From positions 1,421,587 through 1,485,586 of the forward strand of contig BCIO01000006.1 in assembly GCA_001599975.1 (NCBI GenBank): a stretch of 64,000 nt of DNA, written 5' to 3'. The translations under genes and the position numbers were made by a program. How positions within the stretch are numbered: the stretch's first letter is position 1; every line of letters begins with the position of its first letter. The notes under the pieces are model-generated. The model worked only from the letters and a program-made list of their open reading frames with translations, did not search any database and was not told the origin of the DNA. Below, one piece after another: positions 1 through 64,000 of this stretch. This DNA is from Cystobasidiopsis lactophilus (Eukaryota > Basidiomycota > Agaricostilbomycetes > Agaricostilbales > Chionosphaeraceae).

Positions 1-1397
1 GTGGCGGGTTTGGGCTTGGTGCGGAGTGTCAAGATTCGCTTGATCTTCCATGTGCTCTTTGGTCGCTTCTGAGGTGGTGCGGGCTTGGGAGGCGTTTCGG
101 ATGTAGACTGTAGCAGCGGGTTGGCAGTATCCGGTGGCACTGCGGGCGAGATGGGTTCGCCGGAGTTCGACGCTTCGGGCTGATCTGCTGGCGGCCCATT
201 CTCCTCCTCTTCCTCTGGCACATAAAGGACCAAGGGTATCTTTTGCACTTCGGCGGCCGTGAGCGGGCCCACGTCCGGCCGCTTCTCGCCGATGCCAAAC
301 GCCCGGAGAAACAGGATGACCTGTTGTGAGCGAGCGACTTGAGATCAGTACATGGCGAGTAAGCCCTGGGCTTGGAATCTTACCAGAGGCAGGAAAAAAA
401 CGATGGCGAAGAAGATGAGCCCCTGAAGGTCGCGTCCGTCAGGACACGCACGCGAGGCGGTGGTCGATGTGACCCACGATTTCCAAAGCGTAAAAGTAGC
501 CCCAACACAATGCAGCTCTATTGGCGCATGGTGTGAGTTAGGAGGGCAGCACGGTAATTGACGAACGTACAATGAACCCCAGAACACTGTTGTTTCGAGC
601 TTCGGTCAATGGCTGTGGAAGACAGTATCATGGCAGATATAAAAACGCACACGGAGGAGCAGTATGCTGGCAAGTCTTGCTGGAGTAGAAGAGGTAGTTG
701 CCTACGACGAACAAGGCGAGAGCGGCGGCGCCAAGCAAGTCGCTGAAGAAGCGAACCCGCTCGTCAAGCCTTGCATTGCCTAGGACCCGATTCTCTGGCC
801 TTGCCGGTTCATTCCGCTGTTGTCTGCATGGAACATGGGCGCGAGTTAGCGGTGTGACTTGCAAAGACCGAAGTCAAAGAGCGGGCGCCGGGGCACGAAC
901 CTGGGCGGTGCGAGGGTCGAGTAGAAGGACAAGGGGAACGACAGGGCAACCCGGCAGAGGTGTAGAGCCAGGTAGGTGCGCAAAGGCTTGTCGCAGGCGT
1001 CGTGGGAGGTCAGGGCGAGGATGACGATGAACGCCACAACCTGGCCGATGGAGAAGACGCCCCTGGCGAGCAGCGCCAGCTTCTTCTCGCCACCCAGCTG
1101 GGACAGTCCGGTCAACACCCTGGAGAAGACGGCGCGGCGGACCTGCAGCGCTGGGTACTCGGCCGCCTGCTGCGCTTCCTGTTGGAGCCCGTCGCCGTTT
1201 GCCTGGGCGGGCGGCGGGTAGCCTGCTCGATGGTCGTCCATCGCCACCAAGGCTATTGCATGATGGTCGACAGCGTGCACCAAAGGCGAGGGAGGAGGCC
1301 GAGGTGGACGGACAGGGTCAAGGCTCAGCGATTCCGGGGTTGCTCTCGGTTGGCCGTCTGCCACGCCCATGGTCACCGCCTCGCCTGACTTGCGCAT
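1..1397 (-). CDS. RING-type membrane E3 ubiquitin ligase, C-terminal part cut by window edge
   Basis: Six minus-strand exons can be joined: about 1397 or 1370 to 901, 823-651, 586-571, 517-478, 422-384 and 320-1 (open). The joined frame has an N-terminal polar region, a hydrophobic segment (GQVVAFIVILALTSHD), a second one (LGAAALALFVVGNYLFYSS), then AALCWGYFYALEI and GLIFFAIVFFLPL, followed by a soluble stretch containing LTAAEVQKIPLVLYVPEEE. That order of membrane helices and the AEVQKIPLVxYxPE segment are what I remember from fungal membrane RING-finger proteins. The RING itself would lie beyond base 1, so the E3 assignment is by family resemblance. Exon 586-571 is only 16 nt long but is needed to keep the frame and to complete a membrane helix. 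Start is either of two in-frame ATGs (1397, 1370). Expected role: membrane-anchored ubiquitin transfer. Confidence 0.62.
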
Positions 1398-1863
1398 TTT
1401 GACTTCTGATTGTGAATGCATTCCGAGCGTGCCCTGCTTGTCCCTATTCCTTTGCTCTGCTCGTCCCTTTGCCCTCGGTCCATTGCTCGCCCTGCGTTCG
1501 CCGTTTGCCTTGGCCATGAAACCTCTTGCTGGCAGTGTAGAAGTCAATGCAACCGGATTCGACTGTGAATACGATCCAAGGATGCGCTTGAGGGGCCGCG
1601 ATCGAGAGCGGCCAAAGGGTGGCGACGACCTGAGAATGGACTTCCGTCTTACACGCCACCGTCGTCCGTGTCTCTCACGCACAGGTTTGGCAGTGTGTCT
1701 TACTTCCGTGACATCGTCTGAGGGCCGCTGTCCTCGTCTAGCCGCCTCTTGGCTGGCCCTGTCTATGAGCCTCAGTTTTGGTCTTATCTGCCTCACAACG
1801 AGCACTGTACCATCACGTATCATGCTGACATGATGCTGTCATCCTATCTCTAGGGACGTTCTG
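1398..1863. promoter_or_regulatory. divergent intergenic region
   Basis: Lies between the 5' ends of the RING gene (minus) and the next plus-strand gene. The reading frame of the RING gene stays open upstream to 1823, but that extension is basic and low in similarity to anything I know, so I treat it as 5' sequence. No promoter motif was assignable. Confidence 0.4.
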
Positions 1864-4008
1864 GTGTTTATCTTGCTCCCTTGTTGGTCGAGAGACGCAT
1901 TCGGAGGTTTGTTTGCCGGCCAGGTATCTGCCACTCGCCTTCTTGTCCTACAATCACCAAGGACGCCCGTTTCGAATCTCGCTGGAATGCCGATGTTACC
2001 ATCAGACCTAAGAGCGCAGCCAATGATTACGCGTTTCGTGGCCTCCGCCGTCATGGCCCTCCGAGCTAAGCATGTCGCACTGGTTTTCTACAACGGAGAA
2101 CATGTCAAAGACTGCCACTGGACGTTCTCGGAGGAAGACCTGTACACCCTCTCGGAATGGACAGGACAGCCGCACGTCGTTAGCAAGCGAAACAACCTTC
2201 TTGCTCAGCTGGTTTGTTCTACCAAGCTACCAAGCGCACAGGCAGGCGACAACAGCAGAAACGCGATAGGCCATGCAATTGTGGAAGATTTGAACTGTAA
2301 GGCAACGGCTTAAAGAATCCGATTCAATCTAACCATCGATCTTGATTAGTTGCTCGACAAAATATGAGTGGAGCTAAAGATTGGGAGAGCTTCTGTCTCG
2401 CCCTGTTCAAGATGGGGGCATTCGAAAGCGATGTGAGTCTCAATTTTTCCAGATTGTTGTCACTATATTGCTCACAGTTCTCAGGTCCTGTTTGACGCAA
2501 GATGGGCCAAGCGCCTAGCTCTGATCATCGTGGAGACCATTCCTACCCCTGGATTTTCCGCAGAATTGCGGCGCAACTTTCAAGAGGCAGCTATCAAGTA
2601 CTTTGGCAAAGCGAAATTTGAGAAAGAAGACCGCAGCCTCGGCTACCGCCTGTTTGCAAAACGTCGCAATCTTGGGGCCCTCCAAACCTGGCAACTTTCG
2701 GAGAACGATCATCAGGCTGGCCTCGACGTGGTTTATCAGACGCTCGCAGACCATTTGCCCACTACTTTGCGTTTCTTAACTCGTGAGACGAAGTTCCTTC
2801 CATTCCCCTCAGACTGCTCATGCAGCTAGGCAGATCTGAAAGGCGCACTAGGTCCTGCCAGTCACGCACGACTCATGAGATATGTTGCTGCCTTAGGGTA
2901 TAGATATGAGGAAGGTGTCGGGCGGGTGAGCGAGAGCGTCCGATCTTGACTACCATACCCAGTCTACTGACACATGGTTGGTTCCGTACCAGCTTGTCTC
3001 GCCAAATGAGGTAGCAGCAGAAGCTTTCATCTCGAAATGGTTAGCTGTCGATCTTCGGGAATGGGTCAATCCGGTGGATGAGGCAGACCGACGAGCACTG
3101 ACAGCCCGCGCCATTTTATACGACAACTGGGTTTTAATGCACACCAACTTTAATCATCGACAATGGCCTCAGCAAGAATTTCCAGTAGTCAATGACGAAA
3201 ATACACGACGTGGCGAATTCTTCCAATGGTTGGACTATTTCAGCACTCATCTCCAAGACCACTTGGAAATGGCATGGTGGTCTGGTGAAGAGCTCCGGAC
3301 TCACATTTCGCCACTTCCGTCAGAGATCCGTAAGCGATCCGTTGGCTTTATAGCAGATTAGATCTTTGAACTGGTGATTTCGAGTGCATTCACAGTGTGG
3401 AAGGTTTTGAAAGGTCACACAGACATACCCCTGGACCAGGTGGAGAACCGAGTTCTTCGCTTACACCTTCCTGCGTTGCATTTGCTCTGGCCGACAGCCG
3501 CTCAAGGACATTTCATTTTCCGAGAACACAAAGCCAAAAGCACCAGCGCCCTCCTTCACAGCGTGAAGAAAGCATACGGATTGTTTTACGGTTCGTTATG
3601 CTGTCTTTCAGTCCCAGATCTCCGAATGAACCGTGGCATTGCGCCGCAGGACAAACCTACATGGACTGGTTTGTGACCAAGGCCCTCTCTCACAGCTTTC
3701 TTGGCGTCGCATTGCTTCAGCATCTGGAACGCTTTTTGGACGGCGTGTCAGCTATCACCGCACCGGAGAGCAGCAGTGTCGCCAGGTCCCTCGCTGCAAT
3801 CGCCATGGCACTGCTTTACTTTACCGGCTTTCCTGTCGGTCCAAAAGCAGAGGAGGGCGATGGACCTCTGGATCAAGAATTCTGTCTCAAGTCTCAGCTT
3901 GTCGCTTCTGTGTCAAGGGTCACGCAGAGACTACTTGCTTGGGGACAAACCCCGAACCTGTTGCATCAACCGCCTCATCCTGTTGTTGAAGGGAGTGATC
4001 TGGCTTGA
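1864..4008 (+). CDS. unrecognised, mostly helical protein, seven exons
   Basis: Exons that keep one open frame: 1864 (or ATG at 1990 or 2051) to 2296, 2350-2432, 2485-2782, 2834-2925, 2963-3329, 3396-3590, 3650-4008. All junctions are GT-AG and in phase, giving roughly 560-620 residues depending on the start. The product is soluble, without signal peptide or obvious membrane helix, and rich in aromatic-containing helices (e.g. GEFFQWLDYFSTHLQDHLE, FLGVALLQHLERFL). Apart from these I see no motif, catalytic signature or repeat, and I do not recognise the family. The clean splicing over seven exons argues for a real, functional gene. Start uncertain: Trp/Tyr-rich text that looks conserved begins after the ATG at 2051. 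Confidence 0.6.
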
Positions 4009-4390
4009 ACGAATTGCAGCGCCATGCCTCAAAACAGTGAGCTGGTGGAGGACAATGTGCTCCCAAACCTTTTCAAGGACAGACATCGAAAGCGGCCAGT
4101 TTCATGTTTAGGGCCTTCGATCTTCGATTTCATTCTTGTACTTATTTTCCAGTGCAACTTCCGTACCTACCCGTAGAGTTGTCTAAACCGCTTTGCCACC
4201 AAGGCGTCGGGCAAACTTGACGTTCCGCCCCAGGAAGCGGTCTCAAGCACGGCACAAACGACATCCAGTGCATCAAGAAAGCAGTCACCACAAAAGCATA
4301 GGCAAGCAAAGACAGGCGGCTCGCCACCCAAGCCGGACCTGCCGCTCTCCGACCTGGACCGCCAATCTCTGAGCTGAGAGCGATGCATGG

Positions 4391-7300
4391 ATGGCGCCCG
4401 ACGGGAAATTTGATTCGTTGGACGACAACTTTGAGGACGAGGTAGCACTAGCGGCCTTCTCCAAGGCGCTCATCGAGGAGGAGGATGGCATTCAGTCCGG
4501 TCAGTTCGCACGGCGTCATCGTTGGCGCAGGTCGACCCTCGCCACTTGCACTTTGCTGACCTTGGGAGCTTGGCACACAGCTACGGACTGGTTTCCAGTG
4601 CACGAGCGCATCAAGAAGGCATCCGGCTTGGGGAGGGACACGGATGTGGTTCGAGAAGGCGAGCGCCTCCTCTTCTTGGCCTCCGCGTTTTGTTGGATGA
4701 ATTGGCTCATGCTTTCGGCTGGCGCACTCAGGCTGGTCGTATGTGCTGACAAGATGGCCCATTCTCAGCTTGCTCTGGTTCCTGATTTGTATCGAGTTCA
4801 TGCTCTACGTCGGCGTGCGCCAAATGGTGAACCTGTTCGAGTACCTGTTCTACTGGTACGGCAAGAAGGGCCGGCTGCGGGCGGCGCTCAGGTCTGCCAA
4901 GACGTACGAGGAGTGGAAGATGGTGGCCCTGAAGATGGACGAGTGTGCGTCAATCTCCCAATCTGTTTGTCGTAGAATTGGGAATGACGACGGCGAGGGC
5001 ACTCACAGACCTGGGCTTCAACAGCTGGAAGAAGCAGGCCGCCTACTCGTACTATGACTGGCCGCTGATCAAGCGCGTGCGGGACAACATCCGCGAGCTG
5101 AGGAGCAACGACGACGCCGAGGGCGTCAAGACGGTGCTCGAGATCTGCCTGCGCTCCAACTTTGCCGGCATCGAGTCCGGCAAGATGTATTCCATGTCGT
5201 ACTTTGGCAGCAAGGACGCCGTGGAGGACTACTTGGACGAGCTCACAGAGTCGCTCGACTATGTCCGCGACACACCCAAATTGGCGGCACCTGAGAAGCT
5301 CGCTTTCTACCGCTCTGTCACCCGCCACTTTGGATCCACAGGTGCGTCGAGATTTCTGTGTACTTCAAAACTGTCATTGATGAGAGTTGAGCTCAGCCCT
5401 CTGCCTCTCTGGCGGCGCTTCGTTGGGCTACTACCACTTCGGCGTCATCCGCGCCCTCCTGGATGCCGACCTCCTACCTAGAGTTATTGCAGGCACCTCA
5501 GCTGGATCCCTAATTGCTGCTTTGGTCTGCTGTCGGACCAACGAGGAGCTGGAAAAGCTCGTGACGCCAGCTCTGGCTTGCAAGCTGACCGCATTGGAGG
5601 ATGACTTTGCCACTTGGGCGAAACGCGTGTGGCGGACGGGCTCCCGATTTGACGCCGTCAACTGGGCTCGCAAAGCGACCTTCTTCACTCTGGTGCGTGT
5701 GTCGGTGTCGACTGTGGATTTAGATCATGTGTTGATTGGCATAAACAGGGCTCGATGACCTTCAAAGAAGCATACGAGCGAACGGGCCGCGTGCTCAACG
5801 TTTCTGTGATCCCTTATCAAACCCACTCGCCGACCAAGCTGCTCAACTACCTCACCGCCCCAGACTGCGTGATTTACACGGCCTGCATCGCATCCGCTGC
5901 TGTCCCAGGCCTCCTCCAGCCTGTCGTGCTCATGAACAAGACCAAGAATGGCACCTTGATTCCGTGGCAGTTCCAAGGCCGGCACAAAGACGGCAGCTTG
6001 CGCGTGGACATCCCGCTCCAGTCACTCCACCTGCTGTTCAATTGCAACTTCTCAGTCGTCTCCCAAGTTAACCCACACATCTCGCTCTTCTTCTTTCAGC
6101 CTAAGGGAGCGCCTGGTCGGCCTGTAGCGCATCGAAGGGGCCGAGGGTGGAGAGGCGGCTACCTGTTGGCCGCTGCCGAGCAGTTTTTGAAGGTTGGGCC
6201 TTGACTTGATCTGCGTCACAATGGCTGATTGGATTCTTCGCTCTAAATAGATCGAGCTCACCAAGAACTTTCGGGTGGGTTTGCTCCCTACTTGGAGCCA
6301 AGCTCAAGGCTAATTTCGAGCGGCTTGCGCTCACAGGTTATCCGCGACCTTGAACTCATGCCTGAATTTGGTGGCCAGAATTGGACCGCAGTCTTTCTGT
6401 GCGCTTTCTTATCCACCTCTATCACCGACATTTCGGACTGAATGGGCCATGTTCGTTTTAACAGTCAAAAGTTCGAGGGCTCGGTCACAATCTGGCCCAA
6501 GTCTCGGTTCGGCGACTGGCTGTCCTTGCTCACTGACCCGGACGAAAAGGAGCTGGCTCGGATGATTGACGTTGGGCAAAGGGCGACGTGGCCCAAGGCA
6601 AGCCTCTCCGCCCTCTGTGACACTTTCGCCTCTCACGTTCCTCGGGGCAACTGCAGCTGCATATGATTGCCAATCGAATCAAGTAGGTTTGACCCTCACA
6701 GCATTATACACTTAGGCTGACCAAAGCACCCGCACCGAACAGACTGGAGCGGTGCATCGAAGAAGGCCGGCATCGGCTGCGCGACTCGTTGCGCCTTTCG
6801 ACCTCCACAAACGCCTTTTCTCCAGCACTAGATGCGCAAGAAGTCACTTCCGCTTTCGAGACCGATTCCGACCTTGACATCGGCACACCCTCCCACCGCG
6901 TCCCTCCCACATCTAGCTTCCCTTTTCCCAATCACAACAACCATTTACCACACCAAGACTCGCCTTTGGGTCCAGACCAACACAACTTTGGCGCGGTGTA
7001 CAACCACTCGGACTCCGAGGCGGCCGCTGCGGCTGCTTCGGTGGCGATGAAGCCTTTGACGAGCAAGCAGCGGAGGAAGCAGCTCATTCGCCAACTAGGT
7101 GCGCCGCTTCTCTTCTAGCTCTAATCTAACTCTCTGAGCTGCGCACACGCAGGAATTGCTCGAACCTCAGACCTCAACAATGGCGGTGGCGGCACCTCCA
7201 GCGGCTTCGAATCCACTCGCTCCTCTGGGCGCCTGACAGGCAACGAGAGCAACACCCCAGAAAGCGTCGCTCGCCGTCGCCTTTCAATGGGAAGCCTCAA

Positions 7301-7397
7301 GCTGGCCCAGCGCGTCCGGGGCTCGTCCAACGGTGGCGGCGCTGGGAAACAGAGGTTCATGTCGTCCGAGGAGGAAGAGGAGCTCGATTCAGATTGA
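4391..7397 (+). CDS. patatin-like triacylglycerol lipase, TGL3/4/5 type
   Basis: Hydrolyses triacylglycerol (and often lysophospholipid) at lipid droplets. The N-terminal half has a membrane-associated hydrophobic segment near WPILSLLWFLICIEFMLYV followed by the long helical region typical of fungal TGLs (FEYLFYWYGKKGRLRAAL). The patatin core is intact: oxyanion loop LSGGASLGYYHFG, nucleophile elbow GTSAGS, and the dyad aspartate in KDGSLRVDIP; downstream are NPHISLFFF and FEGSVTIWPKSRFGDW, both family hallmarks. The C-terminal tail is Ser/Asn-rich and ends in an acidic stretch (SSEEEEELDSD). At least seven introns; for example the junction joining NWTAVFL to QKFEGS removes a stretch that otherwise hits a stop. 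The splice site between about 4640 and 4745 is not resolved. Start at the first ATG in the TGL frame. Confidence 0.9.
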
Positions 7398-7561
7398 ATG
7401 CGCGCCCTCTTCTCGCACTAGCCCTCGCACACTTGTCCTCGGTGTTCTGTTGCTTTCCCCATTTTGCCTGTACACCATCCGGGTCCATAATCCTTGCCAA
7501 AGAAGATCTCCTCTTCCTCACGTTTCGGATCTGTTGCTCGTCTTCCCTGTTGCGTTCTTGC

Positions 7562-8929
7562 TTAGTCCAATCCCGGACTGGCAATCTGCCTTGCCCCTCC
7601 CGCCGCCGGCGCCGCGGGTGCTCCACCACCTCCGAACAAGCTGCCCATCAGGCTGGCCATCAAGTTGTCCCCCTCCTTCTTCACTTTGACGCCGAACCAC
7701 AGCTCGCCAATGTCCGCGCGGGCCTCCTTGACCTCCTGCGCCTGGAGCCACGTCGCCTGCCGCTCGTACCTGGTCATCATTGACAACCACGCCGCCCGGC
7801 CCGCTCCCTTTTGCGGCGCGCCGGCCGCGGTGGAAGTGACGGTGGGAACGCCAGGGCCGACCTGGCAGGTCAAGAGCAGGAGTTGGAGCATGTTCAAGCT
7901 GGGTAGTTTGGTGAGCTTGAACTCGGACACGGTGGCGCTGGATAAGTTGGAAGGTAGAGGTTCGGTGGAGACAAGTAAGCCCGGTTGGGCTTTCAATAGG
8001 AGGGCGAGGAAGTGTTGTAAGGCCGCGTGGGCGCAAAGTAGAGAGCCGCCTTCCAGATATCTGGTCGCTCCTTCACCGACCACCCTGAGATGGGTAAGGA
8101 AGAAAGAGAGGGACGAACGAGAAGACTGCGCGAGAGATGTACCGCCCAGAGCCGTCCGTCTTGTGCCCGTCGAGCAGGCTCCAGTCGAACATCATCTGCG
8201 CCAACGTCCGCGCCGAGTCCCGAGTCTGGGCGGCGAGCAAGTGCGGTTCAGCGGCCGCGTAATCTTTCTCTGTTTCCACGCAGCAATCGACAGTCAGTAT
8301 GGCTTGTGACTGAGGGAAGGCGAAGACGCAAACCTTTGAAGAGCAGTTCGCCAATGTAGGTGTGCAAGCCGGCGTCCCCAGCTGGCGTTGAGCCCGTCTT
8401 GCTGCTCCATCTGTTCGACGACACTAAGGTTGGTATACACAAATGTATCAGGGAGAAGCGGGACGAACGAGATGGCGGCGCTGATGAGGGACGCCCTCCA
8501 CGATTCCTTGCGGCCGGTCAAAGCGATCAACTGGGTCACTTGCCCTGCCGCTCCTTGTTAGCCTGCACCAATGAGTCCTAGACGGGGTGAACGTACCACG
8601 CTCGACATCGCCGCACGCCCGGCCTTTGGTGGCGTAGACTTCGACGAGGTACAAGCCCAAGTCGACGCCCGAGCCGGTCTGGCCTTTCTGGAGGAGCAGC
8701 TGGGCCGCGTTGAAGAGCAGGTTGGCGGCCTCTTCCGTCTTGGCGTCGTCCGGCTTGGCGATTAACCGGGCCACCGTCGAGCGCGCCTTCAAATGCCCAG
8801 AATCTGCGCGCCGTTTGCATGAGCGTTGTGTCACTGTGGAGGGCAGAGGAGCCTCAGCGCACAGTAGTCGCCCTCCTCGATTAACCGCTTGATCAAGCCA
8901 AACGTCTTTTCCGTCGACGGAGCTGGCAT
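7562..8929 (-). CDS. GET4: GET4 homologue, tail-anchored protein insertion pathway
   Basis: Get4 forms a cytosolic complex with Get5 that hands newly made tail-anchored proteins to the ATPase Get3. The reading begins MPAPSTEKTFGLIKRLIEEGDY, giving the first alpha-hairpin of the helical solenoid; middle exons encode NLLFNAAQLLLQKGQTGSG and DLGLYLVEVYATKG, matching the segment of human GET4 with 'SGALLFFSHGQQNSAADL'. Next come HLLAAQTRDSARTLAQMMFD and a final exon ending IGELWFGVK then GDNLMASLMGSLFGG, which parallels the human C-terminus (IGQLFFGV...LLSSLMG). The gene has about six exons. The 5' end faces the F-box-like gene across a 356-base divergent spacer. Confidence 0.85.
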
Positions 8930-9285
8930 CGCGAACTCTCGACAACGACTGGGCCGAGCAAGGTCAACCTTCGACAACGGCTCAGGCCTTTCGCTGGAGA
9001 AGGTCCGCACTCGACTTATGGCTCTGCTGCCCTGCTCTGCTGCCCTTGGAATGCTGTCAGATCTGCCTGTGAACCTGGATAGCCGTGAATAAGACGCCAC
9101 CGAGAGTCGAAAGAGGACAGCCTCGCTTCAAGGCCCGGCAGGGGTGGCAACCAGGCTTGAACCCGGCCCTCCACCTTGTCTAGTCCCTTTCCTGCTCTCA
9201 AGCTGGTCTTGCTGGTCTTTTCTACCATCTGCTCTCCCTGTCTAAACGAAGTTACGCGCCCAGCGGGTTGAATCCGGGCGCAACC
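8930..9285. promoter_or_regulatory. divergent spacer between GET4 and F-box-like gene
   Basis: A 356-base shared upstream region; contains short pyrimidine runs just before the plus-strand ATG. No defined element recognised. Confidence 0.4.
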
Positions 9286-11121
9286 ATGCACGTCGACACG
9301 ACGATGAAGAGCCCGACGGCGCCCAGCTTGTCCTCCACCATGTCCATCGACTCGGTCTACGTCACCCACCAAGGCTGGAAGTCCCCTACGCTGCTGGAAG
9401 ATGCCGAGATGCAGCCAAGGTCCGCTGTCCAGTCTTTGTTCTCCGCGCTCTTGCCACCTTCCTCCATTCCGGTGCCCATCATTGAAGACGTCAAGGAAGA
9501 CATCAAGCAAAGCAAGGACAATGATGCGCTGGATGTATTCCCGCTTGAGATCTGGGATGAAGTCGCTCACCACCTCGCTCCGACTTCTCGCCACCCAGGC
9601 GGACTGAAATCCCTCGCAGCGCTGTCGACGGCCTGCAAGTCGCTGACCTCCCCAGCCCAGCGCGCCATGCTTCGTGCTTCTCCCTTGGAACTGGACTCCA
9701 ACGCCGGCATTGACGCGCTGGTCAAGCTGATGCTCAAGAAGCCGCACCTTGGCAAGTTGGTCAACGCCGTCAACCTCAAAGTGGCCAAGCCCGACTTGTA
9801 CATCGCTACCAACGAGCCGGTCTGGGAGCGGGCCAACAGCCAAGGTCAAAAGGCCCAACTACTGGCTTTGCGTGAGTCCTCCTTTGCGCAAGGTGGTGGC
9901 AAATGTGGCGAGGCAACTGATAAACCACGAAAGTCCCTCTCTTGCCGTTTTTGAAGAACGTCAAGAAAGTCAAGCTGGCCTGCCTATATGACTGCCCTGA
10001 ACGTGCGTCTGCTTCCTCCTTTTTGCCAGTGTTGGGCTAAGGTCGGAGGATGCACAGCCTACTTGCAATTGTTCTCTTCGCTCTTGAAGAACGTCCAGTC
10101 CTTCAGCATGGTCTCTGCCTTTGGCTACTCCCGCTTGGTCTACGTCACCACCGCCGGCTTGTCGCATGTGTTGAACGACTGGACTTCCCTCGTTCGTCCC
10201 TGCTCTTTACCTTAGATGACCTCCAGCGTTTTCTGAGAAAAGGAGCTCGCAACGAACAGGAATCGGTGTCACTGTCCATGCCCTGGATCATTGAGGATTA
10301 CAACTTGCAGCCCAAGAAGTTCGCCAGCGTGTGCAAGTCCAAAGTCAAGTCGCTCGACATCTCTGGCTTTCGAGGTGCGGCGCTGGTATTACCTTAGACG
10401 CTGTCTTTAGTCCTTCGTCTGATGTCTTTGTAACGTCCGTGCAGGTTTGCCGAGTACTGTCGGAGGTCTGATCAAAGCTGTCGCGCCCAACTTGGAGCGC
10501 TTCGTCTTTGACTGCCCTATCGAGTGCGTGTACTCCCCTCGCGCCTTATCCGTCGCAAAGAACGGATGAACAAATGGTGCGAACGCACAGTGAGGAAGAA
10601 TGGAAGGACCTCGCTCCCATCGTGTCCAACGCTTTCAAGGCGGGCAAGCTCAAGACTTTGTTCGTTTCGTGCCTCTACCTTTGACACTTTGATGCTGTCT
10701 AAAAGTTCCTCTTTAAACGAACAGGTCGCTCTGGTCCTGGACTCTGACCATGCCCGTGCTCAAGATCTTGCGGACCGGTCAGTTCGCCGAGGGGCTTCAG
10801 AACGTGGTGGTGTCCGCCAAGGACCTTTGCCCTACTCTGATCCAGTCCCTGCCGCGCTCTCTGATCAGATTGGTCATTTGCACGCACGAAGAGTTCGCGC
10901 TTCTGGACGCTCCCGACTTGGTCCGTCAGTTGCTCGATTTGCCACTTGGCGTCGGATCGCAGGAGGTGTTGCTCTATGATCCCTCGCGAGCTCTAGAGGG
11001 GGAAAGCCATCTCGAGGATCCAGTTTGGCAACCCGTTATCAAGCGAGGCATCAAGGTCAACCAGGGCTCGGAGCCCGCTCTGCTCAACGATCTGCCCGCT
11101 TCCCTCATTACTACCCTCTGA
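9286..11121 (+). CDS. F-box-like protein
   Basis: About seven exons. After a Ser/Pro-rich leader the protein has DVFPLEIWDEVAHHLAP followed by LAALSTACKSLTSPAQRAML, which fits the F-box-like pattern (L/F-P-x-E-I-W-x-x-I-x-x-H-L ... L-s-x-x-C-k-x-L). The rest is a series of leucine-rich segments such as LKNVQSFSMVSAFGYSRLVY, VKSLDISGFRG and GLPSTVGGLIKAVAPNLERF, consistent with the irregular leucine-rich solenoid common in fungal F-box proteins. Expected role: substrate adaptor of an SCF ubiquitin ligase, inferred only from the domain. The ATG at 9286 is used; the frame is open a little further upstream but has no ATG. Ends in ASLITTL. An AATAAA at about 11202 lies between this gene and the converging ORC1. 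Confidence 0.6.
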
Positions 11122-11222
11122 ACCACGGACAGATAACCCCCGTATGCGTCTCTCTACACATTGTGTCAAATAGTACACTTCATTCGTTCAGCAACCTTGT
11201 GAATAAAATTTTACACGCTTCC

Positions 11223-14156
11223 TCATTCGCCACCTCCCAAGCGGTCCACCGCTTTCCCAATCTCCGTGTCCTGCTTGAGCATCTGCAGCAAGTCCTCTGG
11301 TCTGAGGTCGGACTTGACGCGGATGAACGGGTTGATCTGCCCAGCTCCGGTGGTGTGCTCGGCCGTGAGCAGCTTTTGAGCGGCCAGCGTGCGCAGGATC
11401 GCAAAGCTCTGTTCGGTCGTAGGCACCGGGCTGATGCCTTGCTGCGCCAGGAAGTCTCGATGCCACTTCATGACCTGTGAGCCGCCGGAAAAAAAAACCA
11501 TCAGCCAAGAAGGCATCGGCTGAAGGTGAGGGAGAAGCTCACATCTTGAAAGGGGACTTGATCCTCGCCCTTGTTGCGCACCGTGCGCAGCAAAGCGTAC
11601 AACATGATCTTTTGGTGTAAGGTGGCCTGGCCGATCCAAAAGTTGGAGCCCGACTCGTTGATGCGCTTGAGCACCTTGCGAATGTCCTCGATCTGGACCA
11701 AACGCGCAGGTTCGCCGGCTGCCTCCAGCTCCTGGTTCAGGATATCCACATCTTCCACCGCTCGTCTGTATGCGACTTGCCGTCAACATCCGAAAGAATG
11801 GAAGTGGTGGGCCTCACGCACCTGCTAATGTCGAGAGCCCGCCGGGCGTCGCCGGTGATCTTGGCCACATTCTGCGCTGCGAACTGGACCGCCGGGGGAG
11901 CCAAACACTGGCCTTGCAAAGGTTCCAAGCGGGACTTGAGGATCTCGTGGAGCTGCTGGAAGGTGTACGCCTTGAACTTGAGCTGCTGCTGAGACAGGCG
12001 AGACTGGATTTTATTCGGGAACGTCTCAGGCAGGTCGAGCTGATTGGCGATGGTGACGACGATGAGCTTGGAGTGTGGTTGGGAGGGCCAGTTGAAGAAG
12101 TTGTAGATGACATCGTGCTCCCGCCGCTTGTTCTTGATCTTCATCTGGTCCAACTCGTCCACCAGCACGACGCACGTCTGCCTGGCGGGATCTGGTTTGG
12201 AGAAGTGCTTGTCGAGCAAGGAAACGGCGTGCTTGGGCGTGGCCGTGTCGCCAGCGAGGAACTCCCAGAAGAGCGAGTAGGCCTGAGTGGGGTCCACCAG
12301 CTTCATGCCGTTGATCTCCAAGAAAGCGAACTCTTTGATTTCCTGTGCGACAATAGAAGCAAGCATCAGAGCAGTAGCTTGATAGGATCAGGGTTTTGAC
12401 GCACTCCGGCTTCTGCTCGAGACTGAAGACTTTGCACTACACTCCGGACGGTGGCCGTCTTGCCGGTGCCCGGGACACCAGAGATGTCTAAAGGCTTCTT
12501 GTAAACAATGAACGCGGACAAGAAGATAGGGACGCACAGAGACAGCTGCCGTTGCCATTGTCGATGGCGTCCTCGAGGCGCGATTCGATATCCGCAAACT
12601 CTTCCTCTCGACACGGCAGGAACTCTGGCGTGGCCGACACGTGAAGGATGGCCCTTGCTTTTTGGAAGGGCGTGAGCGACTCGTCGTCAATGTCGAACTT
12701 GGCTCGGCCCGGCATCTTGAGCTGCTCTCTGTGAAATTGGGACAAATGCGCGATCAGAGCGAACAGACTGATGCAGGTAGAGCCCACTCACTGCCTCCGC
12801 TTCTTGCGTAACTCCAAGCGTTCTCGACTCCGCAGTTTGAGCACTTTTTCTCGCTCCACCTGCGCCTTTGTCTTGGTCGACTTGAAACGGGACCCAATCT
12901 GCTTCTTTGCCCCGCGCTTCTTCGGCGTGGTCGACGACTTGGCCTCGTAGCCGTCCTCGTCTTCCGAGTAAGCCTCTTCCAATCTGGACGGGCCATCATC
13001 GTCGTCGTCCTCTTCTTCCCCCTCGCTCATGCTTGCATCGTCGCCCTCGTCCTCGTCATCCTCGTCCTCGTCGAACTCCTCATTCTCGTAATTCTAGAGA
13101 TCGTTTTGAGCAAATGGAATCCAGACGAAAAGACGGAGCACACCTCCTGGTCAGACACTTCGGCGCCCGCCTGGTCGTCCTCCTGCTTGGCCTTTCCCTT
13201 CTTGGGCGCGGCCTTCTTCTTTTGTTTGGGCTTCTCCGCCTTGTCTTTTGTGCCCAGCTTGTTGTTCGGGTTGGGCTGGACCTCCCACCAGTCGGTTTCC
13301 TTGCCCTCGCTGATCCTTGCTGAGAGCTCGAACTCCTTGATGTAGCCTTCCTTCTTTGCTGGGAGCGGGTTCCAGTGGTAGCGCAGCAAGAACGTAGAGC
13401 CTGGTGGAGCATCTTTTGGCAAGTCCTCGACGTTTTCGACCAGGTCAATCGTGCGGGAGAGGTAGCGGGCCGAGAACCAGTCTTGAGCCTTGGTCGGCCG
13501 GAAAGCGTTGTTCCGGTGCTGCTTGTCGTCGTGGTAGTCCGGGTCGTTGGCGTAGAACAGCTCGTTCTGTATCACTTTGCAATTGAGCCACAAGGCAACC
13601 TGACAAGCAAGCTCAATGCGGAACTTACGTCCAGGATCTTGGAGCCTTTGGGCATCTCCTTCTCCAGGTCGAACAAGCTCCACACGTGCTGGGTGATCCT
13701 AGGGCGATAGAGCCAGTGCAGCTTGGCGATCGGCTTGCCCGTCTCGTCCGCCCAAAGGTCGATGAGCAGCGCCACCAAGTCGTCCTGCTTCAAGCCGTCC
13801 TCGACCTTGCGCTGCCGCTTCTCGCTCGTGCCATGCGCCACCTTGGCCACACCTTTGACTGGCGCCCGCCGCGTCTTCTCCGGCTTGGCGAGGTCCAGCT
13901 TCAAGCGCGAGTCCTTGATGTGCGATAGTTCATGCACGGCATTGGGCGTGAGCACGACGCCGTCGCCCACTTGGAAGCGCGTCACCGTCTCCTCCCCTTT
14001 GGCAGACGTGTGCACGCGCTCGATGGCCTCGTAGTGGTCCAGCTTGAGGTTGCCGCGGCCGGTGACAGCTTGCGGGCGGAAGTTGAAGCTCTCGCCCACG
14101 AATCGCTGTTGAGATTGGGCCAACGCTGGCTGCTTGAGCTGCGTTCGACGCGCCAT
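11223..14156 (-). CDS. ORC1: origin recognition complex subunit 1 (BAH + AAA+ ATPase)
   Basis: Largest ORC subunit; binds and hydrolyses ATP when the complex marks replication origins. Read on the minus strand from ATG 14156 (MARRTQLKQ). An N-terminal BAH domain covers LADETGKPIAKLHWLYRP-like text through NELFYANDPDY to GSTFLLRYHWNP. A charged linker with long Asp/Glu and Lys runs follows (nuclear, disordered). The AAA+ core shows Walker A GVPGTGKTATV, Walker B VVLVDELDQM, a sensor-like region VVTIANQLDLPE, and the arginine-containing QSRLSQQQLKF segment. The C-terminal winged-helix part contains LHQKIMLYALLRTVR and ends at VDRLGGGE. At least six introns. Key ATP-binding residues all look intact. 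Confidence 0.93.
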
Positions 14157-14671
14157 TCGGGTAGGACAGCTCACCCATTCGGTCGTGGCAGGCATCCCGG
14201 GTCTTGGGGGCGTCGCTGAACGGGTCGAGGAAGCAAATTAAACAGGCGCATAAGTTTTTGGACGCGAGCAGCCACTGCTGGCTCATCTTGCCTTGTCTCT
14301 GCTGCTTTGTATGCTCTACTGCAGTCTTACAAGAACGCCCAGAATGGTTCAGTCGAGAGCACGATTGCCCGTTCGGAAATGGACTGGCTCGACTGGATGC
14401 TGCTTGCCTGCCGTCTGTGCGCTTGTTGTCTCCCCATCCACAGCCCCATGCCTGCCCTAGATCCTCGTTTGGACATCGCACCGTATCTGTGAGCCCGGAA
14501 TCGAAGAAGGCAAGGCATCGGCGCTCAGTCTTCTGTCTCTCTGCGTTCGCAGCTGGTCGTGAGCCTGCCCTTTTGATCTGAACTGCGGGCCCGACTCACA
14601 AGTCCGACTCGGATCTCAGCAACTGGAGTGAGTGCCCATCTCGGTGGCCCATCAAGTCTGAGCTGATTGGC
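14157..14671. other. region between ORC1 and the DUF6534-type gene
   Basis: Divergent spacer of 515 bases. It may hide one or two short 5' exons of the next gene, because the DUF6534-type frame is already open upstream of its first usable ATG. Nothing else recognised. Confidence 0.35.
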
Positions 14672-16118
14672 ATGGGGCGTCGGCAAGTCAACGATGCGCT
14701 GTTTGGTGCTCTGGTCTTGCTCTTCGTCCGCTATCTGGCCACCTATCCGAACGACCCGCTTTACATCCGGATTCTGGCAATTGTTGTGTTTGCAGTAGAC
14801 TGCGCCCAGACAGTAAACTTAGCCTGGGCTCAGTACATGGTGAGCTAGCTGGGCGTTTCGGCGCATTTGGCTCGACCACTCTAAGTGCGGCTTGGCAGTT
14901 CATCATCTTACCTGAACAAGAGCAAGGAATGTGAGAGCATCCCTGTTCCCACCAGGGCAAGGCAAGAAGCTGAATCTTGGAGCCAGTCACTGGGTGGCGG
15001 ACGTCCTGCTCTCGCTCTTCAACGCCCTCAGCGCCGTCCTGACCCAGCACTACCTTATCCACCGCATATACAAGCTCACAAAGAGTCGAGTTGTGGTGGC
15101 TTGCTTGGAGCCCTTGTCTCTGTTGCAGGTGGGCATTTGCGTTCAGTCGAAGTCATTTGGCCACAGCTCATCTCGAACACAGCTTGCGTGCAGTGCGTAC
15201 TAAGTTTGAAGGCTTTTTAAATTTTTTATGAAAGATGTGGCAACAGCTCTGGCCATCGCTATTCTTCTCGGCTGTGCGGATCGGAATATCGAAACACGAG
15301 CTTCTCTCAAGACGATTGTCTCGGTGTGGATCATCTCCAGCGTGGTATCAGATGTAAGATCGCTTGCTTCTGGCTACCGTCTGGGCACTAAAGAGAGCCA
15401 ATCCACAGGTTGCGATCTCGGCCACGTTTCTGGTCTACCTGATGTAGTGAGTGGCCACCAGCTCGTCAAGCGGTAGAGACGAGTCTTGATCAATCATGTT
15501 GTGTAAAGCTTGCGTCGAAAGACAGTGTTCGTGGAAACTAGGTGTGTCATCGACTTGGCCATTGACGACCGAACCAAGTGATACGACCATTCATCGATTA
15601 AGTGCAGGTCGTAAGCCATTCTAGGACCAAGGGTCTTCTATGAATACTGATCCACATCCGTACAGGCTTTTGAGGTTTCTGATCGCACTGGCAATCCCCA
15701 CTGGATTGGTCACTTCTCTTTGTGCGATGTGCGTCCACCGTCGCGGCCCGGTGTGATCATCTTCTGAGCCTCCTATGGTTTCAGCTCGGTCCTTGTAGCT
15801 TTTTGGATGATTCCAACCCACCCGAGTCCGTCCTCTTTGCTCTTTGTGCCAACATGTACTGACACCATGAGCGCAGTCGCCACCGGTCTAGCCTCATATC
15901 TCGGCCGCGTCTACAGCATTACGCTGTTCTTCAACCTCAACTTCCGAAATCACAAGAGCTTACGCCCGAAGTCAGGCACTGTCGCTGCCACAACTCCGGC
16001 CAAAATGGTCAGCTCGGCGTCTGCGAAATTCCAGACCCATTTCAGCTCCGCTACTTCGTCCAATCAAAACCTGGATGTTGGCGAGTGCAATCTGGCTGCT
16101 TTGAAATGCTCCAGCTGA
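14672..16118 (+). CDS. multi-pass membrane protein, DUF6534 type (5' end uncertain)
   Basis: Multi-exon gene for a seven-helix-like membrane protein of a family abundant in mushrooms and their relatives, function unknown. Recognisable parts in order: GRRQVNDALFGALVLLFVRY then LATYPNDPLYIRILAIVVF (first helices with the usual 'N..L+G....Q/F..Y...YpnD' pattern), ASHWVADVLLSLFNALSAVL, LLRFLIALAIPTGLVTSLCA, and a last exon with GRVYSITLFFNLNFRNHKSL, which matches the conserved 'hY..shl..LN.R..lr' end of the last helix. A polar Ser/Thr-rich tail follows. The true N-terminus probably lies upstream of the ATG given here. Confidence 0.6.
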
Positions 16119-16454
16119 TTGAACGAGCAGCGGTCGAAGCGGAGGGTGGTAAAACCTTCGCGCCAGTTTTGTCTGCGGGTGGGTGCCCTCTGCTTCGCTC
16201 TCATGGATGCACTGATTGGACCTTGATAGACTCTGAGAACAAGCACCTGGACGTCTGAAATGGATTTAATGGATGCAGCTCGACGCGTCTGGTGGTGCTG
16301 CCGCACGCGATCGGCTCTGCCTCGGCTTTCGCGACTTGCAGGCTCAGTGTGGGGTAAACTGCAATTTGAGCGGGGCGGCTCTCTCTCGCGTTTGTTCCTC
16401 CTTTCGTTCTCCTCCAACAGGCTCCAAGGTATTCCCTGAAGGACTCGATTCATC
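16119..16454. promoter_or_regulatory. upstream region of the short-chain dehydrogenase
   Basis: 336 bases between two same-strand genes; 16360-16430 is rich in pyrimidines (CTCTCTCTCGCG, TTTGTTCCTCC), as often seen just before fungal starts. No coding signal. Confidence 0.35.
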
Positions 16455-17544
16455 ATGGCCAACAGCTTCCGATCCGCACCTATCACCCCTGGAATCGCTT
16501 TCATGTGAGAGGTTGCCTTGATGGTCTTGCAAAACTCGAGTTGACGGCTTGGCAGCACTGGCGGAGCGCGCGGACTGGGGCATGCCATTGCGACTTCTTT
16601 TGCCAAAGATGGCGCTCGCGGCGTTGTCCTGGTCGACATCCAGCCCCCTGAGGTTTTTGCGGAAGCAAAGGCAAGCATCGAAAAGCTTGGCCTGGGCACC
16701 GAGGTTCGAAGTTCCCTGCGCCCACTTCTCGGCGTGGCTTCAAGCGTGTTCATCAGGTCTTGAACATCAAGTGCGACGTCACGGTTGAGGACGAAGTAAA
16801 AGGCGCTGTCGAACAGGCCGTCAAGAAGTTCGGACGCATTGACTATGCCGCGTGAGTGGCTCGCCTTCCCAGCGTTTGTCGCAAAATCAAGAGCGCATAT
16901 AATCAGGAACTTTGCTGGCATCATTGGACCCCTTGACACCGTCCACAGCGTGGACTACGAGAAGTGGAAGAAGGTCATCGATGTCAACCTGAACGGAGTG
17001 CTCTGCTGCACCAAGTGGGAGATGAAGCAGATGATGACGCAGTCGTCTCTTGAGGTGTGAGTTCCTTGTGCGCATATTCAAATACAGCTCTGAGCGTTCC
17101 GTGTAGCGAATCTGGCCGGGTGGCGCAGCGAGGTTCCATCATCAACTGCGCATCGATGAATAGTGTCCAGGTGAGAGCCCCTAAACTCTCAGAACTTTCG
17201 ATCCTCTCTGACTCTACATTCGATTCTAGGCTAGCGTTCTCACTTCTGGCTATTCGGCCGCTAAACATGGTGTCGTGGGCATCACCAAAGCGGCCGCTCT
17301 TGAAGGCCGAGAGCTTGGCATCAGAGTCAACGCCGTCTCCCCCGGCTACATCAGGACCAAGCTCGTGGAATTTGCCATCAAGCAAAAGGACAACACTGAC
17401 GACCCTGACTGGCTTGCCTACGAAGGCCGCCAAGGGCGACAGGCCCTGCCGGAGGAGATTGGCGACGTCGTCATGATGCTCTGTTCGCCCAGGATGAGCT
17501 TGGTCAATGGCGAGAACATCATGTGCGACAATGGCTTCACGGTC
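16455..17544 (+). CDS. short-chain dehydrogenase/reductase (SDR)
   Basis: Classical SDR of about 280 residues, an NAD(P)-dependent oxidoreductase of unknown substrate. The start MANSFRSAPITPGIAF is spliced to ITGGARGLGHAIATSF, giving the cofactor motif TGGxxGxG; the intron splits the Ile codon. Then VVLVDIQPPE (an acidic Asp after beta-2, suggesting NAD preference), KCDVT, NFAGIIGPLDTV (in place of NNAG), CASMNS, the catalytic pair in SVLTSGYSAAKHGVVG (Ser, Tyr, Lys present), RVNAVSPGYIRTKL and a C-terminal LVNGENIMCDNGFT. Seven or so exons. The stop is not certain: the frame runs on past GFT, and a donor-like GTCAGT at 17542 may lead to a tiny last exon. Only the NNAG to NFAG change is unusual. 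Confidence 0.85.
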
Positions 17545-17971
17545 AGTGAGTTCTCATTCACATGCTTTGGTCGCGTCTGGTCTCTTGCTGAGCTCGACCA
17601 GACACGATGCACCGGTGATCGTGCATTTATCTTGGTTCCGTCGCGCTTGCTCGACCACACACGCTGCATCAGTGAACATGCGGCGAGGGAGGGACCAGTT
17701 ATCGTGCAATCGTGCAATTTGAGACCAGGGGTCGGGTGGCGATCGATCAGCGGAGGATCGCCCGAACTTCGCACTTTCTTCAACCCCCTTGTTAGCCCCC
17801 GACCTCCCGCCCTTGCGTTGCACACTATCGCGTCGAGACCGTTCTAGTCGTGCCCTGTGGAATGGCGGTGAGCCCTTGGCGCCGTTGGGGCCGCTGCCGG
17901 CGCGCGGCCTCTTCTTTTGCTCAAAGGCGCTGCCGGGTTTACTTCGACGTTCCTGCTCTACCAGTATCGTC
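17545..17971. other. intergenic region with an imperfect direct repeat
   Basis: 427 bases between SDR and the Hsp70-like gene. Two related stretches, about 17598-17625 and 17651-17680, share CTCGACCA...ACACG(A/C)TGCA(C/T)C and a following GTGATCGTGCA/GTGAACATGCG; TCGTGCAA occurs twice just after. Possibly regulatory; not a known element. Confidence 0.35.
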
Positions 17972-20348
17972 ATGGGATGTCAGTCGAGCAAGCCTGACGA
18001 TATCAGGCCATTTCCCGACTCGAGCAACGGGAAAGATCCAGAGCTTCCGCTGCCCAACATTCTGCCTGAGCGCAGCACGCTCGACGACGAGGTTCTCGTC
18101 ATCTGCTTGGACTTTGGCACTACTGGATGTGTGTGGTCCTTCGTTCTTCTTGGTCAGTCTATGCTAAAGGCGTGTAGCTGGAGCGGCGTACGCCTATCGA
18201 GACGCGAAAGGCTCCATCAAGTTTGGGCCCGACTTCGTCTCGCGCTGGCCGGGACAGGCGCAGAACCTGTCCAAGGTACCAAGTTTGTTGATCTACGACA
18301 AGCAAGGTCAGGTCCTAGCGTGGGGAGCAGAATGCAAAAAGTGGGCGAATGAAACTTCACTGTGGTGGGCTGGATCGTGCAAGCTGAATGCGGCATGTTT
18401 GGCAGTGTACGCCGCTTCAGCGAAGAAACGCTAGAAAAGAACGGCTGGATGCTGTGCGAATGGTTCAAGCTCTGGGTTCAGACAACCGACCCCGATGGAA
18501 CCAAGATCAACCCCGAAAGTCTGCCAGCGAATTCCACACCGTTTAGTGTCTACGGCGACTTTCTTCAGCGATTCTACCAAGCAGCATTGGTCGACATCGA
18601 CGAGCGCCGCAACTTGTCCGACGTGCGCAAGCGGCTCCAGCGCGAGGGCAAGGTCAAGATCGTGCTCACTGTGCCCGTGCGATGGAAGCTCGACGGCCCA
18701 AACGTGCTTCGACGGTTGCGAGAGCAAGCTTACCGAGCCGGGCTCACGGATTCGACTGGGAGCAACGCGCTCGAGTTCCTCACCGAAGCCGAGTCTGGCG
18801 CCTTATTCGGATTTCATGAGCTGCACGCCCCCATTGCGCTCGACTCTTCTTTTATCGTTGTTGATGCTGGAGGAGGCACAGTGGTAAGTCGCACGAGCCG
18901 CTTGTATGAAACGCGAGAGGCTCATCGTTCGACAGGATACGACGGCTTACAAGGTCACCTCTTTGGAGCCGTTGCTGAAGCTGGAGGAAGTCCGTGTGCC
19001 ACAGGTCTGCTCGATGACTGCTATTTCAAGGTTGCTGCTCAAGGCTGGCATCCCAGGGCATTTTCTCCGGTTCCACGTTCATCGACCGCGCCATGATCGA
19101 AATCCTCCACAGCCATCTGGAAGCCAAGTATCCCAACCAGTGGCAAAAACACAATCTTGCGGAGGGAATTGCGTCGTTCCAGCTCGAGACAAAACCCGCC
19201 TTTCGCAAAGATGACCAGCGCTCCATCTTCATCAAGATCGGAAGCCCAAACGAGTTCGACGAGGGAGCCATTGAGATCCCCTGGAGCGATGTTGAACGCG
19301 CTTTCTTGGTGTGCACAAAGCCGATTGTGGAGCAGATCACCCGCCTCCGACAGTCGATGGGAGACAGCCCGCCGCGAGTAGGTCTGATTTCCGCTCAATT
19401 GCCGCAGGTCCACTGCTTATCTTCCACGCAGCTGCTGATTCTAGTCGGCGGTCTCGGTTCGAGCAAGTACTTGCGACAGGCGCTCGAAACGGCCCTCCCG
19501 TCAGTCCAAATAGCGCAGCCTGAGTGAGTGTCTGGCTTTGGAATTGAACTCAGATATGGTTGACATGTTGTGCCCCAGTGACATTCAAGGGTAAGAGTCG
19601 CTCTGCTCCGCCAGCATTTCCCGGCTAAACCAGACGAGCAAAGCGGCTCAAAGGCGGTCGCACTGGGTGGCTGCTACCACATCCTGAAGAGACCTGTTCA
19701 AGTCAGGGTGGTGCCCGGCTACTTTGGCATTGCCGTCTACCAAAACTGGATGCCGCATTTCGACGAGCTCTACTCAGCAGAGCGCAAAACCAAAGGCCGC
19801 GATGGCAGGCACATCCTCACTGGCATCTTTTCGACGATCGTGTCGAAGGGCCAGCCTATTGATGTGAACAGGTCGTTTGAAAGGAGCTTCAACTTCGTAA
19901 TGACTCGTTCGTTGCTTTCGTTGCGATTCACGAACTGATTTGCCGGCACAGCAACCCTTCGCCGATGCCGGCGACTTCTTCGAAGAAACCCTGACCGTGT
20001 ACGCGTCTGACGCCGAGCAGGACCCGGAGAGCACCTATGCTCCCTCGGTTCGCCCAATCTGCAAGATTGTCTGTCAGTTTCAAGCCCAGAAGCATTGGAC
20101 GAAGAAGATTAGCACCATCGACCAGCGTCCCTACTACGTCTTTCAGATTGTCCTCCGTTTGTTCTTTGGGCAATCTGAGATGGTGGCTGAGCTGGTGGAG
20201 AGTGGCCAGGTGTGTCTACTTGACTCTGCCCAAACGCTCCTGGCTAACGTCAAACCAGACACGAGGCAAGGTGGTGGTGCAGGCTGTTGACGAGGAGGTG
20301 GAGCGAAGCACCGTCGCCGTGTCCGCAGACAATTCGTTGTACCGCTAG
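17972..20348 (+). CDS. HSPA12-like Hsp70-family ATPase with N-terminal acylation signal
   Basis: Divergent Hsp70 of the HSPA12 type: an actin-fold nucleotide-binding domain without the classical substrate-binding half. Motifs: phosphate loop 1 ICLDFGTTG joined by splicing to SGAAYAYRD, the segment KNGWMLCEWFKLWV typical of fungal HSPA12-like proteins, VKIVLTVPVRWK, phosphate loop 2 FIVVDAGGGTVDTTAYKV (intron inside), and the adenosine motif LILVGGLGSSKYLRQAL; C-terminal beta-rich part ends in VSADNSLYR. The protein starts MGCQSSKPD: Gly2, Ser6 and Lys7 fit N-myristoylation and Cys3 fits palmitoylation, so it is probably anchored to the plasma or endomembrane face. About nine exons; a 60-odd base intron near 18340 removes an apparent stop. 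Confidence 0.85.
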
Positions 20349-20517
20349 CCTTACGTTGTAGTGCTAGCGTTGCGGGCAATTTGGGTTCTTGGCAATGTGT
20401 TGAGATTTATGAGCAGACTTAGAATAAAATGCAATCATATGGCAACGCTCTGGAGACACAGAAGACCCGAAAAAATAGCTTTAAAAACACAATACCAGTG
20501 CAACGCCGACCGTCTTT

Positions 20518-21466
20518 TCAAACCACCACATCCGCCTGCAAATGAACCTTAGATCCCTCCGCCAAACCGAAGGCCGTGGTGGCGGCGACTCTGCCAGAAG
20601 TGGCGCCCTTCATGGAGGCAGGGTCGACGGCCTGACCAGGCTTGGGAGCCAAAAGGCGGAAGCTGCTGTCGCTTTCGAGGTGGCTCTTGACTTTGGCAGA
20701 CTGGTCTGCGATGTCCTGGATGTCGGCTTTGGAGGCTGTGGAGATGCCAATGGCTGACAAAGACTTGTTGATGGCCGCGACAGCAGTCGAAGCACTGGCG
20801 AGCCCTGTTTGCCCAGAAATTAGGCGTTGCTAGGGAGGTTGAGCAGCGAGAGGACTAACCACCGTTGCCCCACAGCGCAGCAATAATGGCACCCTGAACC
20901 GTCGAGCCCTTGAGCTTGCTGTCACCCTTTGACAAGTGCCTGGAGGCGTGGTGAATCTTGCCATTGAGGTGATGGACTTCGGCCAGGATATCCTCCATGT
21001 CCTTGGTCGAGCCGGCAGCAACAATGGGGAGGGTTGCTTTCTCGAGCTGCGAGCCTGACCTGGAGCCGGTGCCGGAGCGGGTAAGAGCTTCGCGCAACCG
21101 GCGACGGTAAGACATGGCGAAGAAGAGGGCGGCAATCAAGAGGAGGACAGCCACGCCAAGGACAGCGCCCAGAGCTGCTGGGACGGCAGTCGAGACGCCC
21201 GTTGAGACCGTGACGGTGGCAGACGCGCTGGAAGCGGTAGAAGTGGAAGACATGTTGGCGCTATCGGTGTCATTGAGCGTAGCAGTGTCTACAGAGGAGG
21301 GGCTCAGCGTGGCGAGGGTGACAGTGACGGTCTCGTTGGTGAACAACGTGGTGGGACCCGAATTGTCTGTCGACGTGGAGATAGAGAGGTCGTAGACTAT
21401 GGTAGCGGTTGCGGAAAGGGTAGAATTGTCATCAGGGTACAAAGTTGTGGTGAAGTTCGCCGACAT
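20518..21466 (-). CDS. Ser/Thr-rich single-pass membrane protein
   Basis: Two exons (intron near 20815-20860). The first roughly 95 residues are rich in Thr and Ser with several N-glycosylation sequons (NFT, NST, NET, NDT, NMS), then one membrane helix at about residues 96-118 ending in AALFFAM followed by the stop-transfer SYRRRLREAL. The cytosolic tail has TKDMEDILAEVHHLNGKIHH and SKADIQDIADQSAKVKSHLE helices. There is no cleavable signal peptide, so topology is probably N-out through the helix itself. The layout resembles fungal MID2/WSC-like or SKG6-type surface proteins, without their Cys-rich domains. Converges with the Hsp70-like gene; the 3' ends are 169 bases apart. Confidence 0.65.
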
Positions 21467-22069
21467 TGCTGAGGTTCGATGGGTGGCGAAAGACGAAAAG
21501 ACAAGTTATCGGGGTAGACGAGGAGGATGTTGTGGCTGTTCTCCAACAAGTCGAGAACAACACAGCTTTTTGGGGGTGGCGTGTCTTGCCCGTTAGATCA
21601 GGAAAAAAGAGAAGGTAAATCGCTGGAGGGGGGGGTCCGATTGGCAGATTGATCGGCGTCGACGCATGCGTGCCTCGCCAGCGCCGCGCCAATCAAGCTC
21701 GAAAAAGAAAAAAAGTGTGCCGGAGAGGACGGCTCCAGAAGGGTTGGACATAAGGAGAGACAGGTCCGTGGTCCAACTTTGGTGGCCCAGCGAGTTCAGG
21801 ACATCGCCGCGATTGCGAGGGGGTTCGTCCTTCCCTCCATCGCGACTGCAACAGTCGAACCGGTCTAGGACAGATCAGCAGCAAGGTTGAACTGCCACGC
21901 TGCGCATTTGCTAACAAAAAGGATTGCCCTGTGAGGGGGTTCTCTCGACCCGGAAGAGGTTTGACTTTCTAAGGGGTTCGTTCGCCAGGGCAGTGGCCTT
22001 ACCAGTCGCAAACACACCAACTGTGCACAACCAGCAACACCTTCGCAGAACACACAGAAAACAGCAAGG
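21467..22069. promoter_or_regulatory. divergent intergenic region with short poly-G
   Basis: 603 bases between the 5' ends of the membrane-protein gene and the kinase gene. Contains a G-run near 21627 and an A-rich stretch (GAAAAAGAAAAAAAG) near 21700; ends in an A-rich leader (CACACAGAAAACAGCAAGG) directly before the kinase ATG. No coding signal. Confidence 0.4.
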
Positions 22070-24865
22070 ATGGAGTGGGCCATCAATGGCGCCCTCACCC
22101 ACGGCATGGTGAGTTTCCCCCCGATCAACAGGAAGCGGACAGGAACAGCCTCTGAAAGCTGTCGTCTACTTAGGGGAGCTTCGTTCTTGTGGCTAAAGCC
22201 ATTTGGGAGACTGCTTGGCAGGTGAGTCGGCCGATTCCAGGCGAGGCCGAAAATTGAGCGGGCACGACGAGGACGCAGTTACGGCAGAACAAACACCAAT
22301 GCCGGCGCCTGGCCCAGACCGTTTGCGACTACTTGCACCTGCTGGATGACGCCCTCGCGAAAAGGCGGTCTCTTGATCCCGCCACGCAGCGCGAGCTGAA
22401 CGAGCTCGAGAGGCTTTTGGCGAGGATTCACTCGTTCGTGCTCACGCAGAAGCAGAACAACCTCCTGCAAAAGATATGGGCGTGCGAGAAGGTAAGGTCT
22501 GAGGGCATTCAGTCCGGGAAGAAGCACTCAATCGGCGCTTCAGGTGGCTGGAGAAGTCGAAGACTTTAACAACGATCTCGCTGCGCTCTGCGGCCGGCTG
22601 AGTGTAGGTTGGCTGCCAGAGCGCGCCAGGTCCAGTTCTGACAGGATGCCACTAGATCCATGGCCAGCTGTCAGCAGGCGAGCAGCTCTTGGCGCTCAAG
22701 GAATGCCAGCAGAGTGCGTCTCGACGCCGCTGATCCTCGGCGAAGCGGACCTAATTCATTGTTCAGAGGACAAGGCGGAGATTGCGCAGCTGCTCGACAC
22801 TATGGCAAGGCGATTTGATGTTCTTGAAGACCAGCTTCACTTGAATCAGGGCAATTTGGTGTGTTGTTTTCCTCGGCGTGACTCTCATTATCGGAACCCG
22901 CGCTCACACTCCGGAGCTTAGATCTCCGTCATGGATTCCATCCAGACGAACCTGGGCGCGCAAGGCGACATCCACATTGCAAATCGAGACGCCCTCAATT
23001 CGATCCTCGCTCAGCTTCAAAGGCGCACAACGGAGAGACCAGTCCCGGAGACCGCGTCCTTACTCCCCGAGGTACCTCCGCAAGCCATCAGAATAACAGA
23101 GAAGATCGGTGCGGGTGGTTGCAGTGTTATCTGGAAAGGCGAGTGGAAGGGGACTCCGGTGGCGGTCAAAGGTAGGCCTCATTTTCAAGACTAGGCTACC
23201 AGAACCAGCTTGCTGACTCACCTCTACCGAACACAGTCTTCGATCATAAAACCCTCAAGAAGGATGTTCGCAAGGAGGCCGAAGTTTGTGAGTGTCCTAC
23301 TTTCAGAGCTAGGAAGCGGCACTGGCTCACCATGGTCCAGGGGCTCGCTTGCGACACCCGCATGTTATCAGTGAGCATAAAAATTCTGTGAGAACGCCGG
23401 TAGTATCTTATACTGTTCGACGACTAGCTTTGTTTGGCGCTTGCCTGGAACAGGAGCCCATTCGGTTGATCATGCCGCTCATGGTCTCGGATGCCTGGTC
23501 CTACATCCTCGATAACCCTTCTTGTGACCGCCGCAACATGGTGAGATCAAAGCTACCCCCACGTTTTTCTCATCTCACGCGACTTGGTGCCCAGTGCTGG
23601 GAGATTGCCCTTGGACTGGATTACTTGGTTCGTCGTCTCCCCTACCAAGGATGCAAGACCTTTTTTTACTGATAACGGGCTTTAGCATGGCGAGCAAATT
23701 GTCCATGGCGACTTGAAGGCCGTCAATGTGCTGGTCGATCCTCAAGGTCACGCTCAATTGGCTGACTTTGGCCTTGCCAGTAGGTGGCAGTGCCAATTCA
23801 GATTGAAAATCACAGCCTGATCCGGGTTACTGCAGAGCTCAAGCAGAAAGCCTACGAGACCCGCACAGTCAGAGGTGTGGCCGGTGTGTCTGGAACCAGA
23901 CGGTGGATGTCGCGTGAGTCTTGCTCCTGATTCGCTTAGAGCACTTTTTGACAGTCCTGCACAGCCGAACGTCTGCGCGGCGAAAAGCTCACCGAACAGA
24001 ATGATATCTGGGCGCTGGGCATGACGCTCTATGAGATCATGTTTCAAAAGCTGCCGCTTGACTGGCTCCTTGGCGACTCTGAAGTTTACGACTGGGTGGT
24101 CACCAAAGGGCGAACTCAGAAGCGACCCATGGACTTCCAGACCAAAGATCAATACGACCTGTGGAGCCTATTGGAAAGCTGCTGGGCAGCGCCCGAGTTC
24201 AGGCCGACCGCGGTGGCAGCAGCGAAGTAGGTCTTGCCCCCCCCCCCCCCCCCCCCTTTTTTTGGCCATCATTCGACCCCTTACCATCTTGCAGTTCCTT
24301 GAAAAAGCTGCGGGACAAGTACAATATACATCGGAGCGACATTCCCCGGTCGAACTCCAACATCAGCATCCCCGGCAGCATCCTGCCGGGTGAAGGCGAA
24401 ATTGACCCTCCTGCGTCACCCATTGGCCCAAGCATTGATCCGTTCTCTGATCGTCCTGACCCCACGCCAAAGCCGGAACCTTCTTCTACTTGGCCCAAAG
24501 AGAAGCCGAAGCTGGATGTCCATGTGGTCAGACCGAAAATCACTGAGCAAGAAATCATCTCGGCCTTGATCAGAAACTTGGGACCAAATGTCGGACCATC
24601 GTCCATCGGCCGTAAATCCCCAAAGCAAGAGACCGCTGCTCCTGTCTTCCTTCCTCAGCCTTCGCCGTCTCATATTCAGCAGAACACCACCGTCGCTGGC
24701 GAAGAGCCGCCGCCACCGTATGTCGATGTGGGGCCATCACAGCCGCAGCCAAGACCTGGTCCACGTCCCAGTCCCGCGCCTTCAATTCCAACTGCACCAG
24801 TTCCACTTCCGCCTGAGGACGTCGGCCAGTTTCTGAAGTACCGGTGGGGTTTACTTCGTTTCTGA
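22070..24865 (+). CDS. MLKL-like protein: N-terminal helical bundle + tyrosine-kinase-like kinase domain
   Basis: About twelve exons. The N-terminal 250 or so residues are helical; NKHQCRRLAQTVCDYLHLLD aligns by eye with the MLKL four-helix bundle (human KKQCRRLGHRVLGLIKPLE), followed by brace-like helices (LLDTMARRFDVLEDQLHL, LNSILAQLQRR). The kinase domain has glycine loop IGAGGCSVIWKGEW, VAVKVF (catalytic Lys), HPHVISxxG region, IVHGDLKAVNVLVD (HGD in place of HRD; Asp, Lys and Asn present), LADFGLA, SGTRRWMSPERL, NDIWALGMTLYEI and W...FRPTA. A Pro-rich disordered tail of about 180 residues ends WGLLRF. In animals and plants MLKL bundles permeabilise membranes when released by phosphorylation; a cell-death or self-recognition role here is inference. 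Catalytic residues look intact, unlike human MLKL. Confidence 0.75.
24237..24264. repeat. poly-C/poly-T tract inside an intron
   Basis: A run of about 20 C followed by about 7 T in the intron that joins AVAAAN to SLKKLRDK of the kinase gene; it may act as an extended pyrimidine tract. Length is likely to vary between strains. Confidence 0.8.
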
Positions 24866-25145
24866 TTTGTAGCCTGTTGTGGCATTGTATATTGTAAACA
24901 TCGCCTTGCATTTCACTCCTGTATCCACCCTCGCTTTTATAGCAAGAACGACTTCTATCCAGTATCTGCCGTGAAGGAGGACTGTTGAGGGAAGGGTAAA
25001 CGAAGTTGAGGATGCACAGAGCCCGCAGACACGAAAAACCTGTTCTGACCGTGTCAGCTCATGTCGGTCGTATTAGCAAATCACCAGGGAGCCAACAAAC
25101 TTGTATGCACGAGAAAGTAAAGCCGCAAGGCACGGCTGTTAGCTG

Positions 25146-26166
25146 CTACGACAGTGGCTGCGACTGGGTCTCCGTCAGGCGGCGCTTCTGCCAGAGCAAA
25201 ACCAGCTCCAGAATGAGATCATAGAGGCGCTGGAGGTCCTTTTCAACGCCCGGCTTGATGCTCATCCAAGAAAGAGCCGATTGCTCGGTCAAACTCTGAC
25301 AAGTGGTCCTCCACGAATTCGACGACTCGAAAGCCTCCCTCAAGCGCCTGGAAGAAACGATAAGGATCTGGTAAAAGGAGTTCTTGAGTGGTTGCGAGAA
25401 GATAATTGGAAAGGGTCTTACATTTGGGTCGCGGTTTTTGAGTTCGCGGACAGCTTTGTGCAGCTCTTGCTCGGAATCTCGAAGAAAGGGCTTCATTCTT
25501 TCTTCCTCAGAAGGATCTTGGGTTTGGTTCTTGAGCATTGACTTGAGGTCGTTGTGGCGACGCTCTGCGGTTTCGAAGCGGGCTTTGGTTTCTCGAAAGT
25601 CGGCCATGAGCAGATTGACTTCGCGAATCGTCTTTTGGAGCTTCATGCTATGCTCTAAGTAGTTGTGGACTGCATGAAACATTTGAGAGAGCATGTTGTG
25701 GACATCTAAGGCCTTGTGGAAGACATTGGCGCCGGAAAGGGCGTAGAGGTCGCGAATTTGACTGAGCAAGATCAGCTGCTGGTATTCCAGAGGAGAGCTG
25801 GAAGGGTCAATGCTGTTGAATGGCACATTAGTTTGTCTGTGAGATTGGCCTTGACTCAGTACCGCACCGATTGACGGGGCGGATTTCAGGGGAAACTTTG
25901 CTCGAGCGACTACCGCCCAACAGAGCAGGCATGTATGAGACCACCTTGCCGAGGACGGAGCTAAAGATGTCTGTACGTGGCTCAGGAGCAGGAAACACCT
26001 CCAAGTAGTCGCACAAGTGCGCAGAGAGGCAGCGCCGCATTATTTCTTCGATTATTTCTTCGAGATCCTTGTTGACTGGAAACTTGAGAGCCTGAGGCGA
26101 CAAGTCCTTCAGCTCTTGCAGGGTCATGTTGGCAAAGAGACCCTCGAAGTTTTGGTCGGCCTGCAT
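25146..26166 (-). CDS. array member A (most diverged), unknown coiled-coil protein
   Basis: Begins MQADQNFEGLFANMTLQEL; the early motif is HLCDYLEVFPAPEP, equivalent to DYVEAFPCP in B. The basic SKRLRG segment is missing and replaced by GGSRSSKV. The second block reads SSPLEYQQLILLSQIRDLY (YQQL where the others have DQL). A long charged coiled coil follows (NLLMADFRETKARFETAERR). A 54-base intron (GTAAGACCC to TTTTACCAG) near 25370-25430 is in frame with the ORF. The C-terminus has LQRLYDLILELVLLWQKRR. Lies tail-to-tail with the MLKL-like kinase, 280 bases apart. Function unknown. Confidence 0.7.
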
Positions 26167-26872
26167 GGCTGGCCAGAAGACTTGGTTGGCAGGTGGTGGC
26201 ACGCGGACAAAAGAAGAAGAAGCCCTCTTTGCTGGGCAACAGCGACCCGCGGCGGTTGCAAATGGCGCTCGAAGATATCCATTTGGATTCTGGTTTGTGA
26301 TGGATCTTTTGAGAGCGCTGCCATTCGAGCACAATGTGAGCGACCACTGACCGTTCGCTGGCCGCCTTGCCACTGCGCCTCGATTGATCCCAATATCGCT
26401 GGCCAAGTTCGTCAATAGGCGTCCATTTTATGACCTGTGTGCGGTTACTGGACACCTAGACGCGGTTTGCGAAAAGTTGATTTCACATGCCAACTTGAGC
26501 TGCCTTCAATGAAGGCGCGTCCAAATCGGTTGGCCTTTTTCGACGAGCTTTCGGGACTGCAACCGACGCCGTGACCAATGTCTTGTTGCGAATGATTGCT
26601 TTACTGCGCTTCCAAGATGCCGCTTTGTGATGCACGCTACCACCCCACCCCGCCGAAGATGCCACTCACCTTTGCGGGTGGAGAAGGCGGCAGGCTGATC
26701 TCTCTTCTTGGTGGTGCTCTCTTTTGTCCGCTAGACACCATCTCATCCTGCGACTCCAGAAGGTGACTTTGCTGCTCGCGACTTGGTTTGGCACTGTTCG
26801 TCTCGGCAATTTGAATCGCATAGTTTTGCTCCCGCCTCCGAGTTCCATCCCCCAGCTTTGTTTCCTATTAAA
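26167..26872. promoter_or_regulatory. divergent region between array member A and ADH
   Basis: 706 bases; the A frame remains open upstream to about 26415 without family similarity. Nothing else recognised; possible 5' leader exons of either gene. Confidence 0.35.
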
Positions 26873-28435
26873 ATGACGGCGGATCTCCCAAGTGAAATGC
26901 TGGCCGTGCGCTATTACAAGGCCAAGGACGTCCGATTGGAGAAGCTCCCGCTGCCCTCTTATGATGAAGACGAAGTTTTGATTCGGATGGCTTTCGGTGG
27001 CATTTGCGGGTCGGTACGTACTTCGGATCATGTCTCACTGCAAACACCTCCTGAAAGATGCGAACAGGACCTTCACGAATATCAACATGGACCAACTGGA
27101 ATGCCGACGCCCGAGAACCGTGAGTTGGCTCTTGACGTCTACGAAGCACAGGCATCCCAAAGCTTACTCTCGGCTTCAAAGCTCACCCTTGGACTCACGC
27201 TGAGACTCCAGTGCCGTGGGGCCATGAGTTCTCCGGCACAATCGTGAAAGTGGGCTCGAAGGTCAAGGACAAGGCAGTTGGCCAAAGGGTAAGATCCCGC
27301 GCGCAACACGATCCATACTACGATAGACACTAACAAACCGGACAGGTCGCAGTCAGGCCTACTGTGGGCTGTCAGACCTGCGCCAGCTGCAAAAAGGGAC
27401 TCGAGAACTTGTGCATCACCGGCTTTGCCATCCATGGCTACCACTGCCAATCGGGCGCCGGCTTGTCCCAATTTGCCAGTATAAAGGCCAACAACGTCTA
27501 TGTCTTGCCGGAACATGTGCCCCTCGATGTTGGCTGCTTGATCGAACCTTTGGCTGTTGGTGCGGGCCCTTCTCTTGGGCCTGATGTCCACGCCACTGAC
27601 TCCTAGATTCAGCCTGGCACAGTGTATCTCGGGGAAAATTGCAGAAGGGAGAGAGCGTGTGTGTCTTCGGTGGAGGTCCCAGTGAGCTCTCGTCGTTCGT
27701 TAGAGGTGGCGGAAGCACCACTCACACTCCTCTAGTCGGAGCCCTGGTCACTCGCTGCTTAAAAGGTACGAAAACGTTTTGGCAAATAACTTTAACACTT
27801 CTCAGGTTGCTTTTTTGGGGAGCAGCTCAAGGCGCCGGACACGTCTTCGTGGTCGAGCCGGCGGCGATCCGAGCCAAGGGTGTCAAGGCCGCCGGCGCCG
27901 ACACGGTCATCGATCCTTCAAAGGAGAAAGTGGAGGATGTGATCCACAAGCAGTTCCCTGGAGGCGTCGACCTCTCGCTGGATTGCGCCGGCGTGCCGAC
28001 GGGCGTGTCCGTCAACACTGCTCTGGCCATCACTCGCCACCAAGGACGAGTCGTCAGCGTGGCGCAATACGCATCGTTTCCACCCGTCGATATGAGCTTG
28101 CTCAACTACAGGTGCGCTCTTCCTCTCGCCTTGCCACACATCCGGTCCTGAATCTGGGACTGGTCCTCATCAGGGAGATCGAGTTGATCGGTGTCTTGTG
28201 CTACCTTGACTCTGACTACAAGGAGGTGATTCAAGCCGTCTCAGAGGGCCGCATCAACCTGGAGGGCATCATCACCGCCAAGATCAAGCTCGAGCGACTG
28301 GTGGAAGACGGCGTGGAGGAGCTCATCAACAACAAAGACAAGCACGTTAAGGTCGGTCCTTTCTCTCTCACTCAGGTTAAGGGAGCCAACCGGGATCTTA
28401 TGCGACCGAACCAGATCATGGTCCAGCATGCTTGA
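26873..28435 (+). CDS. zinc-dependent medium-chain dehydrogenase, butanediol/sorbitol dehydrogenase type
   Basis: Oxidises a secondary alcohol or polyol with NAD(P). Spliced reading: MTADLPSEMLAVRYYKAKDV, GGICGSDLHEYQHGP (catalytic-zinc Cys; DLHEY as in yeast Bdh1), PVPWGHEFSGTIVKVGSKV (zinc Glu/His), VGCQTCASCKKGLENLC (four Cys of the structural zinc), PLDVGCLIEPLAV joined to AWHSVSRGKLQKGESVCVF, GGGP plus a split Rossmann segment GALVTRCLKAQGAGHVFVVE, then DLSLDCAGVPTGV. About eight exons. Sits on the strand opposite to the array between members A and B. The C-terminal 15 residues after HVK are uncertain: either read straight to 28435 or spliced. Confidence 0.88.
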
Positions 28436-28612
28436 TTTGGATTCTAAACTTGCGCGCCGCAATGCAAATTGTACAAAGCCCTTCCCCTCGTGAAAAGCGA
28501 ATGAGTCGTCAACGATCGTGCCCGTGAACCAGAAAAATGCAGGGAAGAAGTTGCGAGGAAGAAAGTGTGGTGGTGGTGGTGGGCATGATGTGGTGCTATG
28601 AAGGGGGAGCCG

Positions 28613-29607
28613 TCATGCTTCCAGCAATTTGCTCTGCTTCCACAAGATGCACAGATCGAGGATGTGAGAGTAGAGCTGGCTGGTGTTGCTCTCGATGACG
28701 GACTGGAGAGACGGCGTCGAGGCCATGATGGCTTTGTTGTGAGCGAGCACACTGCGGAGCTGCTCGTCGATCTCGTCGAGCAAGACCTGGACTTTGGCTT
28801 GGAGGACGGGCAGGTTCTGACAGAGTTCGTCTGTCAGTGAGAACGGGGCCCAAAAGGAAGACGAAGAAAAGGTGCAAGACGTACGATTTGGCTGGCCTCC
28901 GCGGTGGTTCTCTGGGTCATGGCCTGCAGGTCGGAGCTAGCAGCGGACAAAGTCTGGGCGTATGCCGCGCTGGACTTGCGAGTGAAGACCTGCTGGTCCC
29001 GTTGGGCCAACAGAGCTCGGACGTCGGCCAGCTTGGCCTGCAGCTTGTCGCGGGTCTGGCCATGGCGATCGCAGGCCTTGTTCAGCTCTTCCGTGGCGAT
29101 CGCGCACTCGCTCTTGAGCCTCCAGCCTTTGACGATGCTCGTCACGAAGCCGACGTAGTCCTCCTGGGTGCGCCGGGCCTCCACGACCGAGTGCCTGGCG
29201 TTTGCCCAGAGCGACAGGATGGCCTTGAGCAGGGTGAGCTGGTCTCTGGCGAGGGGTGATCTGACAGCAGTATTCGATTTGTTGGTGCGCCTGCAGCTCC
29301 CGATGCAGTTAGAGGCCGCGCACAACAACACAAACAGGGTTGTTTATCACCTGCGCTTCGAGGGCAAGGCTTCGACGTCGCTGCTGATGCCTCGCAGGCG
29401 CTTCGACTGGCGCGCGGTGGGCTGCTGATAAGGCGACGCAGAGGTGGAGGGTGGGCAGGGGAAGGCTTCGACGTAGTCCCAAACTTGACACGAAAGCGGG
29501 TTCAACGTCCTCGCCGCCCGTCGCATGTCGTCCGCCGTCTTCAACGGGTGCACAAAGTCGTCCATCTCTCGCTCGGTCTCGTCAGATAGTGCTAGTAGGG
29601 CGGCCAT
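28613..29607 (-). CDS. array member B, unknown coiled-coil protein
   Basis: Starts MAALLALSDETEREMDDFV (an ATG 14 codons earlier is possible). Exon 1 carries CQVWDYVEAFPCPPSTS and QSKRLRGISSDVEALPSKR, then the intron. Exon 2 begins RSPLARDQLTLLKAILSLW and continues as a long coiled coil (ATEELNKACDRHGQTRDKLQ). The last exon is NLPVLQAKVQVLLDEIDEQ and ends TSQLYSHILDLCILWKQS just before the stop. About 290 residues, no signal peptide. SKRLRG plus the trailing KR looks like a nuclear localisation signal. Function unknown. Confidence 0.75.
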
Positions 29608-29934
29608 CTTGGCTTCGCAGCGGTCGAACGAGGAGAAGCCGTGCTTCATCCAGGTGCCTTCCTAGGAGGTGGCGCACACAACAAGTGGGAGCACTCCCGC
29701 CATGCTGCTCCAGTCGCTAGCAACATAACGGTGTAAAAGCCTGGCATTACAAAGTGAGCAGAGAGCTGATTCCACAAAGTGTTAACACAGAAAGCGCGCA
29801 ATTTGCCACCCAACCACCCATCCTCACCGTCGAAACCCATAATGACCCATGCCCTAGCAGAACCGCAAAAGGAAACCCATAGAAAACAGACACCAAGAGC
29901 AAGAGAGTAGACCTCCGTGAGCGCTGGCTTCGTG
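29608..29934. other. spacer between array members B and C
   Basis: 327 bases upstream of B and downstream of C. No coding signal or family remnant seen. Confidence 0.4.
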
Positions 29935-30911
29935 TCAAGTTGCCACCGACATCTTTCGGCGCTTGTCCCATAAGACCACGAGGTCGAGGATGGCCTCGTG
30001 TAGTCGGCGTGTGTTGGCGTGGAAGATGGGAGCGACGTAGTACCTCTTCTCCGACATGTAGTGGGCCCAGTCCAACATGAGGCGCTGCTCCGTCCGCGCC
30101 TCGTCCAGCAGTCCGTGTATCCTGGCCTGCAATCTGGGGACGTACTGAAACGAGTCGCCTCAGTGAGCTGCTCGACGACCGACCACAGACTTGACGGTAG
30201 CACTCACGCCGTTCAGCTCTGGCAGACCGGTTGGCTTGGCAGCAGCCTTCTCCATGTCGTCCAAGACGGCCTTCATCGCGTTGTCGCTCGCCATAGCAGC
30301 TCTTCGAGTGACGACTTTATGGCAGCGCTCAGCCAGTAAAGCCCAGATGGTGTCAAGATTGCGGATGAGTGCCGCCTGCTCTTCACGGATGCGAGCGAGA
30401 ACCTCGCCCAGCACCTTGGCTACCTCCTCCGACCGACGAGAGCAGTATAGCACATATTGCGCGCTCTTGAGGGAGCGAACGAACGCCTCTTGCAATTCGA
30501 GGGCCTCTCGGACCGAAGGCCCCGCGCTCGACCAAAGCTGTAAAATTGATGCCAGCACAACGAGCTGGTCCTGGTCGATGGGGGACCTGGCTGTTCCTTC
30601 TCCTGGTACGTTGCGCCTGCGGTAGTCTAAGAGGATGTTTGGCGATTTCCGCTTCGCGCCCACCTTGTTCGTTTGCTTTGGGGCAGCCCGGCTTGGCTCT
30701 CGCACTTGATGCCTCGCAGACGCTTGGATCGTCTCAACACAGGCTCATAAACGGGATCCGGCATGCAGTCGGCGTAGGCAAACACTTCGAAGTATAGAGA
30801 GCGGGCAGCCTTTCGAAAGTCTCCTTCAGTGCGACAGGAGTTCAAGAGATCCACCACCAGACGCTCCTCTCTTTCTTCCTCAGTCATATCCGGGGCTAGA
30901 ACATCGGCCAT
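29935..30911 (-). CDS. array member C, unknown coiled-coil protein
   Basis: Starts MADVLAPDMTEEEREERLV. Exon 1: LYFEVFAYADCMPDP, then LRRSKRLRGIKCESQAGLPQ and SKRT at the exon end. Exon 2: RSPIDQDQLVVLASILQLW, AGPSVREALELQEAFVRSL and a coiled coil with RIREEQAALIRNLDTIWAL. Last exon: VPRLQARIHGLLDEARTEQ, close to the equivalent part of B, ending TRRLHEAILDLVVLWDKRR then KMSVAT and the stop. B and C look like the closest adjacent pair. Function unknown. Confidence 0.75.
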
Positions 30912-31168
30912 GACAGTTTCAATAGAAATCAGCAAGGTGGAAGAGCGCGTAAGAAAGAGAGTTCAAGCGGAGAAGCTTCCCCCGCTGGCCATGGACCGGT
31001 GGCGAATGTGCTGACCAGTGGGATTATTCGACTATCAGCCTCGGCAGTCAGATCCAATTGCATTGCATGAGGAAGAGCTCGCAAGTTAGGCCGGCAGCAC
31101 ATCGATCGAGAGCAGCTTTGTATAGAGACCGAATCATGCCAAGCAACACAAACGCCGGGATTGAACCT

Positions 31169-33311
31169 TCAGTGAGCGGGCTCGACGGAAAGCGGAAACT
31201 GGAAGCGGTTCTGCTTGTCGTACTGTTTCTTGAGCTGGGTGAGACGAGGGTAGTTGGAGTTGTAGTAAACGGAAGGAGAAGGCAAGGTGTGATTGTGGCC
31301 CAAGCGATCATCAGCATAATTGATGTAGTAGTGGAAAGGCCCGTCGGTGTTGTCTTGGAGAGCAGCAGCTAGTTTGTCCATGAGGTCGAAGCCAGACTGA
31401 GGGAAAGGCAAAGCAGGCGCCACGCCGAAGAACAAAATGTTTTGAATGGCATCTCGAAAACCAAACCTGCGTGCACAAAGTTGAGATAGGCGCTGGAACG
31501 ACTGCTTCAAAGGAATTGCTTACGCTGTGCTGGGACCGGGATCGCATTGAATTTGGAGTTGGAACCACCCCACACCTCGAAAATGCTGGCCCAAGCAACC
31601 TGTTGCTCTCGTGTTCAGCCGACAAAGGTCAATGTTCTGAGTGCTTGGAACCCACCAAACCCGAAATCGGACCCTCATTGGCAGCAACATCCATGTAAGC
31701 TCGGACTGATTTCGGACTGTAGCGAACAGTGTTGGCGAGCGACTTAATATAGGCGGCAGCATGGTCATTGACAGGAGAGCCTGAGTCTCGCACATTCAAT
31801 GGGTGTACTGAAACATTGGAGAGATCGACTGACTGTTAAGAGGCACTCCTTGGGCATTTGCCACCACCCAGTCGAGCCAGCTCAGCTCTTCCACAGTGCT
31901 TGTATCGGGAGTAGGTAGCTTAGCCAGCAATGGGCCGATGATCTGATTGAATTTGTTGGCTTTCTTGGTCGTGAAATAGCCGCCGTGCTTCGGTTAAGCC
32001 TTGGGTCAGCTTCAGCCGTCCAAAGCGTCACCAAGAGAACCTCACGATTGTTATGGTAACAAAGCCAACCTGCACGCTTCATAAGATGGTGCACGCGAAG
32101 CGAGCGAAAAACGAGTAACCTACAGTGGTAGATGTGACGTCCGGGCCAGTCCCGAAGTTGGCCGGATTGCCTGACAAAGTAAAGTCTTGCAGCTCGAGGA
32201 AAATCTTGGTGGCGATGGCGGAAGTGACGTTCCAGACGTAGCTATACTGAACGGCCAGCTCCGGAGCAGGCTCAGTCGAGAAGTAAAAAGCCGTGATGAT
32301 GCCTATGCAACTGTTCAGCTGGCGTCTGCTCGAGAGCCGAAACTTTGCACATACCAAAAGAGTTGGCAGCTCCTCGGACAGCCCAGAAGAGGTCTGGGTC
32401 CGACTTAGCCGTGACGTGCTTGATGGAGCCATCGGCCAAAACGATGTCAACGGCAACAGTGTGGTCCAACAGCAAACCCCTGCGAAAATTTGAGCGCCGA
32501 TTCCAAGACCGAAACGATGCCCAACGCACCACATTCGGGACGTGTGGGGGTTCACACCACCCATGGAAGCGTGTCTGCTCGTACCAAGTTCAATATGCAG
32601 TGAGCCAGTTCATAGCCTTGGCCTTACCCTCCAACTCCAACCCACGGGCAGGACCCCATGGGAAGGGCACGCTCGTATTTGTTCAGAGCAGTGTACACTG
32701 ATCCAAGTCGATTGCCGGTGCCAACTTTGACGACGCCCGATGAGGAGGTGTACTCAACCTGGGAAGTCAGGTTAGCTTCATCCTCACTTCCTCCTCATAG
32801 TGGAGCCTCACCTCGCTGAAATGCTTAGTATCAATCACCAATGCCGGCTTTGTCTCGTCGCCACCATTGCCCTGACCAACTGCAAGCTGGTGTCAGAGCG
32901 TAATTTGAGGTCGGGCAAGCGAAACTTCACACTTAGAGAATGGCCTCCCGAGCGGCCTGCAACTCGAACATTGTAGTTGGTAGCGACAGAGAGACAGTCA
33001 GAAACTTGTTTGGGGGTTGTCGGGTAGCAGAAGCCAGCCGGTTGGATGAACTCGAAACGTAAATTGTCTGCCGAGCAGGCCAGTCAGTCACTCATTCCAA
33101 TCACGATCTGTTGCAGTCAGGCACACAAGGAGTTGTCAAATTCGCAAATTGCGCGTCTCCTGGCAGGTAAACCTCCACGCCCGTGTGCCGCAGGTCTGTG
33201 AGCTGGTTTCAGCACATGTGAATGCTCGTCTTCGGACTTGTCGCACCCGACGCAAAGGAAGCCAAGCAGACGCTGAAAAAGAGTGGCAGGATATAAAAGA
33301 ATGTGTGCATG
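31169..33311 (-). CDS. berberine-bridge-enzyme-like FAD-linked oxidase 1 (secreted)
   Basis: VAO/BBE-family oxidase, usually acting on sugars, alcohols or alkaloid-like small molecules with O2. Signal peptide MHTFFYILPLFFSVCLASF. Then TGVEVYLPGDAQFANLTT, VRVAGRSGGHSL (His for covalent FAD), FSEVEYTSSSGVVKVGTGNR, LPMGSCPWVGVGG (Cys for the second FAD bond), GVNPHTSRMW, LDHTVAVDIVLADGSIKHVT and DLFWAVRGAANSFG (FAD domain), and the BBE C-terminal motif SVYYNSNYPRLTQLKKQYD with the end FQFPLSVEPAH. About eight exons. Both bicovalent-flavin residues are present, so it looks catalytically competent. Tandem duplicate of the next gene. Confidence 0.88.
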
Positions 33312-33765
33312 ATGGTCGCAAGGAGCAAAACAGAGCCGCGGCATCTTGAAGCTGAGGCAGCACGAAATGGGCACCGCATCTCCTCTCCAAGAAGGCACGA
33401 GAAAGGCGAGCCCATCGACGCGTTTGGTCAATCCATGAATACAAAATGCTAATGCAGGAGACCGAGGCCGAAAAGCAGAGGCTGACGCGCATCGCTCAAT
33501 TCACAGAAGTTGGCCCCGGTCGCTCGCGGCACTGGCAGGGTGGGCTTCTAAAGCCGGGTTGGCACAACGGCACGATTGGACAAGGTAATCAAGCCTTTCA
33601 GTTTGGATTAACCAAAATGTAGAGCCAGCGGGAGAGCAAAAAATTTGAAAATGAGGCGACTCTCAGTGGCGGGACGAAGTCAAGAGTCGCCGGGGCAAGA
33701 ATCTGACTAAAAATCCGCCGTGTTATGTCTGCATTGCAATGTATAAGGCTTTCCTCAAAATGTAC
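33312..33765. other. spacer between the two FAD oxidase genes
   Basis: 454 bases, upstream of oxidase 1 and downstream of oxidase 2 (both minus). No coding signal recognised. Confidence 0.4.
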
Positions 33766-35729
33766 TCAATGCGCAGGCTGAATCGAGAACGGGAAATTGA
33801 GACGGTTGTGAGGGTCGTAAGTCGATTTGAGGCTTCGAAGTCGGTTGTAGTTGACCCCGTAGTAAATGGAGGAATTCGAGGTCAGCCTATCATCTGGAAT
33901 GTTGATGTAGTAGCTCCACGGTCCAGGAGTGTGGTCCTGAAGGGCGGAGGCGAACTTTTCCACCAGGTCGTAGCCAGCCTGCGGGTATGGCAGGGTATCT
34001 CCGACGGCATACAGCGTGATACTGTAGATGGTGTCCCGATTCCCAAAGCTGTGCGGCGTTGTCAGCGTTCAGTCTCTTGCGGAGGAAGGGAAGCGCCTAC
34101 GCAGTGCTCCTGACTGGGATGGTGTTGTACTTTGAATTGGAGCCGCCCCAAAGCTCAAACGTGGTGGCCCAGAAAACCTGTGAGTGCCTGTTGTAAGAAT
34201 GTAGTCTGCCAAAGCAGAACGATAGGAGAACTCACAACACCACCGCCGATGACTGGCGCGACGTTCGCCGCCACATCCATGTACGCGCGCACCGAGGCCG
34301 GGGTGTAGCTGACCGAGTTGCCCAAGGATTTGACATACACGTTATTGGTGTCGTTGATTGGATCGTTGTTCAAAGGAACGCCTTGACCATTGGCTGCCAC
34401 CCAGTCGATCCAGCTGAGGTTGGCGACCAGGGTGCTGTCCGGCTTGGGTAACTTGGCCAGCAGGGGAGCGATGATCTTGTCGAACTTGTAGTCTTTCTTG
34501 CTCGTAAAATAGCCACCGTGAACATTGATTGTGATCCAGCCCGGCTACGATCCAACCTCAAGATGCTGCTAAGCTCACGTTCCTGTCGTTGATCGATGCA
34601 CACATACAACAGACGAGGTCACATCTGGTCCAGTTGCGAAGTTGGACGGAATGCCAGATTGCACAAAAGCCTGGGTTTCGAGGAAAATGGAGGTGGCGAC
34701 TTCGGCGGTGACGTTCCAAACGTAATTGTGCTGAACGGCAATCTCGGGAGCAGGTTGAGTGACAAAGTAAAAGGCCGTGACAATTCCTTCATTTGGTCGT
34801 TAGACCGGATCGAACTGCGTTGGAAAATGTCAGGCTTACCGAAAGAATTGGCTGCGCCGCGAAGAGCCCAGAACAAGTTGGCATCGGATAGAGCCGTGAC
34901 GTGCTTGAACGTGCCGTCCGGAAGGACGATGTCAATGGCCACCGTCTGGTCCAAGGCCAGACCCCTAGGTGCAAGCTTTCAGCGAAAGGTCCACCAGAGG
35001 CAAAGAGTAGTATGGACTGACCACATCCGTGAGGTGTGCGGGTTGACGCCGCCTTGAGAGCATTGACCGCCGACACCGACCCAAGGGTAGGAGCCGATTG
35101 CCATGGCGCGCTTGTAGTCGTTCAGCGCCACGTAGACTGCTCCCAATCGGTTGCCCGTTCCGACTTTGACAATGGTCGTGGAAGGAGTATAAGTGATGTC
35201 TCGAAAGTATTTCGTGTCAATGATGAGCGCCGGCGGAGCTTCAACGCCACCGAGCCCCTGGCCGACTGGACGGAGTTCTCAGCCCTCGCAGTGGTCAAAG
35301 AGCAGCCAGGGGATGGCTCACCGAGCGAGTGGCCTCCAGAGCGACCGGCCACACGAACGTTCCATTTGTTCGCCACCGAGAGACAAGCGGAGATCTGAGC
35401 GGTCGTATTGGGGTAGGCCAAGGCAGCAGGTTGGATAAACTGGTAGGCTTGATTGTCTATCGATAAGTTGATTTCAGCTGCCCATCGTCAAGAACGCGTC
35501 AATGGGTCGTGCTTACAGATCAGGGTGAGATTGGAGTACTGGGGGTTGCTGGGCAAATACACTTCAACACCAGTCTTGATCAAATCTGTGGGTGTCCTCG
35601 GAAAAATATCAGCACGCAACCACGCAATCGTTCGAACAGAGTGAGCTCACCAGTCTGGAACGAGGAGGACGTGGTCGAGGCATGGCAAAGCCTCCAAAAG
35701 AGTGGCAGGATGTAAACGAGCGTGTGCAT
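33766..35729 (-). CDS. berberine-bridge-enzyme-like FAD-linked oxidase 2 (secreted; Cys-to-Tyr at second flavin site)
   Basis: Paralogue of the preceding oxidase with the same layout and similar ends. Signal peptide MHTLVYILPLFWRLCHAS. VRVAGRSGGHSLGEPSPG keeps the FAD-linking His; at the second attachment site it reads AIGSYPWVGVGGQCSQGG, so Tyr stands where oxidase 1 has Cys (GSCPWVGVGG). FAD-domain text DQTVAIDIVLPDGTFKHVT and NLFWALRGAANSFG is intact, as is the C-terminal SIYYGVNYNRLRSLKSTYD ending FPFSIQPAH. Splicing parallels oxidase 1. Probably a mono-covalent flavoenzyme; a changed substrate pocket is inference. Confidence 0.87.
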
Positions 35730-36278
35730 GTTGGTCGTGCGAAAGCAACAGCAGCTGAGCGAAAGGCCGAACGCGTCCCGCGGCTCACAAATGAAACCAC
35801 AGCACGCACATGCTGCAGCGCAAAAGTGAGGGACAATCAACCGAAGGCGGCCGTCGATCCTTGCGCCACCTCAGAACGCAGAACAGTTCCCCTCAAGCAC
35901 CGAAAGATACCGAGACAGACTGTGGCAATGAGTCAACCAAACTGGCTGCGAAATCCGAAGCACTTTGGCTGATGGCGACGAGTCCGAGGTTGCAGATTCG
36001 ATGGCATCGCGAAAGGCAATGTGGGCAAAAGTGAACGGGACATGTACAGCAGCCCTCAAGCGGGGATGCGCCTGCCATTACCAGCGGGATGCGACTGTGA
36101 AGAGCTAACTTGGCAAAAATGATGATGGTGCGAAGTGGTGAATGAGGCGTGAAATGGAAAGAGATTCGGCCTATGCTGGACGGCGTGTGGTTGTGGTGGA
36201 TCTTGTGAAATGCAAAGAAGTGAATTGGTGAAGCTTGGCGTGATGAAAATGGGAAAAGCTGGAGGCGAGTGGAGAAGG
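35730..36278. other. spacer upstream of oxidase 2
   Basis: 549 bases between oxidase 2 and array member D. No coding signal or family fragment recognised. Confidence 0.4.
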
Positions 36279-37291
36279 CTAGGCACCAGGGACTGATTTC
36301 TGGCGGCCCCAGAGCACGACGAGGTCCAAGACGATGTACTCCAGCTGGCGCATGTTGCTCTCGATAGCAGGCCAGATCAGAGTCTTGAGGTCGATGATGG
36401 TGTCCGTCTGGGCGTCGACGCTTGCGATCTTTTGGTCGACCTGGCGCATCAGGGCGTTCAATCTCTCACTCCGGCCTTGCAGATCCTGTTGGTGCCATCA
36501 GATTCAGCCTCTCGACCCAGGCGGAGGGAAGATGGAAACAAACCTCGGCCTTTTGGCAGGCGTCCAGCGCCGCACAGCACTCGTCCACCTCTGCCCTCGC
36601 CCTCTTCATGTCCTCCGCGTAGGTAGCCCGAGACCGCCTGGTCCGCACCCGACTGCTCTTGTCATCCATCAAGGCCTTCCATCGATCGTACGCCGCTTGG
36701 TAGGTGCTATAGGCCGCCCTGACGCGCGCCAGAGAATCGCTCATGAGGTCGCTGCACTTGTCGCACTCCTTCTTGGAGAGCCAGGCCTCCTTCATGCCGG
36801 TCAAGAAGCTGATGAGCAGCTCCTTCGCTTCCAAGGCTTTGACCGCGGTGGGGCCGGCTCTGGCCTGGAGCTTGAGCAGCTGGCCCAATAGGACGAGCTG
36901 GTCTTGCTGCAATGGCGTCCTTTGAGCTGTAGGGGCCGTTTGATTTTGCTTGCGTCTGTTAATGACAAGGTCAGCACCGCCTGGGAGGAGGTCAACATGT
37001 TGTTTACCGTTTAGTGGGCCTCTGCGGCTCCTCGTCCTCCACTTCGACGCCGCGCAGGCGCTTGGATCGTCGCGGTCCCGGCAGCTGGGCAGACGTCGAG
37101 GCTGGGCAGTCAAAGTACTCGACGAAGTCCCAGACGTCGACTGAGAATGGATTCCACGCGCGAGCGGCTTGCTCGATCTCTTCGGGGCCCGTCAGCTTGG
37201 CAAAGGTGACCTCCAGCTCAGAGAGCATCTCGGACTCAGTCTTGCCGACAGACGGGCGCGAGGAGGAGGAAGCGGGCGAAGACGCGGCCAT
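36279..37291 (-). CDS. array member D, unknown coiled-coil protein
   Basis: Starts MAASSPASSSSRPSVGKTE. Exon 1: SVDVWDFVEYFDCPASTS and PRRSKRLRGVEVEDEEPQ ending PTKR. Exon 2: RTPLQQDQLVLLGQLLKLQ, AGPTAVKALEAKELLISFL, then a charged coiled coil with many Lys/Arg (DDKSSRVRTRRSRATYAED). Last exon: RLNALMRQVDQKIASVDAQ and MRQLEYIVLDLVVLWGRQK before the stop. The best example of the family consensus, together with B. Function unknown. Confidence 0.75.
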
Positions 37292-37816
37292 GGCTAATGC
37301 GGAATGAAAAGGCCCAGCCACAGCTGCGAAGCGAAGCCTCGAGGCTCGAGGTCCAGGAAGTGGTGGCGTCGGACCTGACCCAAGATCGGCGCCGAGACCT
37401 GGCCGAAGAGGCAAGTGCGCGTCGTTGAGACCCTTCCAGGGCAAGGTAATCGTACAAGAATGCGTATTCAACAACAAGGGGAGGATCTGCATCGATGACC
37501 CCATCGAGGCCGTCGTCGCTTGCCCGTCGGTCGATATGAGACGCCTCAGAAGAAAGGAAGGAGCGGTACGATGTGGAGAACGTGAAGGTGAAATGATGTA
37601 CAGTGCTGGGGGTGCCCAGGAAAGAAAAGTGTCAGTGGCGAAAGTTGGGAGAGGGCGAAGAATCGAATCGGCCATTGGGCCGAGTAAGGAATTGGGCCGA
37701 GTAAGGAATGGCATAGGAGGTCCTGATTTGCTCAAGTGGACCAGCGTCAGCGAGGTCGCTAAGTCAGACCGAGCGCTCACCTCTTGAACATGGTTGCCGA
37801 AGAATGCCGGACGACA
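37292..37816. other. spacer between array members D and E
   Basis: 525 bases upstream of D. The D frame stays open upstream to 37780 but with no family resemblance. A short direct repeat (GGCCGAGTAAGGAATxGG) occurs twice near 37678-37710. Confidence 0.4.
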
Positions 37817-38789
37817 TCACTTTCGACGGCGCTTCGCTGGTGGCTCGACATCGACCTCTTTGCGAGCTTTCCAAAGAATGATGAGCTGGAGGATGCGGTG
37901 GTGGAGGTGATCGATGGCCTTCCTGAAGCGGCGCTCGGCCACAGCAGATTCCAGGATTAGACCAGACACGAGGAGGCTGAGCCTGTCGCCCTCTTGGACA
38001 ATATTTTGGCCCATTTGAATGAGCTCATTGCGGCGGCGCAAGAGGTCCTGTCAGCGAAGCAATGTCAGACCCGGGTCAAAGGTTTCTTAAGATAAAAAGT
38101 TAGACACCTCCGCGTCCCACTTGTCGAGCTCCGCGCGCGCTTCTTTCAGCTCCTCTTCAATCGCCAGACTCTCGCCGTCCAGTTGACGAGACTCTTCTCA
38201 GGTGTTGGTCTCCTTGGCGTGCAGTTGCGCGAGCTCCATCTCTTGCCGCAACAAGTCCCGCTCAAGCGCGAACGCCGCGGAGTATTTGGCCAGGTCTGCA
38301 GTTACAGAAGTGACCAGAGTAGTGGCTGTGTCCTTGGCGGTAAGGATGGCTTTCGTGCCGGACATGAAGGCTTCGGCATCGCTCTTGATCGCAGAGGCCT
38401 CTTGAAAGCTGCCAGCAGACGAGTAATAGAGGGAGAGTAGAGCGTGCAGCTCTATGAGCTGGTCTTGGTCCAATCCGGTCCTGGGAAGCCGTCTGCATCG
38501 GTTCCGAAGTCAGCCCTGTTTATACAAGAACTGAAGGGTGCTGTCACCTTTTGCGCGGTGGGAGGCCATTGAGATGCTCGGCTGGGATACCCCTGGTCCT
38601 CTTGCTGCGTCTGAGCGGACAGTCATCGACTGGCGGCCGCGCCTCGCACTGGGGGAAGCTCTCCAGGAATTCGAGCGCGGTGCCAATCGAACGGTGAATT
38701 CGCCGCGCTCTGACTGGAAACGGGTCGTCGTTCGTGACTGATTCCAGGATCTTGATTTGGTCCTCAAGCGGCAGATCCGTCATCGGCAA
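37817..38789 (-). pseudogene. array member E, probably disabled by an in-frame stop
   Basis: Exon 1: MPMTDLPLEDQIKILES, GTALEFLESFPQCEA, RRSKRTRGIPAEHLNGLPP ending RKR. Exon 2: RTGLDQDQLIELHALLSLY and a coiled coil reaching MELAQLHAKETNT, where TGA at 38200-38198 interrupts the frame; the same frame resumes at once with EESRQLDGESLAIEEELKE and goes on to a normal last exon (RRFRKAIDHLHHRILQLII, LWKARKEVDV, basic end AKRRRK). No good splice donor or acceptor pair skips the TGA. Either a recent nonsense change, a truncated protein, or a sequencing error. The rest of the gene has not decayed. Confidence 0.65.
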
Positions 38790-38988
38790 GGTTGGCCGTC
38801 AAGAGCAATTCAAGTCTTGCGGCGAGCGCGGGCTCGAGCTAGCCTCAACGAGTTGGTGGGTGACAAGATTGTGGTTCTACCGACGTAGTCGTTTATCAAG
38901 ACAGCAGATGGAAAAGCAAGCGAGTAACATTGTACAAGGGACTAACGATCTGATCATTCTGATGCAATGAGCCAAAACATTGTGCCCG

Positions 38989-39934
38989 TCACGATTCACC
39001 GCCCTCCGTCCCCTGGCTGGCTTTCCAGAGGATGACGAGCTGAAGGATGAGCGAATGGAGTGTCTTGACATCATCGTGCAGAGAGGGGAGAAGTTTCTTG
39101 AAGTGGTGCACAGTGTCTTCATAGCGCTTGTCAGTGTCATCGCGGGCAACGAGCCAGGTCTGAAAGGACTCTTGATGGCGAGCTCGTAGCTCCACGTGAC
39201 GCTAAATCAGATTCTTGAGGCGCATTCGTGACTATCAAAGGTTTAATACATACAACCAGGCCTTCTTCATCAATTGCAGCGCGAGCGGCTGCTAACTTGA
39301 CGTTGAGAGGTTCGATCTCCTTCATTTTTTCCTCCAAAGAGGTCGACGTCGGGTTGGTGATCATCTCATGCAACATTGCCGTTTTTTCAGAGGACAGATC
39401 GCAGATGTGCTGACGCAAGGCGACCAGTCGACTTGACTCCTTGATTCTCTCCTGTCCTTCCTCTAGAAGGGTCTTGCCCTGTTCATGAAGGCTTCGAAAA
39501 GTGGTCGCAAGTGTAGGAAGGTCAACGTCGATGTCGGCCGCAGCCGAAAGAGTGGCTCTGGGCCGGTAAAGTCGCAGCAAGCTCCAAAGATTAGTGAGCT
39601 GGTCGCGGGCTATGCCTGAGCGGGGCGCTGCACCAAGTTTACGCCTGAGCACGATGATGCGTGTCAGAGGACGGCAGGGTGTATACAGAAGTCAGGCGGC
39701 CCACCTCTTTGCAATAAGTGGCCGGCCACAAAATGCCTCCACATCCTCCGGCGTCCCATCTCTCTTCCTCTTGGATCCAACGGGCACCGAAGAAGATGCG
39801 TTTTCTTGAGGTGCAGGGGTGGGAGCATCAAAAGTCCGAAGATAGAAGCCTGTCCACGCCAGCATAAAGCGAGCGTTTGCGGCAGCCACAGGAGAGACCG
39901 GTGCCAACAGCTCATAGACTTCGCTCGGCAGCAT
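38989..39934 (-). CDS. array member F, unknown coiled-coil protein
   Basis: Starts MLPSEVYELLAPVSPVAA, continuing MLAWTGFYLRTFDAPTPAP (early motif variant) and GSKRKRDGTPEDVEAF, exon ending LIAKR. Exon 2: RSGIARDQLTNLWSLLRLY, then coiled coil. Last exon after an acceptor GATTTAG: RHVELRARHQESFQTWLV and VKTLHSLILQLVILWKASQ. The MLP(S/Q)E(V/A)Y start is shared only with H, so F and H form a subgroup. Function unknown. Confidence 0.72.
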
Positions 39935-40202
39935 GTTCGGTCAGAATGCAGAGGGGTCGACGTGGCTAGGTCGAGTTGGCGGAACGAGAAAGAGCCTGGT
40001 TTTCGCCGCCCACTGTCCTGGCTGGCCTTTGGACGATCTGTGGTTCAAAGTTCCAAGGAGGTTTATGAGCAAGGCTGGCATACTAGACTATATAGCTTCA
40101 AGACAGTCCCGATCCTCGATTCTTGAACAGTGCTTTCGCAAAAGTCGCCACCCCAGGCACCCCAGCATTCTTGAACCGCTCCCTAAGTGCCAACGAAGCG
40201 CC

Positions 40203-41198
40203 TCAAACCTCCAAAGAGGCCTTGCGAAGAATAACCAGCTGGACAATACAGTGGTCCAGAAGGTCAATGTCGGCGGAGAGCTGAGGTAAGATGGCGGACG
40301 CTTCGGCGCCGAGTCGTCCGAGTTCCTTCAGCAAAGCCAGATGTTGGGGAATGGGAGCGCACCAGTCGCCTACGCTGTTGAGCACCGTCGCTAAGTGTTT
40401 GGCTAGAAGCTATCGACAAGTTCAGATGTATCAGCGATGCGATGCTGCTCGACAGATGAACGAACCTCAATGTCAATAGACTTCAGTCGAAGGATGTCTT
40501 CCCTCTCTTCAGTAGTAATCGTGGTCGCTACATCCAAAGATGCGCCGGCCGATTCCTTTGCAGAGGCCGGTCCCATTTTTTCAAGCTCTTGAGCCCGTCG
40601 GTCTTCAGCTTCCTGCACTCGATCACAGAGGTCGTTGTAATGGGAAAGCTCTTCATACGCTTTGAAAAGGGGAGCCATCAAGTGGGCAAGGCTGTCCCGC
40701 CGTTTGCCACACTCCGAAAACACTTCAGCCGACCTCGACAGATTCTGACCACATTTTGCAGCCCTTGGAGCTGCTTCGCGGTATAGTTCCAAGAGTTGTA
40801 ACAGGAGAGCGAGTTGGTCATGCTCCAATTTGCTCCTAGGCCGCCTTGGCCGCGTACTGGTACAGTACCTTAGCTCACGCACGGACCGGAAAATTTTGCG
40901 CGAAGCATACCTGGGCGATTCGATTGATGGCACACTTGTAGCCAACCTATCCACCACCGGGCTAATCTGACCAAAAGTCGCTACGTGCGTCTCCAAGAAG
41001 CCTCGAATTTGACGGGATGATTCGCGGTGCTGACCAAGTTTTCTGTCCGTTTGCCGCAAAACGTCTCGCATGGCGACGAGTTCGTTGCTGTCTCGCAAAG
41101 CGTCTTGCATGTCGGACGATCGAAGGTCTTGGTCGTTCGGCACGAACAGAGGTGCGACAGGACTGGCCCAAGTCTGAAACGCTGTGCAAGCCCAGTCG
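40203..41198 (-). CDS. array member G, unknown coiled-coil protein, 5' exon unresolved
   Basis: The frame SDWACTAFQTWASPVAPLFV resembles the start of F (LAWTGFYLRTFDAPTPAP), but I could not find an ATG exon that joins to it; MQDALRDSNEL at about 41110 is the first clear ATG. The basic SKRLRG exon end is absent. A central insertion of about 90 residues precedes the block RSKLEHDQLALLLQLLELY. An intron (GTTCGTTC to GTCGATAG) joins SIDIE to LLAKHLATVLNSVGDW; the end is IDLLDHCIVQLVILRKASLE (Arg instead of Trp, as in H). Confidence 0.6.
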
Positions 41199-41358
41199 CT
41201 TAGCCTTCGGCCTGTAAAACGGCCAATGCACCTGAACTCACCATATGTAGAGAGTCCAGGCTAGCCAGTAGATGTACGCCAGTCAACTACTCGTCCAGAA
41301 AGTCCAATGATGGTAGAGTGCACACATCGTGGCGAAAGGTCGGCGTGGCAACCTGACC

Positions 41359-42329
41359 CTATGTGGGCTGGGATAGGCTGGCCTTGCGGAGGATGACAAG
41401 GTCAAGGATGAGGCGATTCAGCCTTTCCATTTCCGACAAGAGTGCGATCAAGACTTGTATCGAAACACGGCAGACGTCAAAAAGTTCGAGACTTGTGGCT
41501 TGTTGCCGGGCGGTGAGCGCGGTCCAAGCGGCTGTTCGTGCTTGTCTACGCTCGTGAAGCAGCTACATACACAGTGTTAGTCCGTATAAGATTGAGCATC
41601 GGCAACAAAGCGAGAAAGAGTGAACTCACAGCCAAGGTTCGGTTTGACTTCTTCGCCAGCACCGCCTGGATCTCCGCTTGCAGCGATCTTGAGGCGGCCA
41701 TATACTTCTCTAAGTCTTCTTCTTGACCGGACTCTGGCCGGAGCGCTTTGTTGGCTTCCATCAGTTTCTCTAACTGAACGTCCATCTCTTTGATCTCTTC
41801 CGACTCCTCGACTACGACTAGGTCCAGCTGTGATTCGAGCAGCCGCAAGGATTCTGCTGCTTGATCTCGAGCGTCCATCAAAAGGGAAGAGAATAGCTCT
41901 TCGAATTGTGCCGCCCATCTAGCGCCAGCTTTGCCACGGTGACAGAGCAGCAGCAGCTTTCGAAGAGTAGCGAGCTGATCGCGAGCCAGACTCGACCTTG
42001 GTGCTCCCACCGAATCGTGCTCTAATCTGGACGCAGTCAACAAGACGAGAGTCTGAGTGGATGCCACCATGCCGTGCGGGGATGTCGGCGCACCTCTTGG
42101 ATTGGGAGCTCTCGTCTGGACTGTCTACCCGTACGCGTTCGCTCATCGTAGACAGGCCGCTCGAGATATCGTCGGAAGCGGGCTCGTAGGCAAAGCTGGG
42201 AGAATCGATGGACGGCCCGGGCTCAAACGCGGCCATAATCTGATGGGCCCAGCTGAGCAGGATTTGCGCATAGCTAGCCAGAGGAGATTGAACGGATTCG
42301 AGCATGGTGTACGCTTCTTGGGGTAGCAT
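41359..42329 (-). CDS. array member H, unknown coiled-coil protein
   Basis: Starts MLPQEAYTMLESVQSPLAS (ten codons after another ATG), continuing LLSWAHQIMAAFEPGPS. The basic motif is degenerate (SSQSKRCADIPARHGG). Exon 2: RSSLARDQLATLRKLLLLC and a coiled coil with acidic stretch VVVEESEEIKEMDVQLEKL. Last exon: LLHERRQARTAAWTALTAR and MERLNRLILDLVILRKASL. Its 5' end faces NHP2 across 272 bases. Function unknown. Confidence 0.72.
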
Positions 42330-42601
42330 GTTGCAGGAAAAGTGTGATGGAGCGAGCATGAAGCTTCATTTGCATGGCGAGTGGCGATGGCCCCGGCTTA
42401 TGGGCAACATGCGATCTGCTCTTCGCACTTCAGTCTCGCACCCCAGTCGGTTGGCCGTCACTCAGCAGACACAACCACACGCATCAAGACACACGACGGC
42501 CCGTAACGGCGCAAGAGAATGCAACGACAAATTTGCCACTGTAGGCTCACAACCTCTTTGTTCGCCCTGCCAAAAATTTAGTTGGACTCGCACCAAACGC
42601 A
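42330..42601. promoter_or_regulatory. divergent spacer between array member H and NHP2
   Basis: 272 bases shared upstream region; a conserved essential gene abuts the accessory array directly here, so this marks the array's edge. Confidence 0.4.
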
Positions 42602-43351
42602 ATGGGGAAGCGCACGCTGGATGAGATCGACTCTGCGCCCGCTGCTTCGCCGGAGAAGAAGTCGAAGAAGTCAAAAGAGGCGGAAGTGAACGTGGCCGAT
42701 TTGTGCCCGATTGCGCAGCCGTTGGCGGAGCGCAAACTGGCCAAGAAGGTGTTGCGCGCCGTCAAGAAGGGTCAGGCTTTGCCTCTGTGGGTCTGGCTGT
42801 GGACTGACATGGGCAAGGAGTAGCGTCGAAGCACAGGCAGATCAAGCGGGGCATCAAAGAAGTCACCAAGGCGCTCAGGAAGAACGGCAAAGGGTGCGCT
42901 TGCCTTTGCCCTTCAGATTCTCACTTGGATCTGATTTCATTGGCTGGCCACAGAATTGTTGTGTTGGCAGCTGACATTTCACCCATGGACGTCCTCTCTC
43001 ACGTCCCGGTGCTCTGCGAGGACGCCGACTGCCCCTACATCTGGGTGCCCTCCAAAGAATCGCTGGGCCAAGCATCGGCGACCAAGCGGCCCACGTCTTG
43101 CATCATGATGGTCATGGAGACTGACGCTACCAACCTGAAGGGCAACAAGAAGGCCGTCGCCATTTTGCAAGAGGCTGCCAAGGATGTCGAGAAGGGCAAG
43201 GAGCTGGAAGAGTACAGTGCGTTGTCATTGCACCTTTATGAGATGACACACTCTTAAAAGACCTCATGCACCGCGCACAGAGGACTCGTTCCAGGAGGTG
43301 TACAAGGCCGCCAAGGACCTCAACACCGCCGCCGCCATCCCGACCTACTAA
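42602..43351 (+). CDS. NHP2: H/ACA snoRNP subunit NHP2 (L7Ae family)
   Basis: Core protein of H/ACA snoRNPs that direct pseudouridylation of rRNA. Four or five exons. Lys-rich N-terminus MGKRTLDEIDSAPAASPEKK, then LAERKLAKKVLRAVKKG spliced to SKHRQIKRGIKEVTKALRK, VVLAADISPMDVLSHVPVLC, CPYIWVPSKESLGQA and ATKRPTSCIMMV, nearly residue-for-residue the L7Ae fold and RNA-binding loop of yeast Nhp2. Ends AAAIPTY and stop. Acts in the nucleolus. Confidence 0.93.
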
Positions 43352-43779
43352 AAATCTTCCTCCTCCACTTTGGGGTCGTCTAGGGCATTTTGTAATACTA
43401 CACAACGGCGGGCTTTTTTCGGTCGCCTCTTGCTGAATCTTTTGGAAGGCGTTCTAATTCTCGCGTTCGCCACTCGTCTTGATGACTTACATCGTTCGCT
43501 CTCACTTTTTGAGTTTGAGAGTCTTCGTCGATAGGCAAGCGGCTCAATATGGGCGCAGTTGAGCACCTGAGAAACGCGACAAATTGAACAGTGGCGAAAG
43601 CGCACGGCGGTGGTGCTCTAACGGTTTACAATGCATGGGGATTAATTTACAGTGCTTTGTTACTGTGGTCATTTGCTTGTGCTGCGAGTAATAACGATTA
43701 AGTCTGGTCTAGGCGACAGGCAGGTCTAAAGGGTGAGTTTAGTTGCTTGGGCCGGAATGCAAAAAGGTGCTGTCGACGG
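43352..43779. other. convergent 3' region between NHP2 and the sugar transporter
   Basis: 428 bases between two facing 3' ends. A/T-richer than neighbours around 43640-43700; no coding signal. Confidence 0.4.
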
Positions 43780-45935
43780 TTAGGCCTGGTGGGCGACGTC
43801 GGCGTGCTTGACGTCCGCAAACTCCTTCATGTCCGCCTTGCCGCCTTTTTGGAGGGAGAGCTCGTGCGCCTGGTTGCGTCGCTGCAGGCCCTTGGCGATC
43901 TTGCCGTTCAAGCCCAGACCTTGCAAGAGGCCGGGTCGCTCGGCGAATTGGACGTCCATGGCTTCCAGCGACTTGCCGGCAGTCTCGGGGAAGAGGAAGT
44001 AGATGCTGTGATTGGAATGGGTGAGACCTTTGTGAAGGTATGGGAGGGTAGGGGGAGAGGAGGCTCACGTAGGGATGAAGGCGAGCAAGATGAAGGTCCA
44101 GATCAGGAAGAACTTCCAGTCGAGGCTCTCGACTCCGATAGGGGCTGCACGGATGGTCAGATATAACCCAAAGTATGATAGAAAATTATGGGCTGACTGA
44201 TAAAAACGACGACGACTGCCAAGTGCACAAACAAATAAGTTTGGAGTCAGCATTCTAAGGAGAGGAGCGACTTGCAGTTGCTCATCCAGTGCCAGAAAAC
44301 ACCGACTGCGAGCGGCCGTTCTCAAAGGAAGCCCAGGAGTTCTAAAAGATCGAGTCCACTCACCAGCATTGGCCTTGGCTCGGATGCGCAACGGGCTGAT
44401 CTCCGCAGCGTAGCACCACGAGACGGGAAGGATACCGGCGCCCTGTCCATGTCGTGAGACGAGGAACCGCGAAGTAGAGTAACGTGTTGCTCACGAAGAA
44501 ATCTTGGTAAATCCAGATGAAAGCGACGGCGGCTGCGCCAGAGGCCGGCGTGTGCGGTGAAATGCAGGCTGTGGTTTGCTATGAGGATGTGGTCACTGAA
44601 TCGAAAGAAGTGAACGAAGAAGCGCACCAGCAATCAGGGCCATGCAGATGCAGCACCCAGCCGAGCCCATCATGATCGTAGCCCTACGGCCAATGCGATC
44701 GATGTAAAAGTAGGGTAGCATAGTGAAGAAAGCGTATTGAGTGGCTGCGGCACCAGAGAGGATGAGGGCCACGGTGGGCGTGAAACCGAGGATGCTCTCG
44801 TAGAGCGGCGCTTGGTAGTAGGAGATGGCGTTGATGCCAGACCATTGGTTCATCAAGTAAGGGCCCATTCCGAGCTGTCACGAAGGTCAGATCTGACGAT
44901 TCTCCAAAAATGGGCAGACTGGCTCACCAAAGCGCGCTGAAGATTTTGACCCTTGAAGACTTCAGACCAGCTGGCCTGGCCGAGCGAGCGCTCAAACTCG
45001 ATGCCGTCGGCGATTTCTTGAACCTCTTCTCTAACTTCTGGGTCATCTGTCGGCTTGCCAAGGAGACGAGCAACGCTGATCAGGCCTTCCTCCTCATGAC
45101 CGTGGTTCATAAGCCATCTCGGCGATTCTGGGACAGCAGGCAGAATGGCGAGCGCAACGATGGCGAAGACGGCTTGGAAAGCGATGGGGAAGCGCCAGGA
45201 TGCAGAGTTGTTGATGAAGATGCAGCCGAGAGTGAGCCAAGACTACAGGCATGAACCGAGTTAGAAGCCGTTCGATTGAACGAGTTCGGGCACTCACGGC
45301 AGATGCGACGCCAAAAATGATGAAGAATGCTTGGACAACGAAGAGAGCGCCGCGCTTGTTGGCTGGCAGGGTTTCGGATTGGTAAATTGGGACGGTGACT
45401 GTCATCAAGCCAACCTGTTTGCGGCATGTCAGGCTCCTGCTGCACTTGATTTGGTCAGCTCAGAGGAAAAACGTACACCCATGCCACCGATGAGCCGTCC
45501 TGCGACCATCTGGCCATAACCGAAAGAGGTGGTTTGGATGATGGTACCAATGATGAGGACGGTGTTGCCAAGGGCGATGCTACGCTTTCGGCCCAGCGGT
45601 TCTGAAATGATGAAGGCGGCGACTGCTCCGAATGCACATCCTAAGTCGTAAATAGCCGTAACAAGGCCGGTGTCCGTTGTGTCAGGGTTGCCGAGGATGT
45701 CCTTGAAGTCGGCGGAAGCCAAGACGCCACCGAACAGTCCCTGTGCGAACTCAACAAATCAGACAACTCGGAGCATGGTTTGCATTGTGCGTTCGCACCT
45801 GATCATAACCGAACAAACTGACTGAAGATGGGGAGCGGCGTAAGCAAAAGTAAACATGCGAACAAGACACCACTCACAGGAGAAACCGGCCAAAGTCAAT
45901 ATAGTTAAGAGCAAGCGCTGTCCTTCGGCAGGCAT
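43780..45935 (-). CDS. MFS sugar transporter
   Basis: Sugar-porter family of the major facilitator superfamily, plasma membrane. Reading from ATG 45935 (MPAEGQRLLLTILTLAGFS) through SLFGYDQ and GLFGGVLASADFKDIL; motifs: AGRLIGGMGVG, VPIYQSETLPANKRG (P-x-Y-x-S-E-x-x-P), VPESPRWL, MNQWSGINAISYYQAP (Q-x-x-G-x-N), DRIGRRAT, GAGILPVSWCYAAEISPLR and FLFPETAGKSLEAMD. The tail ends in a charged KEFADVKHADVAHQA. About nine exons. Substrate cannot be told from sequence. Confidence 0.9.
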
Positions 45936-46595
45936 TTTGTTGGTTTGGAGAGAATGGAGGAGATGGAACAGAATGCGGAGGCAACCGCCCAAGCTCCCCC
46001 AAAATTTCTGAAAATCGACCCGAAAGCAGTGATGTCAGAGCCATTGCCATGCTGGCTGTGGGCGCGGCGAAGGCGGCAGCAGTCACAGGTACACGGGCAG
46101 CGATATCGTAATACTGATCCCAAGAACATCCGAGGTTCAAACAGCGGGGCAGAGGTTTCATGCGCAGGAGCAAGTCGGCGGCCAGCTTCGCGTCGAGGCA
46201 AAAGGCGACCCGGGAGCAGGCGCGTGGTCTCGTCCACTTGTCTCTGCCCGGCAGCACATCCACAGCATACTCAAGAAGAGGCTGGACTGCAATTAGAGGG
46301 CCGCACGCGAAGGCAATCGATGTTCGCCTCCAAAAGATCTTTTGGCTGCCGGCGGCGACTCGGTTGCGCTTTACGTCTTGGCTTGAATCCGTGCTCCTTT
46401 GATGCTGTGCATTGGCCACTCTTGAATGCTGTGTGTTGTTACGAAGCGCGACGGTAGGCCGGTGGCGCCGAACGCCGCCATGGAGCCCCTAGACTCTTCA
46501 GACACTCTCTTTTGCCACCGACCGCTCTCGTTCGGCCGGCTGCTCCTTCTGTGGTTGCTGTGTCTCTCCTGGTGTCCCATCCAGTCAATCTCGCA
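45936..46595. promoter_or_regulatory. divergent region between sugar transporter and helical-repeat gene
   Basis: 660 bases. Both strands carry long but unsupported open frames (GC-rich background). No motif assigned. Confidence 0.4.
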
Positions 46596-48552
46596 ATGGA
46601 ATCGCCAAAGTCGTCGCCAGAGTTGCGTAAGTGCGCCACTTCTTGAGGCCTGTCGGGTCTGAGCTCAACGCAAGGAACTTTTATCGCCAACATCTTTGCA
46701 GATAATGATCAGATCAGACTCACTTGGAGACGTGCTCGAGCCTACCGAAGGCCGCTTGCAACGCTCGAAGAGGTATGCTTTCCGGCTGTTAACTCGCATC
46801 TCTCTCATGAAGCTGGTGATTCAACAGGTTGCGGCCACCCGACAATACGTCGGCATACGCGCCGATAAAGTCATGTCCGCCTTGCAGCAAAGCTACGACG
46901 ACATCGAGGAGACTTTCGGGGCGGAGCCATTCCTACCGATCGCAGTCAATCTGGTCACCCACGGCGACGAGCAAAGCAATTTGGACCGTGCCGCCGATGC
47001 GCTCGGCACTGTGTCACAAATTCTTGACCAAGAGTCTCCTATCTCTCGCAATGCTCTCTTCTTCGCGCTGACGAAGGCCAGCGAGGCGTTGATCGTCGCC
47101 AAAATGGTTGAATCAGCAGCCAAGTACACTGCAGAGATGATGTATCTCTCTAAACGCACTATCGGTCATTTCGACCCCCTCAGCACCGTCGAAAAGAACC
47201 AGACCCGCCTCTCTTTGCTGGCAAGCGATGAGCTCCGTCAGCTAGCTTGGAGGGCGCTCTCCGATGTGCTCTACGGGTGCTCCATTTTGTGTTTCGGTCC
47301 GCAGGACTATTTCGACAACACGGCTTTTACTTCAGTTGAAGAGTCAATTGCGCTGTGGCGATCACTTCCTGGTGCTGGGACCGGCCCTTTCCGTTCCAAC
47401 CTTGCATTTTCCTTGCAGGTCTCGGCGCAGTGCTTGATGCGCAAAAGGGGAGTCACAGAAGCCATGATCCGAGACCGTCTTCAAGAGGCTGTGGCGATGG
47501 GAAAAGAGCTATGGAATGAGGTGAAGGAGGGGAGACCGGGAAGTCAGGCGAGCTACGTGATCCCGAGGATCTTTGCGACGTTTGCCAACTTTCTGGCAGA
47601 GCGACGAGAATTCGAGGCAGCTCTTTCACACACGCAGCAGCTCATGGCCATGCTTCGGCATCCCGCCTTCCAAAGTGGCCTTCTTTTTGACATGGAATTG
47701 GCCGGCTGCCTACGACTTCAAGGCGATCTTGAAATGGACCTTCAACGTCACCCGCAGGCTTGCAAGTCGTACCAAGAGGCCGCAGACATTATGCGCCGAT
47801 GCAACATATGGAACTCAGCTCGCGCCTACCCGGATTATCACGACGTGCTTGGACGCCTCGGCGACACTTTCGCCATTCTGAACAATCCTACTGCAGCCTC
47901 AAAAGTTTATTCCGAGTTGATCAACAACGAGCACAGTGCATCCGTGCCCAACTATCGCCGCCTCGTCATGCATCTCTCCAATAGGGCCAGCATGGCCCAG
48001 CACATCCTTGACTCCGCTGCAGCACTTTCGGACCTGGAGTACGCCCGGGAGCTCATCCGGATCGTACAAGGCGACCCTCTCACCAGTATGACGGAGAAAG
48101 CGGAGGTGGCCAAATGTCTGAACAAAGTCTTGCCTCTTCTTGCGGTGGCTCAAGAGCGAGTGGACCAAAAGACGGAAGCCCTTCTCTCCGTCACAGAACA
48201 TGTGCGCCTCCTTACAGCAGCCGAAGATGAAGAGGGAGGTGAGGAGGAAGCGGGATATGGCGCGCGGAATTTGGAGCATGCGCTGAAGGAAATGGCCAGG
48301 CTGTGTGGAGAGGTTGGAGCGGCGAGTGCCCAAGAGGCGGAAAGGGTGGCAGCAAGAGCCAATGGTTCAAAGTTTGACGACGACGACAAGGGAACTGGCG
48401 ATACGCTCAGCGTGATCAGCGAAGCAAGCGAGACAGAGAAGGAGGAAGAAGACGCAACGACCTCCAAGGCAGCTTCTGAGGTGGGTGACGAGTGGCAAGA
48501 GGTTGTGGCGGACGAAGTGGAACTTCAAGAGGAACAGGCTGTCGCGATTTGA
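46596..48552 (+). CDS. large helical (TPR-like) protein of unknown function
   Basis: Three exons: 46596-46626, 46702-46772, 46828-48552, in phase and giving 608 residues. The N-terminus MESPKSSPEL is set by exon 1; reading exon 3 alone would give an implausible start in intron sequence. The body is a string of amphipathic helices arranged as repeats (LALFFALTK-like, DRLQEAVAMGKELWNEVKE, RREFEAALSHTQQLMAMLR, HPQACKSYQEAADIMRR, PTAASKVYSELINNEHS), consistent with a TPR-type solenoid though no repeat matches the strict TPR pattern. The last 70 residues are strongly acidic (FDDDDKGTGD, ETEKEEEDA). Unknown partner. Confidence 0.75.
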
Positions 48553-48747
48553 CTTTTGTATTCTTGGCCTGTGTAGTATATGCTCCTCCTTGTACAATCC
48601 ATGCTCTCCTTTGGAATTGTACCCGTAGCCACACTCCCCACCAAATTTGCCACCACTTTCGGCACCAGGCCGGCGGCGGCGAGAGATCGTCCATTCTCCC
48701 CTCCTTTCTCCTCCTCCGTCAACCAACTCCCCATCGCGCATCAAAGT

Positions 48748-49711
48748 ATGACTGCAGGCGCTGTCTTCGCACTCACCCAGCCCGGGCCCAAATTCACCGA
48801 GGAGGCGTACAACAGTGAGCTTGCTTGCTCCACATCTTTGAACGGCGTCTCAGACTGCGCCCTTCTCGGACAGGTTGGTACACCAGGGCGCTCGTGCCAA
48901 CTGTTCTTGCGTATGCTTGTGTCCTATGAACATTACCCGCAGATACTGAGAGCCACTTCTCCCAAAGGTATCCCGAGTTCAAGACCGCAGCGCGTTACAA
49001 GGCTGTCGACGGCGGGATCCCCGCCTATGCCGCCTATTACACCACGGACTCTTATGATTTCCTTTCTTCGCCGGATCTGCTTGCCTTTCGACGAAGATTG
49101 GCCCCCAAGGATAGCGAAAGAGTTTGTGTCTTCAGATCGAAAGTGGTTTGCGGCGTCTTAAGCCGATCCTTTCGCGCCTACAGTTCAGCTTGCTCGCCGA
49201 CTACGACCAGAGAAACTTGGAGTTGATCTACGACTCGGGAAGCACTGGCGCGCCTGGAAAGTTCTTGCTTTCGGTAGCCGTCACGCCCTCCGACGATGCC
49301 GCCTACCAGTTTGTCTCCCTCTCTGCATGAAATTTCTCTGTCTTGTCTTGACATAAAGACTTGCTCTTTTTCAGCAAATGGTACATCGAGGAGCACCTCG
49401 AGGACATGTCCAAGACGCCAGGCTGGCAACGCTCGTTCCGATACAAGGTTGGCAAGTCCATCCGCGCCGAGGCTGGCAAACCCGTCGAGAACGACACGGC
49501 GCCACACTATGTCGTTCTGTACGAGTACTCTGAGAAGCCCGACCTGACCGACTCGCGTTGGAACTCGGCGGGAAAGAAGCCGAGCTCGATTGCGGTCATG
49601 GGCTCTGCCTTGACCAAGGAGATCCGCGTGTGGGTCTCCGTCTCTCTCTCTCTACGTGGATTGAGATTAACTGACGTCGGTCACAGTTGGGAGCTTACCG
49701 GATCTTGGTGA
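48748..49711 (+). CDS. EthD-like dimeric alpha/beta-barrel protein
   Basis: About five exons: MTAGAVFALTQPGPKFTEEA, YFRYPEFKTAARYKAVDGG, AYAAYYTTDSYDFLSSPDL, then KWYIEEHLEDMSKTPGWQRS (the W-Y-x-E-H-x-x-x-h-x-x-x-P-G pattern of EthD/dimeric barrel proteins), FRYKVG, PHYVVLYEYSEKPDL and a last short exon WELTGSW. Two barrel halves are suggested because the first exon also starts a beta strand followed by an E-E-A-Y-N helix. Function of such fungal proteins is mostly unknown; some act in aromatic degradation or polyketide tailoring. Confidence 0.65.
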
Positions 49712-49952
49712 AGAGTTGCCACCGACGCATAACGAATCTCCGTCTCGCTCTTCATAGACCCGCTATCGTATTTTTGAGGGTAGACATCTTGGCAGAGAGC
49801 AGTCTGAAATCAATGGCCATTAAGGTCTCCAAATTGAGGAATGTTTGCCACTAGTCGCTCTGGCAGTTGACGAAATTTGCAGAGGCCCTTCTTTCGCGAG
49901 CCTGTCAAACTCGAACGACCTTGATGAACCGTGGGATAACGTCCTAGAAGCC

Positions 49953-52900
49953 ATGGACGAGCCCGACGAAGTCGACTACGCCGAGGAGGAGCTCGAGGTG
50001 ATCTCCTTGGGCGAGCCAGAGCTGGAAGAGCCCTCCATCCTCTTGCCTGTCACCGCTCCAGCCGCAGCCGCACCCCAGCCCGTCGTTGTCGCTGTTGTTG
50101 CGGTCCCGCCGCCTGACGTGAACCCTCAAGATGGCCTGCCAGACGGCTGGGTCGCCCGTACAAGCAGCTCCAAGCCCGGCCAGGTCTACTTCTACCACCC
50201 GGCGACTGACACCTCGTCCTGGGACCGGCCAGACGCTTCGACGCCGGAGCCAAAGCCCAAAATCCCTACTCCTGCTCCATCACAGCCACCGACAGCACCA
50301 GCGCAGCGATCCCAATCCAGCGCACCCAGGCCACCAGAGCAGGTGAAGCCGCCACCGCCCACAGTGCCCACAGCGGTCGAAGCCAAGCCGGTCGAGCGGC
50401 CCAACAAGCACCACGATGAGCCATGGGGCAGCGCATCGTCCTCTTCAAGAAGTCGTGAGTGCCTGCCTAACAAGACTGCGGTCTTTACGGCATTGCATGA
50501 CAGCTCATCTTCAATTTGTTCATGCAGGCTTGCCGCCAGCTCCAAGCGCTATTGTGACCGCTCCCAGACGAGGTCTGCTGTTTCCTGCTCTTGATCAATC
50601 GACTCTTTGCGATAACCCGAGCAAACAGGTTCGCCGCCGCCTCGAAGAAGGTCGCCATCACCTCCACCGCGCAGAAAAGAAGACGGTGCGCGATTTCTCC
50701 ATTGGGTCTCTACCCGGCCTTTAACTGATCACACTCCTCCCACAGAGTCCTATAGAGACCGCCATCGAAGAGGTACGGAGCCCCAGGCTGGAGGAGCGGG
50801 CGGGCAACTCATGCCCACCATTTTGACAAATTCATCAGACCGCTCCCGCTCGCCGGGCGCCCACCCAGAGCGACGAAGAGGTTCGTCACGTTTTACTCCC
50901 ATCATTACTGACATTGCTGATGCTTCGAGAACCGCGCACGAACAGATTCGTATGACTCCTACCGACCGACCTACAATGACCCACCGCGGCCACCGCCCAG
51001 CCGCTCGGATTCTAGGACTGAAGCCAAACCAGAGCCTTCCTCTCGTAATGCTGCGTCTGGCTGGGGCAAGCGCGAGAAGTCTCCAGCGCCGCCGCCCGCT
51101 GCCAAACCCCTCCCACCAAAAGAGCCGCCGAGGGCGCCAGCTGTTGCCCGCCCGACATCTGGCCCGTTTGCTTCCTCCAGCTCGAAAGAGACAGCTCGAG
51201 ACCCTCCACCACCGCCACAGCAGCCTACGGGCGGCGACACCAAAATGAAGGCGTGGTCGCTCCCTGCTAGCGGCATCCCGACTGGCCCTCGCAACCCCGA
51301 TAGTCCTCGCAAAGAATCCAACTCTGTCGCACCTTGGGGCGCGCCCACCTCATCGGCGCCTCCAGCGTCCAAGCCCGCGCCCTCCGCTCCCAAAGCCGCC
51401 TCTGGTGGTTGGCCAACTGGCGCCCCTTCTGCGCCGCCTGCTTCGAGACCGGCCTTGGATCGCTCCGAAAGCGACAGGAGGCAGCGAGACCAGCCGCCTG
51501 CCAAGGATTTTGCTTGGACTGACAGCAAGAAGCCGGAGCCTTCTTCCTCCAGGCTGGCTGACGCGCCGCTCACTGAGCCCAAGTCCAGCCATCGAGAGGA
51601 CCGAGGGCGTGACGATGGTGAAAGGCGACCGCCATCTCCTTCCAGGCCTTCTAGATCTAGCAGCAACAGAGAGGAGCACCATCATCGTCATCACCAACCC
51701 TCCCAAGAGCACAAAGAGGACAGAAGGAGCGACACTCGTGCTGCTGACGAAGTAATTGCCCCCATTTCGAGTGCCTGTAACGGCTGGAGCGAGGACGAGG
51801 TTGAGCGCGGAGAGCAGCAGGATCGCCGCCCGCGTCACTCCCAGCCTTCTATTTCTTCAAAGTCATCTTCAAGAGCTGATCGTCAGTGTTTTTCCCACCT
51901 TTATTGCTGATCGCAGTGCTGAGAATGCGAGTTATCTGACAGGTTTTGACTCGAAGCCCAACGGCGCTAGCGGCGGTGATAATGGCTGGCCAGCGCGCCC
52001 CCCTCCAGAGGTTCCGCGCACAGAAATCAAGGGCAACCCATGGGAGAAGGCGCCCGAGCCCGTTGCTCCAGCTGTTCCAACGGGCCCCAAAGGCTCAAGC
52101 GCTCGCAAAGCCAGCTTGGAGCCTGCCGCTTCCATCACCACCCCTCCGACCGGACCTCGGTTGGGCTCTGGCAAGGCGCCGCCCACCGGCCCCAGAGGCT
52201 TGACAGCCTCTCCCGTTCCGCCCACTGCGCCTCGAGCCATGCAGTTGGACCCATTGGCAGAGGTCAAGGCGGCCCCTCCCGAGTCTGGTATCGCTGCGGT
52301 CAGCGTGGTGCCTAAGCCAGAGGTGCCCGCTGGCCCCAAGAGAGACGAAACTCGTTCGGGCTCGAGCTCGAAGCGAGAGGGCTGGCCCACGCCGCCTCCT
52401 CAGCCGGTTAAGAATGAGCAGGGAATGCGGATGTGGGGTGCGCCAGCTCCCGCAGTGGATTCGGCTCCTTCGACCTCGTCCGCCTCCGCCTCCTCGAGAA
52501 GGCCCACCGACAGCAAGCAGCCTGACTCGGCTCCATCTCAGACTTCGCACGCCCACCACCAACAGCCGCCATCATCTAAACCGTATGTCTCGATCTGTCG
52601 CTGTTGTTGCCGACCGAAGCATGACGGCCAATCTTCTTTTTCATACGTAGACCGGCTGCGCCTTGGGACTCGGCCGCCATGCCACCTCCACCGCGCCGCG
52701 ACCACTCGGAACAGCCTTCATCTACCTCTGGCCCTCGCATGTATCCTGACAGGATGAATCGGGCATCGGGCGGCAGTGGCAACGGAGGTGGTGGTGATGC
52801 ACCCTCGCAAGCTTCGACTTCTGCCCCTCCTCCGCAGCGACAGCAACGACAAGAACCCGCCCGCCAAAAGGAGCCATCTCCTGCTCCAGCTCGCCAGTCG

Positions 52901-54411
52901 GAAGAACCCGAGCGTCCAGCCGGAGCCGCCTTCATCCACCCTAGTCGACAGGGACTGGCAGCCCGCCAAGCTTCGCCCTCTGAAGCCAGCTCGTCTGCAA
53001 GCAAATCGAAGAAGCGCCGAGGCGAGCGGAAGACGCGCAGCTCCAGGAACTCGCCCAAGCCCGACGACCCCAAGGCCTTCCCGTGGGCCAAGGTCGACCG
53101 CAGCCGACCTTCAATCGACCTGCGCACCCAGGGCGCCTCCTCCAACATGACGGAAGCCAACTTGGTACCCTTGGGCGAGAGCAAGCGCCGACCTCGCGCC
53201 GGCGACGACTCAGGCGAGGCAGACAAGCCGGCCAAGAAGCACCGCAGCAATAACGGCGGTCGCAGCGAGCCGGAGACCATCTACATCGACCGCGACCCAT
53301 CCCCTCAGGTGCTGCCTTCCGTTGCCGTCTCTGGTCCACTCCCACCCGCTCCCGCTTCTGAACGCCCGGCCGCATCTCCTTGGGGCGCACCACCACCTTC
53401 CGGGCCACCCACTAATCAGCGCAAGAACGGCGGCGCGGGGGATCGACCACCTTCTGCTTTGGCCAATTGGGGCACCAACATGCCTGGCGAGGCCAAACCT
53501 CTGTCTGGCTCGTCTGGACCTTGGGACTCTACTCCTGCCGCGGCATCTCATGCTCCTAATGGCCGCCACGCTTCAGGTGGGTTTCAGTATCTCCCGACCG
53601 GCCCTTTCAGCAATAAGTTCATAGTCTGGTTGAACTCTCACAGATGGCCATGACAAGACAGACGGCTCAGTGACGCCACGCACGTTCAAAGACCGCATCG
53701 CGCGCCTGGAGGATGACTCGAACCCTTCCAATTCGATCATCGCCAACTGGTCGTCCAAGACGGTAGGCGCGCCGCCGGAATTTCCCACGCCACCGCCTCC
53801 CGAAGTAGTCGACCAACCTCTCCACTCTCGCATTGAAAGCGCCCGCCCCCGCGACTACCACCACCACAGAGAGCGCGACCATGGTGGCCGCCACCACCAT
53901 AGGGAGCGAGAGCAGCAGCAGCCCAAGGACAGGCTGCACAGGGAGGTCGAGCTGGCCGAGCGGCGCTCCGGTGGCCCTTCGCTCTTGGACCGGATGGAGC
54001 CTCCTAGATCTCATTCTCGACGTTCGTCGCCGTCTCCTACGTTAGCCACAGATCATTGCTGATGAACATGTGCGGCAACAGATGGAGGTCGAAGGTCCAG
54101 CAAAAACGCAAGTGTCCTTCTCCGGCTCTATGAGGTTAATTATTTCTTATAGCCGTGTTCGTCTCTTGCAGGACCACGCCTCGCCCAACTCAGCTAATGG
54201 CAGTCCCTGGGGCGTCCCAGTTTTACCCGCGAACCTTCCTAAAAGTGAGATTGCTGCCCTCCACCATTCGCTGGAATCTCCAGCTGACAGGGTGGTTCTT
54301 ACAGAGCCGGTGGACGCCATCAAGTCCCTTGGCACCTCTCAACCCAGCAGCTTGAAAGACGAGCGCTCTCCCCCTCGGGCGTCCGGCGGTGGCAAGTCAC
54401 CTTGGGGCTGA
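49953..54411 (+). CDS. long, disordered WW-domain protein with PWG and PTGPR repeats
   Basis: Many-exon gene encoding more than 1,100 residues, almost all disordered and rich in Pro, Ser, Ala and Arg. Acidic start MDEPDEVDYAEEELEV, then one WW domain: LPDGWVARTSSSKPGQ, VYFYHPATDTSSWDRP (Trp, two aromatic residues, second Trp and Pro all present), which binds proline-rich ligands. The rest carries repeated PTGPR/PTGPK (PTGPRNP, PTGPKGS, PTGPRLG, PTGPRGL), and PWG or PWD copies (DEPWGS, VAPWGAP, GNPWEKA, SPWGAPP, GPWDSTP, GSPWGVP, KSPWG at the end). SR/RD-like stretches and Lys/Arg clusters suggest a nuclear RNA-processing or transcription-linked role; inference only. Exact splice sites between 50450 and 51000 are unresolved. 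Confidence 0.7.
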
Positions 54412-54622
54412 ACCTTCCCCCTGATTTTGTTCCGTTTTCACGCACACACTCCAAAACCCATACGATTGTACCATTCACTCTTACCCCTCAACTTCTTGGA
54501 ATTCCCAACAAAGTCCGAAAACAATGTTTTGCCTCCCGCCGACGACAACCTAAGCCCAGAGAGAGTCAATCGTGGCTTCTTCCCTGAGGATCCGCCTGAC
54601 CCAGCAACCGAAGAGCAGCGAC

Positions 54623-55842
54623 ATGGACTCGATCCTGCCTCTGCGCGGGAGCAGCAGCAACTCGCCCAACCTGTCCACCTCGTCCTCGGCACCAGGGAGT
54701 GGGAGTGGGAGCGCGTCGGCGAGGCTCAAGGCGATGCTGCGCCGGTCGGTCAAGCTGTCGCAGATGGACTTTGAAGTGGCTGCTTGGTTCGTTTGCCTTA
54801 GCCCTGTGTTCAATGGCGCTGGGTCACTAACCCCAAAGCGAGCAGGGAATTGTCCTACGTCTGCGTGGCGCCGCGGCGAGTGTGAGTCACTGCCTAGCGC
54901 TTTGTATAGACAATGCTAATGCGCAAGTGTGAAGGTATCGCAACGTGTACTACCGCAAGCAAACCCGGAATTGCTGGTCGAGGGACGATCCCGCGACGCT
55001 GCTCTTGATGGTCGCCGCCTTGGCCTGTGCGTTCTCTTAACTCCCTTATGTACTCCACGGGCATAGGTTGAGGAGACTGGTACAGTGGCCGGGGTGCTAT
55101 GGGCCGTCATCTACGCCCGCTACTCCCCTCTAGGCGTGCTCCGGACCGTGTTGTCCATGGTGTTCGTCGACTTCTTCTTGGTCGGCATAATCATTTCCAC
55201 AGCTCTATGGTGCGTGTCCTTGCCTTCAATGAATGATCCCTGGGCGATTGGTAAATGGTGGACGGGCGCAGGGCACTGGCGAACCGATTCCTCTCCCACT
55301 CCTCCCACACCCACGCCACAGACCAACAAGTCGAGTGGTCAGTGGTGGCACTTTCTTGAACACCTTCTGAGTGCTGAGAGTGGCGTGAACGCAGGGCCTA
55401 CGCTTTCGACGTGCACGCCAACTCCTTTTTCCCCTTGTTCCTGCAGCTCTACGTCGCCCAGCTCCTCTTGAGCCCAGTACTGACGAGGCCCAACTGGGTG
55501 TGCTTGTTCGCTGGCAACACGCTCTACCTGGCCGCTCTGTGCCAGTATACCTACATCACTTGTTCGTTTGCTCCTCCTCTTCCCTTTAGCCCTAAAACTG
55601 ACCGTTTGCGGCAGACTTGTTCGTTTTTTTCCCCCATTCTATCACTCTAAAAGTACATGGCTAAAAGTGTGAGCGGACGAAGGGGGTACAACGCTCTGCC
55701 CTTCTTGATCCGATCCGAGCTCTTCCTTTTCCCAGTCGTCCTCTTCTTCGTGCTCTACGTCGTCTCGCTCTTGGGCTTCAACGTGTCTAAGCATGTTTTG
55801 AGCGCTTATTTCCCACAAGCCGCCGTGGGCGTGTCGCTATAG
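54623..55842 (+). CDS. GMH1: UNC50/GMH1 family Golgi membrane protein
   Basis: Golgi protein that binds the Arf-GEF Gea1/Gea2 in yeast. Exons spliced in phase: MDSILPLRGSSSNSPNL (Ser-rich leader), LRRSVKLSQMDFEVAAW joined to ELSYVCVAPRRV, VYRNVYYRKQTRNCWSRDD (the hallmark 'APRRVYRNhhYrKQTknqWaRDDP'), AGVLWAVIYARYSPLG, VFVDFFLVGIIISTALW, YAFDVHANSFFPLFLQLY, LFAGNTLYLAALCQYTYIT, YNALPFLIRSELFLFPVV and LGFNVSKHVLSAYF. Five or six membrane helices. Ends TAG at 55840-55842. Its 3' half has been copied downstream (see 57905). Confidence 0.9.
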
Positions 55843-56049
55843 CTGGGGATGGAGGGGTGGATTGGAGGCGAGGGAGGGAAAGCGAGATTAGAAGTCGAGG
55901 AAGAGCGAGGCAGGGATCAGCTCCCTTATAACCTCGTCTAACGGCATAACGGCGACCTTAAATTGGAAGGCAGTCAATCATCTAGTGGCATCACGGCCAG
56001 GCGCGTTTCGTAACTTTCGTCCGCAGACGGCGACTCCCGCAATCATTGC

Positions 56050-57811
56050 ATGATGTCCTCCCCGCCACTTGGTCCTGCTGCTGCTGCTCCTCCTCCTCCT
56101 AGTTCTGGTGCTCCCCGTCCGTACGCCAACAGGCTCGAAGAGTTCAGAGCGCTGCGCCGCTTGCTCTGGCGAAATCCCGAGGGTCTGAAGGCCATCTCTT
56201 GCCAAGAAGCCTACTCCAGCCCGTCACTTGGAAATGCTGAGTCCTACAACGAAGCGGGATCGCCTTTGATCGACTACTATAACATCGAAGGGCCAGAGTT
56301 TAAGGGCATCCGCGAAAGGGGCTTCTTGCCTAAGGCCCTGCTCCTTCGCCAAGAATATGCCCTTGCTCAGCAGTGGATTGCAGAAACAATCTCGGAGAAC
56401 AAAGAGGATGACAAGCTCAGCCGGATTTGCGTCACGGGAGATCCGGGCATCGGTGAGCCTGCCGCCTACTGGTTCTTTGATAGCTCCCGAACTCAAGCTG
56501 GATCCAGGCAAATCAACCTTTCTGCTAGTATGCCTGATTCAAAGACTGGCTACTGCTCTCCCGACATACCTCCAACTCGATGCGAATGAGTTTTTCGCCT
56601 TCGACGAACACGACGTGTCATTGCACCCCGCTGCGGACGCCAACGGCAACTTCTTTTCCGCCTGAAGCGTGGGCGCTTTCAGACTCGAACGAAGCTGTCA
56701 AACAGCCCTGTGCCGCTTTTTTGTCCCGAGCTCGCATCGTGGTACACTCGGCCAGCCCACAGTCCGAGCGGGTCAGTGCATGGCTCAAATACCACCGGGG
56801 CGAGCAATATTTTATGGCGCACTGCACGTGGCCTGAAGTATCGTTCTTGGGGTGGGTCCCTTGCTAACACTTTCAATGGTGTGCTGGCTGACTTTAGAAC
56901 TGCGAAGATCGAAGGTTGTGGCAGCGGATAGGCATCGTCTGCGCCATGCTTTTCAGCGTTACGCAAAAGATGCCCGAACGTGTTTGGAGCTAGCAAAAGA
57001 TGAAGCCCTTTTTACCAACAGAGACCAGGCTGTCCGACGCGCAGTAATGACAGCTGTCCGACTACCGGACGCCGCCGACTCCTCAAAACTCTTCCTGACA
57101 ATCCCCAATCCCAGCCGACTCTCTTGTACATTGTCTTTCATCAGCGACCATGTCATTGACCTCACTGCTGAAGTTCTGGTCTCGCACCGCTCTCGCCGAG
57201 CCAGGGCAATGATCGACACATTCTCCGGCCTGTCTGATATGAGATCAGCCACTGAACCTCTGTTCAAAGCCATCGTGCATCGCGAAGCCCAGCAGAGCGG
57301 ATCAATCACCCTCCTGGGCATGCACACCCTCGCAGCAAGCAAGCCAGCCAAGCGTGCCCGTCGAGAAGCCACCAGCCAAACGTGGGACATTGTCTACCAG
57401 GAGTTCTTTAGCTTCAAACAGCTGAAGACCCTGCTTTCACAAGTGGACACCGAACCCGTCTACTTCCGGCCTATGGCCAAGAACACGGCAGCATTTGACG
57501 CACTTTTATTCGTCAACACCGCGAGCGGCCGCCAGCTCTTTCTTCTCCGATACACGGTCGCGACCGAGCACGATATCAAAGAATCCGGGCTGAATGCCCT
57601 GCACTTTCATCTCACTCCCGAATGGTGTTTCGGGGCCGCCAAGTGGAAGTTCGTCTTTGTGTCGCCGCCGACCGACTTCTCGGCCTTTCCATGCCGCCAA
57701 AAGCTGGTCTCTCCAGCGATCCCAGAGCAGGGCGCCAAGTTTGCAGACCTCTTGGCCCCGGACTGGGAGATGCTCGAACAGGTGGCCGCTGACTATTCCA
57801 TTGAATCCTAG
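56050..57811 (+). CDS. Crinkler/RHS-like P-loop NTPase fused to a nuclease-like domain
   Basis: Pro/Ala-rich start MMSSPPLGPAAAAPPPPS, then a P-loop domain whose Walker A GDPGIGKSTFLLVCLIQRL is formed only after splicing an intron that cuts the first Gly-Lys junction (ATCG|GTGAGC...ATCCAG|GCAAATC). It continues PTYLQLDANEFFAFDEHDV and EAWALSDSNEAVKQPCAAF, then RARIVVHSASPQSERVSAW (Walker-B/sensor area), text I associate with Crinkler (CRN) and retrotransposon-hot-spot-like proteins. The C-terminal part has FDALLFVNTASGRQLFLLRY and VATEHDIKESGLNALHF, fitting a PD-(D/E)xK-type restriction-endonuclease fold. Four exons, ending DYSIES. Such proteins act in oomycetes as effectors; in free-living fungi their role is unclear. 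Confidence 0.6.
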
Positions 57812-57904
57812 CGCGTGAGACTCCTTTGTTATTGGTTTCGGGCCATGTTGATTCCGCTGAGGTGCTTAGACCATTACTCGCCTTGCGACTTTCCTTCACT
57901 TGGT

Positions 57905-58372
57905 CAAGGGTCCTCAAAGGCTCGAGCGCTCGCAAAGCCAGCTTGGAGCCTTCCCACTCGGTCCAACTGGATCTGCTTATTCACTGGCAACACGCCCTAC
58001 CTGGCCGCTCCGTGCCAGTATACGTACATCACCTGTCCGTTTTTCCCCCCTTTTCCCTTTTACCCTAAAACTGAACCTTTTCGCCGCAGACTTGTTCGTT
58101 TTCCTATTCTAGCATTCTAAAGGTGCATAGCTTGAAAGTGTGGTAGGGGGCACATCGCTCTGCCCTTCTTGATCCGCTCCGAGCTCTTCCTCATCCCTGT
58201 CGTGCTCTACTTCGTGCTCTACGTCGCCTCGCTCTTGGGCTTCAACGTGTCCAAGCATGTTCGAGCTCTTATTTCCCACAGGCGGCCGTGGGCGTGTCGC
58301 TATGGCTTTGGCCTCGGGCAAGGAGGCGAGCGAGGGATGCATGAGGGCAACGGATGGGACTAGAAGTCGAGG
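57905..58372 (+). pseudogene. chimeric pseudogene: piece of the WW-domain gene joined to a copy of the UNC50 3' half
   Basis: Bases about 57913-57950 match the WW gene at about 52088-52125 (AAAGGCTC(G/A)AGCGCTCGCA and onward, 36 of 38 by eye). From about 57960 to 58372 the sequence matches UNC50 at about 55495-55905, including exon text (GTCCAACTGG, TGGCAACACG), the intron before YNALPF, the last exon (TGGGCTTCAACGTGTC) and 3' UTR (TAGAAGTCGAGGA). Intron retention shows a DNA copy, not a retrocopy. It lacks the N-terminal exons and the UNC50 stop (TATAG became TATGG). Not expected to make a functional protein. Confidence 0.8.
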
Positions 58373-59675
58373 AGGAGGGAGGGAGAGACGGCTTCTAAGT
58401 GCTTGACCTTTGAGAAACAAACCATCAGCCATTTCAGCTTGGGACACTTAAGCAAGGAGGGCAAGGGCGATACCTCGAGAGTAGCAGTCGTCGAGCCGGG
58501 CCCGGCTTCGGACTTGGCGATTTCCCCAGCTCGGTGTCTATTTTCCCTCATAGCTCGTCTCAAATTCTGCGTGGGAAGGGCAAGGAGAGAGGGAACAAAC
58601 ATGGCTTCAACAGCGAACAACCTCAAATACTCGCTCGACAACCTCAAGCTCGCCGGCGTAACTTTTCACCCTCTCAGCTGCTGTTTTTCAAACAGAAAAG
58701 CAAGATCAACATACTTTTGGTGGAAGTCGACTCCCAAACAGTCTTGAATAGCTCATGAACCGTTTCCTTCGCTCTCCCCTCGAATCAGCCTGGCTTTCTG
58801 CCTAGAGCCACAGGGAGAGGACCATACATCTTTGAAGGATGGAGAGTCATTTGAAACGTCCTCGTCGTCGTCGGGGGAAGCGGGGCGTTTGGAAGTGGCC
58901 ATTGTTACTTGTTGTGATGCTGGAGGAAGCAGGACAAGAGGCGAGGTGGCGGCTGGCCTCGGGTGACGGGCTGTTGGAGGGGCACTCAGTGACTTTTTGA
59001 AGGTAACGTCGCGTCACAAGAGAGCTCAAGATAAGTGTAAAGGCGAGAAACGCGTCCGAAGGAGGGTTTTAATTTGCCACCGATGGCAGGAGAATTCTGT
59101 GAGCGACGGCCTTGAGGTCTGGCGGGCTTCAACCACATTCTGTGTCCAGTCTGCGCATCATACGGCGGGAGGAATTGATGACGAGGCGGCATCAGCTCTC
59201 CCCCCACCAGGCCGCAGCTTCAAGGCTCAAATCTCGTCTGCGAACTCATCTCTTGGTCCCGTCCCGCCGTGTGTGCCTTCTGACGCTTTTGCTGTTTCCT
59301 TCCTGATGCCTCTTGAACCAATTTTGAATTGCTCCGTCAGACCCGCCAGCTGCCATGGCTTCAAAATCGGTCAAATCGTCGGCTTTGGAGAGTTTGAGAC
59401 ACGCCTCCCTCCCTTCGTTTGCTTTCTGCCCGTGCTTTTGCTAAAAGATTGCCCGATGTGATGATGTAAAGCTTGCGTTTGGGCGGGGCTTGGCCGAAAC
59501 TCTGCGGACGGAGGGTTGGAATGGCCTCGATTGCCTTCAATGAAATTCCTGGCGTGGGAGCTGCCGGCCTATCGAGAAACGCCACACCCAAAGTTGGCGT
59601 CCTCTACGAAATGACAGAAGGTTCCCACTTCTCCTGCTATACCGAGCATGATAGCTTCCCTCTTGACCAACGACC
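58373..59675. other. gene-poor stretch, no gene assigned
   Basis: 1.3 kb with only short open frames. A small ORF at about 58602-58747 (MASTANNLKYSLDNLKLAG) has a plausible start context but no recognisable content; a second, minus-strand, at 58847-59029 is basic and repetitive. May include relics from the same rearrangement as the chimeric pseudogene. Confidence 0.4.
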
Positions 59676-60936
59676 ATGGCGGGACTCGCTCCAACGCATG
59701 AGCAGCTGAAGGAGATCGGCGCGCCCCTCATCGGCGCCTTCTGCGCCTGCATTGCTTTGGGAGCGGCCATTGCATCCTCGTTCTTCTACTTTGCCAGAGG
59801 CGGCGAGCGCCGGACCTGGCAGATCCTTGTCGCCCTGGTCGCGGTCGCCGACTTGATGGACACAAACTTCGTTTGCTCCTCCCTCTACTACCGTTTGGTG
59901 TCCTCGTTTGGCAACCCATTGGGTGTGCTTGCTGCCACCATTGCTATCCTGGAACTCTGTCTAATGAGATCATCTAACAACAGTGGAGCTCAGGCGTGCG
60001 TTTCCTTATGCCACTTCCCGAGTCTTTGCTCCAATGCTAACAGCCCGAGAAAACAGTCGATTGGAGGATTCAGGCTCATCTGCCTTTGCTCGCCATCCTC
60101 TCCTCTTGGGTCCAAGGCTTCTTCGCTTACCGGCTCTACATCCTCCTCCACCGGCAGCCTTACCTCCCGGGATTGATCTTAGTCTTTGGAGTGTGAGTTA
60201 TTCCTCTCTATGTTACTGGCAGAGGGCTTGTGATGAGACTGGGGGCGTGAGCAGTTTGAACTTTGTCTTCGCCATCGTCTTCACCGTCCGCAACCAGTCC
60301 CCCCGCATTTTCATTCACAACGTGCTAGACAAGCCCGACTATGCTTTTCAAATGGCAAACGTCTCTCCAGCCGTGGCCGACTGCCTGATCTTCGGGGGCT
60401 TGCTCTACACATTGCTCCGGACCCGACAGCAAACGGAGTTCGCCCGGACCAGGGAGATTCTGAAGCAGTCAGTTCCCCTGTCCTCTCAAGGTCTCGGGCT
60501 CCTACTCACAAGCGATCAAACAGTTATGTTATCCTCGCGTTCGAGACGAACTTGGTCACGATGGCAATTTGTGTGGCGACCGCTATTTTGTACGGCGTTA
60601 AGAAGCCTTGTGAGTGGCCAACTTCGCGTGCTTGTTGCCTCGCCCTAAAACCACTTGTAAGACTACGGCGCGCCGTTGACGTTCTTAAGCGGCAAGATGT
60701 ATCATCTGTCCCTCACCGCCGCGCTCAACAGCCGGTCGAAGCTCAACGACCCGTCTTTCGCCTCCAAGCGCTCCCACCCGACCTCCTTCACTTACTCCAT
60801 CTCTAAGCACACTGAAACAGACGTGGCGCACGAGCTGGTGACCGTGAGGAGCTTCGCGGTGGACGTCCAGCCGCAAGAGGTGATCAAGTCTGACCTTGAG
60901 AAGAGAGCGACCGGCCGAGATTTGGGGCTGGCTTGA
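59676..60936 (+). CDS. multi-pass membrane protein, DUF6534 type
   Basis: Complete seven-helix-type protein: MAGLAPTHEQLKEIGAPLIG, IGAFCACIALGAAIASSFFY, LVALVAVADLMDTNFVC, TVDWRIQAHLPLLAILSSW with VQGFFAYRLYILLHRQPY, SSLNFVFAIVFTVR, SPAVADCLIFGGLLYTLLR, FETNLVTMAICVATAILYG and the family end LSGKMYHLSLTAALNSRSKL. Six or seven exons; the cytosolic tail ends TGRDLGLA. Same family as 14672-16118 but only distantly similar. Function unknown; the layout suggests a receptor- or sensor-like role. Confidence 0.7.
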
Positions 60937-61401
60937 GAGACCTTTTGATTTGTAGAATGTATTCGAGCTTCACACTAATACCAAACACCGCTAGTAGACC
61001 GGCCTTCACTCAGAGCGGCACACTTTTCGCCACTGGCCACCACTGCCTGCTTCTCATGCCTTTAGCTACCTCATTATCGCTTCTTGGCTTTGCTCGAGTG
61101 ACTTTCTTTCCCGCTGTGATTCGCAAGAGGGCATCGAAGCTGGCTCTCGCGCGCAGCATCCGCTGCCTTGAGCTTCAACTTGAGTGCCTTCAATTGAGAG
61201 CACGACGCCTTGATAGAATGCGGTTTTCCCGTCTAGTCTCCGTTATCTTTGGAGGCTGCACAATCGGCGCAACATCACCCCACATCAAGACTACATAGCC
61301 CGGACTCAGGAAGATCCGTCCCAAGGGTTAAGCAGCCGGTGCGGGCGGGGAAGGCCTCTCTCAGCCACGCTTTGCTTGTTGCTCTTGCCATCGGCTCCAG
61401 C
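60937..61401. promoter_or_regulatory. upstream region of the flavin monooxygenase
   Basis: 465 bases between two same-strand genes. The monooxygenase frame is open upstream to 61249 but gives an unlikely leader; the ATG at 61402 fits the family start. Confidence 0.4.
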
Positions 61402-63264
61402 ATGACTTTCGACACCAATTACGATGCTGTCGTGGTGGGCGCCGGCTTTGGCGGCCTCTACATGCTCTACAAGTTGCACGTCCAGTTGGGAATGAAGGTT
61501 CTCTTGGTGGAGTCTGAAGATGGCATCGGTGGAACCTGGAGAACCGCCATGTATCCTGGCGCAATGAGCGACTCGGAAGGCCACACCTATCGGTTTTCTT
61601 TCGACCACGAATTCTTGCTGTCCAACACTTGGAGCAAGACCTATGTGTTCCAAAAGGATACGGCAACTTATCTGGACCAGTTTGTGAAGCGCTACGATAT
61701 TTTGAAGCACATGGAGTTTGGATGCCAAGTCAAGGCGGCGAAGTGGGAGTCGGGAGGGTGGACAGTCGACTCGACGCGGCTTCCACAGCTTCGAGCCCGC
61801 TACTTGGTCACAGCGCTTGGCATCTTATCGCGGCCTCTGTGGCCAGACTACCCGGATATCGACTCTTTCAAGGGCCAGCTCGTCCATACCGGGCGATACC
61901 CGGCAGACTTGGACCTGAAGGGCAAGCGCGTCGCTGTGATAGGGAACGGGTCGACTGGGGTGCAGCTCATCATGAGCATTGCAAAAGAGGTCGGACAGCT
62001 TGTCTGTTTTCAACGGAATCCCCAGTATTCGGTGCCCGCTGGGCTTCGAGACCTGACGCCAGAAGAGATTTCCAACTTTCATGCCACTTGGCCGCAGACG
62101 TGGGACACTGTGCGATCCCACACCTTTGGCCTCACCTTCCCAATTGGAACCGAATCGTATCATTCTGTATCTCCCGAAGAGGCCGAACGGCGGTTTGAAG
62201 AAGCCTACCAACTCGGCGGCGGATTCAGGTTCAGTAAGGCCAAACCTTTCTATCATACGGGCAGTGACTGACATTGAGAGAGGGAGCAGTGTTCATGCCG
62301 TTTTGTGATATTGCCACCGATGAAAAGGCCAACGAGGCGGCCTGCGCTTTCCTGCGAAAGAAGATCAAGGCCAAAGTGCTGGACCCCGAAAAGCGCCGCA
62401 AACTAACGCCTCTGGGACTGCATGCTCGAAGGCCCGTTTGCGATGAAAATTATTACGAGTGCTTCAATGCCGACAACGTCGACATTGTGCTGCTCCCAGA
62501 AACACCTATCGTCGAGTTCACGGCGACCGGAATCAAGACCACAGCGGCCAACTACGACTTTGACGTGATCATTTGTGCCACGGGCTTTCAGGCGATCGAT
62601 GGCAATTATAAAGTCGGTCCCACTTTGATGTGTCTTCCTGCCTTTTCCTCTTACTGACTTGTTGGAAATCTCAGCTGATCGAGTTGGTGACCTTTCTCCT
62701 GAACCCGCAATCTGATTATTCCTAACGTTTACGAGTAGCTTTACCGGGCGCGATGGCATCTCCTTGCCCGACAAATGGGGCGACCACCCCAAGGCCTACT
62801 TGGCCATCGGGACAGACCAGTTTCCAAACCTGTTCTGTATCAACGGTCCTTTATGCGGCGTTGTTAATCGTAAGTGGTTGGCTGACAAGCAACCGAGTTG
62901 AGCTAATGGAGCACCAAGAACCGCCGCTGATCGAAGCTGCGGGAGACGCAATTGGCAAGATCATCGAGCACGCAAACAAAAAAGACACTGTTGAAGTCAC
63001 TCAAGAGTCTTGCGAGCAGTGGGCAGACATTTGCACAACGATTGCTGACCAGCTCGTGTTCTCCAAAGTCAAGTGTTGGCATCGTGGCGACAACATTCCC
63101 GGTCGGAAGGGCGTCGCGATGGCTTTCTTTGGCGGTGAGCTGCAATTACTCAAGCATTTGATTCACTGCTCAAGTGGCGCTCAGGCCTGGCTGCCTATCG
63201 AGCAGCCGTCGATGACTGCATTGCCAACGACTTCAAGGGCTTCACTTTCAGTGCTGCAGCATAG
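61402..63264 (+). CDS. Baeyer-Villiger-type flavin monooxygenase
   Basis: Class B flavin monooxygenase (FAD, NADPH) that turns ketones into esters or lactones. MTFDTNYDAVVVGAGFGGLY (FAD GxGxxG), DGIGGTWRTAMYPGAMSD (GGTW), fingerprint region FKGQLVHTGRYPAD, second Rossmann VAVIGNGSTGVQLIMSIA, LVCFQRNPQYSVPAG, and after splicing at TTCA|GTAAGG to GCAG|TGTTC the family segment GGFRFMFMPFCDIATDE; then RRPVCDENYYECFNADNVD, DVIICATGFQAIDGNY, GISLPDKWGDHPKAYLAIGT, LFCINGP and NIPGRKGVAMAFFGG. Five exons; the stop at 63262-63264 follows FSAAA. In the fingerprint Tyr stands where BVMOs normally have Trp. Confidence 0.85.
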
Positions 63265-63449
63265 GGGCCGGCATCAATGGTATAAGGCGCTTGTAATTGT
63301 ACAAGGAGGTCAAGAAGGAGAGCATTTAGACCATCGGTCGTGAGCCGATGAAGGACATGATCAGCCCGCTCCGTAATAAAACCTTGGAAGCAGCGGCCGG
63401 CAGCGAAGCTCGGACGGTCGCCTGCTCCGCTTGTGCAAAGAAGAAGACG

Positions 63450-64000
63450 ATGCGTTGGAGCTTGCTGCCGTTGTCGTTGCAGCTGCTGCTTGCCTTGGCA
63501 GCTCCCGAAACCTCTGCCGCAACCGAGCTGGAGAATGCGTGTCCTGCGCCGTCCGTCTGGCCAGCGGCTTTCTTGGCTCCAACATGCTGCTACAACGATG
63601 AAAAACCAGACGAAGCAGAGTCGGCCAGCAAAAGCGTCCCCCCAACGCAGGTGCCTCCCAGCACGCCGACACCGGCGCCTTCTCTTTCGGGCGCAGCATC
63701 AACGGACAGCTCCCTTCTTAACACGCCCTTCCTTTCATTTTCAGAGTGGCGAGAGCGGCAAGAAAAGGTCCTGTCGCAGCTGCAGCACTCGCTCAGAGCG
63801 GCGGCTCCTGCAACGACTGCATCCGTAGAAGTGGGAAGCCCGGCGGGCAGCGCCGCCAACCCTGTTGACACTACGCTCGGAGGGCTTTCAGACGACGAGC
63901 AAGCTCTGTTTAACGCCTCGCACGCCGCCTTGGGCCCGACCATCCATTACATTCAGCCTCTTCCTTTCTCCGGCTCTGGCAGCCCAGACGACCCCCTGCT
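63450..64000 (+). CDS. SUN-domain (SLP1-like) membrane protein, 5' part
   Basis: Open frame to the window edge. Signal peptide MRWSLLPLSLQLLLALAA, then a Cys-containing lumenal stretch (CPAPSVWPAAFLAPTCC), a Pro/Thr-rich linker, PFLSFSEWRERQEKVLSQL, which corresponds to the conserved 'FLSFEEWrE' segment of fungal SLP1/Osteopotentia SUN proteins, and more Ser/Ala-rich linker. The SUN domain itself would lie beyond base 64000. Expected in the ER/nuclear envelope. Confidence 0.65.
   Translation, partial: MRWSLLPLSLQLLLALAAPETSAATELENACPAPSVWPAAFLAPTCCYNDEKPDEAESASKSVPPTQVPPSTPTPAPSLSGAASTDSSLLNTPFLSFSEWRERQEKVLSQLQHSLRAAAPATTASVEVGSPAGSAANPVDTTLGGLSDDEQALFNASHAALGPTIHYIQPLPFSGSGSPDDPL

Follow-up and report, generated by a model that had tools for sequence, protein, structure and literature searches.

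A clustered family of eight divergent paralogues with a length-conserved, predicted helical module in Cystobasidiopsis lactophilus

Basidiomycete homeodomain mating-type proteins are clustered, divergent and presumably nuclear, as are the proteins of the array described here. Spacer coiled-coils form a class that, in the accessible text of its description, is divergent in sequence and conserved in length (PMC5082667), and synaptonemal complex proteins are likewise reported, in the accessible part of that source, to have diverged in sequence while length and coiled-coil structure were conserved (PMC8598163). The window analysed here, the whole stretch of 64,000 nucleotides from the basidiomycete Cystobasidiopsis lactophilus (contig BCIO01000006.1, positions 1,421,587 to 1,485,586), comes from a little-sampled fungus. 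It contains an array of eight genes, all on the minus strand, running from the stop codon of P1 at 25146 to the ATG of P8 at 42329:

25146..26166, minus strand: P1, exons 25868-26166, 25422-25812 and 25146-25367; 303 aa
28613..29607, minus strand: P2, exons 29351-29607, 28885-29290 and 28613-28816; 288 aa
29935..30911, minus strand: P3, exons 30664-30911, 30208-30616 and 29935-30144; 288 aa
36279..37291, minus strand: P4, exons 37008-37291, 36544-36955 and 36279-36485; 300 aa
36279..36955, minus strand: helical module of P4, the type example, comprising exon 2, intron 2 and exon 3
37817..38783, minus strand: P5, exons 38548-38783, 38108-38492 and 37817-38047; in-frame TGA
38989..39934, minus strand: P6, exons 39705-39934, 39254-39644 and 38989-39201; 277 aa
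40203..41110, minus strand: P7, exons 40911-41110, 40466-40868 and 40203-40409; 269 aa, start codon uncertain
41359..42329, minus strand: P8, exons 42094-42329, 41630-42026 and 41359-41562; 278 aa

The sequence-only reading had described eight paralogues in one orientation with a conserved three-part exon layout, and both statements were confirmed. The array bounds it gave agree to the base with our gene models, and all eight genes consist of three exons separated by GT-AG introns of 42-68 nt, the first in phase 2 and the second in phase 0. In P1 (exon 1, 299 nt; exon 2, 391 nt), the acceptor of intron 2 was picked to keep the frame open, the other likely acceptor leading to an early stop. Reading frames are open across the three exons in seven of the eight genes, the exception being P5, where a single in-frame TGA lies at 38198-38200 in exon 2; the gene may be a pseudogene, or the codon may reflect read-through, other splicing or an assembly error, all of which are alike compatible with it. 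The genes are clustered as the term tandem array implies, but other genes break up the array: a zinc alcohol dehydrogenase gene on the opposite strand lies between P1 and P2, and two berberine-bridge-type FAD oxidase genes separate P3 from P4. A convergent neighbouring gene on the plus strand (approximately 22258-24862) carries a TKL-type kinase exon and another exon that weakly resembles MLKL_N (E 0.011, below cut-off). A shared promoter element in the eight upstream regions was rejected, since the best-shared 7-mer and 8-mer were matched in 99 and 137, respectively, of 200 random sets.

To evaluate membership, leave-one-out profile scores were compared with those of 500 shuffles of the held-out piece, with P5 exon 2 and P1 exon 3 excluded from training. 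All shuffles were beaten by all eight members with the exon 2 profile (P5 tested to its stop) and with the exon 3 profile, and by all seven members tested with a full-length profile (P5 left out). The exon 1 profile succeeded in only five of eight, with P6, P7 and P8 reached by 17, 201 and 57 of the 500 shuffles. P1 scored 12.2, 19.9 and 33.4 bits for exons 1, 2 and 3 (0/500 shuffles each), and P5 scored 16.5 bits for exon 1, 35.0 for exon 2 to the stop, and 30.0 for exon 3. The three signatures that the family was first said to share, judged by eye from the translations, differ in reach. The C-terminal block is present in 8/8, ending on W in six and on R in P7 and P8, and the DQL block, R(S/T)x(L/I)xxDQLxxLxx(L/I)LxL, is present in 7/8 and degenerate in P1, falling to 4/8 when L is required strictly as first noted, while the aromatic-acidic motif is clear in P1-P5 only.

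The family is an orphan, found at one locus only. A consensus search of the 22.1 Mb genome matched, among the best candidates scored, these eight genes alone (C6:1446762-1463602); such a search scores only the best candidates, and its counts are lower bounds. An apparent extra copy on C3 (E 0.0145 with P4) was rejected as generic coiled-coil because the exon profiles gave at most 2.0 bits on that frame, and a candidate on C4 (E 0.4 with P6) was rejected because the stretch gave only chance-level profile matches (E at least 1.4), none of those listed falling at the candidate's place. No relative was found in 5.8 billion proteins searched, where the NHP2 control found 105 relatives, and no Pfam family scored above cut-off in the six members covered by the scan (P2-P4 and P6-P8), in line with the earlier reading, which did not recognise the family. 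The same scan of six members returned no homeobox match. PF15191 (Synaptonemal_3) matched P6, one of the six, at E 0.088 and 13.2 bits, where the cut-off is 27, and unrelated helical families matched other members, likewise below cut-off. The best match of the exon 2 profile to a solved chain was PDB 6f6p, a Rab-3A-interacting protein coiled-coil (E 0.0004), followed by further helical proteins and one designed protein; kinship with Rab-interacting proteins was rejected because the match covers generic coil (profile positions 55-132) and not the DQL block. Foldseek found no match to the exon 2 model in the PDB, and a literature search for such a family, covering the accessible parts of the sources, named nothing fitting.

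Among seven members, compared in 21 pairs, identity is 16-34%; pS ranges from 0.65 to 0.83 across all pairs, and 11 pairs have an infinite dS. The ten finite-dS pairs give dN/dS of 0.36-0.74, none >1, values that are unreliable so near saturation, and dN/dS was set aside as a test of positive selection. Since saturation at synonymous sites is close or already exceeded, the copies may just be old rather than recently amplified. Thus, of the local amplification with fast divergence proposed from the sequence alone, duplication at one locus and strong divergence stand, whereas rapid or recent evolution does not follow from these values.

In contrast to sequence, the length of one part of the protein is nearly fixed. 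The distance from DQL to the terminal Trp or Arg is 176-180 residues in all eight members (mean 178.4, CV 0.9%, with the P5 stop taken as one position), compared with a CV of 12.7% for exon 1 length, and the distance from the start of exon 3 to W/R is 59 residues in seven of eight and 62 in P7. Since MAFFT introduces gaps into exon 3, that exon was compared in an ungapped frame fixed by the C-terminal block. Hydrophobic residues recurred in register with a period of 3.55 across exon 3 (59 residues) and of 3.45 across the 60 residues that begin at DQL; in each case 0/1000 rotated and 0/1000 permuted controls reached the value. Smaller parts gave weaker signals, with rotated controls reaching the periodicity of exon 3 columns 1-36 in 21/1000 cases, of DQL+15 to +60 in 59/1000, and of +40 to +95 in 23/1000. 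In exon 3, much of the periodic signal comes from the conserved C-terminal block. No shared periodicity was seen over the last 55 residues of exon 2 (809/1000 controls reached it), and in a crude per-protein heptad test no member was significant (7 to 55 of 100 shuffles reached it). The coiled-coil middles originally proposed are therefore supported, by periodicity across the family, in exon 3 and in the 60 residues starting at DQL, but not protein by protein. These results indicate that the conserved property is geometry, in the form of length and repeat, and not sequence, and a module length constant to about 2% points to structural constraint.

AlphaFold2 was run on the separate exons of P4, with 7 rows each; aligning the exon 2 and exon 3 rows jointly to the P1 reading frame gave a poor result, which was not used for folding. 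Exon 2 was predicted to form a helix at residues 14-106, a break at 107-110, and a second helix at 111-136 (pLDDT 85.6), and exon 3 a helix at 2-64 (pLDDT 93.7); the pTM values of the two separate-exon models are only 0.40 and 0.50. In these predictions the first helix starts from the RTPLQQDQL block, the second begins after the break about 90 residues on, and the exon 3 helix runs through the VLDLVVLW block. Because DQL starts at residue 18 of the modelled exon 2, the predicted break falls at +90 to +93 of 179, and the module is predicted to be a pair of long helices interrupted close to its midpoint. Beyond +60, the 9-mer least favourable to a helix is found at +78 to +98 in five of seven members, the exceptions being P2 (+61) and P3 (+112), and Pro/Gly occurs at +82 to +92 in only four of seven (P5 left out here and in the following counts). 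Two other positions are more consistent: Pro at +155 to +160 in 6/7, equalled in any 6-wide window in 1/2000 simulations, and Pro/Gly at +15 to +19 in 6/7 (43/2000 simulations). Structure prediction of single members, which had been recommended, thus yields long helices with a break when the exons are folded apart, and accommodates both a hairpin and a bent rod.

Two KRxR-type clusters lie near the exon 1/2 junction in P2-P6 (five of eight) and one in P7, with K+R at 22% there versus 13% elsewhere; P1 and P8 have no basic cluster at this junction. A crude scan of hydropathy alone revealed no signal peptide, the maximum KD19 in the first 30 residues being 1.18 in P6 and <0.7 in the rest. The paired basic clusters in five of eight suggest that the proteins may be nuclear, and make a nuclear structural or regulatory role a better fit than recognition or defence.

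We propose, with about an even chance of being right, that the array encodes nuclear scaffold proteins of helical-hairpin type, forming an old family that was duplicated locally and is restricted to its lineage. A member would comprise a short motif at the N-terminus, recognisable as shared in five of the eight; a linker that, again in five of eight, carries a putative basic signal of bipartite type around the junction of exons 1 and 2; and the module of ~178 residues, with two long helices of nearly equal length and a break near the middle. Folding back would bring the conserved ends (the DQLxxLxxLLxL start and the ILDLVILWK end) together into a conserved cap, and the freely diverging arms would act as a spacer of fixed length. 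The paralogues might pair through caps or arms, or the arms might bind different partners, and the cluster would then provide a group of related adaptors acting in the nucleus. We observe paralogy, a common exon layout, a fixed length, basic clusters and, over part of the module, an in-register periodicity; folding back, pairing, nuclear location and a scaffold role are what we infer.

The alternative that survives best, although we consider it unlikely, is that the proteins are rigid coiled-coil spacers of chromosome structure, for example a meiotic axis or synaptonemal-type component, whose sequence diverges while length is kept. The basic clusters in five of eight and the weak Synaptonemal_3 match in P6 are consistent with this idea, but that match occurs in one of six scanned members, below cut-off, just as unrelated helical families match elsewhere. 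Eight clustered copies would also be unusual for synaptonemal or meiotic-axis components. The family does resemble the synaptonemal signature of divergent sequence with conserved length and coiled-coil, as given in the accessible part of its description (PMC8598163).

A polymorphic recognition family for allorecognition or genome defence, in which variable arms read self or non-self partners and selection keeps the array diverse, appears improbable. The clustering of eight diverged copies, one of them with a stop codon, and a convergent neighbour combining the MLKL_N-like and kinase exons would suit such a family, and recognition or defence had been suggested at the outset. Direct support did not emerge: the finite dN/dS values do not exceed 1, though near saturation, no Pfam family passed the cut-off in the six members scanned, no signal peptide was seen in the crude scan, and the constancy of module length suggests structural constraint instead. 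STE3 and Homeobox_KN matches lie on C4/C1 and C1/C3, respectively, and not on C6, which also led us to reject a mating-type locus. A combinatorial version, in which equal-length hairpin arms would pair member-specifically via diverging surfaces and shared caps to form a nuclear recognition code for self/non-self nuclei or foreign DNA, perhaps with the neighbouring MLKL-like kinase gene as its executor, is highly speculative.

Slightly less probable than recognition is that the genes are redundant relics of an old family decaying after loss of function, with residual similarity inherited and not maintained. The TGA in P5, the long tree branches, and exon 1 of P6-P8, unrecognisable from other members, would be expected of relics, but seven of eight frames remain open across three exons with GT-AG introns, and module length is held in all eight despite synonymous sites near or past saturation. 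Tandemly amplified secreted or membrane-associated effectors are very improbable, since, despite the clustered, orphan and divergent profile common in effector families and a 19-residue stretch in P8 (at 235, mean hydropathy 1.64) inside the C-terminal block, the proteins have basic clusters instead of a strongly hydrophobic N-terminal segment, and the six scanned members match no Pfam family over cut-off.

The array is a clean case of paralogues within one genome that retain the same exon structure, module length, helical repeat and kink positions after most sequence similarity has been lost. Short-word homology searches find little of such a family, which is revealed by length and periodicity. 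If the proteins are nuclear scaffolds as we propose, the array offers natural variants for testing which changes are tolerated in a helical spacer of fixed length.

Compared with homeodomain mating-type proteins, the array differs in having no homeodomain in the six members scanned and in lying apart from the Homeobox_KN and STE3 matches, which are on other contigs. With the Rab-3A-interacting protein coiled-coil (6f6p) it shares a long helix, in the array a predicted one. Like synaptonemal complex proteins, as far as the accessible part of the source describes them (PMC8598163), the family has kept length and coil pattern while sequence diverged, and its basic clusters are compatible with the nucleus; unlike them, it forms a multi-copy cluster with no profile match over cut-off. 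Like spacer coiled-coils, as described in the accessible text (PMC5082667), the array proteins have nearly fixed length at 16-34% identity, a repeat near 3.5 over part of their length, and predicted long helices, whereas the eight-copy cluster, the conserved blocks at both ends and the predicted mid break set them apart, and no link of ancestry is implied. In its conserved length and its in-register repeat, over full exon 3 and DQL+60, the array family matches the length-conserved spacer coiled-coils, which are a kind of protein and not a homology family.

The eight paralogous genes of the array, P1 to P8, lie in a window, C6:1421587-1485586, from a 22.1 Mb assembly of 8 contigs, and all are on the minus strand. 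Each has three exons, intron 1 always being in phase 2 and intron 2 always in phase 0 (8/8), and GT-AG introns of 42-68 nt, which upholds the sequence-only reading of eight genes in one orientation with a common layout. The seven open-frame members encode 269-303 aa, in line with the ∼270-310 residues then claimed, and in P5 the reading frame is interrupted by a TGA at 38198-38200. The intron 2 acceptor of P1 was chosen because the frame stays open with it, before the module length rule described below had been noticed. Intergenic gaps are 205-525 nt inside the blocks P2-P3 and P4-P8, and other genes intervene between P1 and P2 and between P3 and P4. Since the introns are retained and a single orientation is shared, the array probably arose by DNA-level tandem duplication rather than retroposition.

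The array and its neighbors (window coordinates, strand, feature)
22258-24862, +, gene convergent with P1, weakly MLKL_N-like first exon and TKL-type kinase later exon
25146-26166, -, P1, member of array
26868-28435, +, zinc alcohol dehydrogenase gene, on the strand opposite to the array
28613-29607, -, P2, member of array
29935-30911, -, P3, member of array
31169-35487, -, pair of FAD oxidase genes in tandem, berberine-bridge type (the first matches BBE, the second FAD_binding_4)
36279-37291, -, P4, member of array
37817-38783, -, P5, member of array
38989-39934, -, P6, member of array
40203-41110, -, P7, member of array
41359-42329, -, P8, member of array
42602-43351, +, spliced NHP2 (H/ACA snoRNP) gene, right edge of array

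The paralogy claimed earlier was borne out by leave-one-out profiles, in which the left-out member outscored all 500 shuffles in 8/8 cases for exon 2, 8/8 for exon 3 and 5/8 for exon 1; the N-termini of P6, P7 and P8 were not recognized by the exon 1 profiles of the other members. When the three exon profiles were run in six frames against the window and another 200 kb, half of it flanking sequence (100 kb) and half drawn from five other contigs (20 kb apiece), only P1-P8 fell below E 1, and the next rows stood at E 1.1 or worse. A consensus protein, compared with the whole genome, gave at least 17 matches at E 0.022 or better among the best 23 candidates scored, all within C6:1446762-1463602 (contig C6 carries the window) and covering part of each of the eight genes. 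Genome queries with six single members (P2, P6, P4, P8, P7 and P3) returned two weak off-array matches, on contigs C4 and C3, which were rejected as extra family copies because the exon profiles give them no support. The orphan array is real and probably old, and these searches place it at a single locus of this genome.

A Pfam scan of six members (all but P1 and P5) found no family near the cut-off, and none weakly matched by more than one of the six, so that for these members the description as an unrecognized family stands at the profile level. No relatives were found among 5.77 billion proteins in either of two runs, the first of which scored just the best 8000 candidates by shared words; the method relies on short exact words and could therefore miss a fast-diverging family. 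NHP2, used as a control query, returned 105 matches among 309 candidates from the same database, many annotated fungi included, indicating that spliced fungal proteins are present in it. Matches with at least 80% query coverage had identities of at most 56%, and those limited to shorter parts reached 77%, which suggests that the database lacks close relatives and that the lineage is poorly sampled. In a 26-row tree, this one short protein grouped with an Atractiella row, a metagenome row and Microbotryomycetes at modest support (88/89), suggesting a placement near Pucciniomycotina. The short introns, together with the spliced NHP2 gene beside the array, probably identify the source as fungal. 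Solved-structure searches with array members gave weak or generic helical matches, the P4 exon 2 model had no Foldseek match in the PDB, and searches of open-access literature listings named no family fitting the array, which does not show that the array is unpublished.

Fast divergence had also been proposed. The divergence is indeed strong, with identities of 16-34% in the 21 pairs of the seven open-frame members, but its speed cannot be separated from age. Values of pS were 0.65-0.83 in 21/21 pairs and dS was infinite in 11/21, so that either the duplications are old or the locus is fast, two readings that relatives would be needed to separate. Across the ten finite-dS pairs dN/dS was 0.36-0.74, and the least diverged pairs (P2-P3 and P2-P4) had dS of 1.5, dN of 0.70-0.74 and dN/dS of 0.47-0.49. 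The seven-member tree has no strongly supported fork (0/4 inner branches starred).

What is conserved in the array is geometry more than sequence, a finding new relative to the first reading. From the DQL block, R(S/T)x(L/I)xxDQLxxLxx(L/I)LxL (degenerate in P1), to the terminal Trp or Arg of the C-terminal block, a stretch we call the module, P1-P8 measure 179, 179, 180, 179, 178, 176, 180 and 176 residues (the P5 stop counted as one position), a CV of 0.9%, compared with 12.7% for exon 1 (66-99 residues). From the exon 3 start to the terminal residue there are 59 residues in 7/8 members, and 62 in P7. Hydropathy, averaged over members without gaps, had a period of 3.55 across the 59 exon 3 residues and 3.45 across 60 residues from DQL, each matched by 0/1000 rotated and 0/1000 permuted controls. 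Periodicity was weaker in exon 3 columns 1-36 and, counting residues from DQL, in +15 to +60 and +40 to +95 (21/1000, 59/1000 and 23/1000 rotated controls as good, respectively), and the final 55 residues of exon 2 had no common periodicity (809/1000 controls as good).

The module has a near mirror-symmetric layout, with short end segments marked on one side by Pro/Gly (+15 to +19) and on the other by Pro (+155 to +160), each present in 6/7 members (P5 omitted) and equalled in any window by 43/2000 and 1/2000 simulations, respectively. Between them, Pro/Gly occurs at +82 to +92 in 4/7 of these members, and the most helix-unfriendly 9-mer beyond +60 falls at +78 to +98 in 5/7 (P2 at +61, P3 at +112). 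AlphaFold2, run separately on the two later exons of P4, predicted for exon 2 (a seven-row alignment) helices at 14-106 and 111-136 with a break at 107-110 (mean pLDDT 85.6, pTM 0.40), and for exon 3 a helix at 2-64 (pLDDT 93.7, pTM 0.50). The structure prediction suggested by the sequence-only reading extends to two exons modeled apart, giving long helices with one break, at +90 to +93 of 179. The chain may fold back there; if so, the arms are near equal in length and both conserved motifs come together.

Basic residues (K+R) make up 22% near the exon 1/2 junction, compared with 13% elsewhere, and KRxR-type clusters occur at this junction twice in each of P2-P6, once in P7 and in neither P1 nor P8. 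A hydropathy scan of the members gave no indication of a signal peptide; the sole 19-residue stretch above 1.6 (P8 at 235, 1.64) lies within the conserved C-terminal block. Upstream regions had no word common to members beyond chance.

Other loci were recorded in the window and on other contigs (C1, C3, C4).

11740-12387, -, AAA and Cdc6/ORC-like ATPase lid matches, perhaps an ORC1 gene
56014-57808, +, two long frames, no Pfam match
C4:1994434-1995499 and C1:2329659-2330000, two STE3-like pheromone receptor loci
C1:4761248 and C3:1185043, Homeobox_KN matches

The first of the two long frames has, by eye, a P-loop-like GDPGIGEP stretch, and the pair may resemble fungal Crinkler-type proteins. 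The FAD oxidase genes inside the array share DNA stretches 73-77% identical. The gene convergent with P1 is a candidate fungal MLKL-like kinase: its first exon weakly resembles Pfam MLKL_N (E 0.011, below cut-off), and its later exon matches a TKL-type kinase (2.5e-7), with HGDLKAVN and DFG stretch intact and a proline-rich tail after.

A role in defense or allorecognition (defense and recognition were among the family types named by the earlier reading) is possible, but found no direct support. Most likely, the members would be nuclear adaptor or scaffold proteins in which a helical hairpin provides a spacer whose length barely varies, the conserved module ends making a contact common to members and the divergent arms making member-specific contacts. 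The literature describes a class of coiled-coils that are spacers, keeping length while sequence diverges (PMC5082667), and synaptonemal complex proteins with diverged sequence and conserved length and coiled-coil structure (PMC8598163). On these accounts, the array proteins may work like such spacers, which is not to say that they are members of either group.
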